This document shows, in pieces, positions 1-64,000 of a DNA stretch of 64,000 nucleotides. Under the pieces are notes generated by a model. That model was given only the letters and a program-made list of their open reading frames with translations, was not told where the DNA came from and ran no database searches. Source of the stretch: Terriglobia bacterium. GTDB lineage: Bacteria > Acidobacteriota > Terriglobia > Acidiferrales > UBA7541. Numbering within the stretch: position 1 is the stretch's first letter; every line of letters starts with the position of its first letter. The position numbers were made by a program, and so were the translations under genes. The stretch covers positions 1 through 64,000 of the forward strand of contig JAIQES010000037.1 in the NCBI GenBank assembly GCA_020073705.1. Reading direction: 5' to 3'.

Positions 1-377
1 TGCTGGTCCAGGTGCCCAGCAAGGACACGGCGACGGTGGTCGCTGCCCTGAGCCAGCACGTGCGCCAGCTTCCGGCGACGCTGCGGCGCTCGTTGACCTG
101 GGATCGCGGGCTGGAGATGGCCCAACACAAGAGCTTCACGGTGGCCACCGATGTGAAAGTCTACTTCTGCGACCCGCAGAGTCCCTGGCAACGCGGCTCG
201 AACGAAAACACCAACGGGCTGCTGCGACAGTACTTCCCTAAAAGAACCGACTTGTCTGGCTACTCTCAAGCAGATCTCGACAAGGTAGCGCTGCGTTTAA
301 ATCAACGCCCGAGAAAAACGTTGGGCTTTGAAACTCCGGAGAGTAGACTCCAGGCCACTGTTGCAATGACCCATTGA
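1..377 (+). CDS. IS30-family transposase, C-terminal part (cut by window edge)
   Basis: The reading frame is open from the left edge, and only the C-terminal ~125 residues of the transposase are present. The segment SLTWDRGLEMAQHK followed by VYFCDPQSPWQRGSNENTNG is the hallmark of the IS30 DDE catalytic core. The second D lies in the WDRG block, and the final E in the GSNENTNG block is the catalytic Glu. NQRPRKTLGF is the usual IS30 C-terminal motif. IS30 enzymes cut and paste their element between terminal inverted repeats. The right inverted repeat probably overlaps or closely follows the stop codon, near positions 355-385, but the left end is outside the window, so I cannot confirm it. 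No frameshift is visible in the part seen. Family is confident; intactness of the element is unknown. Confidence 0.9.
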   Translation, partial: LVQVPSKDTATVVAALSQHVRQLPATLRRSLTWDRGLEMAQHKSFTVATDVKVYFCDPQSPWQRGSNENTNGLLRQYFPKRTDLSGYSQADLDKVALRLNQRPRKTLGFETPESRLQATVAMTH

Positions 378-533
378 GACCACCGGACTTCTCGGGATAT
401 GGCTGCGAACGACCCATCATACAGATAAGAGAACGGCGACAGTGCCGACGAGAGGACAAGGGGCACTCTAAGACCTGATTCGCAAAATGGGTGGCGCTTG
501 CCCCTGTGGTTCCATAACGCTCTAGGAACAAAT

Positions 534-571
534 CGGCGGGAGTGAGGCTTCCCGAGGCCTCGCTCCCGCCG
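534..571 (-). terminator. Strong hairpin, likely terminator of the NTF2-like gene
   Basis: Two 15-nt arms (534-548 and 557-571) pair with one mismatch around an 8-nt loop. The hairpin lies about 40 nt downstream of the minus-strand stop codon at 611. On the minus strand it is followed by a short T-containing tract (ATTTGTT), weaker than a classical U-run. Confidence 0.55.
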
Positions 572-610
572 TCGCTTTCTCCATCCAAGCCGCGTTATGG
601 TCGAGGACTT

Positions 611-1546
611 CTAGTTGGCTCCGTTCCTGTCTGTCAGCATCTTCAGGCCCTTGGGGTCTTTCGACTGGTCGAGCGGCACCGCCGTCATCACCGGCGCACT
701 ATCGATGGTGACATGATAGCTCTCCATCATCATCCAGGTCCCATTCAACGGAGCGAAGACGCGGCTAGCCCAATAGGCCCTCTGCCCGTAGGTCGGCTGC
801 ACCGAGATCATCACCACTGCGGTGCCCTCGTCCCACCAGCGCGACCACAAGAAGGGAACCGCCGCCACCACGGGCCGCTTCGGATCTTGTGCGTTTGCTC
901 TCTCCTGAGCCGCTACGATGTCCGCCTTGGGCCCGCGCGGGCCTCCGGCGCTGGCCACGGCGCGCTGGTCCAAATTGTCCGCGAGATGCTTGGCCCACAT
1001 TCCGGGCCGGCCGGACTCCTGCTCCTGCCATCCTGCCAGCGCAGCCTTCTCGTTTGCCGTCAGCGGCTGGTAAGGCACGTAGGCGCAAGGGTTGATGCAG
1101 GGCACGTCGTAGGTGGGGCGCACAACCTTGTAGTCGGGCGCATGCACAGCGATTTCAGAGGTGTTGAGCAGCTTCCATCCGTTACCGCGTTTGACCCAGG
1201 TATGTGCGGAGTAGTTCTTGTCCAGGTTCACCTGCACCCAGACCACGTTGCCGTATTTGTGTTCGACTACCTTGATGTCGCCCGTGCTGGGAACCAGGGG
1301 CTTGATCCCCGCCTCAAGCGTCTCCCGCAGGGGCCACATGATTCCGTTCGTATCGATCCAGGTGAACTCGGGGTCGACCCATTTCTGGATTGTCGCTTTG
1401 TCGCCCTTTTCGAAGGCCGCCGTCAAAGTCCGATCGGCCGTAACAATCTCGTCGTCCGCTGCGGCCACGGAATTGGACAGCACGAGCACCAGCAGACCCG
1501 CGCACACCATGCTCAGAACCAGAGCGCTGACAAGATAGCGTTTCAT
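611..1546 (-). CDS. Secreted NTF2-like (DUF4440/SnoaL-type) protein
   Basis: This 311-residue protein has an N-terminal signal peptide (MKRYLVSALVLSMVCAGLLVLVLSNSV, cleavage near AAA). Residues ~32-135 have the pattern of an NTF2-like/DUF4440 domain: a helix with 'DRTLTAAFEKGDKATIQKWVDPEFTW', then strands ending in 'TWVKRGNGWKLLNTS'. The C-terminal half (~140-311) is rich in Trp and Tyr, contains 'ESYHVTIDS', and may be a second domain of related fold. The start is supported by a GGAGG Shine-Dalgarno 7 nt upstream. The gene stands alone and is followed by a hairpin. NTF2-like folds can be enzymatic or only ligand-binding, and I see no catalytic signature, so its substrate is unknown. Periplasmic or extracellular location is inferred from the signal peptide. 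Confidence 0.75.
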   Translation of the reverse strand: MKRYLVSALVLSMVCAGLLVLVLSNSVAAADDEIVTADRTLTAAFEKGDKATIQKWVDPEFTWIDTNGIMWPLRETLEAGIKPLVPSTGDIKVVEHKYGNVVWVQVNLDKNYSAHTWVKRGNGWKLLNTSEIAVHAPDYKVVRPTYDVPCINPCAYVPYQPLTANEKAALAGWQEQESGRPGMWAKHLADNLDQRAVASAGGPRGPKADIVAAQERANAQDPKRPVVAAVPFLWSRWWDEGTAVVMISVQPTYGQRAYWASRVFAPLNGTWMMMESYHVTIDSAPVMTAVPLDQSKDPKGLKMLTDRNGAN

Positions 1547-1897
1547 CGATATTCCTCCTCAGGGTGATACTCCCACTCCGCCGCGAGTCTACATCGCCCC
1601 GGGAGCGGAGACAACAATTGCTACTCCCCCGGGTAAACGCGCTTTTCGGAAACTGGCTCCGACCATACATTCCGAGAAACGGACTTGGCCCAATTGTCGG
1701 GCATCCGTGTGAAGTGTCATTGGATGTATGTAACAGGACGAAATAGATCGAATAGCCATCGCCGTCATGCGCAATAAATCCGCTGACAGACTGTAATCTG
1801 GTTTTATTCTTTAGCGCCACACAGTGAAGGTCGGCAAGTCTAAATCTCTAAGACCCATCCACCGAATTCGGTTAGCCACGCGCCTCCATACCGAAAT
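1547..1897. other. Intergenic region, no gene recognised
   Basis: This 351-bp divergent-upstream/downstream spacer holds only short overlapping reading frames with no protein-like composition and no ribosome-binding sites. I see no RNA gene or repeat in it. Confidence 0.5.
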
Positions 1898-2590
1898 TTA
1901 GGGCGTGGGGACTGTGGCAGAGACCTGATTCGAATATGTGCTCTCCACGTTGCCCGAATCCACGGAAGTGGCCGCATAGAAGTAGGTTTGACCGGCTTGC
2001 ACAGTGGAATCATTGTATTGAGTTGTTGTGATTAGACCGGAGTTCAGCTTCGTGTACAGGGCGCCGGAGTAACTTGAACGGTAGACATTGTATCCGTTCA
2101 CCGCGGGCGTGCTCGCCGCCCAGGTCAGTGTAACGGAATGCGCAACCGGCTGGACTCCCGTCCCGGATAGAGAAACAGTCGTGGGCGAATTGGTGGCATT
2201 GCTGGTCATCGTGGCAGTTCCAGTCAGGATTCCTGTTGCTGCCGGAGTGAAAGTCACGTTCAGTGTTGCAGTTTGCCCTGGCGTCAACATCTGTCCTGTG
2301 GAGACGCCACTCGCCGTATATCCGGCGCCTGAGATACTGACGTTAGAGATGGTGACATTTGATTTTCCGGCGTTGGTAATTGTCACGCCCAGGACGCTGC
2401 TTCCGCCGAGGTTGACGTTTCCAAAACTGAGACTCGTCGCGCTTGCCGCGAGCGATCCAGAGGAAGAGATGCCCGAATTCGATGCCTGCGTGCCGGAGCC
2501 CGTCACTCCAACGCAGCCCGAAAGAGACAATGTGGCTACAAAGGCAACAAAAATGGCCAATAATGTGAGTGGTGCGCGCTGATTCGGCAT
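1898..2590 (-). CDS. Lipoprotein with choice-of-anchor D and fibronectin type III domains
   Basis: From the ATG at 2590 the protein begins MPNQRAPLTLLAIFV and reaches a lipobox LSLSGC about 25 residues in, an ideal lipoprotein signal. A GTG at 2629 would add 13 residues. Residues ~45-145 form an Ig-like choice-of-anchor-D/ASPM-SPD-2-Hydin-type domain: 'LSFGNVNLGGSSVLGVTITNAG', 'GQTATLNVTFTPAATG' and 'TTVSLSGTGV'. The last ~90 residues are a fibronectin type III module (HSVTLTWAAS, YNVYRSS, YFYAATSVD). Such proteins are common and abundant in Acidobacteriota and are thought to act in surface adhesion or structural roles. No catalytic domain is visible. The composition is rich in Ser, Thr, Gly and Asn, as expected for a secreted protein. 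Confidence 0.8.
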   Translation of the reverse strand: MPNQRAPLTLLAIFVAFVATLSLSGCVGVTGSGTQASNSGISSSGSLAASATSLSFGNVNLGGSSVLGVTITNAGKSNVTISNVSISGAGYTASGVSTGQMLTPGQTATLNVTFTPAATGILTGTATMTSNATNSPTTVSLSGTGVQPVAHSVTLTWAASTPAVNGYNVYRSSYSGALYTKLNSGLITTTQYNDSTVQAGQTYFYAATSVDSGNVESTYSNQVSATVPTP

Positions 2591-3066
2591 CAGGTTGCTG
2601 CTAGCATGAACGTCCGTTTGTGAACTCACAACAAGGACAGTTTAGAGATTGTACGCCAAAGCTCGCTACTGTACTGGAGGACAAGTGAAGTACAGACGAA
2701 GAATAGGCGAAGATGCCGAGTCTCCCAAGCCCCGAGAAACGCATTATAGAACAGTCTTATCGGTAAGTGGCTCTCGATATCTGATAATCCGGCTTGTCGA
2801 GATTTGCGCGTGGGCCGGCTGGAGGTCTCTAAGACTTCGGTTTGTTCTTTGCGGCGGCAATTTCCGCGCGTACCACTTCCGCAAGCTTTGTTTTGCCTCG
2901 CCACATTTCATCAATTTCAGCCCACGCCTCCTTGGATTTGGGGCCGAGCCATTGAATGAACACAGCCGCCGGCGCGACGGAGTCATGGCGCGCATAGACA
3001 CATGCCAAATGAATACGACGCGTCGGGAAAATTCCCGGGGTAAAATCCTTCGAGACGTGTGTGAGG
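2591..3066. other. Intergenic region with a possible gene remnant on the minus strand
   Basis: About 475 bp lie between divergently oriented genes. A minus-strand frame ending at a stop at 2829 reads like real protein over its last ~58 residues (…FIQWLGPKSKEAWAEIDEMW…, then a Lys/Ala-rich helix to PKS). No good start codon or ribosome-binding site precedes it, and extending the frame upstream runs into the antisense of the M28 peptidase gene. It may be the 3' remnant of a lost gene. The rest, which should hold the promoter of the downstream peptidase gene, shows nothing I can name. Confidence 0.3.
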
Positions 3067-4662
3067 ATGAATGTGCGCAAACCATTGAAATTCGCGGTCC
3101 TGCTGGTACTGGCGTTCGCGCTGGCATGGGGTGTGACGGCGCAGACGGGCTGGCCGGAACCCGACGCCGCCGCGATCCATAGGTTCCAAGAGGAAGGCCT
3201 CCAGCGCTCGCAGATCATGGAGGTCCTGAGCTATCTGACCGACGTGTATGGGGCGCGTCTGACCAATTCCCCGAACATCCGGGAGGCTGCTGACTACACG
3301 GTCAAGACGCTGGGTTCCTGGGGGCTGGCAAATGTCCACGAAGAACCGTGGGGGCCATTTGGGCGGGGCTGGTCGAATGAGCTTTTCGAGGCCAATGAGA
3401 TTGCGCCGCGGCATTTTCCAATGATCGCGTATCCAAAAGCGTGGACGTCCGGGACCAACGGACCGGTCACGGCGGAAGTCGTGTATGCGAAAATTGAAAA
3501 AGAAAGGGATTTCGACGCGTATCGCGGAAAACTCAAAGGCAAGTTTGTGATGACGGCGCCGACGCGCCCGGTCGAAGCGCACTTCGAGGCGCAGGCCCAT
3601 CGCTACACCGACCAGGAATTGGCGGACCTCTCGCAGGCGCCGGCCAAGCGACCTGCCCGCGATCGAGCTGCCCGTAAACGCCTGTTTGCGCAGCGGCAGT
3701 TCAACCAGAAGCTCCTGAACTTCTTGACGGCGGAAGGCGCTGCCGCGTGGCTCGAACCCGCGCCGCACGACGGCGGGACAATCATGGTAATGAGCGGCGG
3801 CTCCCAAGATCCGAAGGACCCCCTCGTATTGCCGCGCGTTGCCGTAGCCATCGAACATTACGGGCGCATTCTTCGCACGCTCGAGAAAAATATTCCGGTA
3901 ACGCTTGTAGTCAACATCGTCAACAAGCTCTACGACGACAATCTCGATTCATTCAACATCGTCGCGGAAATTCCAGGGACGGACAAGCCGGATGAGGCCG
4001 TGCTGATCGGCGCGCATTTCGATTCCTGGGACAGCGGGACCGGCGCCACCGATAACGCCGCGGGATCCGCCGTCATGATGGAGGCCATGCGCATCCTGAA
4101 ATTTTCAGGGTTGAAGATGCGGCGCACGGTGCGCCTCGCCCTGTGGACAGGCGAGGAAGAAGGCTTGCTCGGCTCGCGCGCCTATGTCAAGGAACATTTC
4201 GCCGACCGGCAGGGGATGCAGCTCAAGGCCGATCACTCTAAAATCTCCGGCTATTTCAATTTGGACAACGGCACTGGGAAAATTCGCGGCATCTATTTGC
4301 AGGGCAACGAGGCCATCCGGCCCATCCTCGAAAAGTGGATGGAGCCCTTCAAGTCCATGGGCATGACCACGCTTTCCATCCGCAGCACCGGCGGCACCGA
4401 CCATGTCGCCTTCGATGAGGTCGGCCTGCCGGGCTTCGAGTTCATGCAGGATCCGATCGAATACGAGACGCGCACGCATCATACGAACATGGATGTGTAC
4501 GAGCGGATTCAGGAGGAGGATCTGAAACAGGCGGCTGTGATCGTCGCGTCGTTCGCGTACATGACGGCCAATGCAGAACAGCAATTCCCCCGCAAACCGC
4601 TGCCCAAAACACTAATTCGCGCGAGTGCGTCACCCATCAGGCAAGGAGGGCTGGCTCCATAG
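3067..4662 (+). CDS. Secreted M28-family zinc aminopeptidase
   Basis: The protein has about 531 residues. A signal peptide (KPLKFAVLLVLAFALAWGVTAQ) is followed by a pro-region and a PA-like insert around residues 130-240. The M28 metallopeptidase domain then carries the co-catalytic zinc ligands: GAHFDSWDSGTGATDNAAG (His and bridging Asp), WTGEEEGLLGS (catalytic and ligand Glu), NLDNGTG (Asp) and GGTDHVAFDEVGLPGF (His). These proteins are usually exported aminopeptidases or glutaminyl-cyclase-like enzymes that trim peptides in the periplasm or medium. A GTG six bases upstream (3061) is an alternative start. The gene converges on the DUF4175 gene with a gap of only 13 nt, so the two transcripts must overlap or end very close together. 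Confidence 0.9.
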   Translation: MNVRKPLKFAVLLVLAFALAWGVTAQTGWPEPDAAAIHRFQEEGLQRSQIMEVLSYLTDVYGARLTNSPNIREAADYTVKTLGSWGLANVHEEPWGPFGRGWSNELFEANEIAPRHFPMIAYPKAWTSGTNGPVTAEVVYAKIEKERDFDAYRGKLKGKFVMTAPTRPVEAHFEAQAHRYTDQELADLSQAPAKRPARDRAARKRLFAQRQFNQKLLNFLTAEGAAAWLEPAPHDGGTIMVMSGGSQDPKDPLVLPRVAVAIEHYGRILRTLEKNIPVTLVVNIVNKLYDDNLDSFNIVAEIPGTDKPDEAVLIGAHFDSWDSGTGATDNAAGSAVMMEAMRILKFSGLKMRRTVRLALWTGEEEGLLGSRAYVKEHFADRQGMQLKADHSKISGYFNLDNGTGKIRGIYLQGNEAIRPILEKWMEPFKSMGMTTLSIRSTGGTDHVAFDEVGLPGFEFMQDPIEYETRTHHTNMDVYERIQEEDLKQAAVIVASFAYMTANAEQQFPRKPLPKTLIRASASPIRQGGLAP

Positions 4663-4675
4663 AATTTCGAAAGCT

Positions 4676-7600
4676 TTACTTGTTCTTGCTGAGCCGGCGG
4701 TAATACTCCGCAACGGAATCCTCGTAGCCGGCGGGTACCGGCTGAGAATCGCCGCTGCGCACCTGCCCGGACTGTTTATCATCCAGTTGACGGCGTAACT
4801 GAAGCTCGAGCTTGTCGACACTGGCGAGCACTTGCGCGTGGAGCTGTTCGACCAGCGCCGGATTTTCCGGGTAACGGTTCGGGGCCAAGCGCTGCATCTC
4901 GCGGATCAGATCTTGAACTTCGCGTGCCATCTCAGGGTCTTCCCGAACCGCTTGGCGAAGCTGATCCAGATCGCGCAAGCTGTCCTGGTAAGCGCGCTGG
5001 GGCGGGATGGGAGGATTGTCAGGCTGGACCGGAGGTCCCCCCAGCGGGGTACCAATCCACGTATCGACGCCACCGTAGTAGCGGCCCCTACCCCAATTAC
5101 CGTCGCGATAGCCTCCTCCGTAGATGCCACCACCAAGTCTTGCACCTGGGCCCCCGACGGGACCACCCGCGCCCTGACCGTTTCCTTGTTGTCCCTGTTG
5201 GCGGCCTTGACCGTTGCGGGTGAGAGAATCTATTTGGCTGCGGAGCCGCTCCACACGATTTAGAGCGTCTTCGAGTCCTTGCTGCGAATCGTTTCCTTGT
5301 TGCGGGTCGGCGCCCATGGCCTGTTGAGCGTCACGGACCCCCTTTTCGAGGCGCTGCATCCCAGCGGTAATTTCCGGCTCAGCTCCACTGGCGTTTGGAT
5401 CTACGCCGCGACGCATCCAATCCGCACCTCGCTGTATGCGGGAGCGGAGTTCGGACTGTTGCATATCGCCGAGGGCCTCGCGCAGCTTGGAGGACGCGGC
5501 ATTCTGTTTATTCGTGGCCAGCTCCCGCACGGTGTCTTGCAGTTCCTTTTCCAGGCGGCCCAAGTCTTCGGCCAGGCGCTGGCGGTCGTCAGCGAGCTTC
5601 CGCTGATCTTGTAATCCAGGCTGTTCTCCCCGCTGTCCGAACATCTGACGGATGCGGTCTGATTGGTCGCGTTGCTCTTTCGCCATGCGGCTTGTCTCAT
5701 TGGCCAGCGAATTGACCCGCGCGGAGGTTTGCTGTTGGCGCATGCCGCCCAGCAAATCCGTGGCTTCCTTCAGGCGATCGGCGGCGCGGCGCGCTTCGGC
5801 ATCGCTCTGCTGCGGAGAAGTCGCGCGACGCATGTCATCGGTAGCCTGCCGGAGCCGGTCGAGAGACTGCTGGACGCGCGGGTCGGTTGAACCCTGTCTT
5901 CCTCCTGCACCCGATTGCCCCGCTGAACCGGAAGAAGAATTGCTCTGCGAGCTGCCCTGGGAATTGTTTCGCGCAAGTTGTTCCATCTGACGCTGTAACT
6001 CTTCAGCCTCCCGGCGCAGCATTTCCTGCTGCCAGCGCTGCTGGGAGCTTTGCATATTTTCGTTGCGCTGCTGCTGTGCCAGTTCCTCCTGGCGGCGCGC
6101 CAGTTGATCGAGCTTCTGAAGCGCTTCGTCGATCTCCTTCTCGCGCTGGCTTGCCGAGCCGGCGGTCTGGGCAGTTTCGTACTGATTCTTCTCGGTGTCG
6201 AGCTCCAGATCGAAAAGGCTCGCCAGGTCGCGCCCGGCGCCGCCCCCGCCTCCGCTGCCCCCGCCGCCACCAAACGCCACCTGAATCTGGCGGAACGTGG
6301 CCTCGGCGCGCAGCAAGTGCTGCAGGGCCTTCTGTTCGTCGGGAAGGGCCTCGGTCCACTCTTGCTGCTGCAATTTTTCGGACGCCGGGCCCATGGCGTC
6401 TGCAGCGGCGTTCATATCCTTCACGAAGCCATTGAACTCTTCATTCTCGTGCGATAGTTCGCGGCTCTGCATGCGCCCGGCCAGAGACTTCGCCTGATCG
6501 CGCAGCTTGGATTGAACATTGGAGAGGAACTTGGCGGCCCCGGCGGCCTCTTGTTTGGCCGCTTTGTTGTCGCCGCGCTGCTTCCAAGTCGCGGCGATGA
6601 TTTCCTTTTCGCGCTGCGAAATATCGTTCTGATCCATTTGGCCGCCGCCACCCCCTCCACCGCCCCCGGCCTGCTGGGACTGGGAGAACTCGCGTTCGAA
6701 CGGGTCAGCCTGAATGAAGGAGATGTCCGTGCGCGATTCGGCGTGGGCGTCCTTGGCACTCGCGTACAGGCTCACGACGTCGCCCGGCACAAGCTTGAAA
6801 TTCTCCAGGGAAATTGTGGTGGAGCCATCGGCCTGCTTGATGCCCTTCTGCTTGAGAAGATCCACGGCCTGCTCGGCGCCGCCGTTGACCGAGTAATGAA
6901 GCGACATGTCATAGAGGCCGAATTCGTCATCCGCCTTGACATCGACGGTGACCTCTTCGATGGGGCTTGCGCGATAATCGTGGCCGGGACGCGCAATGAT
7001 GATATCTGGCGGATTCGCCTTTCGGGCCTCGATGAAGAAATCGTTCGAGAGGCGGACGGGCTGCCCCTGGTCCAGGGCAGCAACATGGTACACACCGTCC
7101 TTCTCTATGCGAATGGTACCCTTGTACACGTTGCCCTCGCCGCCCGAGAGGCGAATCTGCTGTTCGTCGTCGAGGACCAGGACGCCGTCGCGCAGCGGCC
7201 GGTCGGTCTGAACTTCGAGGTCGGCTTGCGTGCCTTCGACCGCGCGGAGATCGCCGCCGCGCTCTTCCACGACGTTTTGCATCCGCGTCCATTCAGGATA
7301 GCGGTACGTCACACGGACATTCTTCACCCCAGGGAGATCCAGGACGCGGATGTTGAAGTGGCGCGAGCGGAGCGGTCCGGCTTCGACATAGTATTCGACG
7401 CTTTCGGGAAGGCCCGCGAAAACGAATTGGAATACGGAAGCTCCGGATTGCGGGTGCATGGGGACCTGCTCCCATTTGGAAGCACTCTGATAGCGTGCAT
7501 AGAGGCGCGCGGTGTCGGTTTGAAGACCAATGAGCTGCGCGGTGACGATCTGGTCGGCGTTGCGGCGGACGGAAACATCCCCGGGGGTCACTTGAATGTC

Positions 7601-8158
7601 ATAGAACGGGGCGGATCCGTTGCGAGTTGGAGCCGCCCACAGCAACGCGGCGCCGTGGCCCAGATACCCCGGGCCAGCCAGGATCATCCAGAGGAGTGCA
7701 CAGAGCGAGGCGGCACCGACGCCGAGCAATGCCGCCAGCTTGCGATTGGAAACCAAGCGCGCGGGTTCGGCCCCGCTGGCGACCTCGAGGGTGTCAGCGG
7801 CCAGCAACTCGATGAAGGGTTCGCGAACATCCGCATCTCGCTCAGCGAAGGTCACCAGACGCTGCTGGAATTCGGGGAAAACAGCCTCGGCCTTGCGGGC
7901 GGCACGCCGCCGGTTGAGGGCATTCAGAGGCAGGGCGATTCCAAAACTCAACGCCAAAGCGAGCGCGAAAAGCAGAGCGACGCGCGCACCGGTGATACTC
8001 CATTTGGAGAACGCGAACGCGTTCGTAATAAGCACAAGGACAACGGTGGCCGCCAGAGCGACCGAAGTCAGTATTGCGGCGCCGCGAAGCAATGCGCCAA
8101 GGCGCAAACGCTTCTCCAGCCGGTGAATGTAGGAGTTGAGCTGATCCCGAATGCTCAT
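4676..8158 (-). CDS. Large DUF4175 membrane protein (last gene of MoxR-vWA operon)
   Basis: About 1160 residues from MSIRDQLNSYIHRLEKRL. This start is chosen because its ATG overlaps the stop of the upstream gene (ATGA at 8158-8155). Membrane segments lie near residues 30-50, 60-80 and ~145-165. A beta-rich region (~190-510) resembles repeated Ig-like modules ('PPDIIIARPGHDYRASPIEEVTVDVKADDEFG' region, split here for brevity). The C-terminal half is a long Gln/Glu/Arg-rich helical region with two Gly-rich linkers (~530 and ~660), several coiled-coil stretches and a Gly/Tyr-rich patch near 1030. This is the DUF4175 architecture. Function is not established; in these operons it is thought to work with the MoxR ATPase and vWA proteins in the cell envelope. 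It is much larger than the other members of the cluster and is probably a scaffold. Confidence 0.85.
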   Translation of the reverse strand: MSIRDQLNSYIHRLEKRLRLGALLRGAAILTSVALAATVVLVLITNAFAFSKWSITGARVALLFALALALSFGIALPLNALNRRRAARKAEAVFPEFQQRLVTFAERDADVREPFIELLAADTLEVASGAEPARLVSNRKLAALLGVGAASLCALLWMILAGPGYLGHGAALLWAAPTRNGSAPFYDIQVTPGDVSVRRNADQIVTAQLIGLQTDTARLYARYQSASKWEQVPMHPQSGASVFQFVFAGLPESVEYYVEAGPLRSRHFNIRVLDLPGVKNVRVTYRYPEWTRMQNVVEERGGDLRAVEGTQADLEVQTDRPLRDGVLVLDDEQQIRLSGGEGNVYKGTIRIEKDGVYHVAALDQGQPVRLSNDFFIEARKANPPDIIIARPGHDYRASPIEEVTVDVKADDEFGLYDMSLHYSVNGGAEQAVDLLKQKGIKQADGSTTISLENFKLVPGDVVSLYASAKDAHAESRTDISFIQADPFEREFSQSQQAGGGGGGGGGQMDQNDISQREKEIIAATWKQRGDNKAAKQEAAGAAKFLSNVQSKLRDQAKSLAGRMQSRELSHENEEFNGFVKDMNAAADAMGPASEKLQQQEWTEALPDEQKALQHLLRAEATFRQIQVAFGGGGGSGGGGGAGRDLASLFDLELDTEKNQYETAQTAGSASQREKEIDEALQKLDQLARRQEELAQQQRNENMQSSQQRWQQEMLRREAEELQRQMEQLARNNSQGSSQSNSSSGSAGQSGAGGRQGSTDPRVQQSLDRLRQATDDMRRATSPQQSDAEARRAADRLKEATDLLGGMRQQQTSARVNSLANETSRMAKEQRDQSDRIRQMFGQRGEQPGLQDQRKLADDRQRLAEDLGRLEKELQDTVRELATNKQNAASSKLREALGDMQQSELRSRIQRGADWMRRGVDPNASGAEPEITAGMQRLEKGVRDAQQAMGADPQQGNDSQQGLEDALNRVERLRSQIDSLTRNGQGRQQGQQGNGQGAGGPVGGPGARLGGGIYGGGYRDGNWGRGRYYGGVDTWIGTPLGGPPVQPDNPPIPPQRAYQDSLRDLDQLRQAVREDPEMAREVQDLIREMQRLAPNRYPENPALVEQLHAQVLASVDKLELQLRRQLDDKQSGQVRSGDSQPVPAGYEDSVAEYYRRLSKNK

Positions 8159-10164
8159 GGTTCCTCCTGCTGTATCCCTAAGTATTGATCGGCAAGCAGG
8201 GATTCCGCAACGGCCGCCGCCAGTACCACAAGCATAATGTACCACCACAACGTGTAGGGCTTGGTCTGTTCCTGCGCCTGTCTCCCAGCCGCGGCCTTTG
8301 CAGCCCCCGCGGGATTCCCGCGCCAGAGCGATAGGACATCGTCCGGGATGACAGCGAGGTCGGATTCACGGCGGTCCGCGTTGACGCCGATCACATCGTG
8401 ACGCCCATTGGCAAGCTGGAGTTCGTAAAAGCCCGCACGCGTCAACTGGAAGGTCTGCGCGGACGCGGCCTCCTTCAAGGAAAGGGGCCGGTGGCCGTCG
8501 GGGTCGATGACCTCGACGCCCACGGCTTGCTCCTTGGAGGAGCGCAACTCGAAGAACGAGCCGGCCACGCGAGAGCCGCTGCGGCGCTCAGTGCCGGAAA
8601 GATACCAGGCGGTCTGCTCGACAAAGGGAACGAAGACCGGATGGAGAGGGAAATCGTTGGTCAGATTGTCGAGGCCGGAAGCGAACAGCAGTACACTTCC
8701 CTCGCCGATCTTCTTTTCCAGCAGCAACGGCGTCTGATCCGTCAGGCGAACGGCGACGCGGGAATTGGCGGGGTCCACGCGGACCGCAAAATAGAATTTC
8801 ACGCCGGACCAGCGGCCGGCTTTCTGCACGGAAGGGTGTGAAGGATCTGCTTCACCCACCGTGAGGAAACGCTCGCCACTGCGCGAGTAATCGCGGGATT
8901 CCAGGATGTTGCCGCCAAAAACAGGGATGCGCACGCCGTGCGCCGCGAAGGTCCCGGCGGCGATCCAGACACCGCCGCCGCTCTGGACGTATCGCAGCAG
9001 ATCATTTTCGAAAGAGGAGGGCAGCGACATCACGTCGGAAAGGACGACGAACGCGTACTTGGAGAGCGGAAGGCCGGCGGCTTGGCTAACGGTGACGGCA
9101 TCGAGCGTGAAGGCCGCTTCAGCGGCCGAGGCCAGCGCAGAACTAAAATAAAGTGGAGACCGCGAGTCGCCTGGTTCGTAAACGAATAGTGCGCGCCGAG
9201 GGTCGGAACGTTCCACGGCAAACAAGCTCGCGTCATCCGCGGGGAAAGCATCCGCCGAATCAATCCGCACTTCGCACCGGGTAAAGCCGTAGGGCACATC
9301 GAGCGACTCAAATTCAACGGTTGCGCGCCCCCCGGCGGGCACCTCGACACTGCGGGTGGCGATGGTCTTGCCGTTCACTAGAAGAGAAACTGTGCGGGTC
9401 TCGGCCGGAGTTCCGAATCCAGCGACAACAACTTGAACGCGCGTCTTCTTTGGGTCCCAGACCTGGCCGGGCGCGTTGACGCTTTCCACCGTCCAGTTCG
9501 GTACGGCATTCTTGACCACGGAATGCAGGACAAGAGATACATTCGCGGGCAGGGCCAATTCCGCGAAGCTTGCCGGCATCGCGGATTTCTGCATGTCGCT
9601 AAACAGATGGAGTTCGATGGGCGTGCGCACAGTTTCTGCCAGGGACCGGAGGGCGCGTGCAAGTTCGCCGAAGCTCCCACGGGAGTCTCCAGGCTGGAGG
9701 CTCTCCACGGCGGCGCGGAGTGCCCCCGCGTCTTGTGAAGGCTGGGTGAGGACCTGAAGCTGGGAACCGAGAGCCATGATTTGGGCGCGTTCCGCCGGTC
9801 TCCGGGAGGACAAGACAGAAAGCGCTTCGCGGCGCGCGTCGGCCAAGCGCGATCCGGCGCGCATGCTGAAGGAATTATCAATGACCAGCAGCAACAGCTT
9901 TTCGTTGCTCATGTTGGCAGCCGTCCGGTTAATGAACGGATTGGCGAACGCCAGCGCGAGCAACACAAGCAGGAGGGTCCGCAGCGACAGCAGGACCAAA
10001 TAGCGGAGGCGGCGATGCTTGATGGAACTCTGCGTGCGCCGGTCGAAAAACATCAGCGAGCTGAACGGATGCGGGATTGTCGTGTGACGCCGCAGCAAAT
10101 GGACATAAATGGGCACGGCCACCGCCGCCAGGCCCGCCAGGAACCAGGGAGCAAGAAAGCCCAT
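8155..10164 (-). CDS. BatA-like membrane protein with N-terminal double-TM and vWA domain
   Basis: 669 residues. The N-terminus (MGFLAPWFLAGLAAVAVPIYVHLLRR) is the BatA N-terminal double-transmembrane signature, with a second membrane span at ~55-75. A von Willebrand A domain follows with the MIDAS motif D96-x-S98-x-S100 (DNSFSM). The central part (~330-520) is glutamine-amidotransferase-like (FVVLSDVMSLPSSFENDLLRYVQSGGGVWIAAG), without a recognisable catalytic Cys. A last membrane span (WWYIMLVVLAAAVAESLLA) is near the C-terminus. It starts immediately after the DUF58 stop and overlaps the DUF4175 start by four bases. Proteins of this type bind metal through the MIDAS and are the presumed clients or adaptors of MoxR ATPases in Bat (aerotolerance) systems. 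Confidence 0.9.
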   Translation of the reverse strand: MGFLAPWFLAGLAAVAVPIYVHLLRRHTTIPHPFSSLMFFDRRTQSSIKHRRLRYLVLLSLRTLLLVLLALAFANPFINRTAANMSNEKLLLLVIDNSFSMRAGSRLADARREALSVLSSRRPAERAQIMALGSQLQVLTQPSQDAGALRAAVESLQPGDSRGSFGELARALRSLAETVRTPIELHLFSDMQKSAMPASFAELALPANVSLVLHSVVKNAVPNWTVESVNAPGQVWDPKKTRVQVVVAGFGTPAETRTVSLLVNGKTIATRSVEVPAGGRATVEFESLDVPYGFTRCEVRIDSADAFPADDASLFAVERSDPRRALFVYEPGDSRSPLYFSSALASAAEAAFTLDAVTVSQAAGLPLSKYAFVVLSDVMSLPSSFENDLLRYVQSGGGVWIAAGTFAAHGVRIPVFGGNILESRDYSRSGERFLTVGEADPSHPSVQKAGRWSGVKFYFAVRVDPANSRVAVRLTDQTPLLLEKKIGEGSVLLFASGLDNLTNDFPLHPVFVPFVEQTAWYLSGTERRSGSRVAGSFFELRSSKEQAVGVEVIDPDGHRPLSLKEAASAQTFQLTRAGFYELQLANGRHDVIGVNADRRESDLAVIPDDVLSLWRGNPAGAAKAAAGRQAQEQTKPYTLWWYIMLVVLAAAVAESLLADQYLGIQQEEP

Positions 10165-11055
10165 TTAGTGCCTCCCCTGCCGGATCGTGAGGTACTCCCG
10201 GAGTGCATCGTCGAGTGGCCGGTCAGTGACAAGCAAGTGATAGTCCATCCCGGAGGCGTGCGCTTTGTCGCGCAAGGCTTCCATGTGCGCGTCCAACTTT
10301 TCCCGGTACTCGCCGCGGGCATATTCCGGAGTGACCTCGATCCGCTCCTGGGTTTCCAAATCGACCAGCGTGGCCGGCTCGCCGAATTCGGGCCGGATTT
10401 CCTTGGGATCGAGAACATGAAACAGAACGACCTCATTCCCGTGGAAACGCAAAGGCTCGATCGTCCGGACGATGTTCTCCGGAGAATCGTAAAAGTCGGA
10501 GATGAATACCACCATTCCGCGGCGCCGCAGGAACTGCTGAAAGTGGTGGAGCGGCTTCGCGAAATCGGTGCGGGCGCGCGGCTCGGCGTGCTCGAGACCG
10601 CTGAGTAAGCGTACGAGTTGTCCCTGCCGCGTCGAAGGCCTTATGTACATGCGAATTTCATCATCGAAGACGATCAACCCCGCGGCATCGCGTTGCATCT
10701 TGATCGCGAGATAGAACAGCGATGCGGCCGTGAAACGAGCGTAGTCCATCTTGTTCACTCCATGAGAAGAGAAGTTCATGGAGTTGCTGGCATCGAGAAG
10801 CACGGTGAGTATGCTGTTTGTCTCGCCCCGGTAGCGCTTCAAGTAGGCACGCTCGGTGCGCGCAAACACGTTCCAGTCCACATGGCGGAGATCGTCGCCC
10901 GGAGAGTAGGCGCGGTATTCGGCGAACTCCTGGCTGAAACCGAAATCCGGCGAGCGGTGCAGACCGGCGACGAACCCGTCGACCACAGTCTTCGCCACCA
11001 GGTCCAGACCGGAGATCCCGGCGAGCACGGACGGATCGAGAAAGCGTTGCAGCAT
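10165..11055 (-). CDS. DUF58 protein (vWA-like partner of MoxR)
   Basis: 296 residues. The canonical DUF58 core is present: YSPGDDLRHVDWNVFARTER around residues 50-69, then a vWA-type strand with a MIDAS-like D88-A-S90-N-S92 (VLLDASNSM). The rest of the Rossmann-like vWA fold follows (GMVVFISDFYDS, EVVLFHVLDP). DUF58 proteins sit next to MoxR ATPases in almost all bacteria and are thought to be their substrate-recruiting partner. The A of the MoxR stop codon is also the A of this gene's ATG (TGATG at 11055), so translation is coupled. No signal peptide or membrane segment is seen, so it should be cytoplasmic or peripheral. Confidence 0.92.
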   Translation of the reverse strand: MLQRFLDPSVLAGISGLDLVAKTVVDGFVAGLHRSPDFGFSQEFAEYRAYSPGDDLRHVDWNVFARTERAYLKRYRGETNSILTVLLDASNSMNFSSHGVNKMDYARFTAASLFYLAIKMQRDAAGLIVFDDEIRMYIRPSTRQGQLVRLLSGLEHAEPRARTDFAKPLHHFQQFLRRRGMVVFISDFYDSPENIVRTIEPLRFHGNEVVLFHVLDPKEIRPEFGEPATLVDLETQERIEVTPEYARGEYREKLDAHMEALRDKAHASGMDYHLLVTDRPLDDALREYLTIRQGRH

Positions 11056-12083
11056 CAGGCCCCTGAAGGCGGCGGCATATGTTCGAGCAACCGGCGCAGA
11101 ATTTCGTCTGAATCGATGCGGTCCGATTCAGCATGGAAGTTCAATAGGATGCGGTGGCGAAGCACCGGAGTGGCCAGCGCCGTGATGTCCTCGTAGGCAA
11201 CGTGGTAGCGGCGGTGGGCCAGAGCGCGTGCTTTCGCCGCCAGGACAATGAACTGGGCGGCGCGCACGCTGCCCCCGTAGTTGACGTATTTCTTGACGAA
11301 GTCGGGCGCGATACCGCTGTTCTGGCGGGTGGCACGAACGAGTTCAATCACGTAACGAGCGAGAGATTCGCCGATCGGCACCATGCGGACCAGATTCTGG
11401 AAATCGAGAATTTCCTCCGCAGAGGTGACCGTCTCAACCTGCGCGACGTGCGTGGTGGTCGTCAAATCAACTACCTTCACTTCGTCAGCGGCGCTCAAAT
11501 AATCGAGAATGGTATTGAACAGGAAGCGGTCGAGCTGCGCCTCGGGAAGCGGGTACGTGCCTTCGAGTTCAATGGGGTTCTGCGTGGCCAGCACGAAGAA
11601 TGGTGAGGGCAGTTTATAGTGGTTACCGCGCACGGTGCAGGAAAGCTCCTGCATGGCTTCCAGCAGCGCCGATTGCGTTTTCGGCGGCGTGCGGTTGATC
11701 TCATCGGCGAGCACGATGTTGCCGAAGATCGGTCCCGGGACGAAGGTCCAGCGACGGTGCCCCGTGGTGGGATCCTCTTCGATGATGTCCGTTCCGGTGA
11801 TATCGGAGGGCATCAAGTCCGGCGTGAACTGGATGCGCTTGAAAGCCAGGCCGAGGGTCTGCGCAATGGTGCGGACCATGAGAGTCTTCGCCGTGCCGGG
11901 CAAGCCCGTGATCAGGCAATGGCCGCCGACAAACAGCGAGATGAGAATCTGGTCGAGCACTTCCTCCTGCCCCACGATGACTTTGCGCACTTGGGCGAGA
12001 ATGTTGTCGCGCACCGACTGAAAGCGTTCAATGCGCTTCTTCAGTTCCGCGGAGTCTGGATCGAGCTGAGCGATAGAGGCCAT
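11055..12083 (-). CDS. MoxR-family AAA+ ATPase
   Basis: 342 residues, normal for the family. Walker A is at ~60-67 (GLPGTAKT). Walker B is at ~123-129 (IVLADEINRTPPKTQSALLEAM), and sensor 1 is in FFVLATQNPIELEGTYPLPEAQLDRF. These are diagnostic of MoxR AAA+ proteins. They act as chaperone-like ATPases that remodel or activate partner proteins, usually delivered by vWA proteins. The downstream DUF58 and BatA-like genes and the upstream TPR-peptidase gene (3-nt gap) form one transcription unit with it. Family assignment is certain; the client of the complex is unknown. Confidence 0.96.
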   Translation of the reverse strand: MASIAQLDPDSAELKKRIERFQSVRDNILAQVRKVIVGQEEVLDQILISLFVGGHCLITGLPGTAKTLMVRTIAQTLGLAFKRIQFTPDLMPSDITGTDIIEEDPTTGHRRWTFVPGPIFGNIVLADEINRTPPKTQSALLEAMQELSCTVRGNHYKLPSPFFVLATQNPIELEGTYPLPEAQLDRFLFNTILDYLSAADEVKVVDLTTTTHVAQVETVTSAEEILDFQNLVRMVPIGESLARYVIELVRATRQNSGIAPDFVKKYVNYGGSVRAAQFIVLAAKARALAHRRYHVAYEDITALATPVLRHRILLNFHAESDRIDSDEILRRLLEHMPPPSGA

Positions 12084-12086
12084 TGT

Positions 12087-14294
12087 TCATTTCCCTTCGT
12101 TGGAATCCTTCATCTGCAGCAATAGCTTTTGAGCGGGCCGATAGTCGGGCGCGGCCTCCAGTGACGTGAGGAGGTGCTCCTCGGCCATATCTTTCTGTCC
12201 TGTGGCAAAATATGCGCGGGCTAGATTGAATTGCGCGGAAGCCTTGTCGAGCGGGTGCGATGCGATCACGGCGTTGTATTCACGGATTGCGCCCGTGTAA
12301 TTTTTTTGCGCGAACCACAGATCGCCGAGATGGCGGTGAAGCTCTTCATCGACCGGATCAATGTAGTTGAGGCGATCGAGCGTGGCAGCGGCCTCCGTGG
12401 GTTTACCGAGTTCCTCTTCGAGCGATGCCAACTGCTTCAGGGATTGCGGGCTACGCCCGCCCTTCTTCTCGTAATCGGTGAGCACAGCAGCGGCGGACTG
12501 CTTATTTCCTTTCGCTAGGTCGGCCTCGGCCATAAATTCGTAGGGATTCGCGGCATAGACGTAGTCCGGATACATGCGGCGGACTTCGTCGCCTTCCTTG
12601 AGGACTTCATCGTAATTCTTGTTCTTGGCTTGCTCCACCAGATCCTTCAAGCTCGTGCGCCACTTGTCAAAGTTTGCCGCCGTCTGGCCGACGTCCTTGT
12701 CCAGCCAATCCAGAAACTGCTTGTCGAATTCCTCCGGCTCCAGGCCCAGATCCTGCCGAATCACTTCGGGCGTTGTCTTGCGCTGCGCGAAGGAGTGCAC
12801 CATATCCAGTAACTTGTCTGCGCCCCAGCGGCTCTGGATATAATCGCAGATGCGGCCCGCCTGATAGTAGGAAACGATCACCTGCATTGGATATCGGGGG
12901 CGGATGAAACCGCGATCAAGCTCCGCGATCGGAAGCAGCTTCTTGTCGCGGATGGCGACAACAACATCCGGGGTCATGCGGTCACCCCACTCGGGAGAGG
13001 CCTCCGTTTCCTCGTGGACCGCCAGCCCTTCGGTAAACCAGCGCGGAACGCGATGGTCGGTTGCGGTGAGAATATAGACGTGGCTCATCTCGTGCCACAG
13101 TGTGCTGGCCCAATGAAATTCGCCGGGAGGGCGGCCCGATGGGCTGTCCATGGCGATGACTTCACCGAAGGTGACACCCAAAGCGCCCAAGCCGGGCATT
13201 CCCATCGTGCGCACGGCAAAATCTTCATGGTCCGGGTAGACTTCCACCTGAACGGGGCCTGGCAGCTTCATCTTGTACTTCTTCTCATAGGTGGCAATCG
13301 AGCGCTTCAGCACGGCTTCGAAGTACGGATAAAGAAGTTCGGCTTCCTTCTTCTGAAGCTTGAGGATCGTCGTTTCATCCCTGAAAGTGACAAAGTTTTT
13401 GTAACTATCGAGCAGTCGAAGACTGTTGACCGTCTCTTCATTCCGGTAACCGTTGTCGTAGCATATTTCGAGCTGCTTGCGCGGTTCGTCTTCCTGGCCC
13501 ATGCGCATGAGGTTGATGCCGAGCTGCGCGCGCGCCGCCCAGAGCCGCGGGTCCACTTCGATCGCCTTACGGTAGTAGGCAATGCCCTCCTGATAACGGC
13601 GGTTGAGCACGAGATGATGCGCGACGAGCGCGTAGCCTTCGCCGTAGGCAGGATTGACCTGACGGATCTTTTCGAACCACGCATCGGGCGAGCGGTCGGC
13701 CAGAGCTTCGATGGCCGCATGGATGGCCATGGCATCGAGCGCCTCGGGAGAAATCTTAAGAGCCTCATCAGCCTCTGCAAAAGCTTTTTCCTCGTCGGAG
13801 TCCTCCAGCAAAAGGTTGGCCATCAATTCGTGCGCTTGGACGAACTTCGGATCGAGTTCCAACGCCTTAGCGGCCCATTCGACGGCTTTGCTGTCGAACC
13901 CATCGGCGCTAACCAGGGCGAGACCATAATAGGCTTGAGCGTTCTTCGCGTCTTTTTCCAAAGCTTCCTTGAAAAGGTTCGCAGCATCGGTGTTGTTGAA
14001 GCGCTCATGCATCAGGCGGCCCCAGCGGACGCGGTACATGGCGTTCGAAGGCGACTGGGCCACCGCGATGCGGAACTGGTTGTTGGCCTCCTGATACATC
14101 TCCATGCCCCAGTAGCCTTCGGCGCGGAGGTACGGATCGCGCGCGACGCTGAGCGACTCGTAGCATTTCTGAGCTTCGGCTCGATGGCCGTGCTTGCGCA
14201 GGGCGTGACAATTCTCGGGCGTCGCGGCCCAGGACATGCTTGCGCCCAGCAGGCCCGCCAAACACAGCACGCAGCTCCTAGTCACCCGCGTCAC
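12087..14294 (-). CDS. Exported TPR protein with gluzincin (peptidase MA-like) domain
   Basis: 735 residues from a GTG overlapping the stop of the upstream gene (GTGA). The signal peptide ends near SMSWAA. TPR-like helical repeats occupy ~25-300 and again ~560-735. Between them lies a metalloprotease domain with HEMSH at 401-405 and a third ligand Glu in WFTEGLAVHEE (E422), the gluzincin HExxH…E pattern of peptidase MA-like proteins. All three zinc-binding residues are present, so it is probably active. The TPR arms would hold a substrate or the other proteins of the operon. The signal peptide places it in the periplasm, on the opposite side of the membrane from MoxR. Its position directly before moxR in a tightly packed operon suggests a shared role. 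Confidence 0.85.
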   Translation of the reverse strand: MTRVTRSCVLCLAGLLGASMSWAATPENCHALRKHGHRAEAQKCYESLSVARDPYLRAEGYWGMEMYQEANNQFRIAVAQSPSNAMYRVRWGRLMHERFNNTDAANLFKEALEKDAKNAQAYYGLALVSADGFDSKAVEWAAKALELDPKFVQAHELMANLLLEDSDEEKAFAEADEALKISPEALDAMAIHAAIEALADRSPDAWFEKIRQVNPAYGEGYALVAHHLVLNRRYQEGIAYYRKAIEVDPRLWAARAQLGINLMRMGQEDEPRKQLEICYDNGYRNEETVNSLRLLDSYKNFVTFRDETTILKLQKKEAELLYPYFEAVLKRSIATYEKKYKMKLPGPVQVEVYPDHEDFAVRTMGMPGLGALGVTFGEVIAMDSPSGRPPGEFHWASTLWHEMSHVYILTATDHRVPRWFTEGLAVHEETEASPEWGDRMTPDVVVAIRDKKLLPIAELDRGFIRPRYPMQVIVSYYQAGRICDYIQSRWGADKLLDMVHSFAQRKTTPEVIRQDLGLEPEEFDKQFLDWLDKDVGQTAANFDKWRTSLKDLVEQAKNKNYDEVLKEGDEVRRMYPDYVYAANPYEFMAEADLAKGNKQSAAAVLTDYEKKGGRSPQSLKQLASLEEELGKPTEAAATLDRLNYIDPVDEELHRHLGDLWFAQKNYTGAIREYNAVIASHPLDKASAQFNLARAYFATGQKDMAEEHLLTSLEAAPDYRPAQKLLLQMKDSNEGK

Positions 14295-15259
14295 TTGTCC
14301 AACTCCTCCTGTACTCTGGCCAGGTCGAGAAGCGCGTCGGAAAGCTGCTTCTTGTAATTCTCCGCTGACATGGCGGCCTTCTGGTACTTGAGGGTATCGA
14401 TCTTGCGCTCCAATTCCTCTTTCTTCTCGAGCAGCGCGCGCTTGGCTGGATCACTCGCGGCTTTCTGCGCGGCGCCCAGCCGAAGAAGGACAAAATTGGA
14501 AGCCAGCAACCCTTCTCCGTTATCAGCCGAAGCTGCCCGGACCGCTTCTTTTTTGCCGGTGTCCTCGATCACGGCGTGTTCGGTTGCCAGACGCTTTTGC
14601 GATTCGTAAAAAGAAGTCGTCTTACGGTCGGCATATTGGAACGCTTCGAGAGCGCTGATCGCTTCGTTTTTGTCCAGGTCCGCCGAGGAATCATGCAGCG
14701 CCTCCACCCAGTAACGGGCAAAGACCGTGGCGTTCTTCTCCGTGCCGGTCTTTGTTGCGGCGATGACGATGCGTCCGGACTTCTGAAGCGCGCCAATGGA
14801 GCCCCCGCTTGCGCTGGTCGTGTTCACGATCAGTTGGCGCTTCGCGGCCACGCGGTCACATAACGAGGCCAGCTCCGCTCCGGAGATGTCCGGACCGGGC
14901 AGATTGAACTTGTACTCGACGCCGTCGAATGAGCCGTGACCGATGAGGATAAGAACGAAGTCATCTTCCGGCTTGGCTTCGCGCGCGATCAGATTCATCG
15001 TTTCGGTCAGATGCGCTCGCGTGCTCTCGCTTCCGGTCAACGTGTAGACATGCGCACCGGCCGCCGAAGGCTTGAACAATTTTTCTACATCCTTGGCCAG
15101 CGCAGTAAACCGCTGCTCGTAATCGGGCTCGCCACCCAGACCCGCGACCGTGACGTAGTAAGTAGCGGCCCGTGCGGGAAGCCCGGACAGACCAAGACAT
15201 CCGAGGCAGAGGCCGATCAACAACTTGGCCTGCAGAGTGGTCTTCATGCGAATCTTCAT
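14291..15259 (-). CDS. Exported C13/caspase-fold protein with catalytic Cys replaced by Ser
   Basis: 322 residues from MKIRMKTTLQAKLL; the ATG at 15259 overlaps the upstream stop (ATGA). A second in-frame ATG at 15247 is possible. A signal peptide ends at LPARAA. The central domain looks like peptidase C13 (legumain/caspase clan CD). Strand 'FVLILIGHGSFDG' carries the catalytic His108, and 'QLIVNTTSASGGSIGAL' sits where active members have a C-x-S-G motif. The Cys position is Ser149 (codon AGC at 14815-14813), one base from TGC. The C-terminal ~60 residues form a Lys/Glu-rich coiled coil. It is therefore probably a pseudoenzyme, a binding module, or a serine-type variant. It lies between a vWA membrane protein and a TPR-gluzincin gene. 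Confidence 0.75.
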   Translation of the reverse strand: MKIRMKTTLQAKLLIGLCLGCLGLSGLPARAATYYVTVAGLGGEPDYEQRFTALAKDVEKLFKPSAAGAHVYTLTGSESTRAHLTETMNLIAREAKPEDDFVLILIGHGSFDGVEYKFNLPGPDISGAELASLCDRVAAKRQLIVNTTSASGGSIGALQKSGRIVIAATKTGTEKNATVFARYWVEALHDSSADLDKNEAISALEAFQYADRKTTSFYESQKRLATEHAVIEDTGKKEAVRAASADNGEGLLASNFVLLRLGAAQKAASDPAKRALLEKKEELERKIDTLKYQKAAMSAENYKKQLSDALLDLARVQEELDK

Positions 15260-17520
15260 ACAACGCCCCACTTTCGGCGCAAGAGCCATTCGGAGGAGCG
15301 CAATAACAGAATCAGCAGGAAGACCGCCGGCATGTTCCAGAGATCCTTCGTATCACGCACGGTGATGCCAGCTTCGGAATAGGAAATCTCGTTCGGGAGC
15401 CTGGACAAATCCTGGGGCCTCCAGTACCGCCCTCCGGTCTGCGAAGCAAGCTTTTCAAGCAGTTCGCGGTTCTGCCCGGTGTGAAAATTCTCGGCGACAC
15501 CGTCCATGCGCGCAAAGGTCAATACGTCACGGCCCAGTTCTTCGGTGCCTCGTGTAGCGGTCACCTCGGTGAGAAAAGATCCAGGCTTATCGGCGTTCCA
15601 GTCAGCGTGGAACGTGCCCGGCGTGTTCGCATCCGGAGACATCTCGATCTGGACCGCGGCGCCCCCCGGCCCCAGAATGTGCGCCTCGACGCGGGCATCG
15701 GCGGCCGGCAGATAGTTTTTGTCGCGCACATCGGCTGAAAAGCGAATGCGGCCATCGTCAAACAGCATCTGGCTTGGGACCGATGCGACCACGCGGCCCG
15801 GCGTGTCCGTAACGAGCCAGCGAAGCAGTTGCTGCCAGAATTCCTCATGGGTCGGGTCTCCCAAAGGCTGGCTCATTTGCCAGCGCCATGTGCCGCCGGT
15901 GGCCAGCACGGCGGTCCGCCCGCGGCCGTAGTTTTGCGTGATCAAAAGCGGCAGCTTCCGGCTGCCAGCGTTCATTTCCGCCAGGACAACTGCCCCGGGC
16001 TTCGGAGTGCCGGCCTCCTGATAATTCATAAGGTACGGGAGCTTTTTCCAGCATTCAACATTGCGTGCGGGGTCCTCCACCAGTCTGGTGATGGTATTGT
16101 CGGCGCCGGCAGGGGTAAGTTCCACCGTGGCTGGATCGCGGTGGAATGTACCCTTCTTGTTGGGAAGGACGACCGGAAGCAGGTCCGCAAGACTTGAGGC
16201 GCCCCAGCCCCCGTCGCCCAACGAGGCTCGGCCTCCGAGCAGCAACAGCCCACCTCCGCGCCGATCAACAAACTGTCGGATCAGCTCCTGCTGAGCCGCC
16301 GTAAAATAGCTTGCTTCAAGCGACCCGATGATCAGCGCCTGGTAACCGAAAAGGTCCTCGACTCGGGATGGGAAGCCCTCAGCCAATTCCTTTGGGTCGT
16401 CAATCCCCTGGCGGTAGATCTTGTTTTCGCTGGTGCGGAGCATGGAGACCAACTTTACAATGCGGTCATCTTCCTCAGCCCGCCGGATGAACTTGTATTC
16501 CCAGCGAGGCTCACCCTCAACGTATAGGATGCGGCGCTTATTCGATTCGACGTTGACCATGCGGGTGACGGCGTTGTTGGCGCGGTTCTCTTCCCCGGGT
16601 AGCGCGTCGATCGAAAACTGGAGAGTTTTGGCTCCGGCGGCGCCCGCGTTGAATAGAAGAGTCTCGCTCTGGCTCTCGCCGTCGGAGGCCAATGTAACCT
16701 CGCGGGCAGCCAAAACTTTTTCACCATCGCGAACCGTCAGCATGGTTTTCTGTCCGCCATAGCCGCGCTGATGAAAACTGACTTGGGCGGCCAGGCGAGA
16801 ATCAGCCAGAGCCCGCGGCGCGACAATGGCGTCGTCAATCTCAACGTCATGCGGCACCTGTTCGAGACCAAACCCGACGGTGTGAACCGGAATGCGCCGG
16901 CTGCGAAACGTGGAGATGGTCTCCAGGTCAATCCCGCCTGAATTGTCAGCCCCGTCGCTAAGCAGCACCACGGCGCCGATGGGCAGGTCGGCTGCTTCAC
17001 CGGCCAATTGCCTGAGGCCGACGCCGATGCGTGTCGCGGCGGCCGGGGCCGATGTCTTCAACTCGTCCAGCTTGGAGATGCGCGCCAATTGACCGTCGAC
17101 ACGGTAGAGGCGGATCTGAAATTTCTTTTGCAGCTCGTCGAGCACGCCACCCTCGAGCGCCTTGACAGCCTGGGACTCCCGCGTCGCACCGTTGTCCGGG
17201 ATGGACATGCTGCGCGAATCGTCCACCAGGACAGCAATGATGTTCTGCTGCGGCTTGAGCTCGGCAACCAGGATCGCCGGCTGCCACAACAAGATAAGCA
17301 GCAGCGCCGCCATGGCGAATTGCAGCAGCCAAATGACGCCCGCCTTCCAGTTCCTGACGTGCGGGGACGCCTGCGGGAGCCGCGAGCGGATCAGCCATGC
17401 CAAACCGGCGGCAGCCGCAAGGACAAGAATGACAAGAATCCACTTCGGCCAGGCGCCGAGCAGGACAAAATCGCCCTTCGAGAAGACTGCGCGCGGATAC
17501 TTGAAAAGGAATTCGAACAT
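15256..17520 (-). CDS. Membrane vWA/glutamine-amidotransferase-like protein
   Basis: 754 residues. Membrane spans lie near 26-46, 62-84 and ~728-742. A vWA domain has MIDAS residues D100-D-S102-R-S104 (VLVDDSRSM), followed by GAVVLLSDGADNSGG. A class I glutamine-amidotransferase-like fold occupies ~390-570 ('YQALIIGSLEASYFT', 'FVDRRGGGLLLLGGRASLGDGGW'), lacking an obvious catalytic triad. Beta-sandwich modules follow. The build resembles the BatA-like gene further down the operon, and the two may be paralogues that form a heterocomplex. It overlaps the pseudo-caspase gene by four bases. No strong ribosome-binding site is seen at the ATG, and the small gene 43 nt upstream may provide coupling. 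Confidence 0.85.
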   Translation of the reverse strand: MFEFLFKYPRAVFSKGDFVLLGAWPKWILVILVLAAAAGLAWLIRSRLPQASPHVRNWKAGVIWLLQFAMAALLLILLWQPAILVAELKPQQNIIAVLVDDSRSMSIPDNGATRESQAVKALEGGVLDELQKKFQIRLYRVDGQLARISKLDELKTSAPAAATRIGVGLRQLAGEAADLPIGAVVLLSDGADNSGGIDLETISTFRSRRIPVHTVGFGLEQVPHDVEIDDAIVAPRALADSRLAAQVSFHQRGYGGQKTMLTVRDGEKVLAAREVTLASDGESQSETLLFNAGAAGAKTLQFSIDALPGEENRANNAVTRMVNVESNKRRILYVEGEPRWEYKFIRRAEEDDRIVKLVSMLRTSENKIYRQGIDDPKELAEGFPSRVEDLFGYQALIIGSLEASYFTAAQQELIRQFVDRRGGGLLLLGGRASLGDGGWGASSLADLLPVVLPNKKGTFHRDPATVELTPAGADNTITRLVEDPARNVECWKKLPYLMNYQEAGTPKPGAVVLAEMNAGSRKLPLLITQNYGRGRTAVLATGGTWRWQMSQPLGDPTHEEFWQQLLRWLVTDTPGRVVASVPSQMLFDDGRIRFSADVRDKNYLPAADARVEAHILGPGGAAVQIEMSPDANTPGTFHADWNADKPGSFLTEVTATRGTEELGRDVLTFARMDGVAENFHTGQNRELLEKLASQTGGRYWRPQDLSRLPNEISYSEAGITVRDTKDLWNMPAVFLLILLLRSSEWLLRRKWGVV

Positions 17521-17563
17521 ATCACGAGCACCGGCTGACAGGGTCGCAGCCCGAAATTCGACG

Positions 17564-17806
17564 TCAGTGCGTCATTCCATACATGACGTAATTGATGCCT
17601 ACCCAAAAAGCCATCGAGGCGAACTTCTCCGGATAGCGAGGATCGCCAGCCCATTCCCAGGCGCCGCCGAGGTGCATGCTACCTTCACCAGGGTAAGTGG
17701 CGGCTTCTGTTGGGAAACTTGGATATCCGCCGCCTTGGAGGGCTAATAGACCGGTGCCTACACCCACCAACAGAAGAACTACCGAAACGCGCGCAAGGAG
17801 CCTCAT
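17564..17806 (-). CDS. Small exported/membrane protein heading the MoxR-vWA operon
   Basis: 80 residues: an N-terminal hydrophobic segment (LLARVSVVLLLVGVGTGLLAL), then a Gly/Pro/Tyr/Trp-rich tail with a second weakly hydrophobic stretch (FASMAFWVGINYVMYGMT). An AGGAGC ribosome-binding site sits 8 nt before the ATG, which supports a real gene. It ends 43 nt before the vWA/GATase gene on the same strand, so it is probably the first gene of that operon. I do not recognise the family. Confidence 0.55.
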   Translation of the reverse strand: MRLLARVSVVLLLVGVGTGLLALQGGGYPSFPTEAATYPGEGSMHLGGAWEWAGDPRYPEKFASMAFWVGINYVMYGMTH

Positions 17807-18239
17807 GAAGGTAGCTCCTAAATAGACGACCCGAACACTGCCGTCGTTTCACCCGCCACTAAACCCACTGAACTGGTCTGGTAGGCTGCAACCAAATAAA
17901 ATGCCAACGCGAAGCGTGCTAGAAGCCACATCAGGAGGTGCCCAACCAAAGACTACCATACCACCACTTTCGTGAGGTTGTCCCCGGTTTAGTTGATCGA
18001 AGCGGGCCTCCTAGGACGGCGTTTAAGCCACACCTTCACCGATGATCAAGCGACTCGTTCTCTGAGGAACTGCACATCAATTACCCCATGCGGTCAGTAA
18101 CGAGGAAGGGCCGCTTATCTGGGCATTAACTTAGAGGCTTCTTGTATTCCCGGCTCGAAAGTGTATCTGGAAGACAAACCACAATCGCAGTAACCTAAGA
18201 ATCCGGGGACCACTATAGCCGCACAAAGGTGGGCACATC
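17807..18239. other. Intergenic region, divergent promoters expected
   Basis: 433 bp between the divergent small-protein/vWA operon and the stalk-domain gene. Base composition is lower in GC than the flanking genes. A stretch around 17970-18035 (…GGTTGTCCCCGGTTTAG…) has the look of an insertion-sequence end, but no matching partner end is present in the window. No RNA gene or convincing small ORF is visible. Confidence 0.35.
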
Positions 18240-18914
18240 ATGAATCGACTTAGCCATCTCCATTACGTCGTGTTGCTTGGATTTGTTCTGTCCATCGCGG
18301 CAGTATTGTTAGCGCAACTCCCGCCGAATAAGACACTCGTTGTGAACGGGAAAACTACGGACGCAGCAATCAAGCAGATCGATGGCCGATCTTATGTGGA
18401 TATCGAGACTCTGGCTCAGATCACGAATGGAATAGTCACTGTCGAGCCGAATCGAATCGTCCTGACGATTCCTGTTTCGAACGCCGGCGCCGCACCTCCG
18501 CCAGTCCCGGAGGGATTGTCTAAGAACTTTGCGAGCGTAGCCATCGCCGTGCTGGCGGAAATGAGAGAATGGAGGGGAGCCATCGGGACCATACTCATGT
18601 ATGGCGCGCCGGTAGTTGGGACGTGGCCTCAGGATTATCACAACCGAGTGGAGGCGGACCTCATGCAAGCAGCGGTGGCTGCGTCGACCGCCGCAGACCA
18701 AGATGCTCTCGGACTGCTCAGGAACGAATTTGCGAATCTCGCGCAGTGGGCCAGCGATGTGGTGGCAACACGCCAAGCCCTGAATGCCACCAAGACGGTG
18801 AATCCAGACATCATGCAGAACGATCCGGCGCTTGCGAAGATCTCTGATTGCAGCAGATTTTTGGGTTCCATGCTCGTCAGCGGAGTCTTTGCCGACAACC
18901 CAAGTTGCCACTGA
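18240..18914 (+). CDS. Secreted protein with copper-amine-oxidase-N-like stalk domain
   Basis: 224 residues. A signal peptide (LHYVVLLGFVLSIAAVLLAQ) is followed by a short beta-rich domain at ~30-80. It reads KTLVVNGKTTDAAIKQIDGRSYVDIETLAQ, then a stretch with NGIVTVEPNRIVLTIP; this is split here to keep runs short. The pattern resembles the 'stalk'/copper amine oxidase N-terminal domain found in many exported proteins. The remainder (~95-224) is helical, has two Cys near the C-terminus (DCSRFLG…PSCH) and matches nothing I know. It faces the EPS-type locus, but its strand and spacing give no operon link. Function is unknown. Confidence 0.65.
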   Translation: MNRLSHLHYVVLLGFVLSIAAVLLAQLPPNKTLVVNGKTTDAAIKQIDGRSYVDIETLAQITNGIVTVEPNRIVLTIPVSNAGAAPPPVPEGLSKNFASVAIAVLAEMREWRGAIGTILMYGAPVVGTWPQDYHNRVEADLMQAAVAASTAADQDALGLLRNEFANLAQWASDVVATRQALNATKTVNPDIMQNDPALAKISDCSRFLGSMLVSGVFADNPSCH

Positions 18915-19210
18915 TCATTGGAAGAGTCTTCGCAAATTTTAATGTCACCTGCCTTCGAGTTTCCATAAGACCTGAGTTGTCTTGCCCGCCGCTGCATGGC
19001 ATTTGTCTCTAACATTGAGCCAAGAAACCTCATACTTCTTCCGCTTTCCATTTCGACTCACTGGTTTTTTTCACAGGTTCTGTTGGAGGGAGGGGCCTTG
19101 GTCACGATCCTTTTCGTCTGAATCAACTCACCGGATCGATTCGCAACAAACCCCCGTTCTAGCTTGAAGACGAAGAACTGCCGCAGAGCCATTCGTTCGG
19201 AAAAAATGGC

Positions 19211-20182
19211 TCAGGACTTTCTTTCGCGGTCAGGTTCAACCGCGGTTTCGACCCGATTCAGCCGGTCTACCAGGGTATTCAAGGCCTGGAGCAACGACTC
19301 AATCAACGGGGGATTATCACCGTTGCCTGGATGCGGAAAGGGCTGGGCTGGCGCCTGCACGAGTGGATCGATAATGTGCAGATCGAAGTCGCGGGCCACT
19401 TCTTCTATGATTTCTGGAGGCACAGGATTGAGCTGGTCCACAAAGGAACTGACCAGGGCATGTTCGCACAACAGATTAGTCACCCGGGGGATTCCGCGGG
19501 CGTAGCGGTATACGGCCGCAATGGCCTCCGGACTGAAAATCTCGGTGTTTTCGGCACCGGCGATGCGCAGGCGCTCTTGAATGTAGCCTTGCGTTTCCTC
19601 GATGGTGAGCTGACGCGTCTTGGCACGCAGCGTAATGCGCTGCCGAAGCTGGCGCAGTTGCGGCTGGCTAAGTTTCTGGTCCAGTTCAGGCTGCCCCGAG
19701 AGCACAATCTGCAGCAGCTTTTCGGTCGAAGTCTCCAGGTTGGTCAGCAACCGAATTTCTTCCAGCATCTGCGGCGAAAGGTTCTGCGCCTCGTCAACAA
19801 TCAGCGCGGCGCGTTCCCCCGCCTGGTAACGCTCCAGCAGCCACTGGTTCAGCTTGAGGAGCATCTGGCCCTTTTGCCGCGATTCGCAGGGAATGCCGAA
19901 GTCGGCCATCATGAACTCGAAGAACTGCATGACGCTTAGCCGAGGATTGAAGACAAACGCTGTCGAAACGCGTTCCTTGTGCAGCCATTCCAGCAGCTTG
20001 TTGACTAGGGTGGTTTTCCCGGTCCCCACCTCGCCGGTCAATAGAATGAAACCCTTGCGCGTCTCAATTCCATAGGTCAAGCAGGCCAGCGCTTCCTGCG
20101 TATGATGCGTCAGGAACAGATAGCGCGGATCCGGGTTGACGTTGAACGGGTTCTCTTTGAGCCCGAAGAACTTCTTATACAT
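19211..20182 (-). CDS. ExeA/GspA-type AAA ATPase (XrtA/EPS-associated family)
   Basis: 323 residues. The N-terminus MYKKFFGLKENPFNVNPDPRYLF is the typical ExeA/general-secretion ATPase start. Walker A GEVGTGKTT is at ~50-58 and Walker B AALIVDEAQN at ~126-134, followed by 'LEEIRLLTNLETSTEKLLQIVLSGQPEL', which is diagnostic. The length and motifs match the ATPase associated with exosortase/EPS loci (pepcterm_ATPase type) as well as ExeA. The C-terminal tail is Pro-rich and lacks a peptidoglycan-binding domain. The neighbouring outer-membrane barrel and Wza-like genes on the same strand suggest a role in polysaccharide export rather than type II secretion. Confidence 0.88.
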   Translation of the reverse strand: MYKKFFGLKENPFNVNPDPRYLFLTHHTQEALACLTYGIETRKGFILLTGEVGTGKTTLVNKLLEWLHKERVSTAFVFNPRLSVMQFFEFMMADFGIPCESRQKGQMLLKLNQWLLERYQAGERAALIVDEAQNLSPQMLEEIRLLTNLETSTEKLLQIVLSGQPELDQKLSQPQLRQLRQRITLRAKTRQLTIEETQGYIQERLRIAGAENTEIFSPEAIAAVYRYARGIPRVTNLLCEHALVSSFVDQLNPVPPEIIEEVARDFDLHIIDPLVQAPAQPFPHPGNGDNPPLIESLLQALNTLVDRLNRVETAVEPDRERKS

Positions 20183-20319
20183 TTACGGATCCCTCGGCTT
20201 CTAGCTTCAAATGCCGGACGCTGGCCCTTTTTTCCAGCGCGCATGCGGAATGGCCCCGGCGATGTTTCCTCAACTCGCCGTAAGGTGCTTGCCATTTCGC
20301 GAGTTGTCAGGGTCATGAC

Positions 20320-21786
20320 TCATTCAACCGCACGCAGATGCCAGTTTACCGTCATACCGCCCGTTTGTTGAAAACCCGTTACACCGCAGCTCGCGACCGG
20401 GCATACAACAGGATTATATTGCTTCAGGAGGCCATAATTGAAGCTAATCCACGCGTGTCGCCCAAGCTGACGGACAAGGTTCGCGCCGATGAACCAAGTG
20501 TTGAAGCTGGCCGTAGCGGTGCCAACTGGGACCAGGTTTCTGTTGAATGCATAACCGCCGTTCACCGACCCGGACCAGAACCGAGTAAATTGATGGTGCA
20601 GCGACCCCCTAAACGTGTTGCTGAGGGCGCCGAAAAGTACGCCCGAACCATTGGTGAGCCCCCGCGCAAACCCAAGTGAGAATCCGCTGCGGCGGCGCTC
20701 ATAGGTTAAGGCGCTATTGACTAGCCCCGTCCACATTTGAAAGTTCCCGCTTGCCAGGCCGGTACCACGGATCTGCTCCGGCCCGGCCGCCGCCTGGAAC
20801 GCCAGCCGTCCAGTAATCTTTCTTCCAAAGGCCAACGCCACCCCATAGTCCCCTGTCGAAATCGAGGTGCCAGTGTAATCAATTTTGCCGTAGCTTGCGA
20901 GGACGGCAATGGAGTCTTTGGGGTCCAGCAGATAGTCATAGCCTGTTTGCGCGTTAATGCTGCGGCTGCTGATATAACCCGTGCCGGGGAAATGCAAGAT
21001 CCCATACGAGCCGGCGAAGGAAAATGCCGATCGCCGGCTGAAGGAATATTCTGCCTCGCCCAGAACTGTGTTCATGTATCGCATAACCTGCCCCGTCTGA
21101 ATGGTATCGGCCAGGACAAATCGCTGTCCGATGTTGTGCAGCGCATCTGCAAAAGTGGAGGAAAATTGCCCGATGAGTCCGGGTCCTCCCATGCCAGCTC
21201 CACCAAAAAGCGCCAGCGGTGAGACCGCGAAGTCGTCACGCAGATGCAGGCGCCAACGCTCCCAGTCGATTTCTTGCGCGATAACCAGATTGTGAAATGA
21301 CCGATTAGGTGTGGGACCATGATAGAGATTTTCCCCGCCGTCGTAGGTGGCAGTGAAATGGTAGCGGCTCCAGATTCGGTTGAAATTCAGGCTCCCTCCG
21401 AATATTGTGACTGCCTGTAGTCTGGACTGCCCCGCTGTGTATATTTGCCCGGACTGCCCCAATTGACTAAAAGAGACCGCGGGATCAAAGACGTTGCGCG
21501 AGTGTTGCAATGAACCCACGCCGAAAAGTTCAGCGCCGGAAAGTGTATTGGTATCCGGTTCGACCTGCGCCAGATCGTATGGCCCGGGATCGTATGCTGA
21601 AGAGACACCGCGCGCGGCCGGAACAGGCGCCTTGCCGAAGCCGTTGCTTCCACCGGAATAGATAGGAGGAATCGGAGAAGCAGGAGTGACGGACCGTGGA
21701 TCCTGTTTTTGATCTTGCGCGCGGATTGCGGTGACGCAAAGCACTAGAGCGACGGCGAGGGCCCGGACTGTCTTCAGCAATTTCAT
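20320..21786 (-). CDS. Outer-membrane beta-barrel protein of EPS-type locus
   Basis: About 488 residues. The ATG at 21786 is preferred because a GAGGTG ribosome-binding site lies 6 nt upstream; a GTG at 21795 is in frame. A signal peptide ends at AIRAQ. A Pro-rich linker is followed by ~380 residues of alternating hydrophobic/polar strands with repeated aromatic-terminated segments (FHFTATYDGG-like, SFSRRSAFSFAGSYGI, YGVALAFGRKI, LTYERRRSGFSLGFARGL). The last strand ends MTVNWHLRAVE. This is typical of outer-membrane barrels adjoining polysaccharide export genes. It lies 12 nt downstream of the Wza-like gene. It probably forms or assists the outer-membrane exit for a polysaccharide, although the pore partner is inferred only from context. 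Confidence 0.75.
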   Translation of the reverse strand: MKLLKTVRALAVALVLCVTAIRAQDQKQDPRSVTPASPIPPIYSGGSNGFGKAPVPAARGVSSAYDPGPYDLAQVEPDTNTLSGAELFGVGSLQHSRNVFDPAVSFSQLGQSGQIYTAGQSRLQAVTIFGGSLNFNRIWSRYHFTATYDGGENLYHGPTPNRSFHNLVIAQEIDWERWRLHLRDDFAVSPLALFGGAGMGGPGLIGQFSSTFADALHNIGQRFVLADTIQTGQVMRYMNTVLGEAEYSFSRRSAFSFAGSYGILHFPGTGYISSRSINAQTGYDYLLDPKDSIAVLASYGKIDYTGTSISTGDYGVALAFGRKITGRLAFQAAAGPEQIRGTGLASGNFQMWTGLVNSALTYERRRSGFSLGFARGLTNGSGVLFGALSNTFRGSLHHQFTRFWSGSVNGGYAFNRNLVPVGTATASFNTWFIGANLVRQLGRHAWISFNYGLLKQYNPVVCPVASCGVTGFQQTGGMTVNWHLRAVE

Positions 21787-21798
21787 CTTATTCACCTC

Positions 21799-22290
21799 TT
21801 ATGGAACGACAATGGTGTCGCCCATTCCCGGCAGCATGGGAAATGCGCCCGCGCGAAGCACTTCGCCGACTACGAACACGCGCTGGCTATTGATTGCCGT
21901 GACAATAACCGTCACCTGCGGCTCATTGAGATACTTGCGCAGTCTCTCGGTCACCGTTCCGGCCAGTTGCTGCGGCGACAGTCCAGCCGCCTGCACGTCA
22001 TTGATCAGCGGCAGCGAAATCCGCCCGTCGGGGCGCACCGGCACGACGCGACTTACATCCGGCTCTTTCCAAACGCTGATATCCAGCACGTCTTCCGGTC
22101 CGATTAGATAGGCCGGATCCATTGTCGCCGGGGTAGGCGCCGTCTTGCTATCGGCCGCGGGGGCCGCGCTATTCCGAGCTGCAGCAACCGTCGTTTCTTT
22201 CCCGTCATTCTTTTTGTCTTGTTGCGCTGCCCAGGTCATTCCCGTGTTGGCCAGTACAATAGCGGCAACGAAAATTATCTTTTTGTTCAT
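21799..22290 (-). CDS. Short Wza-like polysaccharide export protein (truncated SLBB)
   Basis: 163 residues from the ATG at 22290, which has a GAGGAG site 7 nt upstream. ATGs at 22296 and 22305 are also in frame, the last overlapping the upstream stop. A signal peptide precedes an Ala/Lys-rich linker. The polysaccharide export domain is clear: YLIGPEDVLDISVWKEPDVS, VRPDGRISLPLINDVQAAG and LSPQQLAGTVTERLRKYLNEP. Only the first strands of an SLBB domain follow (INSQRVFVVGEVLRAGAFPMLPGM), and the protein stops at DTIVVP, where relatives continue with a helix-containing SLBB domain. It is therefore about half the usual length. The stop is followed directly by the ribosome-binding site of the barrel gene. 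Either the SLBB was lost or this is a short variant. Confidence 0.82.
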   Translation of the reverse strand: MNKKIIFVAAIVLANTGMTWAAQQDKKNDGKETTVAAARNSAAPAADSKTAPTPATMDPAYLIGPEDVLDISVWKEPDVSRVVPVRPDGRISLPLINDVQAAGLSPQQLAGTVTERLRKYLNEPQVTVIVTAINSQRVFVVGEVLRAGAFPMLPGMGDTIVVP

Positions 22291-22301
22291 CTTCATTCTC
22301 C

Positions 22302-23318
22302 TCATTGCCCATCCACATTGCCGGAGCCATCAAGACCTAATTGTTTCAGCTTGTAGAGCAACGCCTTGTAGCTGATTTGCAGCTCGCGCGCCGTTCTCTT
22401 ACGGTTCCAGTGTGTGCGCTCCAACTGTTTCAGAATCATCTCTCGTTCGGCGTGCCGCGACGCTTCCCGGGCTGCCTCTTTCAGCGACCGGCCATAGGAA
22501 TGCGCATTTCCGGGGAGCGGCGCCGTTGTGGACACGGTCGCCTTCGATGCATCACCAATCACAAGATCCCCGGTCGCGAGTTGCTCGTCTCCCAGAGCCA
22601 CGATCTTTCGCGCGACGTTCTCAAGTTCACGAATGTTTCCTGGCCAGGAATGCCGTGACAGCAGGTCCATCGTCGCCGGACCCAATTGCGGTTCCGCCCG
22701 CCCAAACAACGATGCATATTTCTTGAGAAAAAAATCGAGCAATTCCGGGATGTCATCCTTGCGGTGGCGGAGCGGTGGCAAACGCAGGCAGACGCCGTTG
22801 ATACGGTAATAAAGCTCCTCGCAAAAGCGTCCGTCGCGCATCTCTTCCTCAAGATTGCGCGTTGTCGAAGAAATTATCCGCACACTGAGGCAATTCTCTG
22901 ACGGCACGCCGGCGCTATTGGGCAACAGATTGAGAAGCCGCGCCTGGCTTGCAGGGTCGAGGTGACTGATTTCATCCAGGAACATTGAGCCACAGCTCCT
23001 TGTCCCCTTGCCTGTGCCACTCTGTTCACAGTTCAACCGCGCTGCAATCGATTCCGACGTCAGTCCAGCGCAGCCACATTTCACGAATGCTTCGTTCCAC
23101 CGCCTTGAAAGACGGTGAATCTCCAGCGCTACTACTTCTTTGCCGGTGCCACTTTCACCAACCAATAGAACTGGAATGTCCGTGGGGGCAATATCGGCAA
23201 TCGTGCGCTCCAAGGCACGCATTGCAGGGCTCACGCCATGCACAAAATATTGATTGAGGCCTAGACGAGCATTTTTTGCCCCAAACGATACTAGATTTTC
23301 ATCGGCCTGAATGACCAT
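22302..23318 (-). CDS. Sigma-54-type AAA+ regulator lacking the GAFTGA loop, Fis HTH
   Basis: 338 residues. There is no receiver domain; a ~25-residue N-terminus leads into an AAA+ domain with Walker A GESGTGKE (54-61), Walker B-like SMFLDEI (111-117) and the conserved [15 protein letters not shown] block. The C-terminal helix-turn-helix reads HWNRKRTARELQISYKALLY. Where active sigma-54 activators have ELFGxxKGAFTGA, this protein reads ARLNCEQSGTGKGTRS (~93-108), so the GAFTGA contact loop is missing. It should still bind DNA and perhaps ATP, but it may not open sigma-54 promoters; it could act as a repressor or as a partner in mixed hexamers. The AGAGGTG site just before the ATG supports the start. 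Its stop abuts the Wza-like gene. Confidence 0.88.
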   Translation of the reverse strand: MVIQADENLVSFGAKNARLGLNQYFVHGVSPAMRALERTIADIAPTDIPVLLVGESGTGKEVVALEIHRLSRRWNEAFVKCGCAGLTSESIAARLNCEQSGTGKGTRSCGSMFLDEISHLDPASQARLLNLLPNSAGVPSENCLSVRIISSTTRNLEEEMRDGRFCEELYYRINGVCLRLPPLRHRKDDIPELLDFFLKKYASLFGRAEPQLGPATMDLLSRHSWPGNIRELENVARKIVALGDEQLATGDLVIGDASKATVSTTAPLPGNAHSYGRSLKEAAREASRHAEREMILKQLERTHWNRKRTARELQISYKALLYKLKQLGLDGSGNVDGQ

Positions 23319-23385
23319 TGCACCTCTAAATCCAACATGCGAAAAACTCTAACTCCGCAAGCTACACAAGCGGTTATTGTGAAAG

Positions 23386-23401
23386 AGCAACGTATGGGCC
23401 A
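23386..23401 (-). promoter_or_regulatory. Putative sigma-54 (-24/-12) promoter of the GAFTGA-less regulator
   Basis: On the minus strand the sequence is TGGCCCATACGTTGCT, close to the consensus TGGCACG-N4-TTGCW. GG and GC are 10 bases apart, as required. It lies ~68 nt upstream of the ATG at 23318, giving a ~55-nt leader. Confidence 0.6.
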
Positions 23402-23523
23402 TGCCGATCCTCCAAGAGATGAAACGGTTAGATCCTCTATAACTAGTTCATTATCAAAGAGATACTTTGGTTTTGGAGAAGGGTTTGCCCCATCATGAGT
23501 TCTTAACAATTTATCTATTCAAC

Positions 23524-23538
23524 TGCCACATTGTGGCA
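23524..23538. promoter_or_regulatory. Palindrome at enhancer distance from the -24/-12 promoter
   Basis: TGCCACATTGTGGCA has perfect 7-bp arms around one base. It lies about 136 bp upstream of the -12 GC of the promoter at 23386-23401, a normal distance for a Fis-HTH activator site. The binding protein is inferred to be one of the two adjacent regulators. Confidence 0.45.
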
Positions 23539-23780
23539 ATTATTTTCTCCGAACCGACCGAATACTATTACTTTTACTTTGGTAATAAATCGGCGCGCAT
23601 CAGCCATGTAGGGCAACTGATTGAAATCGCTGATCCTCTATCAATAGTTGCAGCCAGCTATCAATAATGTGGAATCCGATTTCTACAGAATCGCGATCCT
23701 TTAGACTGTGCGTACTGCTCTCTAATAAAGACGCTGATTCGGTACTTCAAACTCACGGGATTCTCTTTGGGGAAGCGAGG

Positions 23781-24848
23781 TCAATCTGTAGTGATCGCAG
23801 GACGTTCGGTCACAACCGCGGTGCTAGCCAAAACCCGTTTCGCCGGCAATCCTGCGCGGCGGATCTTATACAGCAACGCCCGATAACTGATTTTCAAGGC
23901 ACTGGCCGTTCGCTTACGGTTCCAACGGTTCGCCTCAAGCACCCTTAGGATAATCTTGCGCTCAAGATCATGAACAGCTTGCCGGGTCATTTTCTTCAGA
24001 TGTATCTGGCCGTCCATTGGTATCTCCGGGGCTGTGTGAGTTTGCTCCCAATTCAGCAACTCACTTGACACTGCGTCTTCGGAATCCAGGATCACGTACC
24101 GTTCGATCAGGTTTTCCAGCTCACGGATATTTCCCGGCCACGGGTGTCTTTCCAGCAGCCGCAGGGCTACGGGTGAGAGCGGCCGTACCTGAACGTTGTG
24201 CCGGATTCCATGAGTCTCGAGAAAATACGCGACCAGATTACCGATATCTTCGGAGCGTGCGCGCAGCGGAGGGAGCTGTATGGTCACAACGTTGATTCGG
24301 TAAAAAAGATCCTGGCGAAAGCGTCCGCGCGTAACTTCCTGCTCGATCTGGCGATTCGTAGCACAGATCACGCGCAGGTGGACGTGCCGGTCTTCTTGAC
24401 CACCGATTCTGCTGAACTGTCCATCCTGCAACAATTGCAGCAGCTTGGCCTGTAGCGACTTGTCGATCTCATCAATCCCATCGAGAAACAGCGTGCCACC
24501 CTCGGCCAACTCGACGCGTCCGGGCTTAAATGCATACGCGCCCGTGAACGCGCCCTTCTCATAGCCGAATAATTCGCTCTCGAGCAGCGTTCCTGGAATC
24601 GCTGCGCAATTCACTTTCACAAATGCCGCATCGGGCGCTGCCGAAAGATTGTGAATGAAGCGTGTCAGCAAGCCCTTCCCAGTGCCACTGTCGCCCTGAA
24701 TCAGGATCGGCACACCCGACGATGCGACCTTTTCCACCTTCTGCCGGATCGTTTGCATCGCAGCGGAACAACCAAAAATTATATGGGCGGGAGGAAGGTC
24801 GCCCATCCGGCCCGTCGAACCTGATCTGGAAATGGCTGTGGTTACCAT
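23781..24848 (-). CDS. Sigma-54-dependent AAA+ activator with Fis HTH, no receiver
   Basis: About 355 residues from [11 protein letters not shown]. An upstream GTG at 24929 would add 27 residues, but a -24/-12 promoter lies inside that extension, so the ATG at 24848 is preferred. The AAA+ core is complete: Walker [27 protein letters not shown] with intact [38 protein letters not shown] and [17 protein letters not shown]. The Fis-type HTH at the C-terminus ([22 protein letters not shown]) is very like that of the downstream regulator, so both may read related sites. There is no N-terminal sensing domain, as in PspF-like activators, so activity is probably set by another protein or by expression level. 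Confidence 0.92.
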
Positions 24849-24897
24849 ATCGTATGCTTTCGAGACAACGAAAAACCACCCCCTGTTTTTTATTGAA

Positions 24898-24913
24898 AGC
24901 ACCCAATGAGCCA
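24898..24913 (-). promoter_or_regulatory. Putative sigma-54 (-24/-12) promoter of the GAFTGA-containing regulator
   Basis: The minus strand reads TGGCTCATTGGGTGCT, with GG and GC 10 bases apart and TGGC and TGCT matching the consensus. It is a weaker match than the site at 23386-23401. It is ~50 nt upstream of the ATG at 24848 and fits auto-activation. Confidence 0.4.
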
Positions 24914-25126
24914 AAGTTTCATGGTTCACAGCAAAGGATTTGGGTGGGGTTTTCCATGCAAGAGCATACTAACTGCTTTAAGGTCAATCGCTTGCTGTTA
25001 TTTTAGTAATGGATCGACTGAGAAGGTAGATACGGCTAAAGCTGTGGAAATTACAAAACAGAGGAAAATAGATTCTCTTTTCCGGCACCATACTTCCAAA
25101 AAGAAAAAATCTTGAGAGTCTTGTTA

Positions 25127-25609
25127 CTAATTGCCTTGCCCCGCTGACTCAGAGGGTCTGCCGAAAGATTGCGACCAAGAACAAACCGCGTTCATGTCTT
25201 CCGACGAAAGCCTGGATTCTTTATGCATCATCCGGTATGAAAGGGGTGGCATCCCTCCATCCCGAACTTCCTTGCAGATTAATGCGAGGTGCTCGGTTGC
25301 TGCCTCTGGGCTTTTTTGTGCCTCCCAATCTTGGAAATTGATGTGATTGCGCCCCTGATTTACGTCACTGGTGATTAGCCACGAAATCGGCGCAACATGG
25401 CTATACCATGGCCATACGGTCTCACTCGAATGGCAATCGCCGCAAGCGCGCTTCAGGATGAACTGAACCTGCGGGGGCACCTGGACATGCGCCTCAAGCG
25501 ACCTCGATGGAACCACCGGCGGATTCGTCCGTTTGGGTTGAACCAATTGCGCAAAAACGAGCAGAACAATCAAAGCGAGAACGACTCGTTTCACCCGGAC
25601 CATGTTCAT
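25127..25609 (-). CDS. Haem-binding-domain protein with CxxCH motif
   Basis: 160 residues. An N-terminal hydrophobic anchor/signal (VKRVVLALIVLLVFAQLV) is followed by RACGDCHSSETVWPWYSHVAPISW, the signature of the haem_bd (DUF) domain. The single CGDCH at ~56-60 would hold a c-type haem. PPLSYRMMHKESRLSSEDMNAVCSW completes the domain. The protein is periplasmic and membrane-anchored, and often of unknown electron-transfer role. It stands alone. Confidence 0.85.
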   Translation of the reverse strand: MNMVRVKRVVLALIVLLVFAQLVQPKRTNPPVVPSRSLEAHVQVPPQVQFILKRACGDCHSSETVWPWYSHVAPISWLITSDVNQGRNHINFQDWEAQKSPEAATEHLALICKEVRDGGMPPLSYRMMHKESRLSSEDMNAVCSWSQSFGRPSESAGQGN

Positions 25610-25853
25610 TGAAGAATCCCCATTCCCAGCATTATCTCCCAGCCAAGACCTGGCATACCTGGAATTGCCTCCGCAAATGTACGCTAAATACGAGAATTGA
25701 ACCTAAGTCTACCTTGTTCCAGCCGATTCACAAATGGTGTCTTTTCTTCGCGCAATTTCAATCATGGATGCAGGGTACCGATTCCAGTTGCCTGCAATAT
25801 TGGAATCGGCCTACCATGATGGCTAGAACTGTTCCGCCCGGGAGGTGACCCCC

Positions 25854-26288
25854 ATGAAAGTTCTGGATTTAATTCAATCGCGGCAGGAGATTTTCTCCGT
25901 TCAAGAGGACGCCACCATCCACGGTGCGGCTCGTTACCTGCGAGACCGCCGAGTGAGGTCTGTGGGCGTGCTCGATGCCGCAGGCCGGCTCACCGGCGTC
26001 GTATCGCAGAGTGACATTTCAGATAAAGTCGCGGCGGAGAACAAGTGTCCCGCATGGATGCGCGTTTCGGAAATCATGTCACGAGGGCTGGTTGTGGTCC
26101 GGCCGGAGATGCCACTAGATGAATGCCTGCGCCTGATGGAAAAACACGGCGTCTTTCACCTGCTGGTTGTGGAAGAGTCGGGACGTTTTCTTGGGATGAT
26201 CTCTGTCGCGGACCTGCTTCAGGTCATTGCTTCGGATCACAAGGCCCGCGCCGACATGTTTGAGGCGTTCGCGTTTCCGCAAAGGTGA
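25854..26288 (+). CDS. Tandem CBS-domain protein
   Basis: 144 residues from the ATG at 25854, which has a GGAGG site 8 nt upstream; the GTG at 25845 is unlikely. Two CBS motifs fill the protein: residues ~8-65 (DATIHGAARYLRDRRVRSVGVLD, GVVSQSDISDKV) and ~75-135 (MSRGLVVVRPEMPLDECLRLM, GMISVADLLQVI). Such stand-alone pairs bind adenosine nucleotides and act as energy or redox sensors, but the effector here is unknown. No partner gene is adjacent on the same strand. Confidence 0.92.
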   Translation: MKVLDLIQSRQEIFSVQEDATIHGAARYLRDRRVRSVGVLDAAGRLTGVVSQSDISDKVAAENKCPAWMRVSEIMSRGLVVVRPEMPLDECLRLMEKHGVFHLLVVEESGRFLGMISVADLLQVIASDHKARADMFEAFAFPQR

Positions 26289-26322
26289 ACGTCAAGCTTG
26301 CGGAGTAGGCTGAGTTGCAAGC

Positions 26323-26646
26323 TTATACTCTGGCCAAAACTTTCATCAGCTGGTTTAAGATTGCCCGTGGTTTCTGCCCCATGGAAGTAAACTCGACCCC
26401 CATGCCTTTGTTTCGCTGAGAATCGCGTACAATCGCGCGCGCACGCACTTCACCACCCGGCACTTCGAAAATCATCCGAATTGTATCGCCCACCGGAGGA
26501 GGTTCCGGAGTCGTGATGAAGAGTCCCCCAACGGCTAGCACACCCACGCGGGACACCTTGCGAATGCCGGAGTGCTCCCAGGCCACCAACATGCCCTTCG
26601 GCAACCCCACGCGCTCATAACGACGGATTTTCTTCTTGGTGGACAT
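26323..26646 (-). CDS. PilZ-domain protein
   Basis: 107 residues consisting of one PilZ domain. It begins with basic residues RRYERVGLPKGMLVAWE, which fill the place of the RxxxR c-di-GMP motif only loosely. The SxxGG-like VSRVGVLAVGGLFI follows, then typical strands (GDTIRMIFEVPGGEVRARAIVRDSQ) and GMGVEFTSM. c-di-GMP binding is plausible but the motif is degenerate. The gene converges on the CBS gene, 34 nt apart. Confidence 0.8.
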   Translation of the reverse strand: MSTKKKIRRYERVGLPKGMLVAWEHSGIRKVSRVGVLAVGGLFITTPEPPPVGDTIRMIFEVPGGEVRARAIVRDSQRNKGMGVEFTSMGQKPRAILNQLMKVLARV

Positions 26647-26824
26647 GATTGCTCGTTTCCTAAGAGCCTAACCTGCGCGCCTTTCCCGGAAAATTATGAT
26701 TGACAAGAATTGTCCTAAGAGCAACGTTCCGTCGGAAAGGGCGAACCCTCGTGTGCGGCATGAAACCCGCCTCTCTTCTCATGCTGTAAGCCCTGCTTGA
26801 ATTGTGATAAAACCAACGGACGGA

Positions 26825-28114
26825 ATGCATTCTGAACCGATTTTATCGGATGTAGGACGGCGTACCCGCCGCCGCATTGCTTGGCGGCTTCTGCCTTTTC
26901 TTTTCGTTCTCTATTTCATCGCCTATCTAGACCGAGTAAACGTCGGTTATGCCGGCCTGGAGATGTCCGTCAACCTGGGTTTTACGGACCGAGTGTTCGG
27001 TCTGGGCGCAGGCATATTTTTTGCCGGTTATTTCCTGTTCGAGATTCCGGGAGCGCTCATCGTGGAGCGCTGGAGCGCCCGGCGCTGGATTGCCCGCATC
27101 CTGATTACCTGGGGACTCGTCACCACCCTGGTTGCCCTAATCCAAACGCCGATGCAGTTTTACGGCGCCCGGTTTCTCTTAGGGGTGGCGGAAGCCGGGT
27201 TTTTCCCCGGCATCATCGTCTACCTGACCCACTGGTTCCGGCATGAGGACCGGGCAAGGGCTGGAGCACTGTTTATGACGGCGATTCCTGTCGCGAACGT
27301 CATGGGTTCTCCGCTCGCCGGCTGGCTGCTGGGAGTGCATTGGTTCGGGATTCCCGGATGGAGATGGCTGTTCCTCCTGGAGGGGATTCCGGCCGTGCTG
27401 CTGGGTATTACTACCCTGTTCTACCTGACGGATTGGCCGCACCAGGCCAATTGGCTGCCACCGGAAGAGCAGGAATGGATCACTGTCGAGCTCCAGCGCG
27501 AGAAAGAAGCAAAGGCTGGCGCAGCAGGCGCCTGGACCATAAGGCGGGCACTCGGCAACCGCGAAGTGATCTTGCTGGCGTTGATCTATTTTCTCGCGCT
27601 CATCGGACTCTACGGATTTAATTTCTGGTTTCCGACGATTCTCAAACGCGCGACCGGGTTGCCAAACCTCACGGTGACCTTGCTGGCGGCATTGCCCTAT
27701 CTATTGGGTGTCGTTGCCATGCTCTGGAATGGCTGGCATTCAGACCGCACGGGTGAACGCCGCTGGCATACGGCTGTGATCTTGGCCCTGTGCGGCGCGT
27801 TCATGGCTCTGGCTGTGGGCTTCCAGGCCAATCTCTGGGCGGGGCTTGGATTGCTGGTTCTGTCAGGTGCGTGCACGACGGCTTTCATGCCGAGCTTCTG
27901 GCAACTGCCCACGGCCATGTTGAGTGAATCGGCGGCGGCGGCGTCCATCGGCCTGATCAACTCCGTCGGAGGTCTGGGAGGTTTTGTCGGCCCCTATTTT
28001 GTGGGCTACCTGCGTACCCTCACAGGTTCTTTCAGCTTCAGCCTGATATTCTTGGTTGCGGCGCTGTTTCTTTCTGCGGCTTTGATATTAACCCTGCGGA
28101 TCGAACGGAGTTGA
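26825..28114 (+). CDS. MFS transporter, anion:cation symporter (ACS) type
   Basis: About 429 residues; the ATG at 26825 is used, with an in-frame GTG at 26804 also possible. Twelve predicted membrane helices are visible. The opening RIAWRLLPFLFVLYFIAYLDRVNVGYAGLEM and 'ERWSARRWIARILITWGLVT' are typical of the ACS family (tartrate/phthalate/glucarate permeases). 'GWHSDRTGERRWH' is the loop between helices 8 and 9. Substrates of the family are organic anions such as sugar acids or aromatic acids; none can be chosen here because no catabolic genes are adjacent. Confidence 0.9.
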   Translation: MHSEPILSDVGRRTRRRIAWRLLPFLFVLYFIAYLDRVNVGYAGLEMSVNLGFTDRVFGLGAGIFFAGYFLFEIPGALIVERWSARRWIARILITWGLVTTLVALIQTPMQFYGARFLLGVAEAGFFPGIIVYLTHWFRHEDRARAGALFMTAIPVANVMGSPLAGWLLGVHWFGIPGWRWLFLLEGIPAVLLGITTLFYLTDWPHQANWLPPEEQEWITVELQREKEAKAGAAGAWTIRRALGNREVILLALIYFLALIGLYGFNFWFPTILKRATGLPNLTVTLLAALPYLLGVVAMLWNGWHSDRTGERRWHTAVILALCGAFMALAVGFQANLWAGLGLLVLSGACTTAFMPSFWQLPTAMLSESAAAASIGLINSVGGLGGFVGPYFVGYLRTLTGSFSFSLIFLVAALFLSAALILTLRIERS

Positions 28115-28274
28115 GATCTCAAACCGTGAGGAGTGGATGAGCTGTAGAGACGTATCCCAGGACACGTAAATGCAATCCTCGATTGCCTTCAGCTTGGTTC
28201 GAACTACCATTGTGTGACTACGCAACTCACCCTCGGCTGAGTCTTGCTCCAAGTTCACGGTTCAGATAATCTCG

Positions 28275-28958
28275 ATGACTGTGAAGAAAGCAGCCCGCAA
28301 AGGTCCTTTACAGGTTTGCCTGCTTTCGCCGCACCCCTTGGTGCTCAGCGAATTCGAGCGCGTGCTCACGAATCCCGGCTTCAAGCTCATTTCGCAGCAG
28401 CTTGAATCGACGCTCGGGCCGGACCTGCGCAACCTGCAGGTGCCGCGCGCAGTTATCTATGTCGTGGACGCTCACGTCGCGCGGCCCGCGGCCGGCGCGC
28501 TGATCTCCAATATTCTCGACCACCACACCGAGGCGCGCATCATCGTTGTAGCCGAAAAGTTCGACTCCGCAGAAAGCTATTCGTTGCTTCAGATGGGGGC
28601 CAAAGGGCTGCTCACCTACGAGGAAGCGCGAGAGCAGCTGCCGCGTGCGCTCCCCCTGGTTGCCAATGGCGGATTCTGGGTTCCACGGGCCGTTCTTTCC
28701 GGGTTTGTCGACTCGATCCTAGGCGGATCCCACGGCCGCCGCCTGAAGGCCGATACGTCAGCCGACTTGAGCCGCCGTGAACAGGAAGTTCTGAATTTGC
28801 TGCTTGAAAATCTGGCCAACAAAGAGATTGGAAACAAGCTCAACATCTCCGAGCGCACCGTGAAATTTCATGTCTCAAATTTGCTTAGTAAGTTTGGAGT
28901 CCGCCGCCGCGCCGATCTCATCCTACTTTGTTATCAAAAGCGTAGCGCTGCCCCATGA
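28275..28958 (+). CDS. NarL/LuxR-type response regulator
   Basis: 227 residues. Residues ~12-125 look like a receiver with weak conservation; the candidate phospho-Asp is in IYVVDAHVARP (~D64). The acidic pocket near the N-terminus (usually DD) is replaced by LLSPHPLV, so phosphorylation is uncertain. The C-terminal LuxR HTH is clear: LSRREQEVLNLLLENLANKEIGNKLNISERTVKFHVSNLLSKFGV. It has no adjacent histidine kinase and is probably an orphan or atypical regulator. It precedes the nucleotide-sugar genes by ~150 bp on the same strand. Confidence 0.88.
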   Translation: MTVKKAARKGPLQVCLLSPHPLVLSEFERVLTNPGFKLISQQLESTLGPDLRNLQVPRAVIYVVDAHVARPAAGALISNILDHHTEARIIVVAEKFDSAESYSLLQMGAKGLLTYEEAREQLPRALPLVANGGFWVPRAVLSGFVDSILGGSHGRRLKADTSADLSRREQEVLNLLLENLANKEIGNKLNISERTVKFHVSNLLSKFGVRRRADLILLCYQKRSAAP

Positions 28959-29110
28959 CGTGAGCGTTACACGCGGTCCCGGTTGACGCCCGCGGATTAG
29001 CAACTGGGGCACAAAGGGGTGTGGCGCCGCTTTTGTGTGCTGGGGAAGGTTGCTATAGTCAGCGTTCGTCACGCGCGAAGTGAAATTCGACAGGAGTACA
29101 CAGGACTTCA

Positions 29111-30466
29111 ATGCCTATTGATCGCAAGCCGGAATATTTCAAGGGCGCGCAACTTCGCGTCGGAATTATTGGGTGCGGGTACGTCGGGCTGCCTCTGGGG
29201 CTGCGGTTTGCCGAAGCTGGGCACCGCGTCACAGGGTTTGACACCGATCCGGGCAAAGTCGAGAAGCTGAACCGCGGCCAGAGCTACATCCAGCACATCC
29301 CGCAGAACAAGATCCAGCAGTTTGTGCAGTCCAAGCATTTCGGCGCCACGGCCGACTTCTCGCGGCTGGCCGAAATGGACGCGATCCTGATCTGCGTGCC
29401 CACGCCGCTGGATCAGCGGCGCGAGCCGGACTTGTCCTACGTCGAGCAGACGGCGCAATCGATCCGGCCGCACCTGCAACGCGGGCAACTGGTGGTGCTG
29501 GAATCGACGACCTATCCCGGCACGACCGAAGAGTTGGTGCTGCCGATCCTGGAAGTGACCGGGATGAAGTGCCCGATCGCGCACGGGCCGGAGAACGAAC
29601 AGATCGGGACGGATTTCTTCCTGGCGTTTTCGCCCGAGCGCGAAGACCCGGGCAACAAACAATACGGCCTGGCGCAGATTCCGAAAGTGGTGGGCGGGGT
29701 GAACCCGCCATCGGGGCGCGCGGCGGTGTCACTGTACGCGCAGATCGTGGCGCGGGTGGTGCCCGTCAGCTCGACGCGCGCGGCCGAGATGGCCAAGTTG
29801 CTCGAGAACATCTTCCGGTGCGTGAACATCGCGTTGGTCAACGAACTGAAACTGCTGATGACGCGCATGGGCATCGACATCTGGGAAGTGATCGACGCGG
29901 CGGCCACCAAGCCGTTCGGGTTCATGCCGTTCTATCCGGGGCCGGGTCTGGGCGGGCATTGCATTCCGGTCGATCCGTATTATCTGTCGTGGAAGGCGCG
30001 GGAGTACGATTTCGCGGCACGGTTCATCGAGCTGGCCGGAGAAGTGAACACGGCCATGCCGTATCACGTGGTGGACTCGGTGGCGGCGGCGCTCAACGAG
30101 CGGCAAAAGGCGTTGAAAGGTTCGCGCGTGCTGGTGTTGGGCGTGGCGTACAAGAAGGATGTGGATGACCTGCGTGAGTCGCCTTCGCTGAAGATCATCG
30201 AGCTGCTCTCCGCGCGCGGCGCCAAGATCGACTACAACGATCCGTACTTCGCGGAAATTCACAAGATGCGACACTACAATTTCGAGGGCATGAAGTCGGT
30301 GGCGCTCGCTCCCAAGATGCTGGCCGACTACGACTGCGTGCTCATCGCCACCGATCACACCAGCTATGACTGCCCGATGATCGTTGAATCCGCCCAGCTC
30401 GTCGTCGATACGCGCAATGCCACCCGCCGCATCGCCCGCCACCGCAATAAGATCGTCCTCGTTTGA
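29111..30466 (+). CDS. wbpA: UDP-N-acetyl-hexosamine 6-dehydrogenase (WbpA/WecC-like)
   Basis: 451 residues. The NAD-binding GIIGCGYVGLPLGLRFAEAGH is followed by ICVPTPLD and ESTTYPGTTEE, then FSPERED. The catalytic Cys is C284 in GLGGHCIPVDPYYLSWKA. YPGPGLGGHC together with KLLENIFRCVNIALVNELK places it with dehydrogenases acting on UDP-GlcNAc or UDP-GalNAc (WbpA/TviB/WecC) rather than UDP-glucose. It oxidises the C6 of the sugar nucleotide to a uronic acid for O-antigen or exopolysaccharide. Only six bases separate it from the GmhA-like gene. Codon third positions are strikingly G/C-rich from 29.3 to 30.2 kb compared with neighbouring genes. The exact substrate is not determinable from sequence alone. 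Confidence 0.9.
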   Translation: MPIDRKPEYFKGAQLRVGIIGCGYVGLPLGLRFAEAGHRVTGFDTDPGKVEKLNRGQSYIQHIPQNKIQQFVQSKHFGATADFSRLAEMDAILICVPTPLDQRREPDLSYVEQTAQSIRPHLQRGQLVVLESTTYPGTTEELVLPILEVTGMKCPIAHGPENEQIGTDFFLAFSPEREDPGNKQYGLAQIPKVVGGVNPPSGRAAVSLYAQIVARVVPVSSTRAAEMAKLLENIFRCVNIALVNELKLLMTRMGIDIWEVIDAAATKPFGFMPFYPGPGLGGHCIPVDPYYLSWKAREYDFAARFIELAGEVNTAMPYHVVDSVAAALNERQKALKGSRVLVLGVAYKKDVDDLRESPSLKIIELLSARGAKIDYNDPYFAEIHKMRHYNFEGMKSVALAPKMLADYDCVLIATDHTSYDCPMIVESAQLVVDTRNATRRIARHRNKIVLV

Positions 30467-30472
30467 AAGAAT

Positions 30473-31060
30473 ATGGGCGCGCATATAGAACAAATCCGCG
30501 CACAACTCCTCGAAAGCTGCCGGGTGAAACAGAGCTTCTCCGACGAGTTGCTTGCGCGCATCGAGACATTTGCGGTGCGCGCCGCCGAAGCGTTCGCCGC
30601 GGGGCGCAAGCTGATTTTTTTCGGCAATGGCGGGAGTGCGGCCGACGCACAGCATCTGGCCGCGGAACTGGTGGTGCGGCTGCATGCGGACAGGCCGGGA
30701 CTTCCAGCCCTGGCGCTGACGACGAATACCTCTGTTTTGACCGCCGCTGCGAACGACTATGGCTTCGAACAGATCTTTTCGCGGCAGATCGAATCGCTGG
30801 TTGAGCGCGGAGATATCCTGGTGGCAATCTCCGCCAGTGGTACGAGCCCGAACGTCGTGCGTGGAGTGGAAGCCGGAGCGCGCCGCGGCGCCTTTCGCGT
30901 GGCATTGACCGGCGAGACGGGCGGCGCGCTCGCGGATAAAGTCGATTTGCTGCTGAACGTGCCTTCCCATGACGCGCAGCGCATTCAGGAAGCTCACATC
31001 ACGATCGGGCACATTGCTTGCTCGCTTATCGAACAGATTCGCTTCGGGGAAAAGACCTAA
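30473..31060 (+). CDS. gmhA: SIS-domain phosphoheptose isomerase (GmhA-like)
   Basis: 195 residues. The SIS-domain motifs of sedoheptulose-7-phosphate isomerase are present: LIFFGNGGSAADAQHLAAELVVR, ILVAISASGTSPNVVRGVEAGARRG, and a C-terminal EAHITIGHIACSLIEQ containing the active-site E and H. GmhA starts ADP-heptose synthesis for LPS core or S-layer glycans. It directly follows the sugar-nucleotide dehydrogenase, which supports a surface-polysaccharide role. DiaA-like SIS proteins are related, but this context favours GmhA. Confidence 0.88.
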   Translation: MGAHIEQIRAQLLESCRVKQSFSDELLARIETFAVRAAEAFAAGRKLIFFGNGGSAADAQHLAAELVVRLHADRPGLPALALTTNTSVLTAAANDYGFEQIFSRQIESLVERGDILVAISASGTSPNVVRGVEAGARRGAFRVALTGETGGALADKVDLLLNVPSHDAQRIQEAHITIGHIACSLIEQIRFGEKT

Positions 31061-31209
31061 ACGCCGGACGCTGGCAGGAGAGATCTGAGGCGCTGAAAAA
31101 TTAGAGGGTGTGAGAGCTCACGCGTTGCCTATCTGGATCGTTTACCGATTGAGTGTTTCGTATTGGCATTATCTTGTCAGAATGCGCGCATTGGCCTAGC
31201 GTAATCCCA

Positions 31210-31608
31210 ATGTCTACTTGGAACCCAAGAATCGGCGGGCCTGTATCAGCCCAGCGGCGCAGCCAGCGCGTGTTCGTCAGCGTTGCAATCACGGTGCGCA
31301 ACGAGGGCGGAAGCAAAGACACAGCATTCGAAGAGGAGACACAAACCCTCGTGGTGAACGCGCACGGGGCATTGATCGGGCTCGCTGCAAAAATTAAAAA
31401 AGGACAAATGCTGCTGTTGATGAATCACGCTACGCGGGAAAAGCAAGTCTGCAAGGTGGTGTACACAGGTCCGGCATTGGGCGGCAAGGCCCAGACCGGC
31501 GTTGAGTTCACGTCAAGGTCTCCGGATTTCTGGCGTATCGCATTCCCGCCGGAAGATTCGGATGTGCCCCAACAATCGCCCGCTATCCGCGAGAACAAGT
31601 TACTGTAA
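31210..31608 (+). CDS. PilZ-domain protein
   Basis: About 132 residues from the ATG at 31210 (MSTWNPR); a GTG at 31153 would add 19. The c-di-GMP-type motif QRRSQRVFVSVAI holds the RxxxR arginines. A shortened loop 'TQTLVVNAHGALIGL' stands in for the D/NxSxxG motif (here N-A-H-G-A). The rest follows PilZ strands (KKGQMLLLMNHATREKQVCKVVY, QTGVEFTSRSPDFWRI). It is close to the EPS genes, so it may link c-di-GMP to polysaccharide production, but the loop is degenerate. Confidence 0.78.
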   Translation: MSTWNPRIGGPVSAQRRSQRVFVSVAITVRNEGGSKDTAFEEETQTLVVNAHGALIGLAAKIKKGQMLLLMNHATREKQVCKVVYTGPALGGKAQTGVEFTSRSPDFWRIAFPPEDSDVPQQSPAIRENKLL

Positions 31609-31694
31609 ACCCTGTATGGATTCCGCTGGACGGAAGGGCAGCCCCGCAGCAGACGAATCCAGGAAACGGCGGCGAGGCGATGCCGCTGGCGCGC

Positions 31695-32519
31695 TCAAGG
31701 CAAATGGATGAGTTCGATGCGGGAGGTGCCAATTGGGATATCGGCTTCGATGAGCACGGGTGTGTGGGCCGCATCCCTGGCGATCCAGAGCCATAAGCGC
31801 GTATCGGTCATTTCCTTGCCGTGGTCGAATAACCGGATGGCGATGCGAAACGCGGAGAAATCTCCCGCGGGGACGTGAACCACACCTTGCGGCGTGTCGA
31901 TTCGCGCCACGGTGTCATAGAGGCGCCGTCCGTCGAAGACGGTTGCCCGGAGTTCCGGCGTGCGCTGCCAATCCGCGGCGCGAAGAGAATAGAGAAAGTT
32001 GATGGCGTCGCGCGTGCCAGGGACAACGCGCAGTGCCGTGACCTCCTGGGGAGCGGGGTCGGCATCGGTCGTCATGCGATAAAGCGACGTCTGTTCCTTT
32101 CCCTGCTCGTGGAGATACATCTCATATTGCAAGGAAAAGAGGCTGGCAACCGAAGTGTAGGAATCGAACTGGTCATCAATGGCGAAGAGCAGGCGCATGG
32201 TATCCACGGTGTGCGCGGAGGCACGAAAGTGCCACGCAAGATGCCCAAAGAAACTGCTCTGTTCGATGACGGAGGTTTCGATTTTCGCGGCATTCACGGC
32301 GTACTTCGAGAACAAAACGCGGTACTCGAGAGTTTCACCCAGGCGGAACGGCACGGGGGCCACAACCGGTGCTGCTGCTGCCGACGATGTGCGGGCTTTG
32401 CCGCGCGGCTTGGAGCGCTTGGATTGCTGCGCCGGGGCCAAAGACGCGCACGCCAGTATCGCCGCCAGCAGCGCAGCGCCAGAAGCGATTCGTAGATGTT
32501 TTGTATACGCGCGAAACAT
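31695..32519 (-). CDS. Exported DUF3108 protein
   Basis: 274 residues from MFRAYTKHLRIASGA, with an AAGGAA site 5 nt before the ATG at 32519; the upstream GTG/ATG frame to 32591 is not needed. A signal peptide ends near LAPAQQ and is followed by a basic/Ala-rich linker. Then comes the DUF3108 domain: FRLGETLEYRVLFSKYAVNAAK, WHFRASAHTVDTMRLLFAIDDQFDSYT and DFSAFRIAIRLFDHGKEMTDTRLWLW. DUF3108 proteins are periplasmic beta-rich proteins of unknown function, possibly linked to lipid or envelope processes. No partner is obvious. Confidence 0.82.
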   Translation of the reverse strand: MFRAYTKHLRIASGAALLAAILACASLAPAQQSKRSKPRGKARTSSAAAAPVVAPVPFRLGETLEYRVLFSKYAVNAAKIETSVIEQSSFFGHLAWHFRASAHTVDTMRLLFAIDDQFDSYTSVASLFSLQYEMYLHEQGKEQTSLYRMTTDADPAPQEVTALRVVPGTRDAINFLYSLRAADWQRTPELRATVFDGRRLYDTVARIDTPQGVVHVPAGDFSAFRIAIRLFDHGKEMTDTRLWLWIARDAAHTPVLIEADIPIGTSRIELIHLP

Positions 32520-32762
32520 CTGATTCCTTCGAAGCGGCGAAGCCGGGACGCCGTTGCCCGCTCGGGCATGCGGACCCTGAGAGCATGACATCGTCCGGGA
32601 GGCACGCTATAGTAAAGAGTACAGAAAAAGCGCCGCGGAAACCAGTTACGTCGTGCTGATGATTTCGGAGTGGGGTGTCGTCATCGCAAGTGCCTGAACG
32701 CGGGATTGCTGTGCGGTGAGTTTTCCGTGCATGGCCGGGATTTTTCGGAGAGGAGCAAATGG

Positions 32763-33713
32763 ATGCGCTACCTGGTAACGGGGGGCGCGGGATTCATCGG
32801 TTCGAATACGGTGGACGAACTGGTGCGTCGCGGCCACAACGTGGTGGTGCTGGACGATCTGTCGAGTGGAAAGGCAGAGAACCTCGCCAAGGTGAAAGGG
32901 AAAATTCAATTTCTACAGCATAGCATCACGGATTTAGATAGATTGCGTGAGGCGTGCCGCGGAGTGGACTACGTAATACATCTGGGGGCGCGGACGTCTG
33001 TGCCCCGGTCGGTGATCGACCCCCTCGAAACGAACCGCGTTAATGTGGACGGGACACTGAACGTTCTGGTGGCGGCGCGCGATGCGAAAGTGAAGCGCGT
33101 GGTCTTCGCGGGTTCTTCGTCCGTATATGGGGAAACATCAACCTTGCCAAAATGTGAAAACATGCCCCCGGCTCCAATTTCTCCGTATGGCGTGTCGAAA
33201 TTCGCAGGCGAGATCTACGGACTGGTATTTCAGCGGGCGTACGGGCTCGAGTTTGTTTCGCTGCGGTACTTCAACGTGTTCGGGCCGCGGCAGGACCCTG
33301 GGTCGCCTTATTCAGGTGTGCTGTCGCTATTCAACGCGGCGGTTCTAGATGGAACACAGCCGACCGTGTACGGAGATGGAGAGCAATCGCGCGATTTTAC
33401 CTATGTCGGGAACGTGATCGAAGCCAATCTGCTGGCATGTGAAGCGAGACAAGCCGCAGGACTCGTCATCAACATCGGCACCGGAATCCGCTACACGCTG
33501 AATCAGACGCTGGCATTACTCGAGAAAATTACCGACCGACCTGCAAAGGCGAAATACATTCCGCCGCGCGAAGGAGACATCCGCGATTCTCAGGCGGATA
33601 TTACGCGGGCGCGAGATGTGCTCGGTTACAACCCACGCGTCGGATTTGAAGAGGGCTTGCAGCGCACCTGGGAGTGGTTTCGCACCGCCCAGAATGCGCC
33701 CAGCCGCCCCTGA
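32763..33713 (+). CDS. NAD-dependent UDP-hexose/HexNAc epimerase (SDR extended)
   Basis: 316 residues from MRYLVTGGAGFIGSNTVDEL. An AGGAG site 8 nt upstream of the ATG at 32763 decides the start. GxxGxxG is in GGAGFIG, and the catalytic Ser/Tyr-Lys set is in AGSSSVYGE and SPYGVSKFAGE. The NVFGPRQDP and DGEQSRDFTYVGN blocks are typical of WbpP/GalE-type 4-epimerases. WbpP-like enzymes interconvert UDP-GlcNAc and UDP-GalNAc and would pair with the WbpA-like dehydrogenase at 29111-30466. Epimerase is confident; the exact sugar is not. Confidence 0.88.
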   Translation: MRYLVTGGAGFIGSNTVDELVRRGHNVVVLDDLSSGKAENLAKVKGKIQFLQHSITDLDRLREACRGVDYVIHLGARTSVPRSVIDPLETNRVNVDGTLNVLVAARDAKVKRVVFAGSSSVYGETSTLPKCENMPPAPISPYGVSKFAGEIYGLVFQRAYGLEFVSLRYFNVFGPRQDPGSPYSGVLSLFNAAVLDGTQPTVYGDGEQSRDFTYVGNVIEANLLACEARQAAGLVINIGTGIRYTLNQTLALLEKITDRPAKAKYIPPREGDIRDSQADITRARDVLGYNPRVGFEEGLQRTWEWFRTAQNAPSRP

Positions 33714-33842
33714 TAGCTCGTGCAGTAACTTTAACCCATCCCGTTTACCCTGACGAAGGAAAAGGACACCAATCGCTGACTGAATGTCGGATGGGCCTGC
33801 CGTGATGAAAGAAGGGGCACAATCGGTGCCAGTCTTCACAGG

Positions 33843-33974
33843 TTGCGGAAAAATGCAGAATTCCGTCATTCTGAGCGCAGATTTTGCGCGAAGAATCTCT
33901 CTTAAGCTTTTGTTTTGAATCAGGAGGGATTCTTCGCTTCGCTCAGAATGACGACCAGAGGACTTTTTCCGCAA
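33843..33974. repeat. Nested inverted-repeat element between epimerase and kinase
   Basis: The outer arms TTGCGGAAAAA (33843-33853) and TTTTTCCGCAA (33964-33974) are perfect complements. The inner arms GTCATTCTGAGCG (33865-33877) and CGCTCAGAATGAC (33940-33952), and GCGAAGAATC (33888-33897) and GATTCTTCGC (33928-33937), also pair. The whole forms a long stem of about 130 bp. This is the look of a dispersed, non-autonomous repeat found in acidobacterial genomes. It sits between convergent genes and may also stop transcription. Confidence 0.8.
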
Positions 33975-33988
33975 GCTGTTCAAGCTCA

Positions 33989-36703
33989 TCACTTCTTCCC
34001 AGTAGGAACTTTCTGTTTCAACTCTTCAAACCAGTTCAGCACGACGTTGATTTGCGTCGGCGCCGACTGCTCCTGCTCGCTGGCTTTGAGCATCAGGAAG
34101 CGCTGGCCGTTGGGAGACACGTCGTAGTTGCGCAACGTACCCGGGGTCGGCAGGTACGGCCCCTGAAAGAGCATCCGCGGCTTGCCGACAGTGAAACTGG
34201 GCTGAGTGGCAATGTCCACCGCCATCATCTTGTCGCCGCTGCGATAGAACAGCTCCCGCCCCTTGGGATTCCACACGGGCTCTGTGCCGCCTTCCGTCGA
34301 GACTTGCCACTTCCCGCCTGGGCCCGGATAGGGCTGCACGTAAATCTCAAAGCGGCCCGATTCGTTCGAGACATAGGCCAGCCAGCGTCCGTCGGGGGAA
34401 AACTCTGGCACGGTTTCGGTGAACGGTGTTCGGAGGAAAGGCTGGGCCTTGCGGACCTGCCCCGAGCCCGCCGAAGGGTCGCCCATCCGCAGCACCCCGA
34501 TGTCATACCCTGTGGTGGGAGTGATTTCAATGAAGGCCAGCAGTTGCCCATCTGGGGACCAGGAACTCGGACTATTGGTGTACTCGCTAGTGGTCAACCG
34601 CTCCAGCCCGCCACTGCCGTCGGCCAGTTGCCAGAAAAGATTCGGCCACCGTTCCTTGTTTGATTGAAACGCGATCCGCTTGCCATCTAGTGTCCAAACC
34701 GGGAAAAGGTTTGCACTCCCTTCAAACGTCAACCGGGTCAACGTCTCCCGGGAAAGATCGTACAGCCAGACTTGAGTCTCCTGTTCCTCAATATTCACGG
34801 CTACCCGCCGGCCGTCGGGGGAAAGCCGCGGGTTCCGGTAGGTGCGCGCAGGGGCGGCCAAGGGTTGCTCTGCCCCACTGCGACTGACCCACACCAGCCT
34901 GCGTTGGGTCGTCTGAACGCTCCCCGAAACATAGACCAGCGACCCTGTGGCGGAAATGCTGTACTGGGCGGCTCCGCTGGAGGGAGACTGTAGGACGCCC
35001 TCCACCACGGGGACCGCCGCGCCCGTGGCCGTTAGCCGCTGGGGATCGAAGGGCACCGCCATCAGGCTTCCCCCTTGCGCATGAACCAAGTGCCCTGAGG
35101 GCGCGTAGCGGGGGCTCGTCCCCCCTTGGACCAAGTTCCGCCGTTCGCTTGTCCCGAGCGATTGGACGGCAACCTGCGCGTTGGCCCAATTACTGCTAGT
35201 CGGTGAGGCAGCAAAAAGCACAGCCTTGCCGCCGGGCAAGAACTCCGGCCAACGGTGGCTGCTCTCCCCTTTCTCGATACGAGTCAGCGGCTGCGGGGTG
35301 CCTCCTGCGTCCGACACTTGCTGGAGAGTTGAGACCTGCGTGGGTGTGAAAGCAATCATGCCCTGGCTGCCCCAACTGGCCCCTTCAGGGGACGGAGCAT
35401 CGCCGAGGGTCAGCGCCGCTCCCCCGCTTACCGAGACCTTCCTCAGCTTTCCGCCCGCGAAAAACCCCAGCCATTGGCCGTCGGGTGAGAAGAAGGGGTT
35501 GACGGCTCCTTCCGTGCCCGAAATGGACTTCGTCTCCAGGCTATCCATAGCCCGCAGATAAATCTGCTGCGTGCCGCTCTGGGTGGCGACATACGCGAGA
35601 TGACTGCCATCGGGAGAGAGGGCCACAGCAGGGCCACTATCCAGACCGGCTAATTGTTGGCCGGGCGGCAGCGTGACCGTAAAGCGCGATTCAGGCCGTG
35701 GCGAAGACGAAGGTTTCAGATTCCAGACGGCGAATCCCGCAATCACGGCAACGGCCAGGCAGGCTAGTCCTGCGACCAGTGCCCAACGACGTAACATGCG
35801 AGTGCGCTCCGCAGTTGCAGCCGCTGGCACAGCGGTCTGTGAGCCATCATCGGCAATCCACTTCAACTCATCCGTCAAGTCGCTGGCCGCCTGCCATCTT
35901 TTCTCCGGCTCTTTGGCCAAACACTTCTTCACTACGCGATCGAGCGCGGGCGGTGTCATCGGCTGAAGTGAAGCCATCGACGGCGGATCCACTTCAAGGA
36001 TTTTGGCCATCACGCTGGCCGAAGTCTTGCCCTCAAATGCTTTCTTACCTGTGGCCATTTCGTAGACCACCGCACCAAAGGCAAAGATATCTGTGCGAGC
36101 ATCCACTTCTTTGGCTTCGACTTGCTCTGGCGCCATGTATTGCAACGTGCCCAAGATCGTTCCTTCGCCTGTGATTGCGCTCTTCATCGTCGGAAGCTGC
36201 GAAAGCGGAGTGCCCGGAGCTACCTCCTGCTTCAGCTTCGCCAATCCAAAGTCCAGTAGCTTCGTCCCCGACTTGGTCAGCATGATGTTGCCGGGCTTCA
36301 GATCGCGATGCGTCACGCCTTTGCGGTGCGCCTTGTCCAGCGCGTCGGCAATCTCGATGGCGTATTGCAACACCTGCTCCAGCGGCAGCGAACCTTTCAG
36401 TAGCCGCTGCGCCAGCGTCTCGCCTTCCAAATATTCCATCACCAGATAATCAATTTCGTCTTGATGGCCAGTGTCGTAGAGAGTGCAGATGTGCGGATGA
36501 TTCAGGCTGGCGATTGTCTTTGCTTCGCGCTCGAACCGCTCGCGCAATTCAGCCCGGCCTGCGAGATGAGTGGGAAGGACTTTTATTGCGACGATTCGGT
36601 CAAGGCACGTATCGCGGGCTTTGTAAACCTCGCCCATTCCGCCCGCACCAATAGCGGAGAGGATTTCGTAAGGCCCGAGACGCCTGCCGGGGAGGATCGC
36701 CAT
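33989..36703 (-). CDS. Transmembrane Ser/Thr protein kinase with TolB/WD40-like propeller
   Basis: 904 residues. The kinase domain (~8-275) is complete: glycine loop GAGGMGEVYKAR (20-30), K41 in VAIKVL, catalytic D134 in HRDLKPGN, and D151 in DFGLAK. A single membrane span lies at ~305-327 (LRRWALVAGLACLAVAVIAGFAVWNL, shown in part). The extracellular part (~340-890) is a multi-blade propeller with repeats such as SPDGSHLAYVATQSGTQQIYL, SPDGQWLGFFAGGKL, SPDGRRVAVNIEEQ and SPDGRWLAYVSNESG. This is the typical acidobacterial sensor kinase. An 8-9-residue insert (PSAGSGQV) near 34454-34480 corresponds to a repeat-like DNA element. Ligand is unknown. Confidence 0.93.
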   Translation of the reverse strand: MAILPGRRLGPYEILSAIGAGGMGEVYKARDTCLDRIVAIKVLPTHLAGRAELRERFEREAKTIASLNHPHICTLYDTGHQDEIDYLVMEYLEGETLAQRLLKGSLPLEQVLQYAIEIADALDKAHRKGVTHRDLKPGNIMLTKSGTKLLDFGLAKLKQEVAPGTPLSQLPTMKSAITGEGTILGTLQYMAPEQVEAKEVDARTDIFAFGAVVYEMATGKKAFEGKTSASVMAKILEVDPPSMASLQPMTPPALDRVVKKCLAKEPEKRWQAASDLTDELKWIADDGSQTAVPAAATAERTRMLRRWALVAGLACLAVAVIAGFAVWNLKPSSSPRPESRFTVTLPPGQQLAGLDSGPAVALSPDGSHLAYVATQSGTQQIYLRAMDSLETKSISGTEGAVNPFFSPDGQWLGFFAGGKLRKVSVSGGAALTLGDAPSPEGASWGSQGMIAFTPTQVSTLQQVSDAGGTPQPLTRIEKGESSHRWPEFLPGGKAVLFAASPTSSNWANAQVAVQSLGTSERRNLVQGGTSPRYAPSGHLVHAQGGSLMAVPFDPQRLTATGAAVPVVEGVLQSPSSGAAQYSISATGSLVYVSGSVQTTQRRLVWVSRSGAEQPLAAPARTYRNPRLSPDGRRVAVNIEEQETQVWLYDLSRETLTRLTFEGSANLFPVWTLDGKRIAFQSNKERWPNLFWQLADGSGGLERLTTSEYTNSPSSWSPDGQLLAFIEITPTTGYDIGVLRMGDPSAGSGQVRKAQPFLRTPFTETVPEFSPDGRWLAYVSNESGRFEIYVQPYPGPGGKWQVSTEGGTEPVWNPKGRELFYRSGDKMMAVDIATQPSFTVGKPRMLFQGPYLPTPGTLRNYDVSPNGQRFLMLKASEQEQSAPTQINVVLNWFEELKQKVPTGKK
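34454..34480. repeat. REP-like palindromic segment inside the kinase gene
   Basis: A 27-bp sequence beginning GACCTGCCCCGAGC and ending CCGAAGGGTC has complementary ends (GACC/GGTC). It resembles REP-like elements seen repeatedly in acidobacterial and related genomes. It is translated in frame as PSAGSGQV on the minus strand. The copy number is judged from memory of such elements and not from this window. Confidence 0.4.
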
Positions 36704-36779
36704 GGGGCACCCACCAATGCAGATTCAGTGCAGTATAGCGCACGAGGTACTTACAACACGGGTTTTTTAGCGAGTGCGC

Positions 36780-37469
36780 CTAGCGGGGCTCCCTGACCGG
36801 AGCGCCCGAAAGGTGCGGCGGCAGTTCCGTGAGACTGTCGACAAGGAGATCGGGGGGATATTCGGCGAGGCGGTGGCTGCCAAAACCGTACGTCACGCCG
36901 CAAACCCAGGTGCCGGCATTGCGCGCGGTCTGCACGTCAATTTCGGAATCACCGACGACCATCGCCTGAGCAGGGGCGGCGCCGAATTCCCGCAGAATGG
37001 TTTCGACGCCCTTCGGATCCGGCTTCTTGCGCTCAAAGCTATTGCCGCCATAAATGATCCGGAAGTGGCCGGCCAATCCAAGGCCCTGCAGAATGCCGCG
37101 GCTGGCGCCCACGGGTTTGTTAGTCAGCACCGCCATGGACATACCGGAAAGAGCGTCGAGGGTTTCGCGGACACCGGGATACAGCATTGTGTTGTCCAGT
37201 TTGTGGATGGAATAGTACTGGATGAAGAATTCGAGACCGCGCAGGCATTCTTCTTCGGTGGCGCCGGCGCCCAGCGCGTGCGCAATCAGGCTCGGGGCAC
37301 CCTGCCCCACGTAGCTGAAAATCTGCTCGTGCGGCAGCGGACCGCGGCCCATTTCTTCCAAGGCAGCGTTGACCGCAAGGGCCAAGTCGAGTTTCGAATC
37401 GATCAGTGTGCCGTCCAGATCAAAGATCAGTGCGCGCACTTCAGAAAAGCGAGCTATTTGTTCTCCCAT
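36780..37469 (-). CDS. gph: HAD-superfamily phosphoglycolate phosphatase (Gph-like)
   Basis: 229 residues. HAD motifs are in order: IFDLDGTLIDSKLDLALAVN (DxDxT nucleophile Asp), VLTNKPVG (motif II Thr), KKPDPKGVE (motif III Lys) and VVGDSEIDVQTARNAG (motif IV). The helical cap between ~20 and 85 (GQGAPSLIAHALG) is the phosphoglycolate phosphatase type. It removes 2-phosphoglycolate arising from DNA repair or photorespiration-like chemistry. PGP versus another HAD phosphatase cannot be settled from sequence. Confidence 0.9.
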   Translation of the reverse strand: MGEQIARFSEVRALIFDLDGTLIDSKLDLALAVNAALEEMGRGPLPHEQIFSYVGQGAPSLIAHALGAGATEEECLRGLEFFIQYYSIHKLDNTMLYPGVRETLDALSGMSMAVLTNKPVGASRGILQGLGLAGHFRIIYGGNSFERKKPDPKGVETILREFGAAPAQAMVVGDSEIDVQTARNAGTWVCGVTYGFGSHRLAEYPPDLLVDSLTELPPHLSGAPVREPR

Positions 37470-37653
37470 CGAATCTTGAGCGGTCCTCCATGGAACTTTA
37501 ATTGTAATATAGTGGATTGTTTTCTCTCAGGCAAAGTCACTGAGGGTCGAGAGCCGTTGCGGCGCGGTGAAGCCGTCCTTCCGATTGCGCGGAAGGATAA
37601 CTTGCTGCACAGTGAAATAAAATAATAGGTTTCCAGACCAGGAGGAAATGCGG

Positions 37654-38988
37654 ATGGCGCAGATTTTTCCATTTCGAGCGTACCGGTACAACGCAGCGCG
37701 TGTGGAGCTGGCGAAGGTCCTGACACAACCATACGACAAGATTACGCCGGCCATGGCGGAGCGGTATGCGGCGGCGAGTCCCTACAATCTGATTCCAGTC
37801 GAGAAAGGAAAAGCGCTGCCGGGCGATGGGCCGGGGAACAATGTGTACACCCGCGCGGCCCGAGCGCTTGAAGAATGGATTCGGGCCGGAGTGATCGTGC
37901 GCGACGCCTCGCCCTCTCTGTATGCCTATTTTCAGGAGTATACGGTGCTTGGAACGAATGACCGGCGAGTCCGCAAGGGATTCATTGCGCTCGGCCGCGT
38001 GGAGGATTATTCGTCAGGGGTAGTGTTTCGCCACGAACAAACGCTTTCCGGGCCAAAGGCGGACCGGCTGGAATTATTGCGGCACACGCAAACGCATACG
38101 GGGCAACTGTTCATGCTCTATAGCGACTCGGCTAGGCGTATCGACGCCCTGCTGGATGCTGCGGCGCGCCCGGCGGCGGCGGTGGAGGTCCGGGATGAGT
38201 ACGCCGTCATACACCGGCTGTGGCCCGTGACGGAGGTGAACATTATCGAGACCATCCAGCGCGAAATGTCAGACAAGAAACTTGTTATTGCCGATGGACA
38301 TCATCGCTACGAAACGGCTCTAGCATACCGGGACCAGTGCCGGTCACGAGCGGGACATGCAGACCCAAACGCGCCATACGAAAAGGTTATGATGACGCTA
38401 TTCAATACGACGGGGAAGGGGCTGACCATTCTTCCAACGCACCGCGTGGTGTCCAACGTGGCGGGGTTTTCATTCGAGGGGTTCCGCGCGGCGTTGGCGG
38501 ACGCGTTCGACTGGCATTCCTATTCGTTCGCGGGCGCCACCGAACGTCCCGGGGCGTATGAGAAATTCCGGCGCGACTTGACGGGGCGCGGACGGGAGCA
38601 AAGAGCGATTGGCGTGTACGCGGGGGACGGAGCGTATTATCTCTTCTTGCTCAAGAAGGGAGCAGACCTGGAGGCTCTTCTGCCGGGAATATCGCCCGCA
38701 CAGAGACAGTTGGACGTCGTGTTGCTACACCGGCTGATACTCGAGCGCGGCCTGGGAATTACGGCTGATGCAGTCAAGACCGAAAAGAATATTACTTATG
38801 AGCGCGAGATGGACGCGGCGATCGCGGACGTCGACCAGGGCCGCGCACAACTCTGCTTCCTGCTGAATCCGGTAAGTGTCGGAACCGTGGCGGAGATGGC
38901 GATGGCCGGCGAAGTACTGCCGCAGAAGTCCACGGACTTTTTCCCAAAACTGATGAGCGGAATCACGATGTACCGGCTGAAAGAGTAA
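37654..38988 (+). CDS. DUF1015 family protein
   Basis: 444 residues. The ATG at 37654 (MAQIFPFRAYRYN) is 8 nt after GGAGG; the ATG at 37648 is only 2 nt from it and is unlikely. The DUF1015 signatures are clear: AKVLTQPYDKITPAMAERYAAASPYNLI near the N-terminus, then VIADGHHRYETALAYRDQ in the middle. The family resembles a ParB-like/SerK nucleotide-utilising fold, and some members phosphorylate serine. No catalytic test is possible here. It stands alone between a HAD gene and a STAS gene. Confidence 0.9.
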   Translation: MAQIFPFRAYRYNAARVELAKVLTQPYDKITPAMAERYAAASPYNLIPVEKGKALPGDGPGNNVYTRAARALEEWIRAGVIVRDASPSLYAYFQEYTVLGTNDRRVRKGFIALGRVEDYSSGVVFRHEQTLSGPKADRLELLRHTQTHTGQLFMLYSDSARRIDALLDAAARPAAAVEVRDEYAVIHRLWPVTEVNIIETIQREMSDKKLVIADGHHRYETALAYRDQCRSRAGHADPNAPYEKVMMTLFNTTGKGLTILPTHRVVSNVAGFSFEGFRAALADAFDWHSYSFAGATERPGAYEKFRRDLTGRGREQRAIGVYAGDGAYYLFLLKKGADLEALLPGISPAQRQLDVVLLHRLILERGLGITADAVKTEKNITYEREMDAAIADVDQGRAQLCFLLNPVSVGTVAEMAMAGEVLPQKSTDFFPKLMSGITMYRLKE

Positions 38989-39082
38989 GCCGTCTGTGGC
39001 CGAGGCAGTGTCCAGCCAAGAAAATAGTTGTAAGTAATTTATTCTAAATAGTTTACTCTACGGCAGGCAAAGGCAAGAAACA

Positions 39083-39109
39083 GCATCGCCGGCTAAAAAC
39101 CGGAGATGC
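39083..39109 (-). terminator. Hairpin between convergent DUF1015 and STAS genes
   Basis: The 10-nt arms GCATCGCCGG and CCGGAGATGC pair with one mismatch around a 7-nt loop. On the minus strand it is followed by a T-containing run (TGTTTCTTG), which suggests termination of the STAS gene. Only weakly supported as a plus-strand terminator. Confidence 0.4.
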
Positions 39110-39133
39110 CACAGGAAAGGCTAGCGCATAAAG

Positions 39134-39481
39134 TTACTTTTTGAAGCTGTTAATCGCTGCCACTTCGGAATCGTAAACTTCGAACACGGTAATCAACTTG
39201 GTCAGCTGCAGAATTTCCTGGAACTTCGAGCCCAGGTTGGAGAGCTTCAAAGACGCACCCTGTGTCCGCGCGCTCGTGTGCGAGGCAACCAGCGTGCCGA
39301 GTCCTGAGCTGTCAATGTAAGTGACGTTGTCCATGTTCAGGACAACCTTTTTCTGGCCCGCTGCCAGCAATGACTTCACCTTCTCTCGTAACGCGCTGCT
39401 TTCTTCGCCGAGAACAATGCGGCCTTCGAGCGCTTCCACAGCCACCCCATCCACTACGCGGTCGGTTATTTTGAGTGCCAT
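39134..39481 (-). CDS. STAS-domain anti-sigma-factor antagonist
   Basis: 115 residues from MALKITDRVVDGVAVEALEG. A GGGAGG site 7 nt before the ATG at 39481 decides the start. The STAS core is intact, with the phosphorylatable serine in VTYIDSSGLGTLVASHT, and 'LKLSNLGSKFQEILQLTKLITVFEVYDSE' after it. In partner-switching systems such proteins bind an anti-sigma kinase when unphosphorylated and are reset by a PP2C/SpoIIE phosphatase. A SpoIIE phosphatase gene lies 0.5 kb away on the opposite strand. No anti-sigma kinase is in the window. Confidence 0.92.
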   Translation of the reverse strand: MALKITDRVVDGVAVEALEGRIVLGEESSALREKVKSLLAAGQKKVVLNMDNVTYIDSSGLGTLVASHTSARTQGASLKLSNLGSKFQEILQLTKLITVFEVYDSEVAAINSFKK

Positions 39482-39552
39482 AGTCCATCCTCCCAAAGAA
39501 TCAGGCTTGAATGCGACCTCTAGTCATCGCCTGCCGCACATGGCAAGCGCTC

Positions 39553-39720
39553 TCAGTAATAGTCCGAGCAGGACAGGTAATAGCCGCACACCACACAAAC
39601 AAGCTTGCAGCGCTTCGGCTCAAGCCGCTGAGAGCAAACCGGACAAAAACTGATGGGATGCTCTACGCTCTGCCGCTGTTCGTCAGAATCTGAAGGAATC
39701 GGAGCAGGGCGCACGTTCAT
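39553..39720 (-). CDS. Tiny zinc-ribbon protein
   Basis: 55 residues from the ATG at 39720 (MNVRPAPIPSDSDEQRQ), with a GGAAAG site 4 nt upstream. The C-terminal half has two Cys pairs, FCPVCSQRL and VCVVCGYYLSCSDYY, which make a compact zinc ribbon. The regular spacing of the two pairs argues for a real, stable protein despite its size. Function is unknown; it may bind nucleic acid or a protein partner. It is the gene upstream of the STAS gene on the same strand, with ~71 nt between them. Confidence 0.65.
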   Translation of the reverse strand: MNVRPAPIPSDSDEQRQSVEHPISFCPVCSQRLEPKRCKLVCVVCGYYLSCSDYY

Positions 39721-39967
39721 ACGGCTTTCCACAGCGCGAACGTTATAACACAACCAGCGAAAGGTTGGAAGCACGAACAGGCGAAATCGCCGGCCTCACG
39801 CTCCGACGTGCATGGCTAACCTGACGAGGGTGGCTCAGGAACTTCGTAGGTAAACGCTGCGCGACCAGGAGGGCCCCATTTCCCCCCCCGCTCTGTGGAA
39901 GTGGTGGATCTGGGAAGTCGCGTTTTCAGGGATCATTTTCCGAGGTACAATCCCCGCCGGGGGACAG

Positions 39968-41593
39968 ATGGCAGCCGGTAGTCGCAGGGGCTCGGTAGGG
40001 CTGGAACACACCTACGTCCTCAGGGCGGTTTTCCAGAAGCTCGCCGTGGGTGTGGTAGTTTGTGACCTCGACGGGCATGTTGTCTTCTTCAGCCCAGAGG
40101 CCGAGCGGATACTTGGCGTCGGCTCGATACCTGCGGATCTCGCGACGGGGTTTGCCTCTTTCGGTTGTTACAGGCCCGACATGGTGACACTGTATTCACA
40201 AGAGGAACTGCCGCTCACCCGGGCGATGCATGGGGAGGAAGCGCCTGAAGAGTTGATTTTTGTCAAGAACCTGCAACACCCCGCGGGGCTCTGGATAGAA
40301 TCCCGCGGGACGCCCCTGCGGGACAGTTCGGGCACGGTTTGCGGTGCCTTTGTGGTTTTTTCTGATGTCAGCGTACCTGAAAATCTGTTGCGCAACAAAG
40401 CAGGCGTTGAGGCATTCCTGACACAAGTGCGAGACCCGCGCGATCCGGTTGAGGATCGGCACGAGCTGGTTTCTGAACGCTTCGCGCGGTTCCGGACGAT
40501 GTTCGACCAGCTAGCCAGAGCGGTCGAACAGACAGCCGACAGCATTATGATCACTGACAGCCAGGGAATCATTGAATACGTGAATCCCGCTTTCGAGAAG
40601 ATAACCGGGTTCTCCGCTGCCGAGGTGCTGGGGCGCAAGCCCAATGTGCTGAAATCAGGACTGCAGGACGCCGAGTTCTACCGTGACCTCTGGAGTAAGC
40701 TCATCGCCGGCGAATCGTTCCAGGGGACTATCATCAACCGCAAGAAGTCGGGTGAGCTGTTTTGGTCCGAACAGACGATCAGTCCGATCAAGGATCAGGC
40801 CGGGGTAACGACCCACTTTGTCTCCGTGCTGAAGGACTTGACCGCGCTCAGGAAGAGACAGGAACAGGAGTTCCATATGGCATTCGCGCGGGAACTCCAA
40901 CAGCGGCACTACAACACGAGGGCTTCGCTGCCAGGCTTCGATATTGCTGGCGCGGCCTATCCTGCAGATGAGACGGGGGGTGACTATTTCGATTTCATTC
41001 CACAACCCGACGGCTCGCTCTACATCGTCATCGCTGATATCGCGGGTCACGGATTCGGATCCGCTTTGGTGATGGCGGAGGTGCGCGCATGTCTGCGGGC
41101 GTATGCGACAATGGCGCCAGACATCTCTTCTCTCCTCAACTGCGTCAATCGCTCCCTCACTGACGACCTCGGTAAAGATCAATTCGTCACGATGTTCCTC
41201 GGCCGCATCGACCCACAGAAACGGTCATTGGAATATGCCAGCGCGGGACATGGGCTGGGTTATCTGCTGCGCCGTTCCGGTGATATCGGAGCCGTGCTTG
41301 CCAGCACTGTGCCACCTCTGGGAATTTTTCCTGATCAGCAGTTCTATTCGGGTTGCGCCGTTCCGCTAGAGCACGGAGATATAATCCTGCTGTTGACGGA
41401 CGGGATCACGGAGTCGACGGGCGTTGATGGCGTCATGTTTGGCACCGAGGGCGCGCTGGACTTCATCAGATGCCACCAGCAGCAGAGCACCGCCGGCGAG
41501 CTTGTACAGGGGCTCTACAGGGCTGCCCGCACCTTCGCCGGCGCTGCCCCCCAGTTGGACGACATCACGTCGGTCATCTGTAAGGTCGCGTAG
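39968..41593 (+). CDS. PAS-PAS sensor with SpoIIE-type PP2C phosphatase domain
   Basis: 541 residues. The first PAS domain is at ~18-135 (VVVCDLDGHVVFFSPEAERILGV), and a second at ~190-300 (SIMITDSQGIIEYVNPAFEKITGFSAAEVLGRKP, with NRKKSGELFWSEQTISPIKDQAG). A SpoIIE phosphatase domain follows (~325-540): ADETGGDYFDFI, VIADIAGHGFGSALVMAEV, LTDGITEST and DDITSVICKV, which carry the metal-binding aspartates. It is cytoplasmic with no membrane span. It is expected to dephosphorylate a STAS antagonist, and the STAS gene at 39134-39481 is a natural partner, facing away from it. Confidence 0.92.
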   Translation: MAAGSRRGSVGLEHTYVLRAVFQKLAVGVVVCDLDGHVVFFSPEAERILGVGSIPADLATGFASFGCYRPDMVTLYSQEELPLTRAMHGEEAPEELIFVKNLQHPAGLWIESRGTPLRDSSGTVCGAFVVFSDVSVPENLLRNKAGVEAFLTQVRDPRDPVEDRHELVSERFARFRTMFDQLARAVEQTADSIMITDSQGIIEYVNPAFEKITGFSAAEVLGRKPNVLKSGLQDAEFYRDLWSKLIAGESFQGTIINRKKSGELFWSEQTISPIKDQAGVTTHFVSVLKDLTALRKRQEQEFHMAFARELQQRHYNTRASLPGFDIAGAAYPADETGGDYFDFIPQPDGSLYIVIADIAGHGFGSALVMAEVRACLRAYATMAPDISSLLNCVNRSLTDDLGKDQFVTMFLGRIDPQKRSLEYASAGHGLGYLLRRSGDIGAVLASTVPPLGIFPDQQFYSGCAVPLEHGDIILLLTDGITESTGVDGVMFGTEGALDFIRCHQQQSTAGELVQGLYRAARTFAGAAPQLDDITSVICKVA

Positions 41594-41877
41594 TCGAACC
41601 TGATCCACCTCTGATCCACGAATGACTCGCGGAAGACGTGTGAGCCGCAGCGAAAGACAGATCGTCATAGACGCCGCAGGATTTATCCAAGACGCACACT
41701 TCACCAGCAGCTCCCGCAACACCGCCGGACGCTGCCGCTAGACGAACTGGATGCAAACGCAACCCAGGGATCAATGAGGCTCGCGGAACCACATTGCAGT
41801 TGCATAACTGAAATTCCAAATATCAGCGCTGGGAGCAGTTCCTATGAGGGGACGGCTACCCGCAATTTCCTGCAAAT

Positions 41878-42825
41878 TTATTTCGAGGGCTGAAGGGGGG
41901 CGGGCATGTAGTAGCCGGCGTCTTGTAGGAGGCCTGCCCGCTCGAATTGAATCGTCGTGTGGGCGATGTGAAAGTCGGCGTCGAGACGCTCACGGATGCT
42001 CTTAAGGATCTTTTCGCTCTCATCCATGTGCATGTCAGGGATGCGGACGTGGCAGGAAAGCGCGTGAAGACTGGTACCAATCGTCCAAATATGGATGTCG
42101 TGGACTTCTTGAACGCCCTTGATGCTCAGGATTGATCGCGCCACCGATTCCAGATGCATGCCTTTTGGCAGCCCCTCCAGGAGGATGTTCCCTGCTTCGC
42201 GGAGGAGACCGTTAGTGGACCAAAGTACGAGTGCGGCGATGGCCACGCCGATGGCCGGATCAAGCCACTGTGCGCCGGTCATTCGAATGGCGATGGCTCC
42301 GCCAAGAATACCGAGATTGGAAATGGCATCGCCGAAATTATGAAGAAGCAAACTGCGGAGGTTGAGGTCGCGGCGGCTGCGGACCAGTGCAAGCGTAATC
42401 CCAGCGTTGATGGCTAGCGCGAGCAACGAGACGCCGATCATCCAACGCTCATGGACGGCGACTGGGTGGCGGAAGCGTTCGAACGCCTCCCAGAACAGGA
42501 CCAGCGCGACCACGATCAGCAGAATCGCGTTGGTAAACGCGGCCAGAATGCCGGCGCGTTGGTAGCCGAAGGTGCGCTCATGATCCGCGGGACGTGCGGC
42601 CCAGCGCAGTGCAAACCAGGAAATCAACATCGTGGGAATATCGGAGAGATTATGCAGCGCGTCGCTGACCAGGGATATCGAATGCCCCAGGTAACCGCCC
42701 AATAGCTCCGCAGCAACCAGCACCACTGTGGCAATCACTGCTCCGGCGAGCACCCCGCTGGCCACTTCCGTGTGATGGTGCGAATGGCCGGCCACGTATT
42801 CGTGGCCATGCGCGTGACCCTGCAT
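41878..42825 (-). CDS. Cation diffusion facilitator (CzcD/ZitB-type)
   Basis: 315 residues from MQGHAHGHEYVAGHSHHHTE; an ATG at 42891 would extend it by 22. The His-rich N-terminus is typical of zinc exporters. Six membrane helices are visible. Helix II has the metal-site HNLSD motif (SLVSDALHNLSDIP), and helix V has LLHNFGDAISNLG. The cytoplasmic C-terminal domain shows VHDIHIWTIGTSLHALSCHVRI. These are the HxxxD-type sites of Zn2+/Cd2+/Co2+ exporters. It stands alone, converging with the phosphatase gene. Confidence 0.93.
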   Translation of the reverse strand: MQGHAHGHEYVAGHSHHHTEVASGVLAGAVIATVVLVAAELLGGYLGHSISLVSDALHNLSDIPTMLISWFALRWAARPADHERTFGYQRAGILAAFTNAILLIVVALVLFWEAFERFRHPVAVHERWMIGVSLLALAINAGITLALVRSRRDLNLRSLLLHNFGDAISNLGILGGAIAIRMTGAQWLDPAIGVAIAALVLWSTNGLLREAGNILLEGLPKGMHLESVARSILSIKGVQEVHDIHIWTIGTSLHALSCHVRIPDMHMDESEKILKSIRERLDADFHIAHTTIQFERAGLLQDAGYYMPAPLQPSK

Positions 42826-42985
42826 CACCTCCCATTGTACCGGGAGACGCCCTAGGATGCACCGGCGAACCCGGATTTGCGAACCATCCATAACGCATAC
42901 GGTTCACGCACATGAACGAGGGAAGATAATTGACTTAGTCTCCTACCGCCCCTAGTATGAAAATTTGCCACCTATATAGGCTCCC

Positions 42986-44212
42986 TTGTCACCCACCAAA
43001 TCCATCGCGGCCGAACCCAAGACCAAACCATCACGCAAAATTGCGCCAGAACCAGTGGTAAAACTCCGATTCTGGGGCGTGCGCGGGTCGACTCCGACCG
43101 TGGATAAAGCGACTTGGCGGTACGGCGGAAACACGCCTTGCCTGGAGCTGACCACTCCCGGAGGGACACGCTTGATTCTGGATTGCGGAACCGGCCTGCG
43201 AATGCTCGGGCGGCATTTGGAATCGGCGCCCGAATCGCGGGGGGTCGAATCCTACGTTTTCGTAACGCACTATCATTGGGACCATATCCAGGGGATCCCG
43301 TTCTTTGCGCCGTTGTATTCGGAACAGAACCGCTTCCATTTTTATAGTTTCCGTTCGGAGTATCTCGGGCGCGACAGTTTGAAGCGTGTGTTTGAGGCCC
43401 AGATGGCGCACCCATATTTCCCCGTGGATATCAGCGCGATGTCAGCGCCGCGGGAATTTATAGAGGTCAGCGGCGGAGATCAGTTTGACGTGCCGGGAGC
43501 GCGCGTGACGGCACGCTGGCTGCACCATCCGCAAGGGTGCCTCGGTTTTCGCTTTGAGACGCCCGCCGGGACGGTGGCCTATGCTACCGACAACGAACCC
43601 GGCAATCCGAAGCTCGACCAGAGTCTGCGCGAACTCGCCGCAGGCGCGGACATTTTCATCAACGACGCGCAGTTTACCCCAGAACAACTGGCCACCACAC
43701 GAAAGGGGTGGGGACACTCATCGTGGCTCGCAGGCGCGAAAACCGCCGAGGAAGCAGGGGTCAAGAATCTGGTCCTGTTTCATCATGATCCGGATTCGAC
43801 CGACAAGATGATGGACAGCATCCTGCGCGAGGCTCGCGGGAAATTTGCGCACGTTTGGGCCGCAGCCGAAGGCATGGTGATGACTTTGGGCCAAGGAAAT
43901 CTTGATGTCGTGATTCCCCCCGTGCGCGAATGGCTGCGGCGGGAGACGCACTTCCGGGCGCGAGTAAGTGGCTTCACCGATGCGGGCCAGGCGTTCGAAG
44001 AAGAGACGGTCATCCGCGATATGAGCTTGCACGGGGCGCTCATTTACCTGGACCACAGCCCGAAGCTGCAGTCCGAATTACAAGTCCAGCTCGATAATCC
44101 CGGAATCGAGGAGGGGTCGAACAGCCCGCTGCGCCTGCGAGGCTATGTCGTCCGCATCGATCCCGAAGTCGAGAAAGACCGCACGGCTGTCGGCATTGTT
44201 TTCACCGAATAG
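42986..44212 (+). CDS. MBL-fold metallohydrolase fused to a C-terminal PilZ domain
   Basis: 408 residues from a TTG (42986). An MBL domain fills ~25-300 with the metal-binding THYHWDHIQG motif at 94-103 (H95, H97, D99, H100), preceded by WGVRGSTPT and GGNTPCLEL, and followed by YATDNEP and LFHHDPDSTD. The C-terminal ~95 residues form a PilZ domain: HFRARVSGFTDAGQAFEEETVIRDMSLHGALIYL, split here to two parts, then RLRGYVVRIDPE and RTAVGIVFTE. The fusion suggests a hydrolase, perhaps of a nucleotide or phosphodiester, controlled by c-di-GMP. The PilZ N-terminal RxxxR motif is not obvious, so binding is uncertain. Confidence 0.88.
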   Translation: MSPTKSIAAEPKTKPSRKIAPEPVVKLRFWGVRGSTPTVDKATWRYGGNTPCLELTTPGGTRLILDCGTGLRMLGRHLESAPESRGVESYVFVTHYHWDHIQGIPFFAPLYSEQNRFHFYSFRSEYLGRDSLKRVFEAQMAHPYFPVDISAMSAPREFIEVSGGDQFDVPGARVTARWLHHPQGCLGFRFETPAGTVAYATDNEPGNPKLDQSLRELAAGADIFINDAQFTPEQLATTRKGWGHSSWLAGAKTAEEAGVKNLVLFHHDPDSTDKMMDSILREARGKFAHVWAAAEGMVMTLGQGNLDVVIPPVREWLRRETHFRARVSGFTDAGQAFEEETVIRDMSLHGALIYLDHSPKLQSELQVQLDNPGIEEGSNSPLRLRGYVVRIDPEVEKDRTAVGIVFTE

Positions 44213-44343
44213 CCGCCATCTTTCGCTTTCTTTTTCGTATGGTCCGCGAGTCCAAAGAAAGCCCCATCCCTTGAAACCTCGCAAGGGCACCTGGCACTGA
44301 GTTCCCGGAAATCCAGGAAGAGTTGCATGATGTCGCACCCGCA
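44195..44343. repeat. Imperfect direct repeat, copy 1 (end of MBL-PilZ gene and spacer)
   Basis: The segment begins in the last codons of the MBL-PilZ gene (…ACCGAATAG) and runs ~130 bp into the spacer. The other copy is at 46328-46490. The two share long blocks (ACCGAATAGCCGCCA, ATGGTCCGCGAGTCC, AACCTCGCAAG, ACCTGGCACTGAGTTCC, GGAAATCCAGGAAGA), separated by small differences. Confidence 0.85.
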
Positions 44344-44452
44344 GAACCATTCTGTAATCCACACGGGAGACCAAAAGAGGAACCTCGACCTGTCCAATAC
44401 ACGGTTATTTCGCCCGTGATGGTGCGGATCACAGCGGTTTGCGGCCGTTCAG

Positions 44453-46132
44453 ATGGAACCCCGTTCAAACTGGTCGTCACGAGGGCGCAGCAGGTGTATA
44501 ACAGCCACAGTGGCCGAGATCAAAAAGGAAATTCCGGTCCAGTCAGTTCCTCCTCCCGGTTCCTCCATTATCCCCGCGTCCTCAGTATCACCATTCGTCC
44601 CAACAGGCCACCGTTGGATCGTTGCCATAGCGGTTATGTCTAGCGCCGTGATGGAGGTGCTGGACACCTCCGTCGTCAACGTTAGCATGCCCCATATCGC
44701 GGGCTCTCTTTCATCTACTGTAGAAGAGGCCACATGGGTGCTTACGTCCTATATCGTTGCCAACGCCATCATCCTTCCGATCACTGGCTGGCTAGCCAAC
44801 TATATGGGACGCAGGCGACTGTTAATGACCGTGGTGACCGGATTCACGCTGTCCAGTGTTATGTGTGGGCTTGCCCCTAACCTGCCCGCGCTGATCTTCT
44901 TTCGGGTACTCCAAGGGACCACGGGGGGAGGGCTCCAGCCACTGTCGCAGGCGATTCTGCTGGAAGAGTTCCCGGGGGCGGAGCGTGGGAAAGCAATGGC
45001 CTTCTGGGGAATGGGGATTGTGGCTGCGCCGATCCTTGGCCCCACGCTCGGCGGCTGGATAACCGATTCGTACTCCTGGCGCTGGATCTTCTACATCAAT
45101 TTGCCGGTCGGCATTCTCAGCTTGATCATGATTTACCTGTTCGTTCACGACCCCTCCTACATCCGGCGCGGGTCGCTGCGCGCCGATCTCTGGGGACTGG
45201 GCATGCTGGCGCTAGGCATGGGTGCCTTGCAGATCATGTTCGACAAGGGGCAGGAAAAAGACTGGTTTGGCTCCGATTTGATCAGAGTACTGGCCGCAAT
45301 AGCTTTGGTCTTTCTCACTGCTTTCGTCATTCGTGAGCTTACCGTCGAAGACCCGATCGTCCGCTTCCGCATCTTACAATCTCGGACCTTCGCGACCGGC
45401 ATCGCCTTGGTGACAGTACTCGGCTTCGGGCTCTATGGAAGTCTGGTATTGTTACCGTTGTTCATGCAGACTTTACTGGGCTGGACGGCGGTTACGGCGG
45501 GAATCTGGACTAGCCCGCGGGGGATTGGAATGGCTCTGAGCATGCCCCTGGTTGGTTACTTGCTCGGCAAAGGGTGGGACGGGCGCTGGATGTTGGCATT
45601 CGGATTTGGCACGGCCGGCGTGGCGTTTTTCGGCTACTCACATATGGCGTTGCAGTCCGGCACGTGGGATATCTTCTGGTACCAGATCAATCAGGGGGTT
45701 GGGATGTCATTCCTGTTTGTGCCCCTGACCACGTTGACTATGGGCCCTATTTCCCAAGAGGAGACAGGCTATGCCACGAGCCTCTTCAGCGTGATGCGCA
45801 ACATTGGGGCCAGCATGGGGATCTCGTTTGTGACCACTGCGGTCACACGGCGCTCCCAGTTTCATCAATCCATTCTGTCGTCCCACGTCACTTCTTTGAA
45901 TCTGATTACTCGGCAAAGGCTCGAGCACCTTGCTAACTTGATGCAACTAAGCGGTGTCGACCGCGTAACAGCTGGGCAAAAGGCCGATGGTGTACTCTAT
46001 CGGATCCTCCAACAGCAAGCCTCCCTGTTGAGTTATTTGGACGTGTTTCACATCATGGGCATTTTATTTCTGGTCGTTGTTCCGCTGATTCTCCTCATGC
46101 AGCAACGGCAGCGCCAAGGTGCAGCGCGTTAG
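44453..46132 (+). CDS. DHA2-family (EmrB/QacA) multidrug MFS exporter
   Basis: 559 residues with 14 predicted membrane helices. The DHA2 signatures are clear: VMEVLDTSVVNVSMPHIAGSLS in helix 1, 'WVLTSYIVANAIILPITGWLANYMGRRRLL', and the antiporter motif C region 'FWGMGIVAAPILGPTLGGWITDSYSWRWIF'. These pumps expel drugs or metabolites, often with an EmrA-type partner, but no EmrA gene is adjacent. The true start is uncertain because no ribosome-binding site precedes the ATG at 44453; the GTG at 44513 is possible. The gene is bracketed by imperfect direct repeats (44195-44343 and 46328-46490), which suggests it arrived as an inserted segment. Confidence 0.92.
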   Translation: MEPRSNWSSRGRSRCITATVAEIKKEIPVQSVPPPGSSIIPASSVSPFVPTGHRWIVAIAVMSSAVMEVLDTSVVNVSMPHIAGSLSSTVEEATWVLTSYIVANAIILPITGWLANYMGRRRLLMTVVTGFTLSSVMCGLAPNLPALIFFRVLQGTTGGGLQPLSQAILLEEFPGAERGKAMAFWGMGIVAAPILGPTLGGWITDSYSWRWIFYINLPVGILSLIMIYLFVHDPSYIRRGSLRADLWGLGMLALGMGALQIMFDKGQEKDWFGSDLIRVLAAIALVFLTAFVIRELTVEDPIVRFRILQSRTFATGIALVTVLGFGLYGSLVLLPLFMQTLLGWTAVTAGIWTSPRGIGMALSMPLVGYLLGKGWDGRWMLAFGFGTAGVAFFGYSHMALQSGTWDIFWYQINQGVGMSFLFVPLTTLTMGPISQEETGYATSLFSVMRNIGASMGISFVTTAVTRRSQFHQSILSSHVTSLNLITRQRLEHLANLMQLSGVDRVTAGQKADGVLYRILQQQASLLSYLDVFHIMGILFLVVVPLILLMQQRQRQGAAR

Positions 46133-46252
46133 CAGGCTGTTGAAGATTCGGGGTTATGTCTAAAACCCGCGACCGATTTAACACACGCCGTTTTTCATCG
46201 ATGTTAGAGCCTGCCGAGCGGCTCGGGTGGTTGGCTGATTAGATGACGTTGT

Positions 46253-46316
46253 CGGCTCCAACTTCCGAGTAGACTTGGTAGCTGTTAGAACGACCAAGTC
46301 TCGGAAAAAGGAGCCG
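46253..46316. repeat. Long imperfect hairpin downstream of the DHA2 gene
   Basis: CGGCTCC (46253-46259) pairs with GGAGCCG (46310-46316). Inside it, TTCCGAG…ACTTGGT pairs with ACCAAGTCTCGGAA, the left arm carrying three extra bases. This could be a mobile-element end or a terminator for the DHA2 gene. Confidence 0.6.
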
Positions 46317-46327
46317 AGCAATGTTGA

Positions 46328-46490
46328 TTATGTTTTTACCGAATAGCCGCCACCTGTCGCCTTCCTTTTCGATGGTCCGCGAGTCCCCCAAAAGCCCACC
46401 TCCTCAAAACCTCGCAAGCACACCTGGCACTGAGTTCCTGGAAATCCAGGAAGACTTGCATTAATTAAATTAAAGGATGCCGCACCCGGC
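46328..46490. repeat. Imperfect direct repeat, copy 2
   Basis: Matches 44195-44343 with small substitutions and indels. It still contains the sequence equivalent to the last codons of the MBL-PilZ gene (TTTTTACCGAATAG), although no such gene precedes it here. It ends 5 bp before the DUF4382 stop codon. Confidence 0.85.
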
Positions 46491-46495
46491 AGTCG

Positions 46496-47989
46496 TCACG
46501 AACAACTTGAGAAATCGATCTCCTTTACGGTGACGGTAGTGCCAGCGATCGCCTTGAGCGAATTGTTGCTCGCATCCTGGCTGGTGGTCACCGACGAAGG
46601 CACGCAGTCGGAAGTGCCGCCGTTCAGCGGCACTGCAGCGCTTGCGCGTATCTTGTACAGTACGTCGGTGATAGGTGGAATCGAGTACGAAGTGATTGTT
46701 CCGCCGGAAAAGATTCCGACACGGGGGTTGCTGGCTGGTTCAATCAAAGTGTACTCGGCACAATTGGAGTTTAAAGGCGCGCCTGACGGGCACCCCGTAT
46801 TTGATGAGACGGAAAAATTGGCAATCGAGGCGCCCTCAGCCGGAATGGTCACGTCGCGGGTCACATTATTGCCGATAGAGATGGTCTGTAGGGCGGAAAC
46901 CGAGGCATCGATGCTGGCTGCCATCGATCCTGACGTTGCGGTTACGAATCCCTGGAAGGTCGTCGGCCCTGTGCTTCCCGTCTCAGGAGTCAACGGTATC
47001 ATTCCCAGGTTCGTGCCGCCGGGGACACCAACGGCGACGCTTGCGTTGTACGCCACCCCCGCTCCATTGATCGCCACCGCTACAACGTCGAATGTTGCGG
47101 CGGACGGCAGCGGGCAGAAATTGAAGTTGCCGTTGGAATCGGCCACCGTCTGTTCAAAGATGACGTCGGTCCCCGTGTTGTCTTGCTGCTCTAATGCAAC
47201 CAGAACCGTACCACTTGTCAGGAGGGAAATCGGCTGCAGCGTCATTGCATCCACCACCTGCCCACTGATGCCGGTGTTGTTCGTGCTCACCTGTCCGGCC
47301 GTCAACACCGGCTTCAGCCGGAATTGCCCGTTGCCCTGCTGAATAATCGAGGCGCAAGCGTTGAAATCAATGTTGAGATCAATGTTCATTCCTGCCGTGA
47401 CTGTGATCGGTCCTCCAACGATCTGTCCCGGAGGAATTTTCAGCCCCGTATTTGCCTGGCTGGAAAGCTGGAGCTCAGCCGGCGTACTTACTCCGTGGAG
47501 AAACACGCAGTTGAATCCTTGGCCGGCGCATGCGTTGGTAGCGGGAAGTGGCCCGCCACCGCCGTCATTCGGCACGAGGAGGAGCCGGATCTGCTGATAA
47601 GTGCCTACCGGAAGCGCCGTGTTTGAGCCGAGCGCCGTCAGCAGGCAGGTGTTTGACGCCGCGGCGAAAAGGTCAATCTGCTTTGGCTGGGCGTTGAGCT
47701 GTGGCGCTAGTTCCTGCCAGCCACCAGAGTTGTCGTCAGCCGTGGCGCTCATGTTTGCCTGGACCGAGCGAATCGTGACATACACGTGGTCGAATGCGCC
47801 GTTCGGGAATTTGCAACTTGGCGGGTCGGTCAGACTCACGTTGATTGTCCCGGTCCCACCGCCGGACATCGTATTCATACCACCTCCACAACTCACCAAG
47901 GCTGTCGCCAAACAGACTAGCCCCATGAGGCCACCAACCCAGTACAACAGCACTCGATCCTTTACGCGGCTTCTAGGTGCAATTCGCAT
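46496..47989 (-). CDS. DUF4382 lipoprotein with carboxypeptidase-regulatory-like repeats
   Basis: 497 residues; a GGAGG site 7 nt before the ATG supports the start. The signal peptide ends in a lipobox (ATALVSCGGG). DUF4382 occupies ~45-225: GTINVSLTDPPSCKFPNGAFDHVYVTIRSVQ, then 'KQIDLFAAASNTCLLTALGSNTALPVGTYQQIRL' and 'DFNACASIIQQGNGQFRLKPVLTAGQV'. After it come beta-sandwich repeats starting GISGQVVDAMTLQPI and FQGFVTATSGS, of the carboxypeptidase-regulatory type. It is an outer-membrane or surface lipoprotein of unknown function that is common in Acidobacteriota. Confidence 0.88.
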   Translation of the reverse strand: MRIAPRSRVKDRVLLYWVGGLMGLVCLATALVSCGGGMNTMSGGGTGTINVSLTDPPSCKFPNGAFDHVYVTIRSVQANMSATADDNSGGWQELAPQLNAQPKQIDLFAAASNTCLLTALGSNTALPVGTYQQIRLLLVPNDGGGGPLPATNACAGQGFNCVFLHGVSTPAELQLSSQANTGLKIPPGQIVGGPITVTAGMNIDLNIDFNACASIIQQGNGQFRLKPVLTAGQVSTNNTGISGQVVDAMTLQPISLLTSGTVLVALEQQDNTGTDVIFEQTVADSNGNFNFCPLPSAATFDVVAVAINGAGVAYNASVAVGVPGGTNLGMIPLTPETGSTGPTTFQGFVTATSGSMAASIDASVSALQTISIGNNVTRDVTIPAEGASIANFSVSSNTGCPSGAPLNSNCAEYTLIEPASNPRVGIFSGGTITSYSIPPITDVLYKIRASAAVPLNGGTSDCVPSSVTTSQDASNNSLKAIAGTTVTVKEIDFSSCS

Positions 47990-48140
47990 AGACGTGCCTC
48001 CTGTGAGCGGAGAAAGGCTGGGGAAACGCTAGGCGGGGAGGGTCGCAGCGAACACAAAGTTTAGTATGCTAGCGCATGTGCAGTCAATACCACTGTACTC
48101 GTCGGGCCTGCGCTACAATGAACAGCAGCATTTTTAGAAC

Positions 48141-49496
48141 ATGGCGGATTCCATTCCAGCGGCGGCCGGTGTCCAACCAACAACAAGCCCAGCGCCCGAT
48201 CCGTTCGGGCAAGGCCGGATACTCGCGGCATTCCGGTCGCTGAAACACCGCAACTTCCGGCTCTTCTTCGGGGGCCAGATTATTTCCTTAGTTGGCACCT
48301 GGATGCAGACCATTGCGCAAGCGTGGCTGATTTACCGTTTGACAGGCTCTTCGGTACTGCTGGGGGTACTTGGTTTTGTGAGCCAGATACCCATCTTCTT
48401 GCTGTCACCGATCGGTGGATTGGCGGCCGACCGGTGGTCCCGCCGGCGCGTGGTGATAATGACTCAAGCGGCTTCAATGCTCTTGGCATTCATTCTGGCG
48501 GCGCTGACTCTCACCGGACGCATACGCATCTGGGAAATCATGTGTCTGGCAACTTTGCTGGGCATGGTGAACGCATTTGACGTGCCAGCGCGGCAATCGT
48601 TTTTGATCGAGATGGTGGGACGCGAGAACCTATTGAATGCGATTGCGCTCAACTCCTCGATGTTCAACGGTGCGCGGCTGGTTGGTCCGGCGATCGCCGG
48701 CTTCCTGGTCGCGTGGATTGGCGAGGGCTGGTGCTTCTTCGCGAATGGAGTGAGCTATTTCGCCGTGATCGCCGGGCTGCTGATGATGCACATCAAGAAA
48801 TCCCACGCCGCGCACGACGGCAGCTCGCCGCTCGAGAAGCTGCGGGAAGGATTCCGCTTCGCACGCCACACGGTTCCCATTCGCGCGCTGTTACTGTTGG
48901 TGGCACCGGTGAGCTTCATGACGCTGCCGTTCAGTGTGCTGATGCCGATCTTCGCGGACCGAATCCTGCACGGTGGCGCTTCAGCCTATGGCACACTGAT
49001 GGGCGCGGTGGGGGTGGGTGCGCTGTTCGGCGCGCTGGCGCTTGCGATGCGTCAGGAATTGCGCGGCCTCGGGAATATTGTGGCCTACTCGGCAATCGGA
49101 TTAGGCGCATCACTCATACTATTCAGCGCGTCTCGATTGTACTGGCTATCGCTGGTGGCCTTGGCGCTGTCCGGGTTCGCCATGATGATGCAGTTTGCGG
49201 CGATCAACACGCTGATTCAGGCCATGGTGCCGGATCGGCTGCGCGGACGTGTGATGTCGATTTACTCGATGATGTTTCTGGGGATGACCCCTCTGGGTTC
49301 TCTTCTCGCCGGAGCGATCGCCGATCGCATCGGCGCCCCAGTGACGGTAGCCATGGGAGGCTTGGCAAGCCTGGTCGGCGGCGCGGTTTTCGCGCGCAAG
49401 TGGCCTTCCATGCGCGCGCCCGCGCGCGAATTGGTAGCAGCACAAGGAATGACACGACCAATACCCCCACCCGATGCCTCTGCCCCGCCTTCATAA
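48141..49496 (+). CDS. MFS exporter (EntS/MFS_3 type)
   Basis: 451 residues with twelve membrane helices. The opening LKHRNFRLFFGGQIISLVGTWMQTIAQAWLIYRLTGSS is the MFS_3 (EntS-like) signature. Motif A-like residues are in GGLAADRWSRRRVV, and VPARQSFLIEMVGRENLLNAIALNSS follows. The C-terminal tail is cytoplasmic and Pro-rich. Family members export siderophores or macrolides; no siderophore genes are adjacent, so the substrate is open. Confidence 0.92.
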   Translation: MADSIPAAAGVQPTTSPAPDPFGQGRILAAFRSLKHRNFRLFFGGQIISLVGTWMQTIAQAWLIYRLTGSSVLLGVLGFVSQIPIFLLSPIGGLAADRWSRRRVVIMTQAASMLLAFILAALTLTGRIRIWEIMCLATLLGMVNAFDVPARQSFLIEMVGRENLLNAIALNSSMFNGARLVGPAIAGFLVAWIGEGWCFFANGVSYFAVIAGLLMMHIKKSHAAHDGSSPLEKLREGFRFARHTVPIRALLLLVAPVSFMTLPFSVLMPIFADRILHGGASAYGTLMGAVGVGALFGALALAMRQELRGLGNIVAYSAIGLGASLILFSASRLYWLSLVALALSGFAMMMQFAAINTLIQAMVPDRLRGRVMSIYSMMFLGMTPLGSLLAGAIADRIGAPVTVAMGGLASLVGGAVFARKWPSMRAPARELVAAQGMTRPIPPPDASAPPS

Positions 49497-49814
49497 AGCA
49501 GTTAGGAAAAGGCTGGAGATCGATGACCAGGGCCTAACCAGGAAATTCAGCTTTAATGAAGCGATGGGTGAAAACGCGTGCGTCAGGTTGCTGCCACGGC
49601 TCCAGCTTCGCCGCAGTGAACTTCGAGCGTTGGATGGGGAGGCAGCCAGGGAATCCGTCTCGCTTGTTGTCCCTGCTGAGAGACATGTCCTAACCTGTCG
49701 AAGGAAGGCTTGGATAGTGTTCCTTGCCTGACTGATAGGGCTGTACACCTAAGAAGATGGTTTCGACACACTCACCTTCCTTAGTTCTGAACCGCAAAGT
49801 CGTATGATTTCAGC
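49497..49814. other. Intergenic region, nothing recognised
   Basis: 318 bp between convergent genes. Short ORFs on both strands have unstructured composition and no ribosome-binding site. I see no RNA gene or repeat. Confidence 0.5.
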
Positions 49815-50006
49815 CTACTTCTTATCGAGAAACTTCAGCGAAGTCCAAGGCACATTCCTGGTGACGTGGCCTTGTCCGTCGGTTGACTTGAGGTTTGCGG
49901 TCTGCATGAGCGAGTTGATCTCAACAACTTCAAACACACCTTCTTGCTCGGCAATGCCCAGGCGATCGCCTCTCTTCGGGATGGTCCCCTTGTATTCTGC
50001 AATCAT
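49815..50006 (-). CDS. Small hypothetical protein (63 aa)
   Basis: 63 residues, MIAEYKGTIPKRGDRLGIAEQ… to FLDKK. A GGAGG site 9 nt before the ATG supports a real gene. The sequence alternates short strands (GTIPKRGDRLGIAEQ, GVFEVVEINS, ANLKSTDGQGHVTRNVPW), suggesting a small beta-barrel. I do not recognise the family. It is not in an operon. Confidence 0.6.
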   Translation of the reverse strand: MIAEYKGTIPKRGDRLGIAEQEGVFEVVEINSLMQTANLKSTDGQGHVTRNVPWTSLKFLDKK

Positions 50007-50490
50007 TTATTTGATCCTCCTTGCCGCCGGCTCTTACCCGCACCGCTTGCCATAGGACGGGTTACTCTATTAGCCATTCATACGCCTCTTTGTCGTAAAT
50101 AGCCAGAGTTATCGTTCTGGTCAAACGCCACCTCTTCAAAATGACAGTGGGGCGAATCTCGGCGACGGAGCGTCCACTCATTGCTGGCATCACCACATCT
50201 GTTAGCGGCAGGTGGATGGATCCACTATGCTGTCGAGCGGTCTAAACCTTGGTATTCTGGCCCGGGTTGGCTGATACGCGGTTGTGCCTTTACTTCGTGC
50301 GTGACGCATGTTAACTTGTTTTCCCGTAACCGCCATCGTAGCGCCAGGCGGCTGGGCCACTGCTAAACGACCCTTCAGCGATTTTGTCGCAGATCATATC
50401 CTCCCGAGGAATCGGAACCTGTCTCTGCCGAAATTCTAGTTATTTGGAACGACCCAGCGTACGCGCGGCGGAGACCATAAAGGGGAAATC
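50007..50490. other. Intergenic region upstream of smc
   Basis: 484 bp between divergent genes. The smc promoter must be here, but I see no clear -10/-35 pair and no RNA gene. The AAGGGG just upstream of 50491 is the smc ribosome-binding site. Confidence 0.5.
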
Positions 50491-54351
<3,861 letters not shown>

Positions 54352-54574
54352 TCCTTTGCTGACGCGGGAAACGTCCCCGCATCATCAATCACGCGCAATT
54401 TGTAAATGAGACGTGCGGCACTTCGGCCAGTGACGCGCAAACATTTTCACACTCCCCTCGCTGCAAGGATGATGAGCCCGCCTCGCCGAGTTTTCCACCT
54501 TTCGTTTTTCTTCTCCGTTGACTTCGGCGGACCGTGCGCTAGAATACCCACCTCTCAAAAGGAACCTGTCGCCA

Positions 54575-55474
54575 GTGGCTTCTCCACAAATGAACGCGGT
54601 CGTATGGGAGACAAGTCTCCCCGGAATCCACTTTCTGAACCGCGGGAAGGTCCGCGACATCTACGACGTAGGCAACCGCCTGCTGATCGTTGCTACGGAC
54701 CGTCTATCTGCGTTTGACGTAGTGCTGCCCACACCGATCCCCGACAAGGGGCGTGTGCTAACACAACTCTCGCTGTTCTGGTTCAACTTGTTGCGCGACG
54801 TCATTCCGAATCACGTGCTGACCGCGACGGACTTCCCGCCGGAACTTGCGGCGTACCGCGCGCAACTCGACGGCCGGGCGATGCTCTGTCAACGGACAAA
54901 ACCTCTGCCGATTGAATGCGTGGTGCGCGGGTATCTGTCAGGCTCGGGATGGAAAGATTATCGCGCGGCCGGGAAAGTGTGCGGCATTGCGTTGCCGGCC
55001 GGACTACGTGAATCCGAGCGGCTGCCGGAAGCCATTTTCACACCTGCCACGAAGGCCGCGGCCGGGCATGACGAGAACATTTCGTTTGACGAAGCGGCCT
55101 CGCGCATCGGCGGCGAACTGGCCGAGCGTGTTCGCACCATCAGCCTGGAGATTTACCGGCGCGCGGCAGCTTATGCCGAGCCCCGCGGGATCATCGTGGC
55201 GGACACGAAATTCGAATTCGGACTCGACGGCGATCAACTGATTTGGATCGATGAGGCCCTGACACCGGATTCTTCACGGTTCTGGCCGGCGGACGGCTAC
55301 CAGCCCGGCCGCGCGCAGCCCTCGTTCGACAAGCAGTACGTCCGTGACTACCTGGAACGTATCGGGTGGAACAAACAGCCACCCGGGCCGAAACTTCCTC
55401 CCGATGTGGTCGCGGCGACACGCGCAAAGTATCGGGAAGCCCACCGGAAGTTAACAGGCCACGAACTCAGGTGA
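54575..55474 (+). CDS. purC: SAICAR synthase (PurC)
   Basis: 299 residues from the GTG at 54575 with an AAAGGA site ~10 nt upstream; the ATG at 54590 (MNAVVWETSLPG) is the alternative. Conserved SAICAR-synthase segments are in order: GKVRDIYDVGNRLLIVATDRLSAFDV, LPIECVVRGYLSGSGWKDY, TPATKAAAGHDENISFDEA, and 'DTKFEFGLDGDQLIWIDEALTPDSSRFWP'. Its length and the C-terminal DKQYVRDYLERIGWNKQPPGPKLP match the longer, yeast-like form. It makes SAICAR from CAIR, aspartate and ATP in purine synthesis. It lies downstream of smc, 223 bp apart, and no other purine genes are near. Confidence 0.96.
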   Translation: MASPQMNAVVWETSLPGIHFLNRGKVRDIYDVGNRLLIVATDRLSAFDVVLPTPIPDKGRVLTQLSLFWFNLLRDVIPNHVLTATDFPPELAAYRAQLDGRAMLCQRTKPLPIECVVRGYLSGSGWKDYRAAGKVCGIALPAGLRESERLPEAIFTPATKAAAGHDENISFDEAASRIGGELAERVRTISLEIYRRAAAYAEPRGIIVADTKFEFGLDGDQLIWIDEALTPDSSRFWPADGYQPGRAQPSFDKQYVRDYLERIGWNKQPPGPKLPPDVVAATRAKYREAHRKLTGHELR

Positions 55475-55529
55475 GTCATTCAGGCCGGAGCTTCCGGCCG
55501 TAAACAATTTTCGTGGGGAGTGTGCGACC

Positions 55530-55751
55530 GTGAAAGATCAACTGGAAGCCCTGGTCGGGCAAATGGTGGAGCGCGGGATTCATTTTGACGAAGCCATCAA
55601 CGAATTCGAAAAGAAGTTCATCAAACGCGTGTTGGACAGGTCCCACGGCAACCAGTCGCACGCCGCACGCCTGCTCGGAATTCACCGGAATACGCTCAGC
55701 CGCAAGATCGGGTTCTACAAGCTCGACTCCCGGCCCCACCGGCACTCTTAG
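55530..55751 (+). CDS. Stand-alone Fis-type helix-turn-helix protein
   Basis: 73 residues from a GTG with a GGGGAG site 9 nt upstream. It contains only the Fis/NtrC C-terminal domain: FDEAINEFEKKFIKRVLDRSHGN, then the HTH QSHAARLLGIHRNTLSRKIGFY. It follows purC by 55 nt on the same strand. Such small proteins can act as DNA-bending or regulatory factors in their own right. It resembles the DNA-binding tails of sigma-54 regulators more than Escherichia Fis. Confidence 0.85.
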   Translation: MKDQLEALVGQMVERGIHFDEAINEFEKKFIKRVLDRSHGNQSHAARLLGIHRNTLSRKIGFYKLDSRPHRHS

Positions 55752-55850
55752 CGGCCAGGGTCATGCACATAGCGTCCGGTTGCTGAAGCCTGATTCGCCG
55801 CGCGCTCGAATGGCATGTATTTGGCTTTTCGCTAAATCCGCAAAAGAAAA

Positions 55851-55877
55851 GCGGCTCCGAAAGGATCTCGGAGCCGC
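55851..55877 (-). terminator. Rho-independent terminator of the TPR gene
   Basis: Perfect 10-bp arms GCGGCTCCGA and TCGGAGCCGC around a 7-nt loop. On the minus strand it is followed by TTTTCTTTTG. It lies 39 nt past the stop at 55916. Confidence 0.85.
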
Positions 55878-55915
55878 GTCATTCCTTCACAAAAGCAAAG
55901 GACGGATTCGAAGAC

Positions 55916-57277
55916 TCAGTCGCCGGGGGCCTTCTTTGCCGGGGCCTTCCTGGCAGGTCCCTTCCTGGCTGGCCCAGTTTTCTCTTCCGGCAAGTCCTCG
56001 GGGTTGATCTTCGCCTTATCCCACGTTAGGAGGAAAGGGTTCTGTGAGTAGCCGACGAGCGTGCCGGTGAAGCGGAACTGATCGTCTTTCTTGATTCGGC
56101 TTGCCTCGGGCTGCCCCGCAACTTTTATTTCCATATTAGGACTGGTAGCCGCATCTAATTCCTTCTGCGCCGCATCGGGGTCCTGGGTCGTCGGACGGTA
56201 CACCTTGATGGTAATGGTGTCGCCTTCCGCAACCGCATCGCTCATTGCCCACACACCCACATCCGGATACTCGAGGCCGCAGCTGGCGAGCCACATGACC
56301 TTGCCCGCATCCCCGCCAGCCTTGAGCGCGGGGATAAAGTTCGCGGTGTCGTCGCGCGCCTTCTGCAGGTCGGCGGCGCTGGGAATCGTCAAGGTGGCAG
56401 GCCGGTCCGCCGAACTTCCCGCCAGCGTAATGAGCTCATTCACTTGATCGTCTACGAGCTTGTCACAGGCGGCCTGCTGATACCGAATGAATTGGTTCCT
56501 GATATAAGTTCGCACCTGTTGCTCGTTCGGGCCGTTCGGGCTCTTGAGGCCGATGGACCGCGCCAGTTCCCAGAACCCGTCATTTCCCTGTGGTGGAGTC
56601 ATCTGCAGATACACGACACCTAGACGGAAGTGGGAAATCGCATCGTTCGGATCAAGCGACAAAATCGTTTTGTAATATCCGGCAGCTGCGGAGTAATCTT
56701 TCAACGACGTCGAAGTCATCCCAGCGATCGTATTGAACAGGGCCTTGAAACCCTTCTTCTGCTGCTCATATTGATCCGCAGCCATCTGGTCGGGCTTCTT
56801 CCAATCATCAAGCGTTTTCAGGGCCTGCACCGAAGCGTCCCGCGCCTTTCCCTGCGCATCGGGTGTCTGGAGCGATTTATCGCTCGAGTTGCCTACGTAG
56901 AAGGCCTGCGCGCGGGCGACAGAAGCCTCCAAGCGCCCTTGCGTGTCCACCTTATCGCCCAAGGCGAGCTGGCGGTCGCAGTACTCGATGGCCCCTGCAA
57001 AATTCTTCAACGCATAATTGGTCAGGTAAAAGTCGCGATAGACATAAGGCAGCAAGGTTGAGTTGGAGTACTGTTTGACGAAAGCATCGAGCTTCGCCAC
57101 CTTTTGCTGAGGATTCTGCTCAGCATCCGCGGCCTTATACGCATTGTACTCGGCCAGCGTATAGGCAGGCTTCTGTTGCTGCTCCTGTGGGGCGGCCCAC
57201 AGCTTCCCCGCGTTGGTCCCCGTTCCCAGCGCGACGCATAACAAACCGGCGCCCATCACCATCCACTTTCGCATCAT
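55916..57277 (-). CDS. Exported TPR-containing protein with Lys/Ala/Pro tail
   Basis: 453 residues. A signal peptide (MVMGAGLLCVALGTGTNAG) is followed by ~235 residues of TPR-like helices (PQQKVAKLDAFVKQYSNS, 'NFAGAIEYCDRQLALGD', 'KDYSAAAGYYKTILSLDPNDAISHFRLGVVYLQM'). A beta-rich C-terminal domain (~310-430) contains GDAGKVMWLASCGLEYPDV and FRFTGTLVGYSQNPFLLTWDKAKINP. The last ~20 residues are Lys/Ala/Pro repeats (GPARKGPARKAPAKKAP). No enzymatic motif is seen. It is presumably a periplasmic scaffold. A strong terminator follows. Confidence 0.8.
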   Translation of the reverse strand: MMRKWMVMGAGLLCVALGTGTNAGKLWAAPQEQQQKPAYTLAEYNAYKAADAEQNPQQKVAKLDAFVKQYSNSTLLPYVYRDFYLTNYALKNFAGAIEYCDRQLALGDKVDTQGRLEASVARAQAFYVGNSSDKSLQTPDAQGKARDASVQALKTLDDWKKPDQMAADQYEQQKKGFKALFNTIAGMTSTSLKDYSAAAGYYKTILSLDPNDAISHFRLGVVYLQMTPPQGNDGFWELARSIGLKSPNGPNEQQVRTYIRNQFIRYQQAACDKLVDDQVNELITLAGSSADRPATLTIPSAADLQKARDDTANFIPALKAGGDAGKVMWLASCGLEYPDVGVWAMSDAVAEGDTITIKVYRPTTQDPDAAQKELDAATSPNMEIKVAGQPEASRIKKDDQFRFTGTLVGYSQNPFLLTWDKAKINPEDLPEEKTGPARKGPARKAPAKKAPGD

Positions 57278-57533
57278 GGCCTTCCAGCCTCCTCAGCAAA
57301 TTTCCATAAATCCGATTGCAGAAAGGACTTCCAAAGGTAACTGCCGGTTCAAAACTCCCGGATTATAAGAAATCCTGCCCCACGGCGCAAGCGCGATTCT
57401 CTTCGGTATGCCCACCAGAATAATCAGTGACCGGTTGGATTCTACACTCCATCCGCTAATGATAAGATGAGCCTCTCCGGGAAACGCAGTCCTGCTTCAG
57501 GATAGCACTTTTTCGGGCCGCAAGGAGAGTACG

Positions 57534-58253
57534 ATGAATCGCGCACATACCCTTCTGGATCAAGTTGCACTAGTCACTGGAGCCAGCCGCGGGATCGGCT
57601 TGGCGATTGCGCGGAGACTAGGCCAGATGGGCGCGCGCGTGTCGCTCTGCGCAAGGAACGCGGCGAACCTTGAACGGGCAGCTTCCGCTTTGCGAGGCGA
57701 GGGCGTCCAGGTGCTGGCCCTGCGAACCGACGTTACTCGCGGAGACGAGATTACTGCCCTGGTAAGTGAGACGCAGCACGAACTTGGACCTATCGACATC
57801 CTCGTGAATAATGCCGGAATCGGAATCTTCGGCCCATTCCACCAGCAGAGCGAGGCGGGCTGGGATGCCGTGATGGACACGAATCTGAAATCTGTGTTTC
57901 TAACGAGCCGCGCCGTCGCGCCGGAAATGATCCGGCGGAAAACCGGGCATATCATCAACATCAGTTCGCTGGCGGGAAAAAATACATTCGCGAACGGTGC
58001 GATTTACTGCGCGTCAAAATGGGGGCTCCTCGGCCTGTCCGGCTGCATGGCGGAAGATCTGCGCGCGCATGGCATCCGCGTGAGCGCAATCTGCCCCGGT
58101 TCGGTGGCAACCGAGTTTTCCCCGCATGCAGGCAAGGACCCGTCGAAAATGCTCCAGGCCGATGACGTGGCGCATGCCGTGGCGGCTCTGGTGACGCAAG
58201 CGCCCGGAAGCTTCATCAGCGAAGTGCAGATGCGTCCGACGCAAAAGCCATAA
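57534..58253 (+). CDS. Short-chain dehydrogenase/reductase (FabG-like)
   Basis: 239 residues with an AAGGAG site before the ATG. The classical SDR motifs are present: TGASRGIGLAIARRLG, VNNAGIGIFGPF, INISSLAGKNTFANGAIYCASKWGL (Ser, Tyr and Lys of the active site) and CPGSVATEF. These are NAD(P)-dependent oxidoreductases; FabG-like 3-ketoacyl reductase activity is one option, but no acyl-carrier genes are adjacent. Confidence 0.92.
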   Translation: MNRAHTLLDQVALVTGASRGIGLAIARRLGQMGARVSLCARNAANLERAASALRGEGVQVLALRTDVTRGDEITALVSETQHELGPIDILVNNAGIGIFGPFHQQSEAGWDAVMDTNLKSVFLTSRAVAPEMIRRKTGHIINISSLAGKNTFANGAIYCASKWGLLGLSGCMAEDLRAHGIRVSAICPGSVATEFSPHAGKDPSKMLQADDVAHAVAALVTQAPGSFISEVQMRPTQKP

Positions 58254-58605
58254 CCCCGCCGCATCCCCTGTAATGCTAAGCGGAAACGCTGCGTTCCGCC
58301 GAGTGATTGTTTTGGGCGTAATTGTTGTCGTGGCGATATTCGCCGTACAGCTTATTTGACGTAAGGAGGAACGACCAGGAACGCAGCAGTGACCGGAACG
58401 TTCTGGAGCGGCAGCGTCTCGGCGCGTCCGAGAGATGGAAACCGGCACCCGTGATTGCGCTCGGCTACCCGGATGAGGCAAAATCCTTGCCAGAGCCGCT
58501 ACGCGAACGCGAGATGGTACAATGAGGGCACAAATCTCTCGATGAATTTGTTTTTTCTAGGAAATGGGGTCGGCCGATTTGAATCGTTGCTCCCGCTGGG
58601 AATGA
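58254..58605. other. Intergenic region with a tiny membrane-peptide ORF and a possible remnant
   Basis: 352 bp. An ORF at 58273-58359 would encode a 28-residue peptide with one hydrophobic helix (RRVIVLGVIVVVAIFAVQLI), but it has no ribosome-binding site. Downstream, a frame ending at 58525 reads KPAPVIALGYPDEAKSLPEP, which recalls nitroreductase C-termini but lacks an N-terminus. Both are weak and may be chance. Confidence 0.3.
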
Positions 58606-59574
58606 ATGAACGAGATGCTCGAATTCGTGGTCCGGCATGGCTACTTGCTGGTGTTCGCCTGGGTCTTCGCCGAACAAGCCGGCCTGCCGATCCCGTCGGC
58701 GCCGTTGCTGCTGGCCGCCGGGGCGCTTTCAGGATCCCATCAGATGAATTTGGGGTTGGCGATCACGTTTGCCGTGTTCGGCGCCGTGGCGAGCGACACG
58801 TTGTGGTACGAATTGGGGCGGCGAAAAGGTCCCCGGGTGCTGCGGTTCATTTGCCGGATATCACTAGCGCCTGATTCATGCGTTCGGCAAACGCAGGTGA
58901 GTTTCGAACGAAACGGCTCGCATGTGCTCCTTGTTGCGAAATTCATTCCAGGGCTGAATGCGATGGCGGCGCCGCTCGCGGGGATCATCCGCATGGGGCG
59001 GCGGCGGTTTGTCTCGTCCGATGCGCTTGGGGCATTGCTCTGGGCCGGCGCATTCATGGTGACAGGCTACGCATTCAGCGGCGAACTGGAACGTATCGCG
59101 GCCCAGGCAGCATACCTGGGAGAAGGGCTGCTGGTCCTGCTCCTGGCGGCGTTCGCGGGCTACATCGGGTGGAAATTATATAATCGTCAGAAGTTTTTGC
59201 GCGGGCTGCATATCGGCCGCATCACGCCTGAAGAGCTCAAGGGGAAAATCGACGCCGGCGAGGACGTCATCATCCTGGATCTGCGCCACGCGCTGGATTT
59301 CGAAGCGCAGCCGGAAACAATTCCCGGCGCGCTGCACATGGACGCCGCGGAACTCGAAGAAGCGCATGAAGTAATTCCCCACAATCGCGAAATCGTTCTC
59401 TTCTGTTCCTGCCCGCATGAGGCAACGGCTGCCCGCTTGGCGCTTCTGCTGCGCAGCAAAGGAATCACAAGGATCCGGCCGCTCGCTGAAGGCTATGAAG
59501 GATGGCGCAGCCGTGGTTTTCCGATGAGTCTTCCAAAAGACCAGCCGCACGACGCACAGCCGGTTAAAGTGTAG
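58606..59574 (+). CDS. DedA-family membrane protein fused to a rhodanese domain
   Basis: 322 residues. The DedA part (~1-195) has the SNARE-associated/DedA pattern: YLLVFAWVFAEQAGLPIPSAPLLLAAGAL, 'DTLWYELGRRKG', FIPGLNAMAAPLAGIIRM and WAGAFMVTGYAFSGELE. A rhodanese domain follows (~205-315): ILDLRHALDFE, PGALHMDAAEL, and the active-site loop LFCSCPHEATAARLA with C267. DedA proteins flip or scramble phospholipids and undecaprenyl phosphate in the inner membrane. The fused rhodanese points to redox or sulfur control of that activity. Confidence 0.92.
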   Translation: MNEMLEFVVRHGYLLVFAWVFAEQAGLPIPSAPLLLAAGALSGSHQMNLGLAITFAVFGAVASDTLWYELGRRKGPRVLRFICRISLAPDSCVRQTQVSFERNGSHVLLVAKFIPGLNAMAAPLAGIIRMGRRRFVSSDALGALLWAGAFMVTGYAFSGELERIAAQAAYLGEGLLVLLLAAFAGYIGWKLYNRQKFLRGLHIGRITPEELKGKIDAGEDVIILDLRHALDFEAQPETIPGALHMDAAELEEAHEVIPHNREIVLFCSCPHEATAARLALLLRSKGITRIRPLAEGYEGWRSRGFPMSLPKDQPHDAQPVKV

Positions 59575-59625
59575 TCGTGTAGTCGCCCTCGGAACAAGAC
59601 GCCGGCCTGGTTCTTCAACAGCGCG

Positions 59626-60180
59626 TTAGAGCCGTGGCAGAACGATTCCTTGCTGGGCCTGGTACTTCCCCTTCTTGTCCTTGTAGGAAATCTCGCAATT
59701 CTCGTCGGATTCGAAGAAGAGGACCTGGCAGAGGCCTTCGTTGGCATAAATCTTCGCAGGGAGCGGCGTGGTATTGCTAATTTCGAGTGTGACGAACCCT
59801 TCCCATTCCGGCTCAAACGGCGTCACGTTCACGATGATCCCGCACCGCGCATAAGTGGACTTGCCAAGGCAGATCGTCAGAACGTTGCGGGGAATTCGAA
59901 AGTATTCCACCGAGCGTCCCAGCGCAAAAGAGTTGGGCGGAATAATACACACAGGGCCTCTGAATTCGACAAGCGAGCGCGAGTCAAAATGCTTCGGGTC
60001 GACAATCGTCGAGTTCACGTTCGTGAAGATGCGGAAATCGTCGGCGACGCGGATATCGTAGCCGTAGCTGGAGACGCCGTAGCTGATGACGCCTTCGCGG
60101 ACCTGGCGGTCTTCAAACGGCTCGATCATCTTGTGTTCGAGCGCCATCTTACGAATCCAACGATCGGGCTTAACCGACAT
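59626..60180 (-). CDS. dcd: dCTP deaminase
   Basis: 184 residues from [25 protein letters not shown] site 4 nt before the ATG at 60180 and the length typical of Dcd decide the start over 60240. Conserved blocks are present: [75 protein letters not shown] (given in parts), and GLCQVLFFE. It converts dCTP to dUTP for thymidylate synthesis. Bifunctional dCTP deaminase/dUTPase forms differ slightly in the active site and cannot be excluded. Confidence 0.95.
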
Positions 60181-60356
60181 CCGGCCTCCAAAGGAATCTG
60201 GCTTGTCCTGAATGGCTTCCGTGAAGGGCGCGCCCTTCACGAAGAACGTTCAGGGTAAACACGGCAAAGACGCGCATCTTAACCGAGCGCGTGCGGCTTG
60301 ACAACCCGCAACTGCATGTCTAGCATAGTTTGCCGTTGCGCAAGCGGGAGGCTGGT

Positions 60357-60623
60357 GTGATCAAGCTCGATATCGTGAATGCTGTGGTGAAGAAAACCAA
60401 CGTGAGCCGAGTCAAGGCGGAGCAAGCCGTCGAGACTGTCTTCGCAGCCATGAAGAACGCTCTCGGTAAGGGAGAGCGCATTGAATTGCGCCGCTTCGGT
60501 GTATTTAACGTCCGCCCGCGCAAGACCGGCATCGGCCGTAATCCGCGCACCGGACAGGAAGTCAGCATCCCACCCGGCAAGGCCGTGCGGTTCAAGCCCG
60601 GCAAGGAATTGCAATCGCTCTGA
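60357..60623 (+). CDS. HU/IHF-family DNA-binding protein
   Basis: 88 residues from a GTG at 60357 with GGGAGG 5 nt upstream; the longer TTG frame from 60330 is unlikely. The fold is clear: KLDIVNAVVKKTNVSRVKAEQAVETVF (helices), then ELRRFGVFNVRPRKTGIGRNPRTGQEV, with the DNA-arm RNPRTG motif, and VRFKPGKEL. It compacts and bends DNA. The proline in the arm suits IHF/HU. It is close to, but divergent from, dcd. Confidence 0.94.
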   Translation: MIKLDIVNAVVKKTNVSRVKAEQAVETVFAAMKNALGKGERIELRRFGVFNVRPRKTGIGRNPRTGQEVSIPPGKAVRFKPGKELQSL

Positions 60624-60723
60624 GCCCGCACCCGCGCAGCGCGTTCCCTTCCTGCCATTCTGATGCGGCCTACCCCCGTTGTGCGTGGTGTTCCTGGATG
60701 GCAATCCGTGCATCGAATCTGTC

Positions 60724-61722
60724 ATGAACGATCGCAGCGGCTTCGAACGCGCCTCCATCGAAACGTTCACACCCTTAGTTGAATCAACGGATCTGCTTCG
60801 GGAGACCCGCTGGGAAGACCGGGAGAATCGTTGGCGGCGGAGATCGCTCGCGATCGCTGGATTGTTGTTCGTGTTGACGCTGATTTCAACACTGGCGGTC
60901 GGAGCCCAGTTTACCATCTCCTACGCCGCCGGACAGTCGCCCGATTTCCTCGATTTCTTCTCAACCTACGGGAACTTGCTCGCGCACCCGCAACTTCTAC
61001 TTGCCGGGGTGCCATTCGCCTTCACGCTGCTCGGCATTCTTCTGGCGCATGAATTAGGGCACTACTTTGCGTGCCGCTATTACGGTATTTCAGCCAGCTA
61101 CCCCTATTTCATTCCAGCGCCGACGCTGATCGGAACCCTCGGCGCATTCATCCGCATCCGTTCACCCATCCGCAATCGCAAAGCGCTATTTGACGTGGGG
61201 CTCGCGGGACCAGTTGTGGGATTTCTCTTCGCGATTCCGGCGCTTGGCATCGCCATCGCGTACTCCCGCGTGATTCCCTTGTCGGAGGCGCATTCTTCCG
61301 TTGTCTTCGGCAATCCGCTCGCGCTGCGTATCTTGCTGGCCGTGCTGCGGCCCGGGGTGTCGATGGGCGATCTGCTGCTGCATCCTGTGGGCCGCGCTGC
61401 GTGGGTGGGGCTGTTCGCTACGGCTCTCAATCTGCTTCCCGGCGGGCAGCTTGATGGCGGACACATCCTGTACGCGGCGGCGAGCAAGTATCATCGCCGG
61501 GTGACTCTCGGCGTCGCGCTGCTGTTGATCCCTCTCGGATACATGTTCTGGCCCGGATGGTATCTGTGGGCTGGTCTGCTTCTGGGACTCGGGTTCCGTC
61601 ACCCACCGCTGCTCTACCAATGGGAACGGCTCGACCGGACGCGACTCCTCTGGACCGCCGTTGCTGTCCTCATCTTCGTCCTGAGCTTCATGCCGATGCC
61701 GGTTCTAATTCGGACGAATTAG
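60724..61722 (+). CDS. Site-2-type membrane metalloprotease (M50)
   Basis: 332 residues from the ATG at 60724; an earlier in-frame start at 60679 is unlikely. Zinc motif H109-ELGH is in LLAHELGHYFACRYYGI. The third ligand lies in LNLLPGGQLDGGHILYA (D244). At least six membrane helices are visible. It resembles the plant EGY/cyanobacterial-type site-2 proteases, which often have PYFIPAPTLIGTLGAFIRI near the active site, as here. Such enzymes cut membrane-bound regulators or signal peptides. It converges on priA. Confidence 0.92.
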   Translation: MNDRSGFERASIETFTPLVESTDLLRETRWEDRENRWRRRSLAIAGLLFVLTLISTLAVGAQFTISYAAGQSPDFLDFFSTYGNLLAHPQLLLAGVPFAFTLLGILLAHELGHYFACRYYGISASYPYFIPAPTLIGTLGAFIRIRSPIRNRKALFDVGLAGPVVGFLFAIPALGIAIAYSRVIPLSEAHSSVVFGNPLALRILLAVLRPGVSMGDLLLHPVGRAAWVGLFATALNLLPGGQLDGGHILYAAASKYHRRVTLGVALLLIPLGYMFWPGWYLWAGLLLGLGFRHPPLLYQWERLDRTRLLWTAVAVLIFVLSFMPMPVLIRTN

Positions 61723-61737
61723 CCATTCCCGATCGCA

Positions 61738-64000
61738 CTAGAAAAGGCTCAACGGGTCCACATCGACGAGCACAGCCTTCTCAGGAATTTCCTTTTCTGC
61801 GCTGAATGCGAGCAGTTCCGGCAATACCCGCGTGAGATGCGCGCGTTTCGAGGCCTTCAGCAGGAACTGGAAGCGATACTCGCGCTTGAGCCGCGCAAGC
61901 GGCGCTGCAGCGGGGCCCAGCACTTTTATGCCGCGTGATTCCTGGGGTGCAAGAAACGCGGAGATCTGGCGCGACCACCGAATCGCGTTTTCGATTTTCG
62001 TGTCGCGCACCAGCACGCTGGCCAGCGCCGTGAATGGCGGATAGTGCAGCAACCGCCGAAACTGCAATTCCCTCTCGAAGAACGCGAGGTAGTCCTGACG
62101 CGCGGCCAATTGGATCGCGTAGTGCTCCGGATAATACGTCTCGACAAGCACTTCCCCGGGGAGCGCGCCGCGCCCGGCGCGTCCGGCAACCTGCGTCAGC
62201 AACTGAAATGTGCGCTCGGCGGCGCGGAAATCCGGCAGGCTAAGCTGTGAATCCGCGGAAACGACCCCGACCAGCGTGACGCGCTGGAAATCGTGTCCTT
62301 TCGCAACCATCTGCGTGCCAACCAGGATGTCGAGCTTCCCGGAAGCAAAGTCGCCAAGCACCTGTTGATAGGCGCGCTTGGTGCGAACCGCGTCGCGATC
62401 CAGACGCGCGATCCTCGCTCCGGAGAATTTCTCGCGCAGTTTTTCTTCGAGCTGCTCCGCGCCGGCCCCGAAAAAATAAACGTGCTCAGAACGGCACTTC
62501 GGACAGGTCTTCGGCACGCGCCGTGAAAATCCGCAGTAATGGCATTCCAGGCGGTCGCGCTGTTTGTGGTACGTCAGGGAGATGCTGCAGTTCTCGCACT
62601 GAATTCCCGCACCGCAGGAACGGCAAATCACGAACCACGAATACCCGCGGCGATTGATGAGAATCAGCGACTGCGTGCCCTGTTCCAGACACGCCGCGAT
62701 GGCCTCGCCGAGCTTCGAGGAAAGCGGCCCTACCCGGTGTGTGGTCCGGAAATCTTCGCGCAGGTCCACGATTTCCACCGGCGCGAGAGGGCGGTTTTCC
62801 ACACGCGATTCGAGCTGGAGGAGATGGTATTTGCCCGAGCGCGCGTTGTGGAAGCTCTCGAGCGACGGCGTCGCCGAACCCAGCAGCGCAACCGCACCCT
62901 CGAGCTTCGCACGGACAATGGCGACGTCCCGCCCGTGATAGCGCGGCGTCTCCTCCTGCTTGTAGCTCGCTTCCTGTTCTTCGTCCACGACAACCAGACC
63001 CAGGTTTTCGACGGGAGCGAACACAGCCGAGCGCGTCCCCACAACGACGCGCGCCTCGCCGCGCCGGACGCGCCACCACTCGCGCGCGCGCTCCACTTCG
63101 GCCAGCGCGCTGTGGAGCACCGCAACGCCCGCGCCTAACCGCGCGCGGCAAAGCCGCCCGACCCACAGAGTCAGAGCAATTTCCGGCACCAGGATCAACG
63201 CTGTCTTGTTGCGCGCGAGCGCCGCTTCGACGGCGCCCAGATACACTTCGGTCTTACCGCTGCCCGTGACTCCATAGAGCAGGCCGACTGTGAAAGCGCC
63301 CGCATCGAGCCAGCCACGGATTTCGCCGAGCGCTCGCTCCTGGTCCGCATTCAGGATGTTCGAAGGCGGCGTGTAATCCACTTCGAACAGATCGTCTTCG
63401 GCTGCGAGAGGTTCCTCCCAGCTTTTCAGTTTCTCCTGGCGGATCAGCCGCTCGATCAGCGGCCGCGAGACCTTCGAGAGTTTCGCGAGTACGGGCAACG
63501 GCAGCGGCCCGCGCTCCTCGGCGAGCACATGATAAATGCGGGCTTCTTTTTCTCCGAGCGAGCCGGCGTCCACATTGGAGTTCCACGCGACAATGTTCTG
63601 CACGCGCGCGCGCCGGTGCAGCGTGACCTCGCGCGCTTCGATCTGGCGCCGGCGCAACAGACGCTCCGCGGCGGCCTCCCCGCCCGGCAGCTTGCGCAAC
63701 CGATCCGCGCGGACCGGCCGGTCTTCAATGTGCATGAGTGATAGCAGCGCGAGTTCCGCGACCTCAGCCTCGCTGCGATTTCCCGCTGCATCGAGTTCGC
63801 AGCGGCGCGCGCGCCCAGCGCCGGTCAACAGGAATTCGCGTTCATGCCGCAAGTCAATCTGCGGCGGCAGCATCGCGCGGAAAACTTCTCCCGGCGGCGC
63901 CACGTAATACCCGCCAACCCAGCGCCCCAACTCGATGAGTTTCGGCGTCAGCGCCGGAATCGGATCGAGGACTTCGACGATTTCCTTGATGTTCTTGACG
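61738..64000 (-). CDS. priA: Primosomal protein N' (PriA helicase), N-terminus beyond window
   Basis: At least 754 residues; the frame stays open to the right edge (…PIPALTPKLIELGRWVGGYYVAPPG), so the true start is outside. Helicase motifs are in order: GVTGSGKTEVYL (Walker A), VVVDEEQEASYKQEETPRYHGRD (motif II region), GSATPSLESF, and the zinc-binding Cys-rich block (CRSCGAGIQCENCSISL, LECHYCGFSRRVPKTCPKCRS). Later GTQMVAKGHDFQRVTLVGVV and QVAGRAGRG complete the helicase. Motif II reads DEEQ where E. coli has DEEH. PriA restarts stalled replication forks. Confidence 0.97.
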   Translation of the reverse strand, partial: VKNIKEIVEVLDPIPALTPKLIELGRWVGGYYVAPPGEVFRAMLPPQIDLRHEREFLLTGAGRARRCELDAAGNRSEAEVAELALLSLMHIEDRPVRADRLRKLPGGEAAAERLLRRRQIEAREVTLHRRARVQNIVAWNSNVDAGSLGEKEARIYHVLAEERGPLPLPVLAKLSKVSRPLIERLIRQEKLKSWEEPLAAEDDLFEVDYTPPSNILNADQERALGEIRGWLDAGAFTVGLLYGVTGSGKTEVYLGAVEAALARNKTALILVPEIALTLWVGRLCRARLGAGVAVLHSALAEVERAREWWRVRRGEARVVVGTRSAVFAPVENLGLVVVDEEQEASYKQEETPRYHGRDVAIVRAKLEGAVALLGSATPSLESFHNARSGKYHLLQLESRVENRPLAPVEIVDLREDFRTTHRVGPLSSKLGEAIAACLEQGTQSLILINRRGYSWFVICRSCGAGIQCENCSISLTYHKQRDRLECHYCGFSRRVPKTCPKCRSEHVYFFGAGAEQLEEKLREKFSGARIARLDRDAVRTKRAYQQVLGDFASGKLDILVGTQMVAKGHDFQRVTLVGVVSADSQLSLPDFRAAERTFQLLTQVAGRAGRGALPGEVLVETYYPEHYAIQLAARQDYLAFFERELQFRRLLHYPPFTALASVLVRDTKIENAIRWSRQISAFLAPQESRGIKVLGPAAAPLARLKREYRFQFLLKASKRAHLTRVLPELLAFSAEKEIPEKAVLVDVDPLSLF

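Follow-up and report, generated by a model that had tools for sequence, protein, structure and literature searches.

Clan CD protease folds in which the catalytic dyad has been replaced are known from the pseudo-orthocaspases and other inactive prokaryotic caspase homologues, where, in the portions of two reports used here, Ser is the commonest replacement of the Cys and the commonest variant, Tyr-Ser, has lost the His as well (PMC6426788, PMC3501461). In MoxR-vWA systems about 70% of the caspase domains in effector position are inactive, and these have been proposed to be peptide binders or dominant negatives; the ternary conflict systems carry the caspase domain as a fusion with VMAP or vWA effectors, mostly in multicellular lineages, as set out in the sections of that study drawn on here (Kaur et al. 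2020, PMC7159879). The Bat (Bacteroides aerotolerance) operon encodes MoxR and BatA-type vWA membrane proteins, for which a periplasmic complex has been proposed, and its description, in the part used here, makes no mention of a legumain-fold or gluzincin protein (PMC3557215). The terms "Acidobacteria" and "legumain" are absent from the main text of PMC6426788, and among openly licensed PMC papers we found none on the family or operon described below.

The window, the whole stretch of 64,000 nucleotides that was analysed, carries a gene whose product we read, with a probability of roughly two in three, as a secreted legumain-fold (clan CD) pseudoprotease that is a constant component of a MoxR-vWA (Bat-type) envelope module and would serve there as a non-cutting, Ca2+-bound adaptor, the partner and the Ca2+ being what we infer.

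The gene and its predicted fold

The gene and the terminal regions of its product are placed as follows.

14291..15259, minus strand: legumain-fold pseudoprotease gene, 322 aa (open reading frame; model and fold matches; 215 distinct relatives)
15167..15259, minus strand: N-terminal hydrophobic stretch, likely signal peptide, residues 1-31 (hydropathy scan; cleavage site by eye)
14297..14449, minus strand: C-terminal helical hairpin, residues 271-321 (helices 240-261 and 268-290 of the model, mature numbering)

The frame runs from an ATG at 15259, which overlaps the stop of the upstream gene as ATGA, to a stop that ends at 14291, and an alternative longer start at 15289, giving 332 aa, is possible. 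The hydropathy scan gave residues 9-27 a KD of 1.68, and a hydrophobic stretch precedes the domain in 196 of the 201 relatives whose open frame extends far enough upstream; judged from sequence, the pseudo-legumain is probably secreted.

The window protein alone matched nothing in Pfam (0 families at E<=1), NCBIfam or PHROG. Its AlphaFold2 model (pLDDT 93.0, pTM 0.90) found legumain as its best match (Foldseek E 2.9e-8), and comparison with legumain 4nol_A in VIA-align gave a Z of 21.0 and an rmsd of 2.3 over 193 aligned residues, legumain topping both lists. The model upholds the caspase/C13 fold of the original prediction and, within the limits of a model, the reality of the legumain fold. 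The C-terminal hairpin falls outside most of the legumain matches, which cover model residues 1-235. Pfam PF01650 (C13), not matched by the window protein, was matched by 11 of 20 relatives at E<=1, and of four family members scanned, two (L125 and L018) passed its cut-off. No match to PF00656 (caspase C14) was found in the genome; the dyad of the window protein is His-Ser.

The catalytic positions

Two codons correspond to the catalytic dyad.

14936..14938, minus strand: His108 codon, catalytic-His position (His in 215/215 relatives)
14813..14815, minus strand: Ser149 codon AGC at the catalytic-Cys position (alignments to Cys-bearing relatives)

His108 (codon 14938-14936) lies within IGHGSFDG, and the catalytic His-Gly that follows a hydrophobic strand in C13 proteases is present (LIGHGS). 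Ser149 (AGC, 14815-14813) lies within NTTSASGGS, and its assignment to the position of the catalytic Cys, as originally proposed, was confirmed by two alignment tests. Within the phylum, C13-type proteins that have the Cys align gap-free around the motif (L140, KMVIQMKQCFSGGF; L131, QLVAVLEPCFSGGL), and an HMMER comparison of a profile of 75 relatives (A3) with metacaspase-4 matched the Ser column to the Cys of SDSCHSGG (6w8s), a column that is Ala in the C139A entry 6w8r.

The family was assembled from 252 open frames scoring >120 bits, of which 215 were left after removal of identical or contained sequences; the matches below 120 bits that were left out comprise all the Cys-bearing caspase/C13 proteins (about 20-51 bits) and fragments such as a partly masked copy in genome G214, and one of the match listings has a gap, with no score between 38 and 93 bits. 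Within the family so delimited the catalytic Cys was not found at its column in any of the 215 distinct relatives, which have S in 182, E in 12, N in 5, P in 5, T in 4, A in 4 and G in 3. In the homologue alignment, which had been suggested as a check on the fixation of Ser, Cys never occurs and Ser is not fixed, and the opposing outcome named beforehand, Cys throughout the homologues, did not materialize. As a control for the detection of Cys, the Pfam C13 matches in the phylum, 20 loci in all, were divided into 6 family members and 14 non-members; Cys was read in 10 of the latter and in 2 more that are the same proteins as L140 and L142, the remaining two being L275 and L276.

Conserved residues and alternative functions

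A further conserved element, absent from the original prediction, is an EF-hand-like loop.

14645..14680, minus strand: EF-hand-like Ca2+ loop DLDKNEAISALE, D194-E205, 12 residues (ligand positions conserved in relatives)

Position 1 of this loop is D and position 12 is E in 215/215 relatives, position 3 is D or N and position 5 is N, D or S in all 215, and position 9 is S or T in 214. The loop follows the EF-hand/dockerin ligand pattern DxDxNxxxSxxE, with N, S or D permitted at 3 and 5 and T at 9. The loop is visible too in the Cys-bearing relatives L131, L140 and L142. The predicted selection on the fold was borne out, with dN/dS at 0.08-0.20 in 7 of 8 pairs, two of the seven being the same gene counted twice and the eighth having saturated dS. 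Selection is preserving His108, the GPD motif and the 12-residue EF-hand-like loop.

Given that the G and H of GHG and the G and D of GPD are kept in 215/215 relatives, and the Asn of the KFN motif in 207, which is unusual for a dead site, His108, GPD and the KFN Asn might form another active or ligand site in a non-proteolytic enzyme or ligand binder. We consider this improbable, as the same residues may be structural and the Pfam and PDB searches returned no known family of such chemistry.

The original prediction had left the choice between a pseudoprotease and a serine variant, in which Ser149 and His108 would make an active Ser-His dyad within a legumain fold. While the Ser majority, the invariant His and the purifying selection favor such a dyad, the column is occupied by Glu, Asn, Pro, Thr, Ala or Gly in 33/215 relatives, including same-operon members with Glu that are 65% identical to the window protein (L034, L036, L044), and a FastTree tree built without that column, with rows of <=200 residues left out, requires at least 17 switches between Ser and non-Ser. 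In addition, legumain has the motif E-A-C, with Glu two residues before the catalytic Cys, but in the 215 relatives that position is Thr, Ala, Met, Gly, Ser or Cys. A serine protease is therefore disfavored, and we regard it as quite unlikely, leaving a long-standing pseudoprotease as the better reading of the two.

Still less probable is a nucleophile that has moved, either to a Cys one residue later (TSCSGG; 17/215) or to the nearly invariant Ser151 (209/215), since the window protein has Ala at +1, on which ground the shifted Cys was rejected for it, and six members are without Ser151; this residue corresponds to the Ser of Cys-x-Ser-Gly carried by most Cys-bearing relatives, and is thus likely structural. 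Recent Cys loss or a sequencing error in the source genome has practically no chance of being correct, AGC being one base from TGC but the relatives ruling it out by the absence of Cys and by Ser codons of both the AGY (153) and TCN (29) types, from which the change from Cys must be old.

A clan CD pseudoprotease is a protease fold kept under selection whose nucleophile has been lost, and by model and alignment the window protein appears to be one.

Operon and distribution

The pseudoprotease gene is one of seven consecutive genes, of which the other six are these.

15256..17520, minus strand: vWA/GATase1-like membrane protein with a DDSRSM MIDAS motif, directly upstream (Pfam GATase1_like 2.8e-10; VWA only 0.22)
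12087..14294, minus strand: TPR protein with a Peptidase_MA_2 gluzincin domain, HEMSH, directly downstream (Pfam)
11055..12083, minus strand: MoxR AAA+ ATPase (Pfam AAA_3 2.8e-60)
10165..11055, minus strand: DUF58 (vWA-like) protein (Pfam DUF58 2.3e-42)
8155..10164, minus strand: BatA-type vWA membrane protein (Pfam BatA 2e-15, VWA_2 1.5e-10)
4676..8248, minus strand: DUF4175-like large membrane protein, start codon uncertain (weak Pfam DUF4175 6.8e-4, below cut-off; conserved operon position)

The order vWA/GATase1, pseudo-legumain, TPR-gluzincin, MoxR, DUF58, BatA, DUF4175-like is conserved across relatives, and the MoxR, DUF58 and BatA-type genes lie together as a Bat-type module, contiguous and on the same strand. 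The MIDAS DxSxS is present in 171 of 174 vWA/GATase1 homologues, and HExxH is intact in 138/138 TPR-gluzincin homologues (127 and 11 from two separate readings). The setting between a vWA membrane protein and a TPR-gluzincin, initially taken to be unusual, proved to be the norm: counting only members with more than 600 bases (4500 for MoxR) on the side in question, the vWA/GATase1 gene is directly upstream in 202/210 and the TPR-gluzincin directly downstream in 157/209. Six of the 8 members without the vWA gene directly upstream (e.g. L181, L187, L217) have a TPR-gluzincin there, and in genomes G318 and G192 the vWA gene is elsewhere, together with MoxR. Given that the TPR-gluzincin is not next downstream in 52/209, its partnership is less secure than that of the vWA/GATase1 protein. 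An apparent natural fusion of pseudoprotease and TPR-gluzincin was rejected: the open frame (L145/L266) matches both, and its pseudoprotease part shifts frame midway. Promoter-like sites numbered 2 against 3.4 expected, and terminator-like sites 22 against 15.3.

Across the phylum, 396 genomes were compared: the pseudo-legumain occurs in 113, every one of which also encodes the vWA/GATase1 protein (strong match, best E <1e-40), 278 have neither and 5 have the vWA protein only. One of these five has the partly masked pseudoprotease (G214), one a contig edge (G138), and three a distant vWA/GATase1 protein with no family-profile match beside it (G255, G428, G276). A Gemmatimonadota replicon (Gemmatirosa kalamazoonensis) has nearly the same gene order, with the operon largely repeated; it was the one good match in the plasmid collection, the other seven being weak, partial and mostly of caspase type. 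The distribution rests on Acidobacteriota genomes and one Gemmatimonadota record, and the scan of genome contigs on the best 80 of 546 confirmed relatives.

Proposed role

The adaptor reading draws, from sequence and model, on the fold, the loss of the nucleophile from every member seen, the His that is kept, the EF-hand-like loop, the conservation of the operon and the co-inheritance with vWA/GATase1. The pseudo-legumain would be exported to the periplasm and bind Ca2+, and its former substrate groove and C-terminal helical hairpin would hold a peptide or partner without cutting it; the likeliest candidates are the vWA/GATase1 protein, through its periplasmic part, and a substrate of the TPR-gluzincin. 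Cleavage, if it occurs in the module, would fall to the neighboring gluzincin, and MoxR would supply energy or remodelling via the vWA/DUF58 proteins. Since the Ser majority and the invariant His are more than a dead groove needs, some chemistry is possible.

A bolder and rather doubtful extension is that the secreted family, found across the Acidobacteriota and shared with Gemmatimonadota, might be a Ca2+-gated, non-cutting clamp whose dead groove, with His108 as part of the grip, captures an envelope protein that is unfolded or out of place and hands it on to the membrane-anchored vWA/GATase1 protein and to the neighboring gluzincin, such that the MoxR ATPase would control periplasmic proteolysis across the membrane.

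What Bat/MoxR-vWA operons do for the cell envelope is an old puzzle, to which the pseudo-legumain adds a specific partner that can be tested. It is also a clean example from nature of a clan CD protease fold retained across a phylum for what would be a non-cutting role, with the His and the Ca2+ loop staying in place as the nucleophile changes. Knock-outs are feasible, since the operon occurs in culturable Acidobacteria such as Terriglobus albidus DSM 26559 (L045).

Comparison with known systems

With legumain (family C13, clan CD), a peptidase that cleaves after Asn or Asp, the family shares the fold, the position of the His and the Cys-x-Ser-Gly motif region, and it differs in having the catalytic Cys in no member and a C-terminal hairpin beyond the matched span. 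The operon resembles the Bat operon in its MoxR and BatA-type vWA proteins, and differs from the published account in its legumain-fold and gluzincin proteins. In contrast to the commonest pseudo-orthocaspases as portrayed in the text used here, the pseudo-legumains keep the His invariantly, and are probably secreted, C13-like and part of a fixed operon. The ternary conflict systems, as far as the sections cited above describe them, share with the present locus a MoxR, a vWA protein and a catalytically inactive caspase-like domain, and their inactive caspase domains provide a published precedent for the pseudo-legumain. For the seven operon products no Pfam match was named for the ternary components (VMAP, iSTAND, FtsH, beta-propeller); the MoxR also matches the bpMoxR of beta-propeller systems (3.5e-10), and the best PADLOC match was that of the MoxR ATPase (2.4e-5). 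Unlike the fused caspase domains of those systems, the pseudo-legumain is a separate, probably secreted protein, encoded in a Bat-type operon with a TPR-gluzincin.

Identification and fold of the pseudoprotease

The pseudoprotease is encoded by a single open reading frame:

14291-15259, minus strand, pseudoprotease ORF of 322 residues

At both ends the ORF shares 4 bases with its neighbour: its start codon runs into the stop of the gene for the vWA/GATase1 membrane protein upstream, and its stop into the start of the TPR-gluzincin gene (Peptidase_MA_2) downstream, which suggests translational coupling with both. Residues 1-31 look like a signal peptide, the cleavage site having been set by eye.

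Queried alone, the protein returned no match in Pfam, NCBIfam or PHROGs and only chance-level matches to PDB sequences (best E 0.049), but a link emerged when relatives were added to the query. Peptidase_C13 of Pfam was matched at E ≤ 1 by 11 of 20 aligned relatives, the relatives L125 and L018 exceeded the Pfam cut-off for this family, and a 75-row family profile (75 of 79 chosen representatives aligned) found metacaspase-4 at E 1.4e-6.

An AlphaFold2 model computed from 81 sequences, namely the window protein and the best 80 of 546 confirmed relatives, had a pLDDT of 93.0 and a pTM of 0.90. Human legumain gave the best Foldseek matches (E 2.9e-8), and a second structure comparison aligned 193 residues with prolegumain 4nol (Z 21.0, rmsd 2.3); plant legumains, metacaspases 4 and 9, GPI transamidase and caspases ranked below legumain. 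The matches span model residues 1-235, with a C-terminal helical hairpin lying outside.

Loss of the catalytic cysteine

Ser149 occupies the column of the catalytic Cys, as established by a gap-free alignment around the motif with C13-type proteins of this phylum that carry the Cys and by a profile alignment that places the metacaspase-4 Cys in the same column. Relatives were drawn from 61 near genomes (20 positive), from a contig collection (best 80 of 546 confirmed) and from 396 genomes of the phylum (137 positive at E ≤ 0.001, 113 of these below 1e-40). Among the 215 distinct family members the catalytic His was kept in all and Cys was found in none, the column holding Ser (182), Glu (12), Asn (5), Pro (5), Thr (4), Ala (4) or Gly (3). 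A tree built without this column and its neighbours requires a minimum of 17 switches from Ser to another residue or back, 21 changes in all and 6 for Glu alone. The Ser codons were AGY in 153 members and TCN in 29, and close pairs, one with Pro in the column, gave dN/dS values of 0.08-0.20 where dS was finite. Taken together, these data place the loss of the Cys probably ahead of the family's spread across the phylum, and show that Ser, while common, is dispensable and that selection still acts on the protein.

A second clade (L172, L178, L208, L213, L221, L222, L224, L226, L228 and others) has Glu, Ala or Gly in the column, often with Phe-Pro replacing Gly-Gly (TTEASFPFL), and in most of its loci the vWA gene is preceded by BatA and DUF4175-like genes. 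In genome G398 (L145/L266) the pseudoprotease copy is seemingly broken by a mid-gene frame change, and the TPR-gluzincin continues in the first frame.

Conservation was high elsewhere: the G and H of GHG and the G and D of GPD were each present in 215 of 215 members, the Asn of KFN in 207, the Glu of TEH in 214 and a later Asp in 212. An EF-hand-like loop has Asp at position 1, Asp/Asn at 3, Asn/Asp/Ser at 5 and Glu at 12 in all 215, and Ser/Thr at 9 in 214. This loop is also visible in Cys-bearing relatives and therefore probably dates back to an ancestor that was still active. Metacaspases and gingipains are known to depend on Ca2+ or to be stabilised by it (PMC4357240); we infer that the loop may bind Ca2+ here.

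A conserved Bat-type operon

Among the best 80 of 546 relatives, vWA/GATase1 lay upstream in 80 of 80 loci and the TPR-gluzincin downstream in 79, the exception (L066) being at a contig edge; past the gluzincin, where sequence reached, came MoxR, DUF58, BatA and a DUF4175-like gene. Across all 215 members, vWA/GATase1 was directly upstream in 202 of 210, the gluzincin was directly downstream in 157 of 209, and MoxR followed within 4.5 kb in 126 of 153. In an alternative layout, BatA and DUF4175-like genes precede the vWA gene. In contrast to the pseudoprotease Cys, the gluzincin HExxH was intact in 138 of 138 homologues and the vWA MIDAS in 171 of 174.

By eye from an ORF list, Gemmatirosa kalamazoonensis (Gemmatimonadota) has, in one run, vWA/GATase1, a pseudo-legumain (VDASSASADF), TPR-gluzincin, a DUF4159-like gene, MoxR, DUF58 and BatA. 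An acidobacterial operon whose pseudoprotease is 65% identical to the window's also occurs on JASHYG010000224.1 (L044), a contig titled Gammaproteobacteria bacterium that is probably mis-binned. Upstream of the window operon lie apparently unrelated genes, assigned by eye:

19211-22305, minus strand, ExeA-like AAA ATPase and polysaccharide-export-like ORFs

Co-inheritance of the module

In the 61 near genomes, vWA/GATase1 occurred in the same 20 as the pseudoprotease and in G002 (a partial match, residues 1-480, at a contig end); BatA at E <1e-20 occurred in these 20 and G002, with two weak matches elsewhere; the TPR-gluzincin at E <1e-40 was present in 19 of the 20 and absent from the remaining 41. 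In the 396-genome sample, 113 of 113 pseudoprotease-positive genomes carried vWA/GATase1, 5 carried vWA/GATase1 alone and 278 neither (Fisher p ~6e-94, a statistic that ignores genome relatedness). Given that only 4 of 31 genomes from other genera of the window's family (G006-G036) have the pseudoprotease, a gene common elsewhere in the class, the module is gained or lost as a block, its sparse occurrence in this family reflecting loss or transfer of the whole.

Likely role and relation to known systems

The pseudoprotease looks to be exported, vWA/GATase1 and BatA are membrane proteins by hydropathy, and the gluzincin N-terminus is signal-peptide-like by eye, with no stretch above threshold in a hydropathy scan. 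Published work describes MoxR ATPases and vWA partners as remodelling or metallating targets (PMC9976466), and reports for other MoxR-vWA systems that ~70% of effector-position caspase domains are inactive, with proposed roles as peptide binders or dominant negatives (PMC7159879). Given these precedents, the membrane neighbours and the apparent export, the pseudoprotease is most likely a non-cutting binding subunit, which we infer to reside in the periplasm, engage a partner there and be stabilised by Ca2+.

In separate Acidobacteriota proteins (L133, L134, L138, L139, L141), a caspase-like domain is combined with tudor/agenet-like domains at the C-terminus (L133 matches Pfam Tudor-knot at 3.5e-8 and L139 at 7.8e-7; the others were judged by eye), and L139 is without the Cys.

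Inactive clan CD proteins are already known in bacteria: 16% of putative prokaryotic caspase homologues are without an intact dyad, the only Gemmatimonadetes sequence among them (PMC3501461), and pseudo-orthocaspases are further examples (PMC6426788). In the openly licensed PMC literature we found no description of a C13-like pseudoprotease that is secreted and forms a fixed part of a Bat-type operon.

Follow-up and report, generated by a model that had tools for sequence, protein, structure and literature searches.

The existence of bEBPs without a GAFTGA motif is already known (PMC3162934, PMC10274813), and the described examples, namely the NtrC proteins of Rhodobacter capsulatus and Caulobacter, VpsR, TyrR and HupR, act at sigma-70 promoters (PMC10274813, PMC3162934). 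The L1 segment holding GAFTGA is deleted from both of these NtrC proteins while the remainder of the AAA+ core is kept (PMC10274813), as in the loop-less protein reported here; however, they carry a REC domain, serve nitrogen genes at sigma-70 promoters and are NtrC orthologues, whereas the present family forms a separate clade. VpsR of Vibrio cholerae resembles the loop-less protein in its AAA+ domain and Fis HTH, its GAFTGA deletion and its polysaccharide locus (structural alignment Z 21.6; PMC3162934). The two differ in that VpsR possesses a receiver domain, while the loop-less protein has none and a predicted sigma-54 promoter stands in front of its gene. The receiver-domain protein VpsR works with sigma-70 and c-di-GMP, and a REC domain is also carried by NtrX. 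NtrX of Brucella abortus (PDB 5m7n) displays a similarly shortened L1 and its AAA+ core aligns with a Z of 23.8, but its HTH sequence is different, and with 189.9 bits against a cut-off of 600 the loop-less protein falls well short of the NtrX family.

HrpR/HrpS and FleQ/FleT are paralogous bEBPs without regulatory domains that act jointly at one sigma-54 promoter (PMC9542535); these pairs co-activate, whereas here one member is devoid of GAFTGA and its gene forms part of the operon that is its likely target. The PrsR/PEP-CTERM regulon of Proteobacteria is likewise comparable, since a bEBP operator and -24/-12 promoters stand at its EPS-linked genes (PMC1569441) and its export protein and ATPase families are related to those of the operon described below. 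The proteobacterial motif 1, however, ends in TTTACA with a spacer of ~63 nt (PMC1569441), in contrast to CCAC-N3-GTGG lying ~134 bp upstream in the present case, and unlike the PrsR/PEP-CTERM system, no exosortase was found in the genome under study and the regulator lacks the loop. No description of the loop-less family was found in a literature search, which covered few subscription papers. A loop-less clade without a sensor domain, regularly heading a sigma-54-type EPS operon and associated with a conserved operator, appears to be new.

The regulator and its adjacent paralogue

The whole stretch of Terriglobia bacterium DNA analysed, 64,000 nucleotides in length, is hereafter termed the window. 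The following features of the regulator and its neighbour were identified in it.

22302..23318, minus strand: loop-less bEBP-like regulator of 338 aa (ORF, Pfam, orthologues, AAA+ model)
22995..23042, minus strand: L1 remnant, residues 93-108, ARLNCEQSGTGKGTRS, replacing the GAFTGA loop (alignments, pLDDT)
22821..22823, minus strand: codon of Cys166, which corresponds to arginine finger R162 of PspF (Arg in all 33 remaining orthologues of the comparison)
23781..24929, minus strand: adjacent paralogue of 382 aa with an intact KGAFTGA, candidate activator or partner (no N-terminal sensor domain; Walker B D-G)

The 338-aa ORF starts at an ATG with an AGGTG ribosome-binding site and matches Sigma54_activat (PF00158; residues 28-177, 2.2e-30), AAA_lid_14 and HTH_8 (1.8e-11) in Pfam. 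About 25 residues precede the AAA+ core, with no N-terminal sensor domain and no REC match in the Pfam search. The original prediction, made from the DNA letters of this stretch, had reported Walker A (GESGTGKE) and a Fis HTH, both of which are present, and a merely "Walker B-like" block, which is in fact the fully canonical MFLDEIS. Its central observation, the missing GAFTGA segment, was borne out by alignment in this protein and in all 34 orthologues considered below. In comparison with the adjacent paralogue, the L1 segment is 10 aa shorter and the pre-sensor-I loop (L2) is shorter by 4 aa.

Structure prediction by AlphaFold returned a confident AAA+ core (pLDDT >90) and values of about 60-70 over residues 91-110, the L1 remnant being mostly unstructured. 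Among solved structures, the model lies closest to the AAA+ domains of bEBPs, the loop-less NtrX and VpsR among them, and the fold aligns to NtrC1 with a Z of 23.9. Except for one arginine finger in the window copy, Walker A and B, the arginine fingers and sensor II of the sigma-54 interaction AAA+ fold are kept. The protein stays below the cut-offs of the ntrC model (173.5 against 558.6 bits) and of PrsR (TIGR02915; 170.3 bits against an equivalog cut-off of 502.6), and a REC-type relative in the window genome also falls below the latter with 379.1.

The neighbouring paralogue with an intact GAFTGA had been correctly recognised, although the description of the two HTH regions as near-identical was somewhat overstated: 17/25 residues match, including 8/9 in the ISY-ALLYK recognition segment. 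Its Walker B reads LFLDGIDE, in which Glu is replaced by Gly despite the intact GAFTGA-type loop, and its orthologues in every one of the six genus members, as well as in several genomes of g2 and g11, share the D-G. Neither this Gly nor Cys166 of the loop-less protein had been noted in the original prediction. Variants of the motif itself, GSFTDA and GAFTNA, also occur in the paralogue family (L131, 15217-16359, minus strand; also G008, G023 and G024) and are possibly another route to altered sigma-54 contact.

Age and conservation of the loop loss

A profile search with the loop-less protein gave matches in 55 of the 95 genomes of the order, a few of the weakest matches being GAFTGA relatives. 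After classification, 50 sequences were retained as loop-less, one per genome, and GAFTGA is found at the L1 position in none of them (0/50), the one chance motif match in the sequence of G035 falling outside L1. All 34 orthologues of the order that were compared in full, with protein identities of 45-74%, are without the loop (34/34). The segment between the switch residue and Walker B measures 23-35 aa in these 34, against exactly 42 in 27/27 GAFTGA-type relatives. The loop-less sequences constitute one clade in the tree with 100/99 support, and five more orthologues with the same synteny were identified in a second order of the class, the deletion being directly read in three of the five. 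For the single unsaturated loop-less pair dN/dS was 0.052/0.437, i.e. ~0.12, and 0.19 was obtained for the paralogue. The loop-less protein is an old, conserved Acidobacteria protein of single origin that is under purifying selection. Because the loss is common to every orthologue compared, chance, a lone sequencing error or a recent frameshift as its cause is ruled out, and the scenario that might have undone the original prediction, a solitary defective copy among GAFTGA-bearing homologues, was not encountered.

The 34 orthologues also reveal which parts of the ATPase were retained. The Walker A Lys (34/34), R162 (33/34), R168 (32/34) and the sensor II Arg (34/34) persist, which suggests that selection has continued to act on ATP binding and on the interface between subunits; a Cys in place of the first arginine finger is seen in the window copy only. 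Decay is seen at the glutamate-switch Asn (27/34), the sensor I Asn (32/34) and the Walker B Glu (lost in 12/34). In PspF, the Glu-Asn switch links the nucleotide state to L1 control (PMC4132715), and switch decay in the loop-less clade therefore fits the loss of the loop. As L1 is gone throughout the clade, L2 is shortened and the L1-coupled glutamate switch has decayed, engagement of sigma-54 by this protein alone would be unlikely, and the earlier claim that it probably cannot activate transcription by itself is, by inference, well supported.

Conservation of this kind bears on whether the gene is simply a decaying pseudo-regulator, kept solely for translational coupling to the downstream export gene. 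The window copy has lost an arginine finger and is followed by an export gene with an internal deletion, as would be expected of such decay; however, Walker A, the fingers, sensor II and the HTH are strongly conserved in the 34 orthologues, the protein is present in two orders and dN/dS is low. We therefore hold pseudogene-like decay to be highly improbable, and applicable at most to the window copy.

The export operon, its predicted promoter and its candidate operator

The loop-less gene heads an exopolysaccharide (EPS)-export operon. An SLBB export gene lies directly 3' of it in 30/34 loci, usually followed by a beta-barrel gene and an XrtA-type ATPase gene, and the SLBB-downstream arrangement recurs in 5/5 genomes of another order. 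The original prediction had proposed to look for the same loop replacement in synteny, and both were found together across the order and in the second one. The operon and its upstream region comprise the following features in the window.

21799..22305, minus strand: polysaccharide export protein (Poly_export, TIGR03027-like), overlapping the regulator stop codon, with an internal deletion
20320..21795, minus strand: beta-barrel-like protein of the outer membrane, also encoded in this operon (without a family match; named by sequence character and synteny)
19211..20182, minus strand: XrtA/PEP-CTERM-type EPS ATPase (TIGR03015; 3.5e-88, below the equivalog cut-off)
23386..23401, minus strand: predicted sigma-54 promoter TGGCCCATACGTTGCT (-24/-12), present in 6/6 genus genomes, the only perfect match in the genome
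23524..23539, minus strand: candidate palindromic operator/UAS TTGCCACAATGTGGCA, which precedes the -24 element by 138 bp and has no second perfect match in the genome

The exosortase family TIGR02602 had no match in the window genome (G000), which suggests that polysaccharide export is the sole task of the XrtA/PEP-CTERM-type export protein and ATPase. The export gene of the window carries an in-frame deletion of ~150 bp that joins GAFPMLPGM to GDTIVVP and removes most of the SLBB part, which is intact in the three relatives compared; the deletion is either a real loss or an assembly artefact. The GAFTGA paralogue can itself sit directly upstream of an SLBB export gene in genomes where no loop-less gene was detected (L144, L248, L250, L251 and L253 of genus g3, and L258 of G058); neither a sigma-54 site nor an operator is clearly recognisable ahead of it, and this arrangement can be regarded as a second type of EPS operon.

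Alignment of the upstream regions of all six genus members exposed two strongly conserved blocks, TGGCCC-N5-TTGCT (-24/-12) and GAAA...TTnCCAC-N3-GTGGnA, the operator lying 137-138 bp above, within an intergenic region that is otherwise poorly conserved. The palindromic form TTgCCAC-N3-GTGGaA, ~134 bp above the promoter, is kept in 6/6 genus genomes, and many other genera have an operator at a distance of 129-138 bp above -24. At fixed thresholds, the composite of promoter and operator was detected at 17/34 loci against 1.5% of background windows and 0.1% of shuffles, the loci being related and hence non-independent trials. It was seen in 0/34 reverse-strand regions and, in genomes where no loop-less gene was detected, at 1/22 SLBB loci. 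Sigma-54-like words alone occur in 26/34 regions on the forward strand and also in 13/34 on the reverse strand, for which reason little weight attaches to single promoter matches beyond the genus. In the 95 genomes the consensus operator TTGCCACTTNGTGGAA has 12 matches, 10 of these directly before the loop-less gene, and its reversed control has 0. A recognisable operator is missing at about half of the loci (g6, g8, g11 and several of g12), several of which have degenerate versions at the same place. The window genome encodes a single rpoN.

The operator is also found away from the loop-less gene. In g12 genomes (L311, L312, L313, L315) a GGDEF (diguanylate cyclase-like) gene close to the REC-type regulator has TTGCCACAAAGTGGAA or a close version, together with a sigma-54 promoter, in front of it. 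These g12 genomes include G073 and G075, where no loop-less gene was detected, and in G065 operator and sigma-54 site stand before an EPS sugar transferase gene (the GGDEF and sugar transferase names are taken from translated sequences). The notion that the operator is private to the loop-less gene is weakened by these sites. Since they include genomes without a detected loop-less gene, and since the recognition helices of the three regulator types (loop-less, GAFTGA paralogue and REC-type) are close, the loop-less protein probably has this operator in common with at least one of its two GAFTGA-bearing relatives. A GGDEF gene under the same operator would link c-di-GMP to the EPS regulon in some genera.

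These sites also bear on whether the protein, in the manner of VpsR or R. capsulatus NtrC, controls sigma-70 genes elsewhere, its place in a sigma-54 operon setting expression only. Known GAFTGA-less bEBPs do act at sigma-70 promoters (PMC10274813, PMC3162934), VpsR too controls a polysaccharide locus, and the model can be aligned with the structures of both VpsR and NtrX. The best candidate operator, however, stands before a predicted sigma-54 promoter, and the REC domain of VpsR and NtrC is absent. As the genome contains hardly any other such site, there is no evident sigma-70 target, and the sigma-54 genetic setting makes a sigma-70 role less likely; we judge it distinctly unlikely.

Possible partnership, competition and feedback

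The original prediction had offered the repressor, the decoy and the hexamer partner as roles for the loop-less protein, and all three are live options. Its pairing of the protein with the neighbouring paralogue holds for this genus only, where the two genes adjoin in 6/6 genomes. Elsewhere, the paralogue is several kb away in some genomes and not within ~10 kb in the rest. No copy of it was found in G035 (99% complete); there, the loop-less gene has a GAFTGA response regulator as its neighbour instead. Paralogue matches were obtained in 78/95 genomes at the search threshold, the REC-type relative being the sole match in a few. A fixed partnership with the adjacent paralogue was accordingly rejected outside the genus. 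Upstream of the adjacent paralogue no convincing pair of operator and promoter was found.

The main rival to the explanation preferred below is that of a co-activating partner, in which the loop-less protein would join a mixed hexamer as a subunit that is required for its activity or enhances it, anchoring the ring at the operator and supplying ATP-site residues while a GAFTGA-bearing activator supplies the sigma-54 loops, with positive feedback as the outcome. The enhancer distance of the operator, the conserved ATP site and arginine fingers, and a paralogue without a sensor domain and, in this genus, without the Walker B Glu are all consistent with it, and the hetero-oligomers formed by HrpR/HrpS, FleQ/FleT and VnfA paralogues provide a precedent (PMC9542535). 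The operator is moreover largely missing at SLBB operons without a loop-less gene; several g2 genomes without a detected loop-less gene keep the SLBB orthologue, and few composite sites precede it. On the other hand, the catalytic complementation that such a ring might entail is not seen: losses of the Walker B Glu are non-complementary across genomes and several g2 genomes lack it in both proteins, which led us to reject a division of labour at this residue. The paralogue is also non-adjacent outside the genus and was not found in G035, and the operator occurs in genomes without a detected loop-less gene. Co-activation is unlikely in our estimation, though the strongest of the rivals.

We tentatively favour, at somewhat less than an even chance, the explanation that a sigma-54-blind enhancer-binding protein, produced first from a sigma-54-driven EPS-export operon, damps its own operon. 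Since a predicted sigma-54 promoter and enhancer precede the operon that this gene opens, a setting which the original prediction had overlooked, autoregulatory feedback is the natural model. The protein keeps the parts for ATP binding and ring assembly (Walker A, arginine fingers, sensor II), together with a Fis HTH recognition helix nearly matching those of the GAFTGA-bearing regulators of the same cell. Upon expression of the operon it would build up and bind the same CCAC-N3-GTGG operator, either competing for it alone or entering mixed rings with a GAFTGA-bearing activator, for which the adjacent paralogue of 382 aa, the REC-type response regulator or both are candidates. Fewer working L1 loops would then damp further activation, amounting to negative feedback on EPS export. 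Operator binding by this protein, ring formation and the sign of the effect are inferred here, whereas the loop loss with its age and single origin, the purifying selection, the operon position and the conserved promoter and operator sequences associated with the gene are observed. Against feedback damping, an operator at enhancer distance suits activation as much as repression, the AAA+ core would be free to decay in a simple competitor and yet is conserved, and roughly half of the loci have no recognisable operator.

Considered more broadly, and with the sign of the effect left aside, the family may represent a dedicated sigma-54-blind ring subunit or competitor that arose a single time in this class of Acidobacteria and was kept over at least two orders. 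It would act at a sigma-54 enhancer instead of sigma-70 promoters, its gene lying in the operon under its control, as a built-in dominant-negative or co-subunit for enhancer-dependent transcription. We consider the chances of this broader proposition to be evenly balanced.

Overall, the described GAFTGA-less bEBPs act at sigma-70 promoters whereas an entire clade is tied here to predicted sigma-54 promoters with a conserved enhancer. It is therefore a natural system in which to ask how many functional L1 loops are required in a bEBP ring, and whether a cell adjusts its sigma-54 output by means of 'blank' subunits. It also furnishes a concrete regulatory site for EPS export in soil Acidobacteria, where the control of EPS has hardly been studied.
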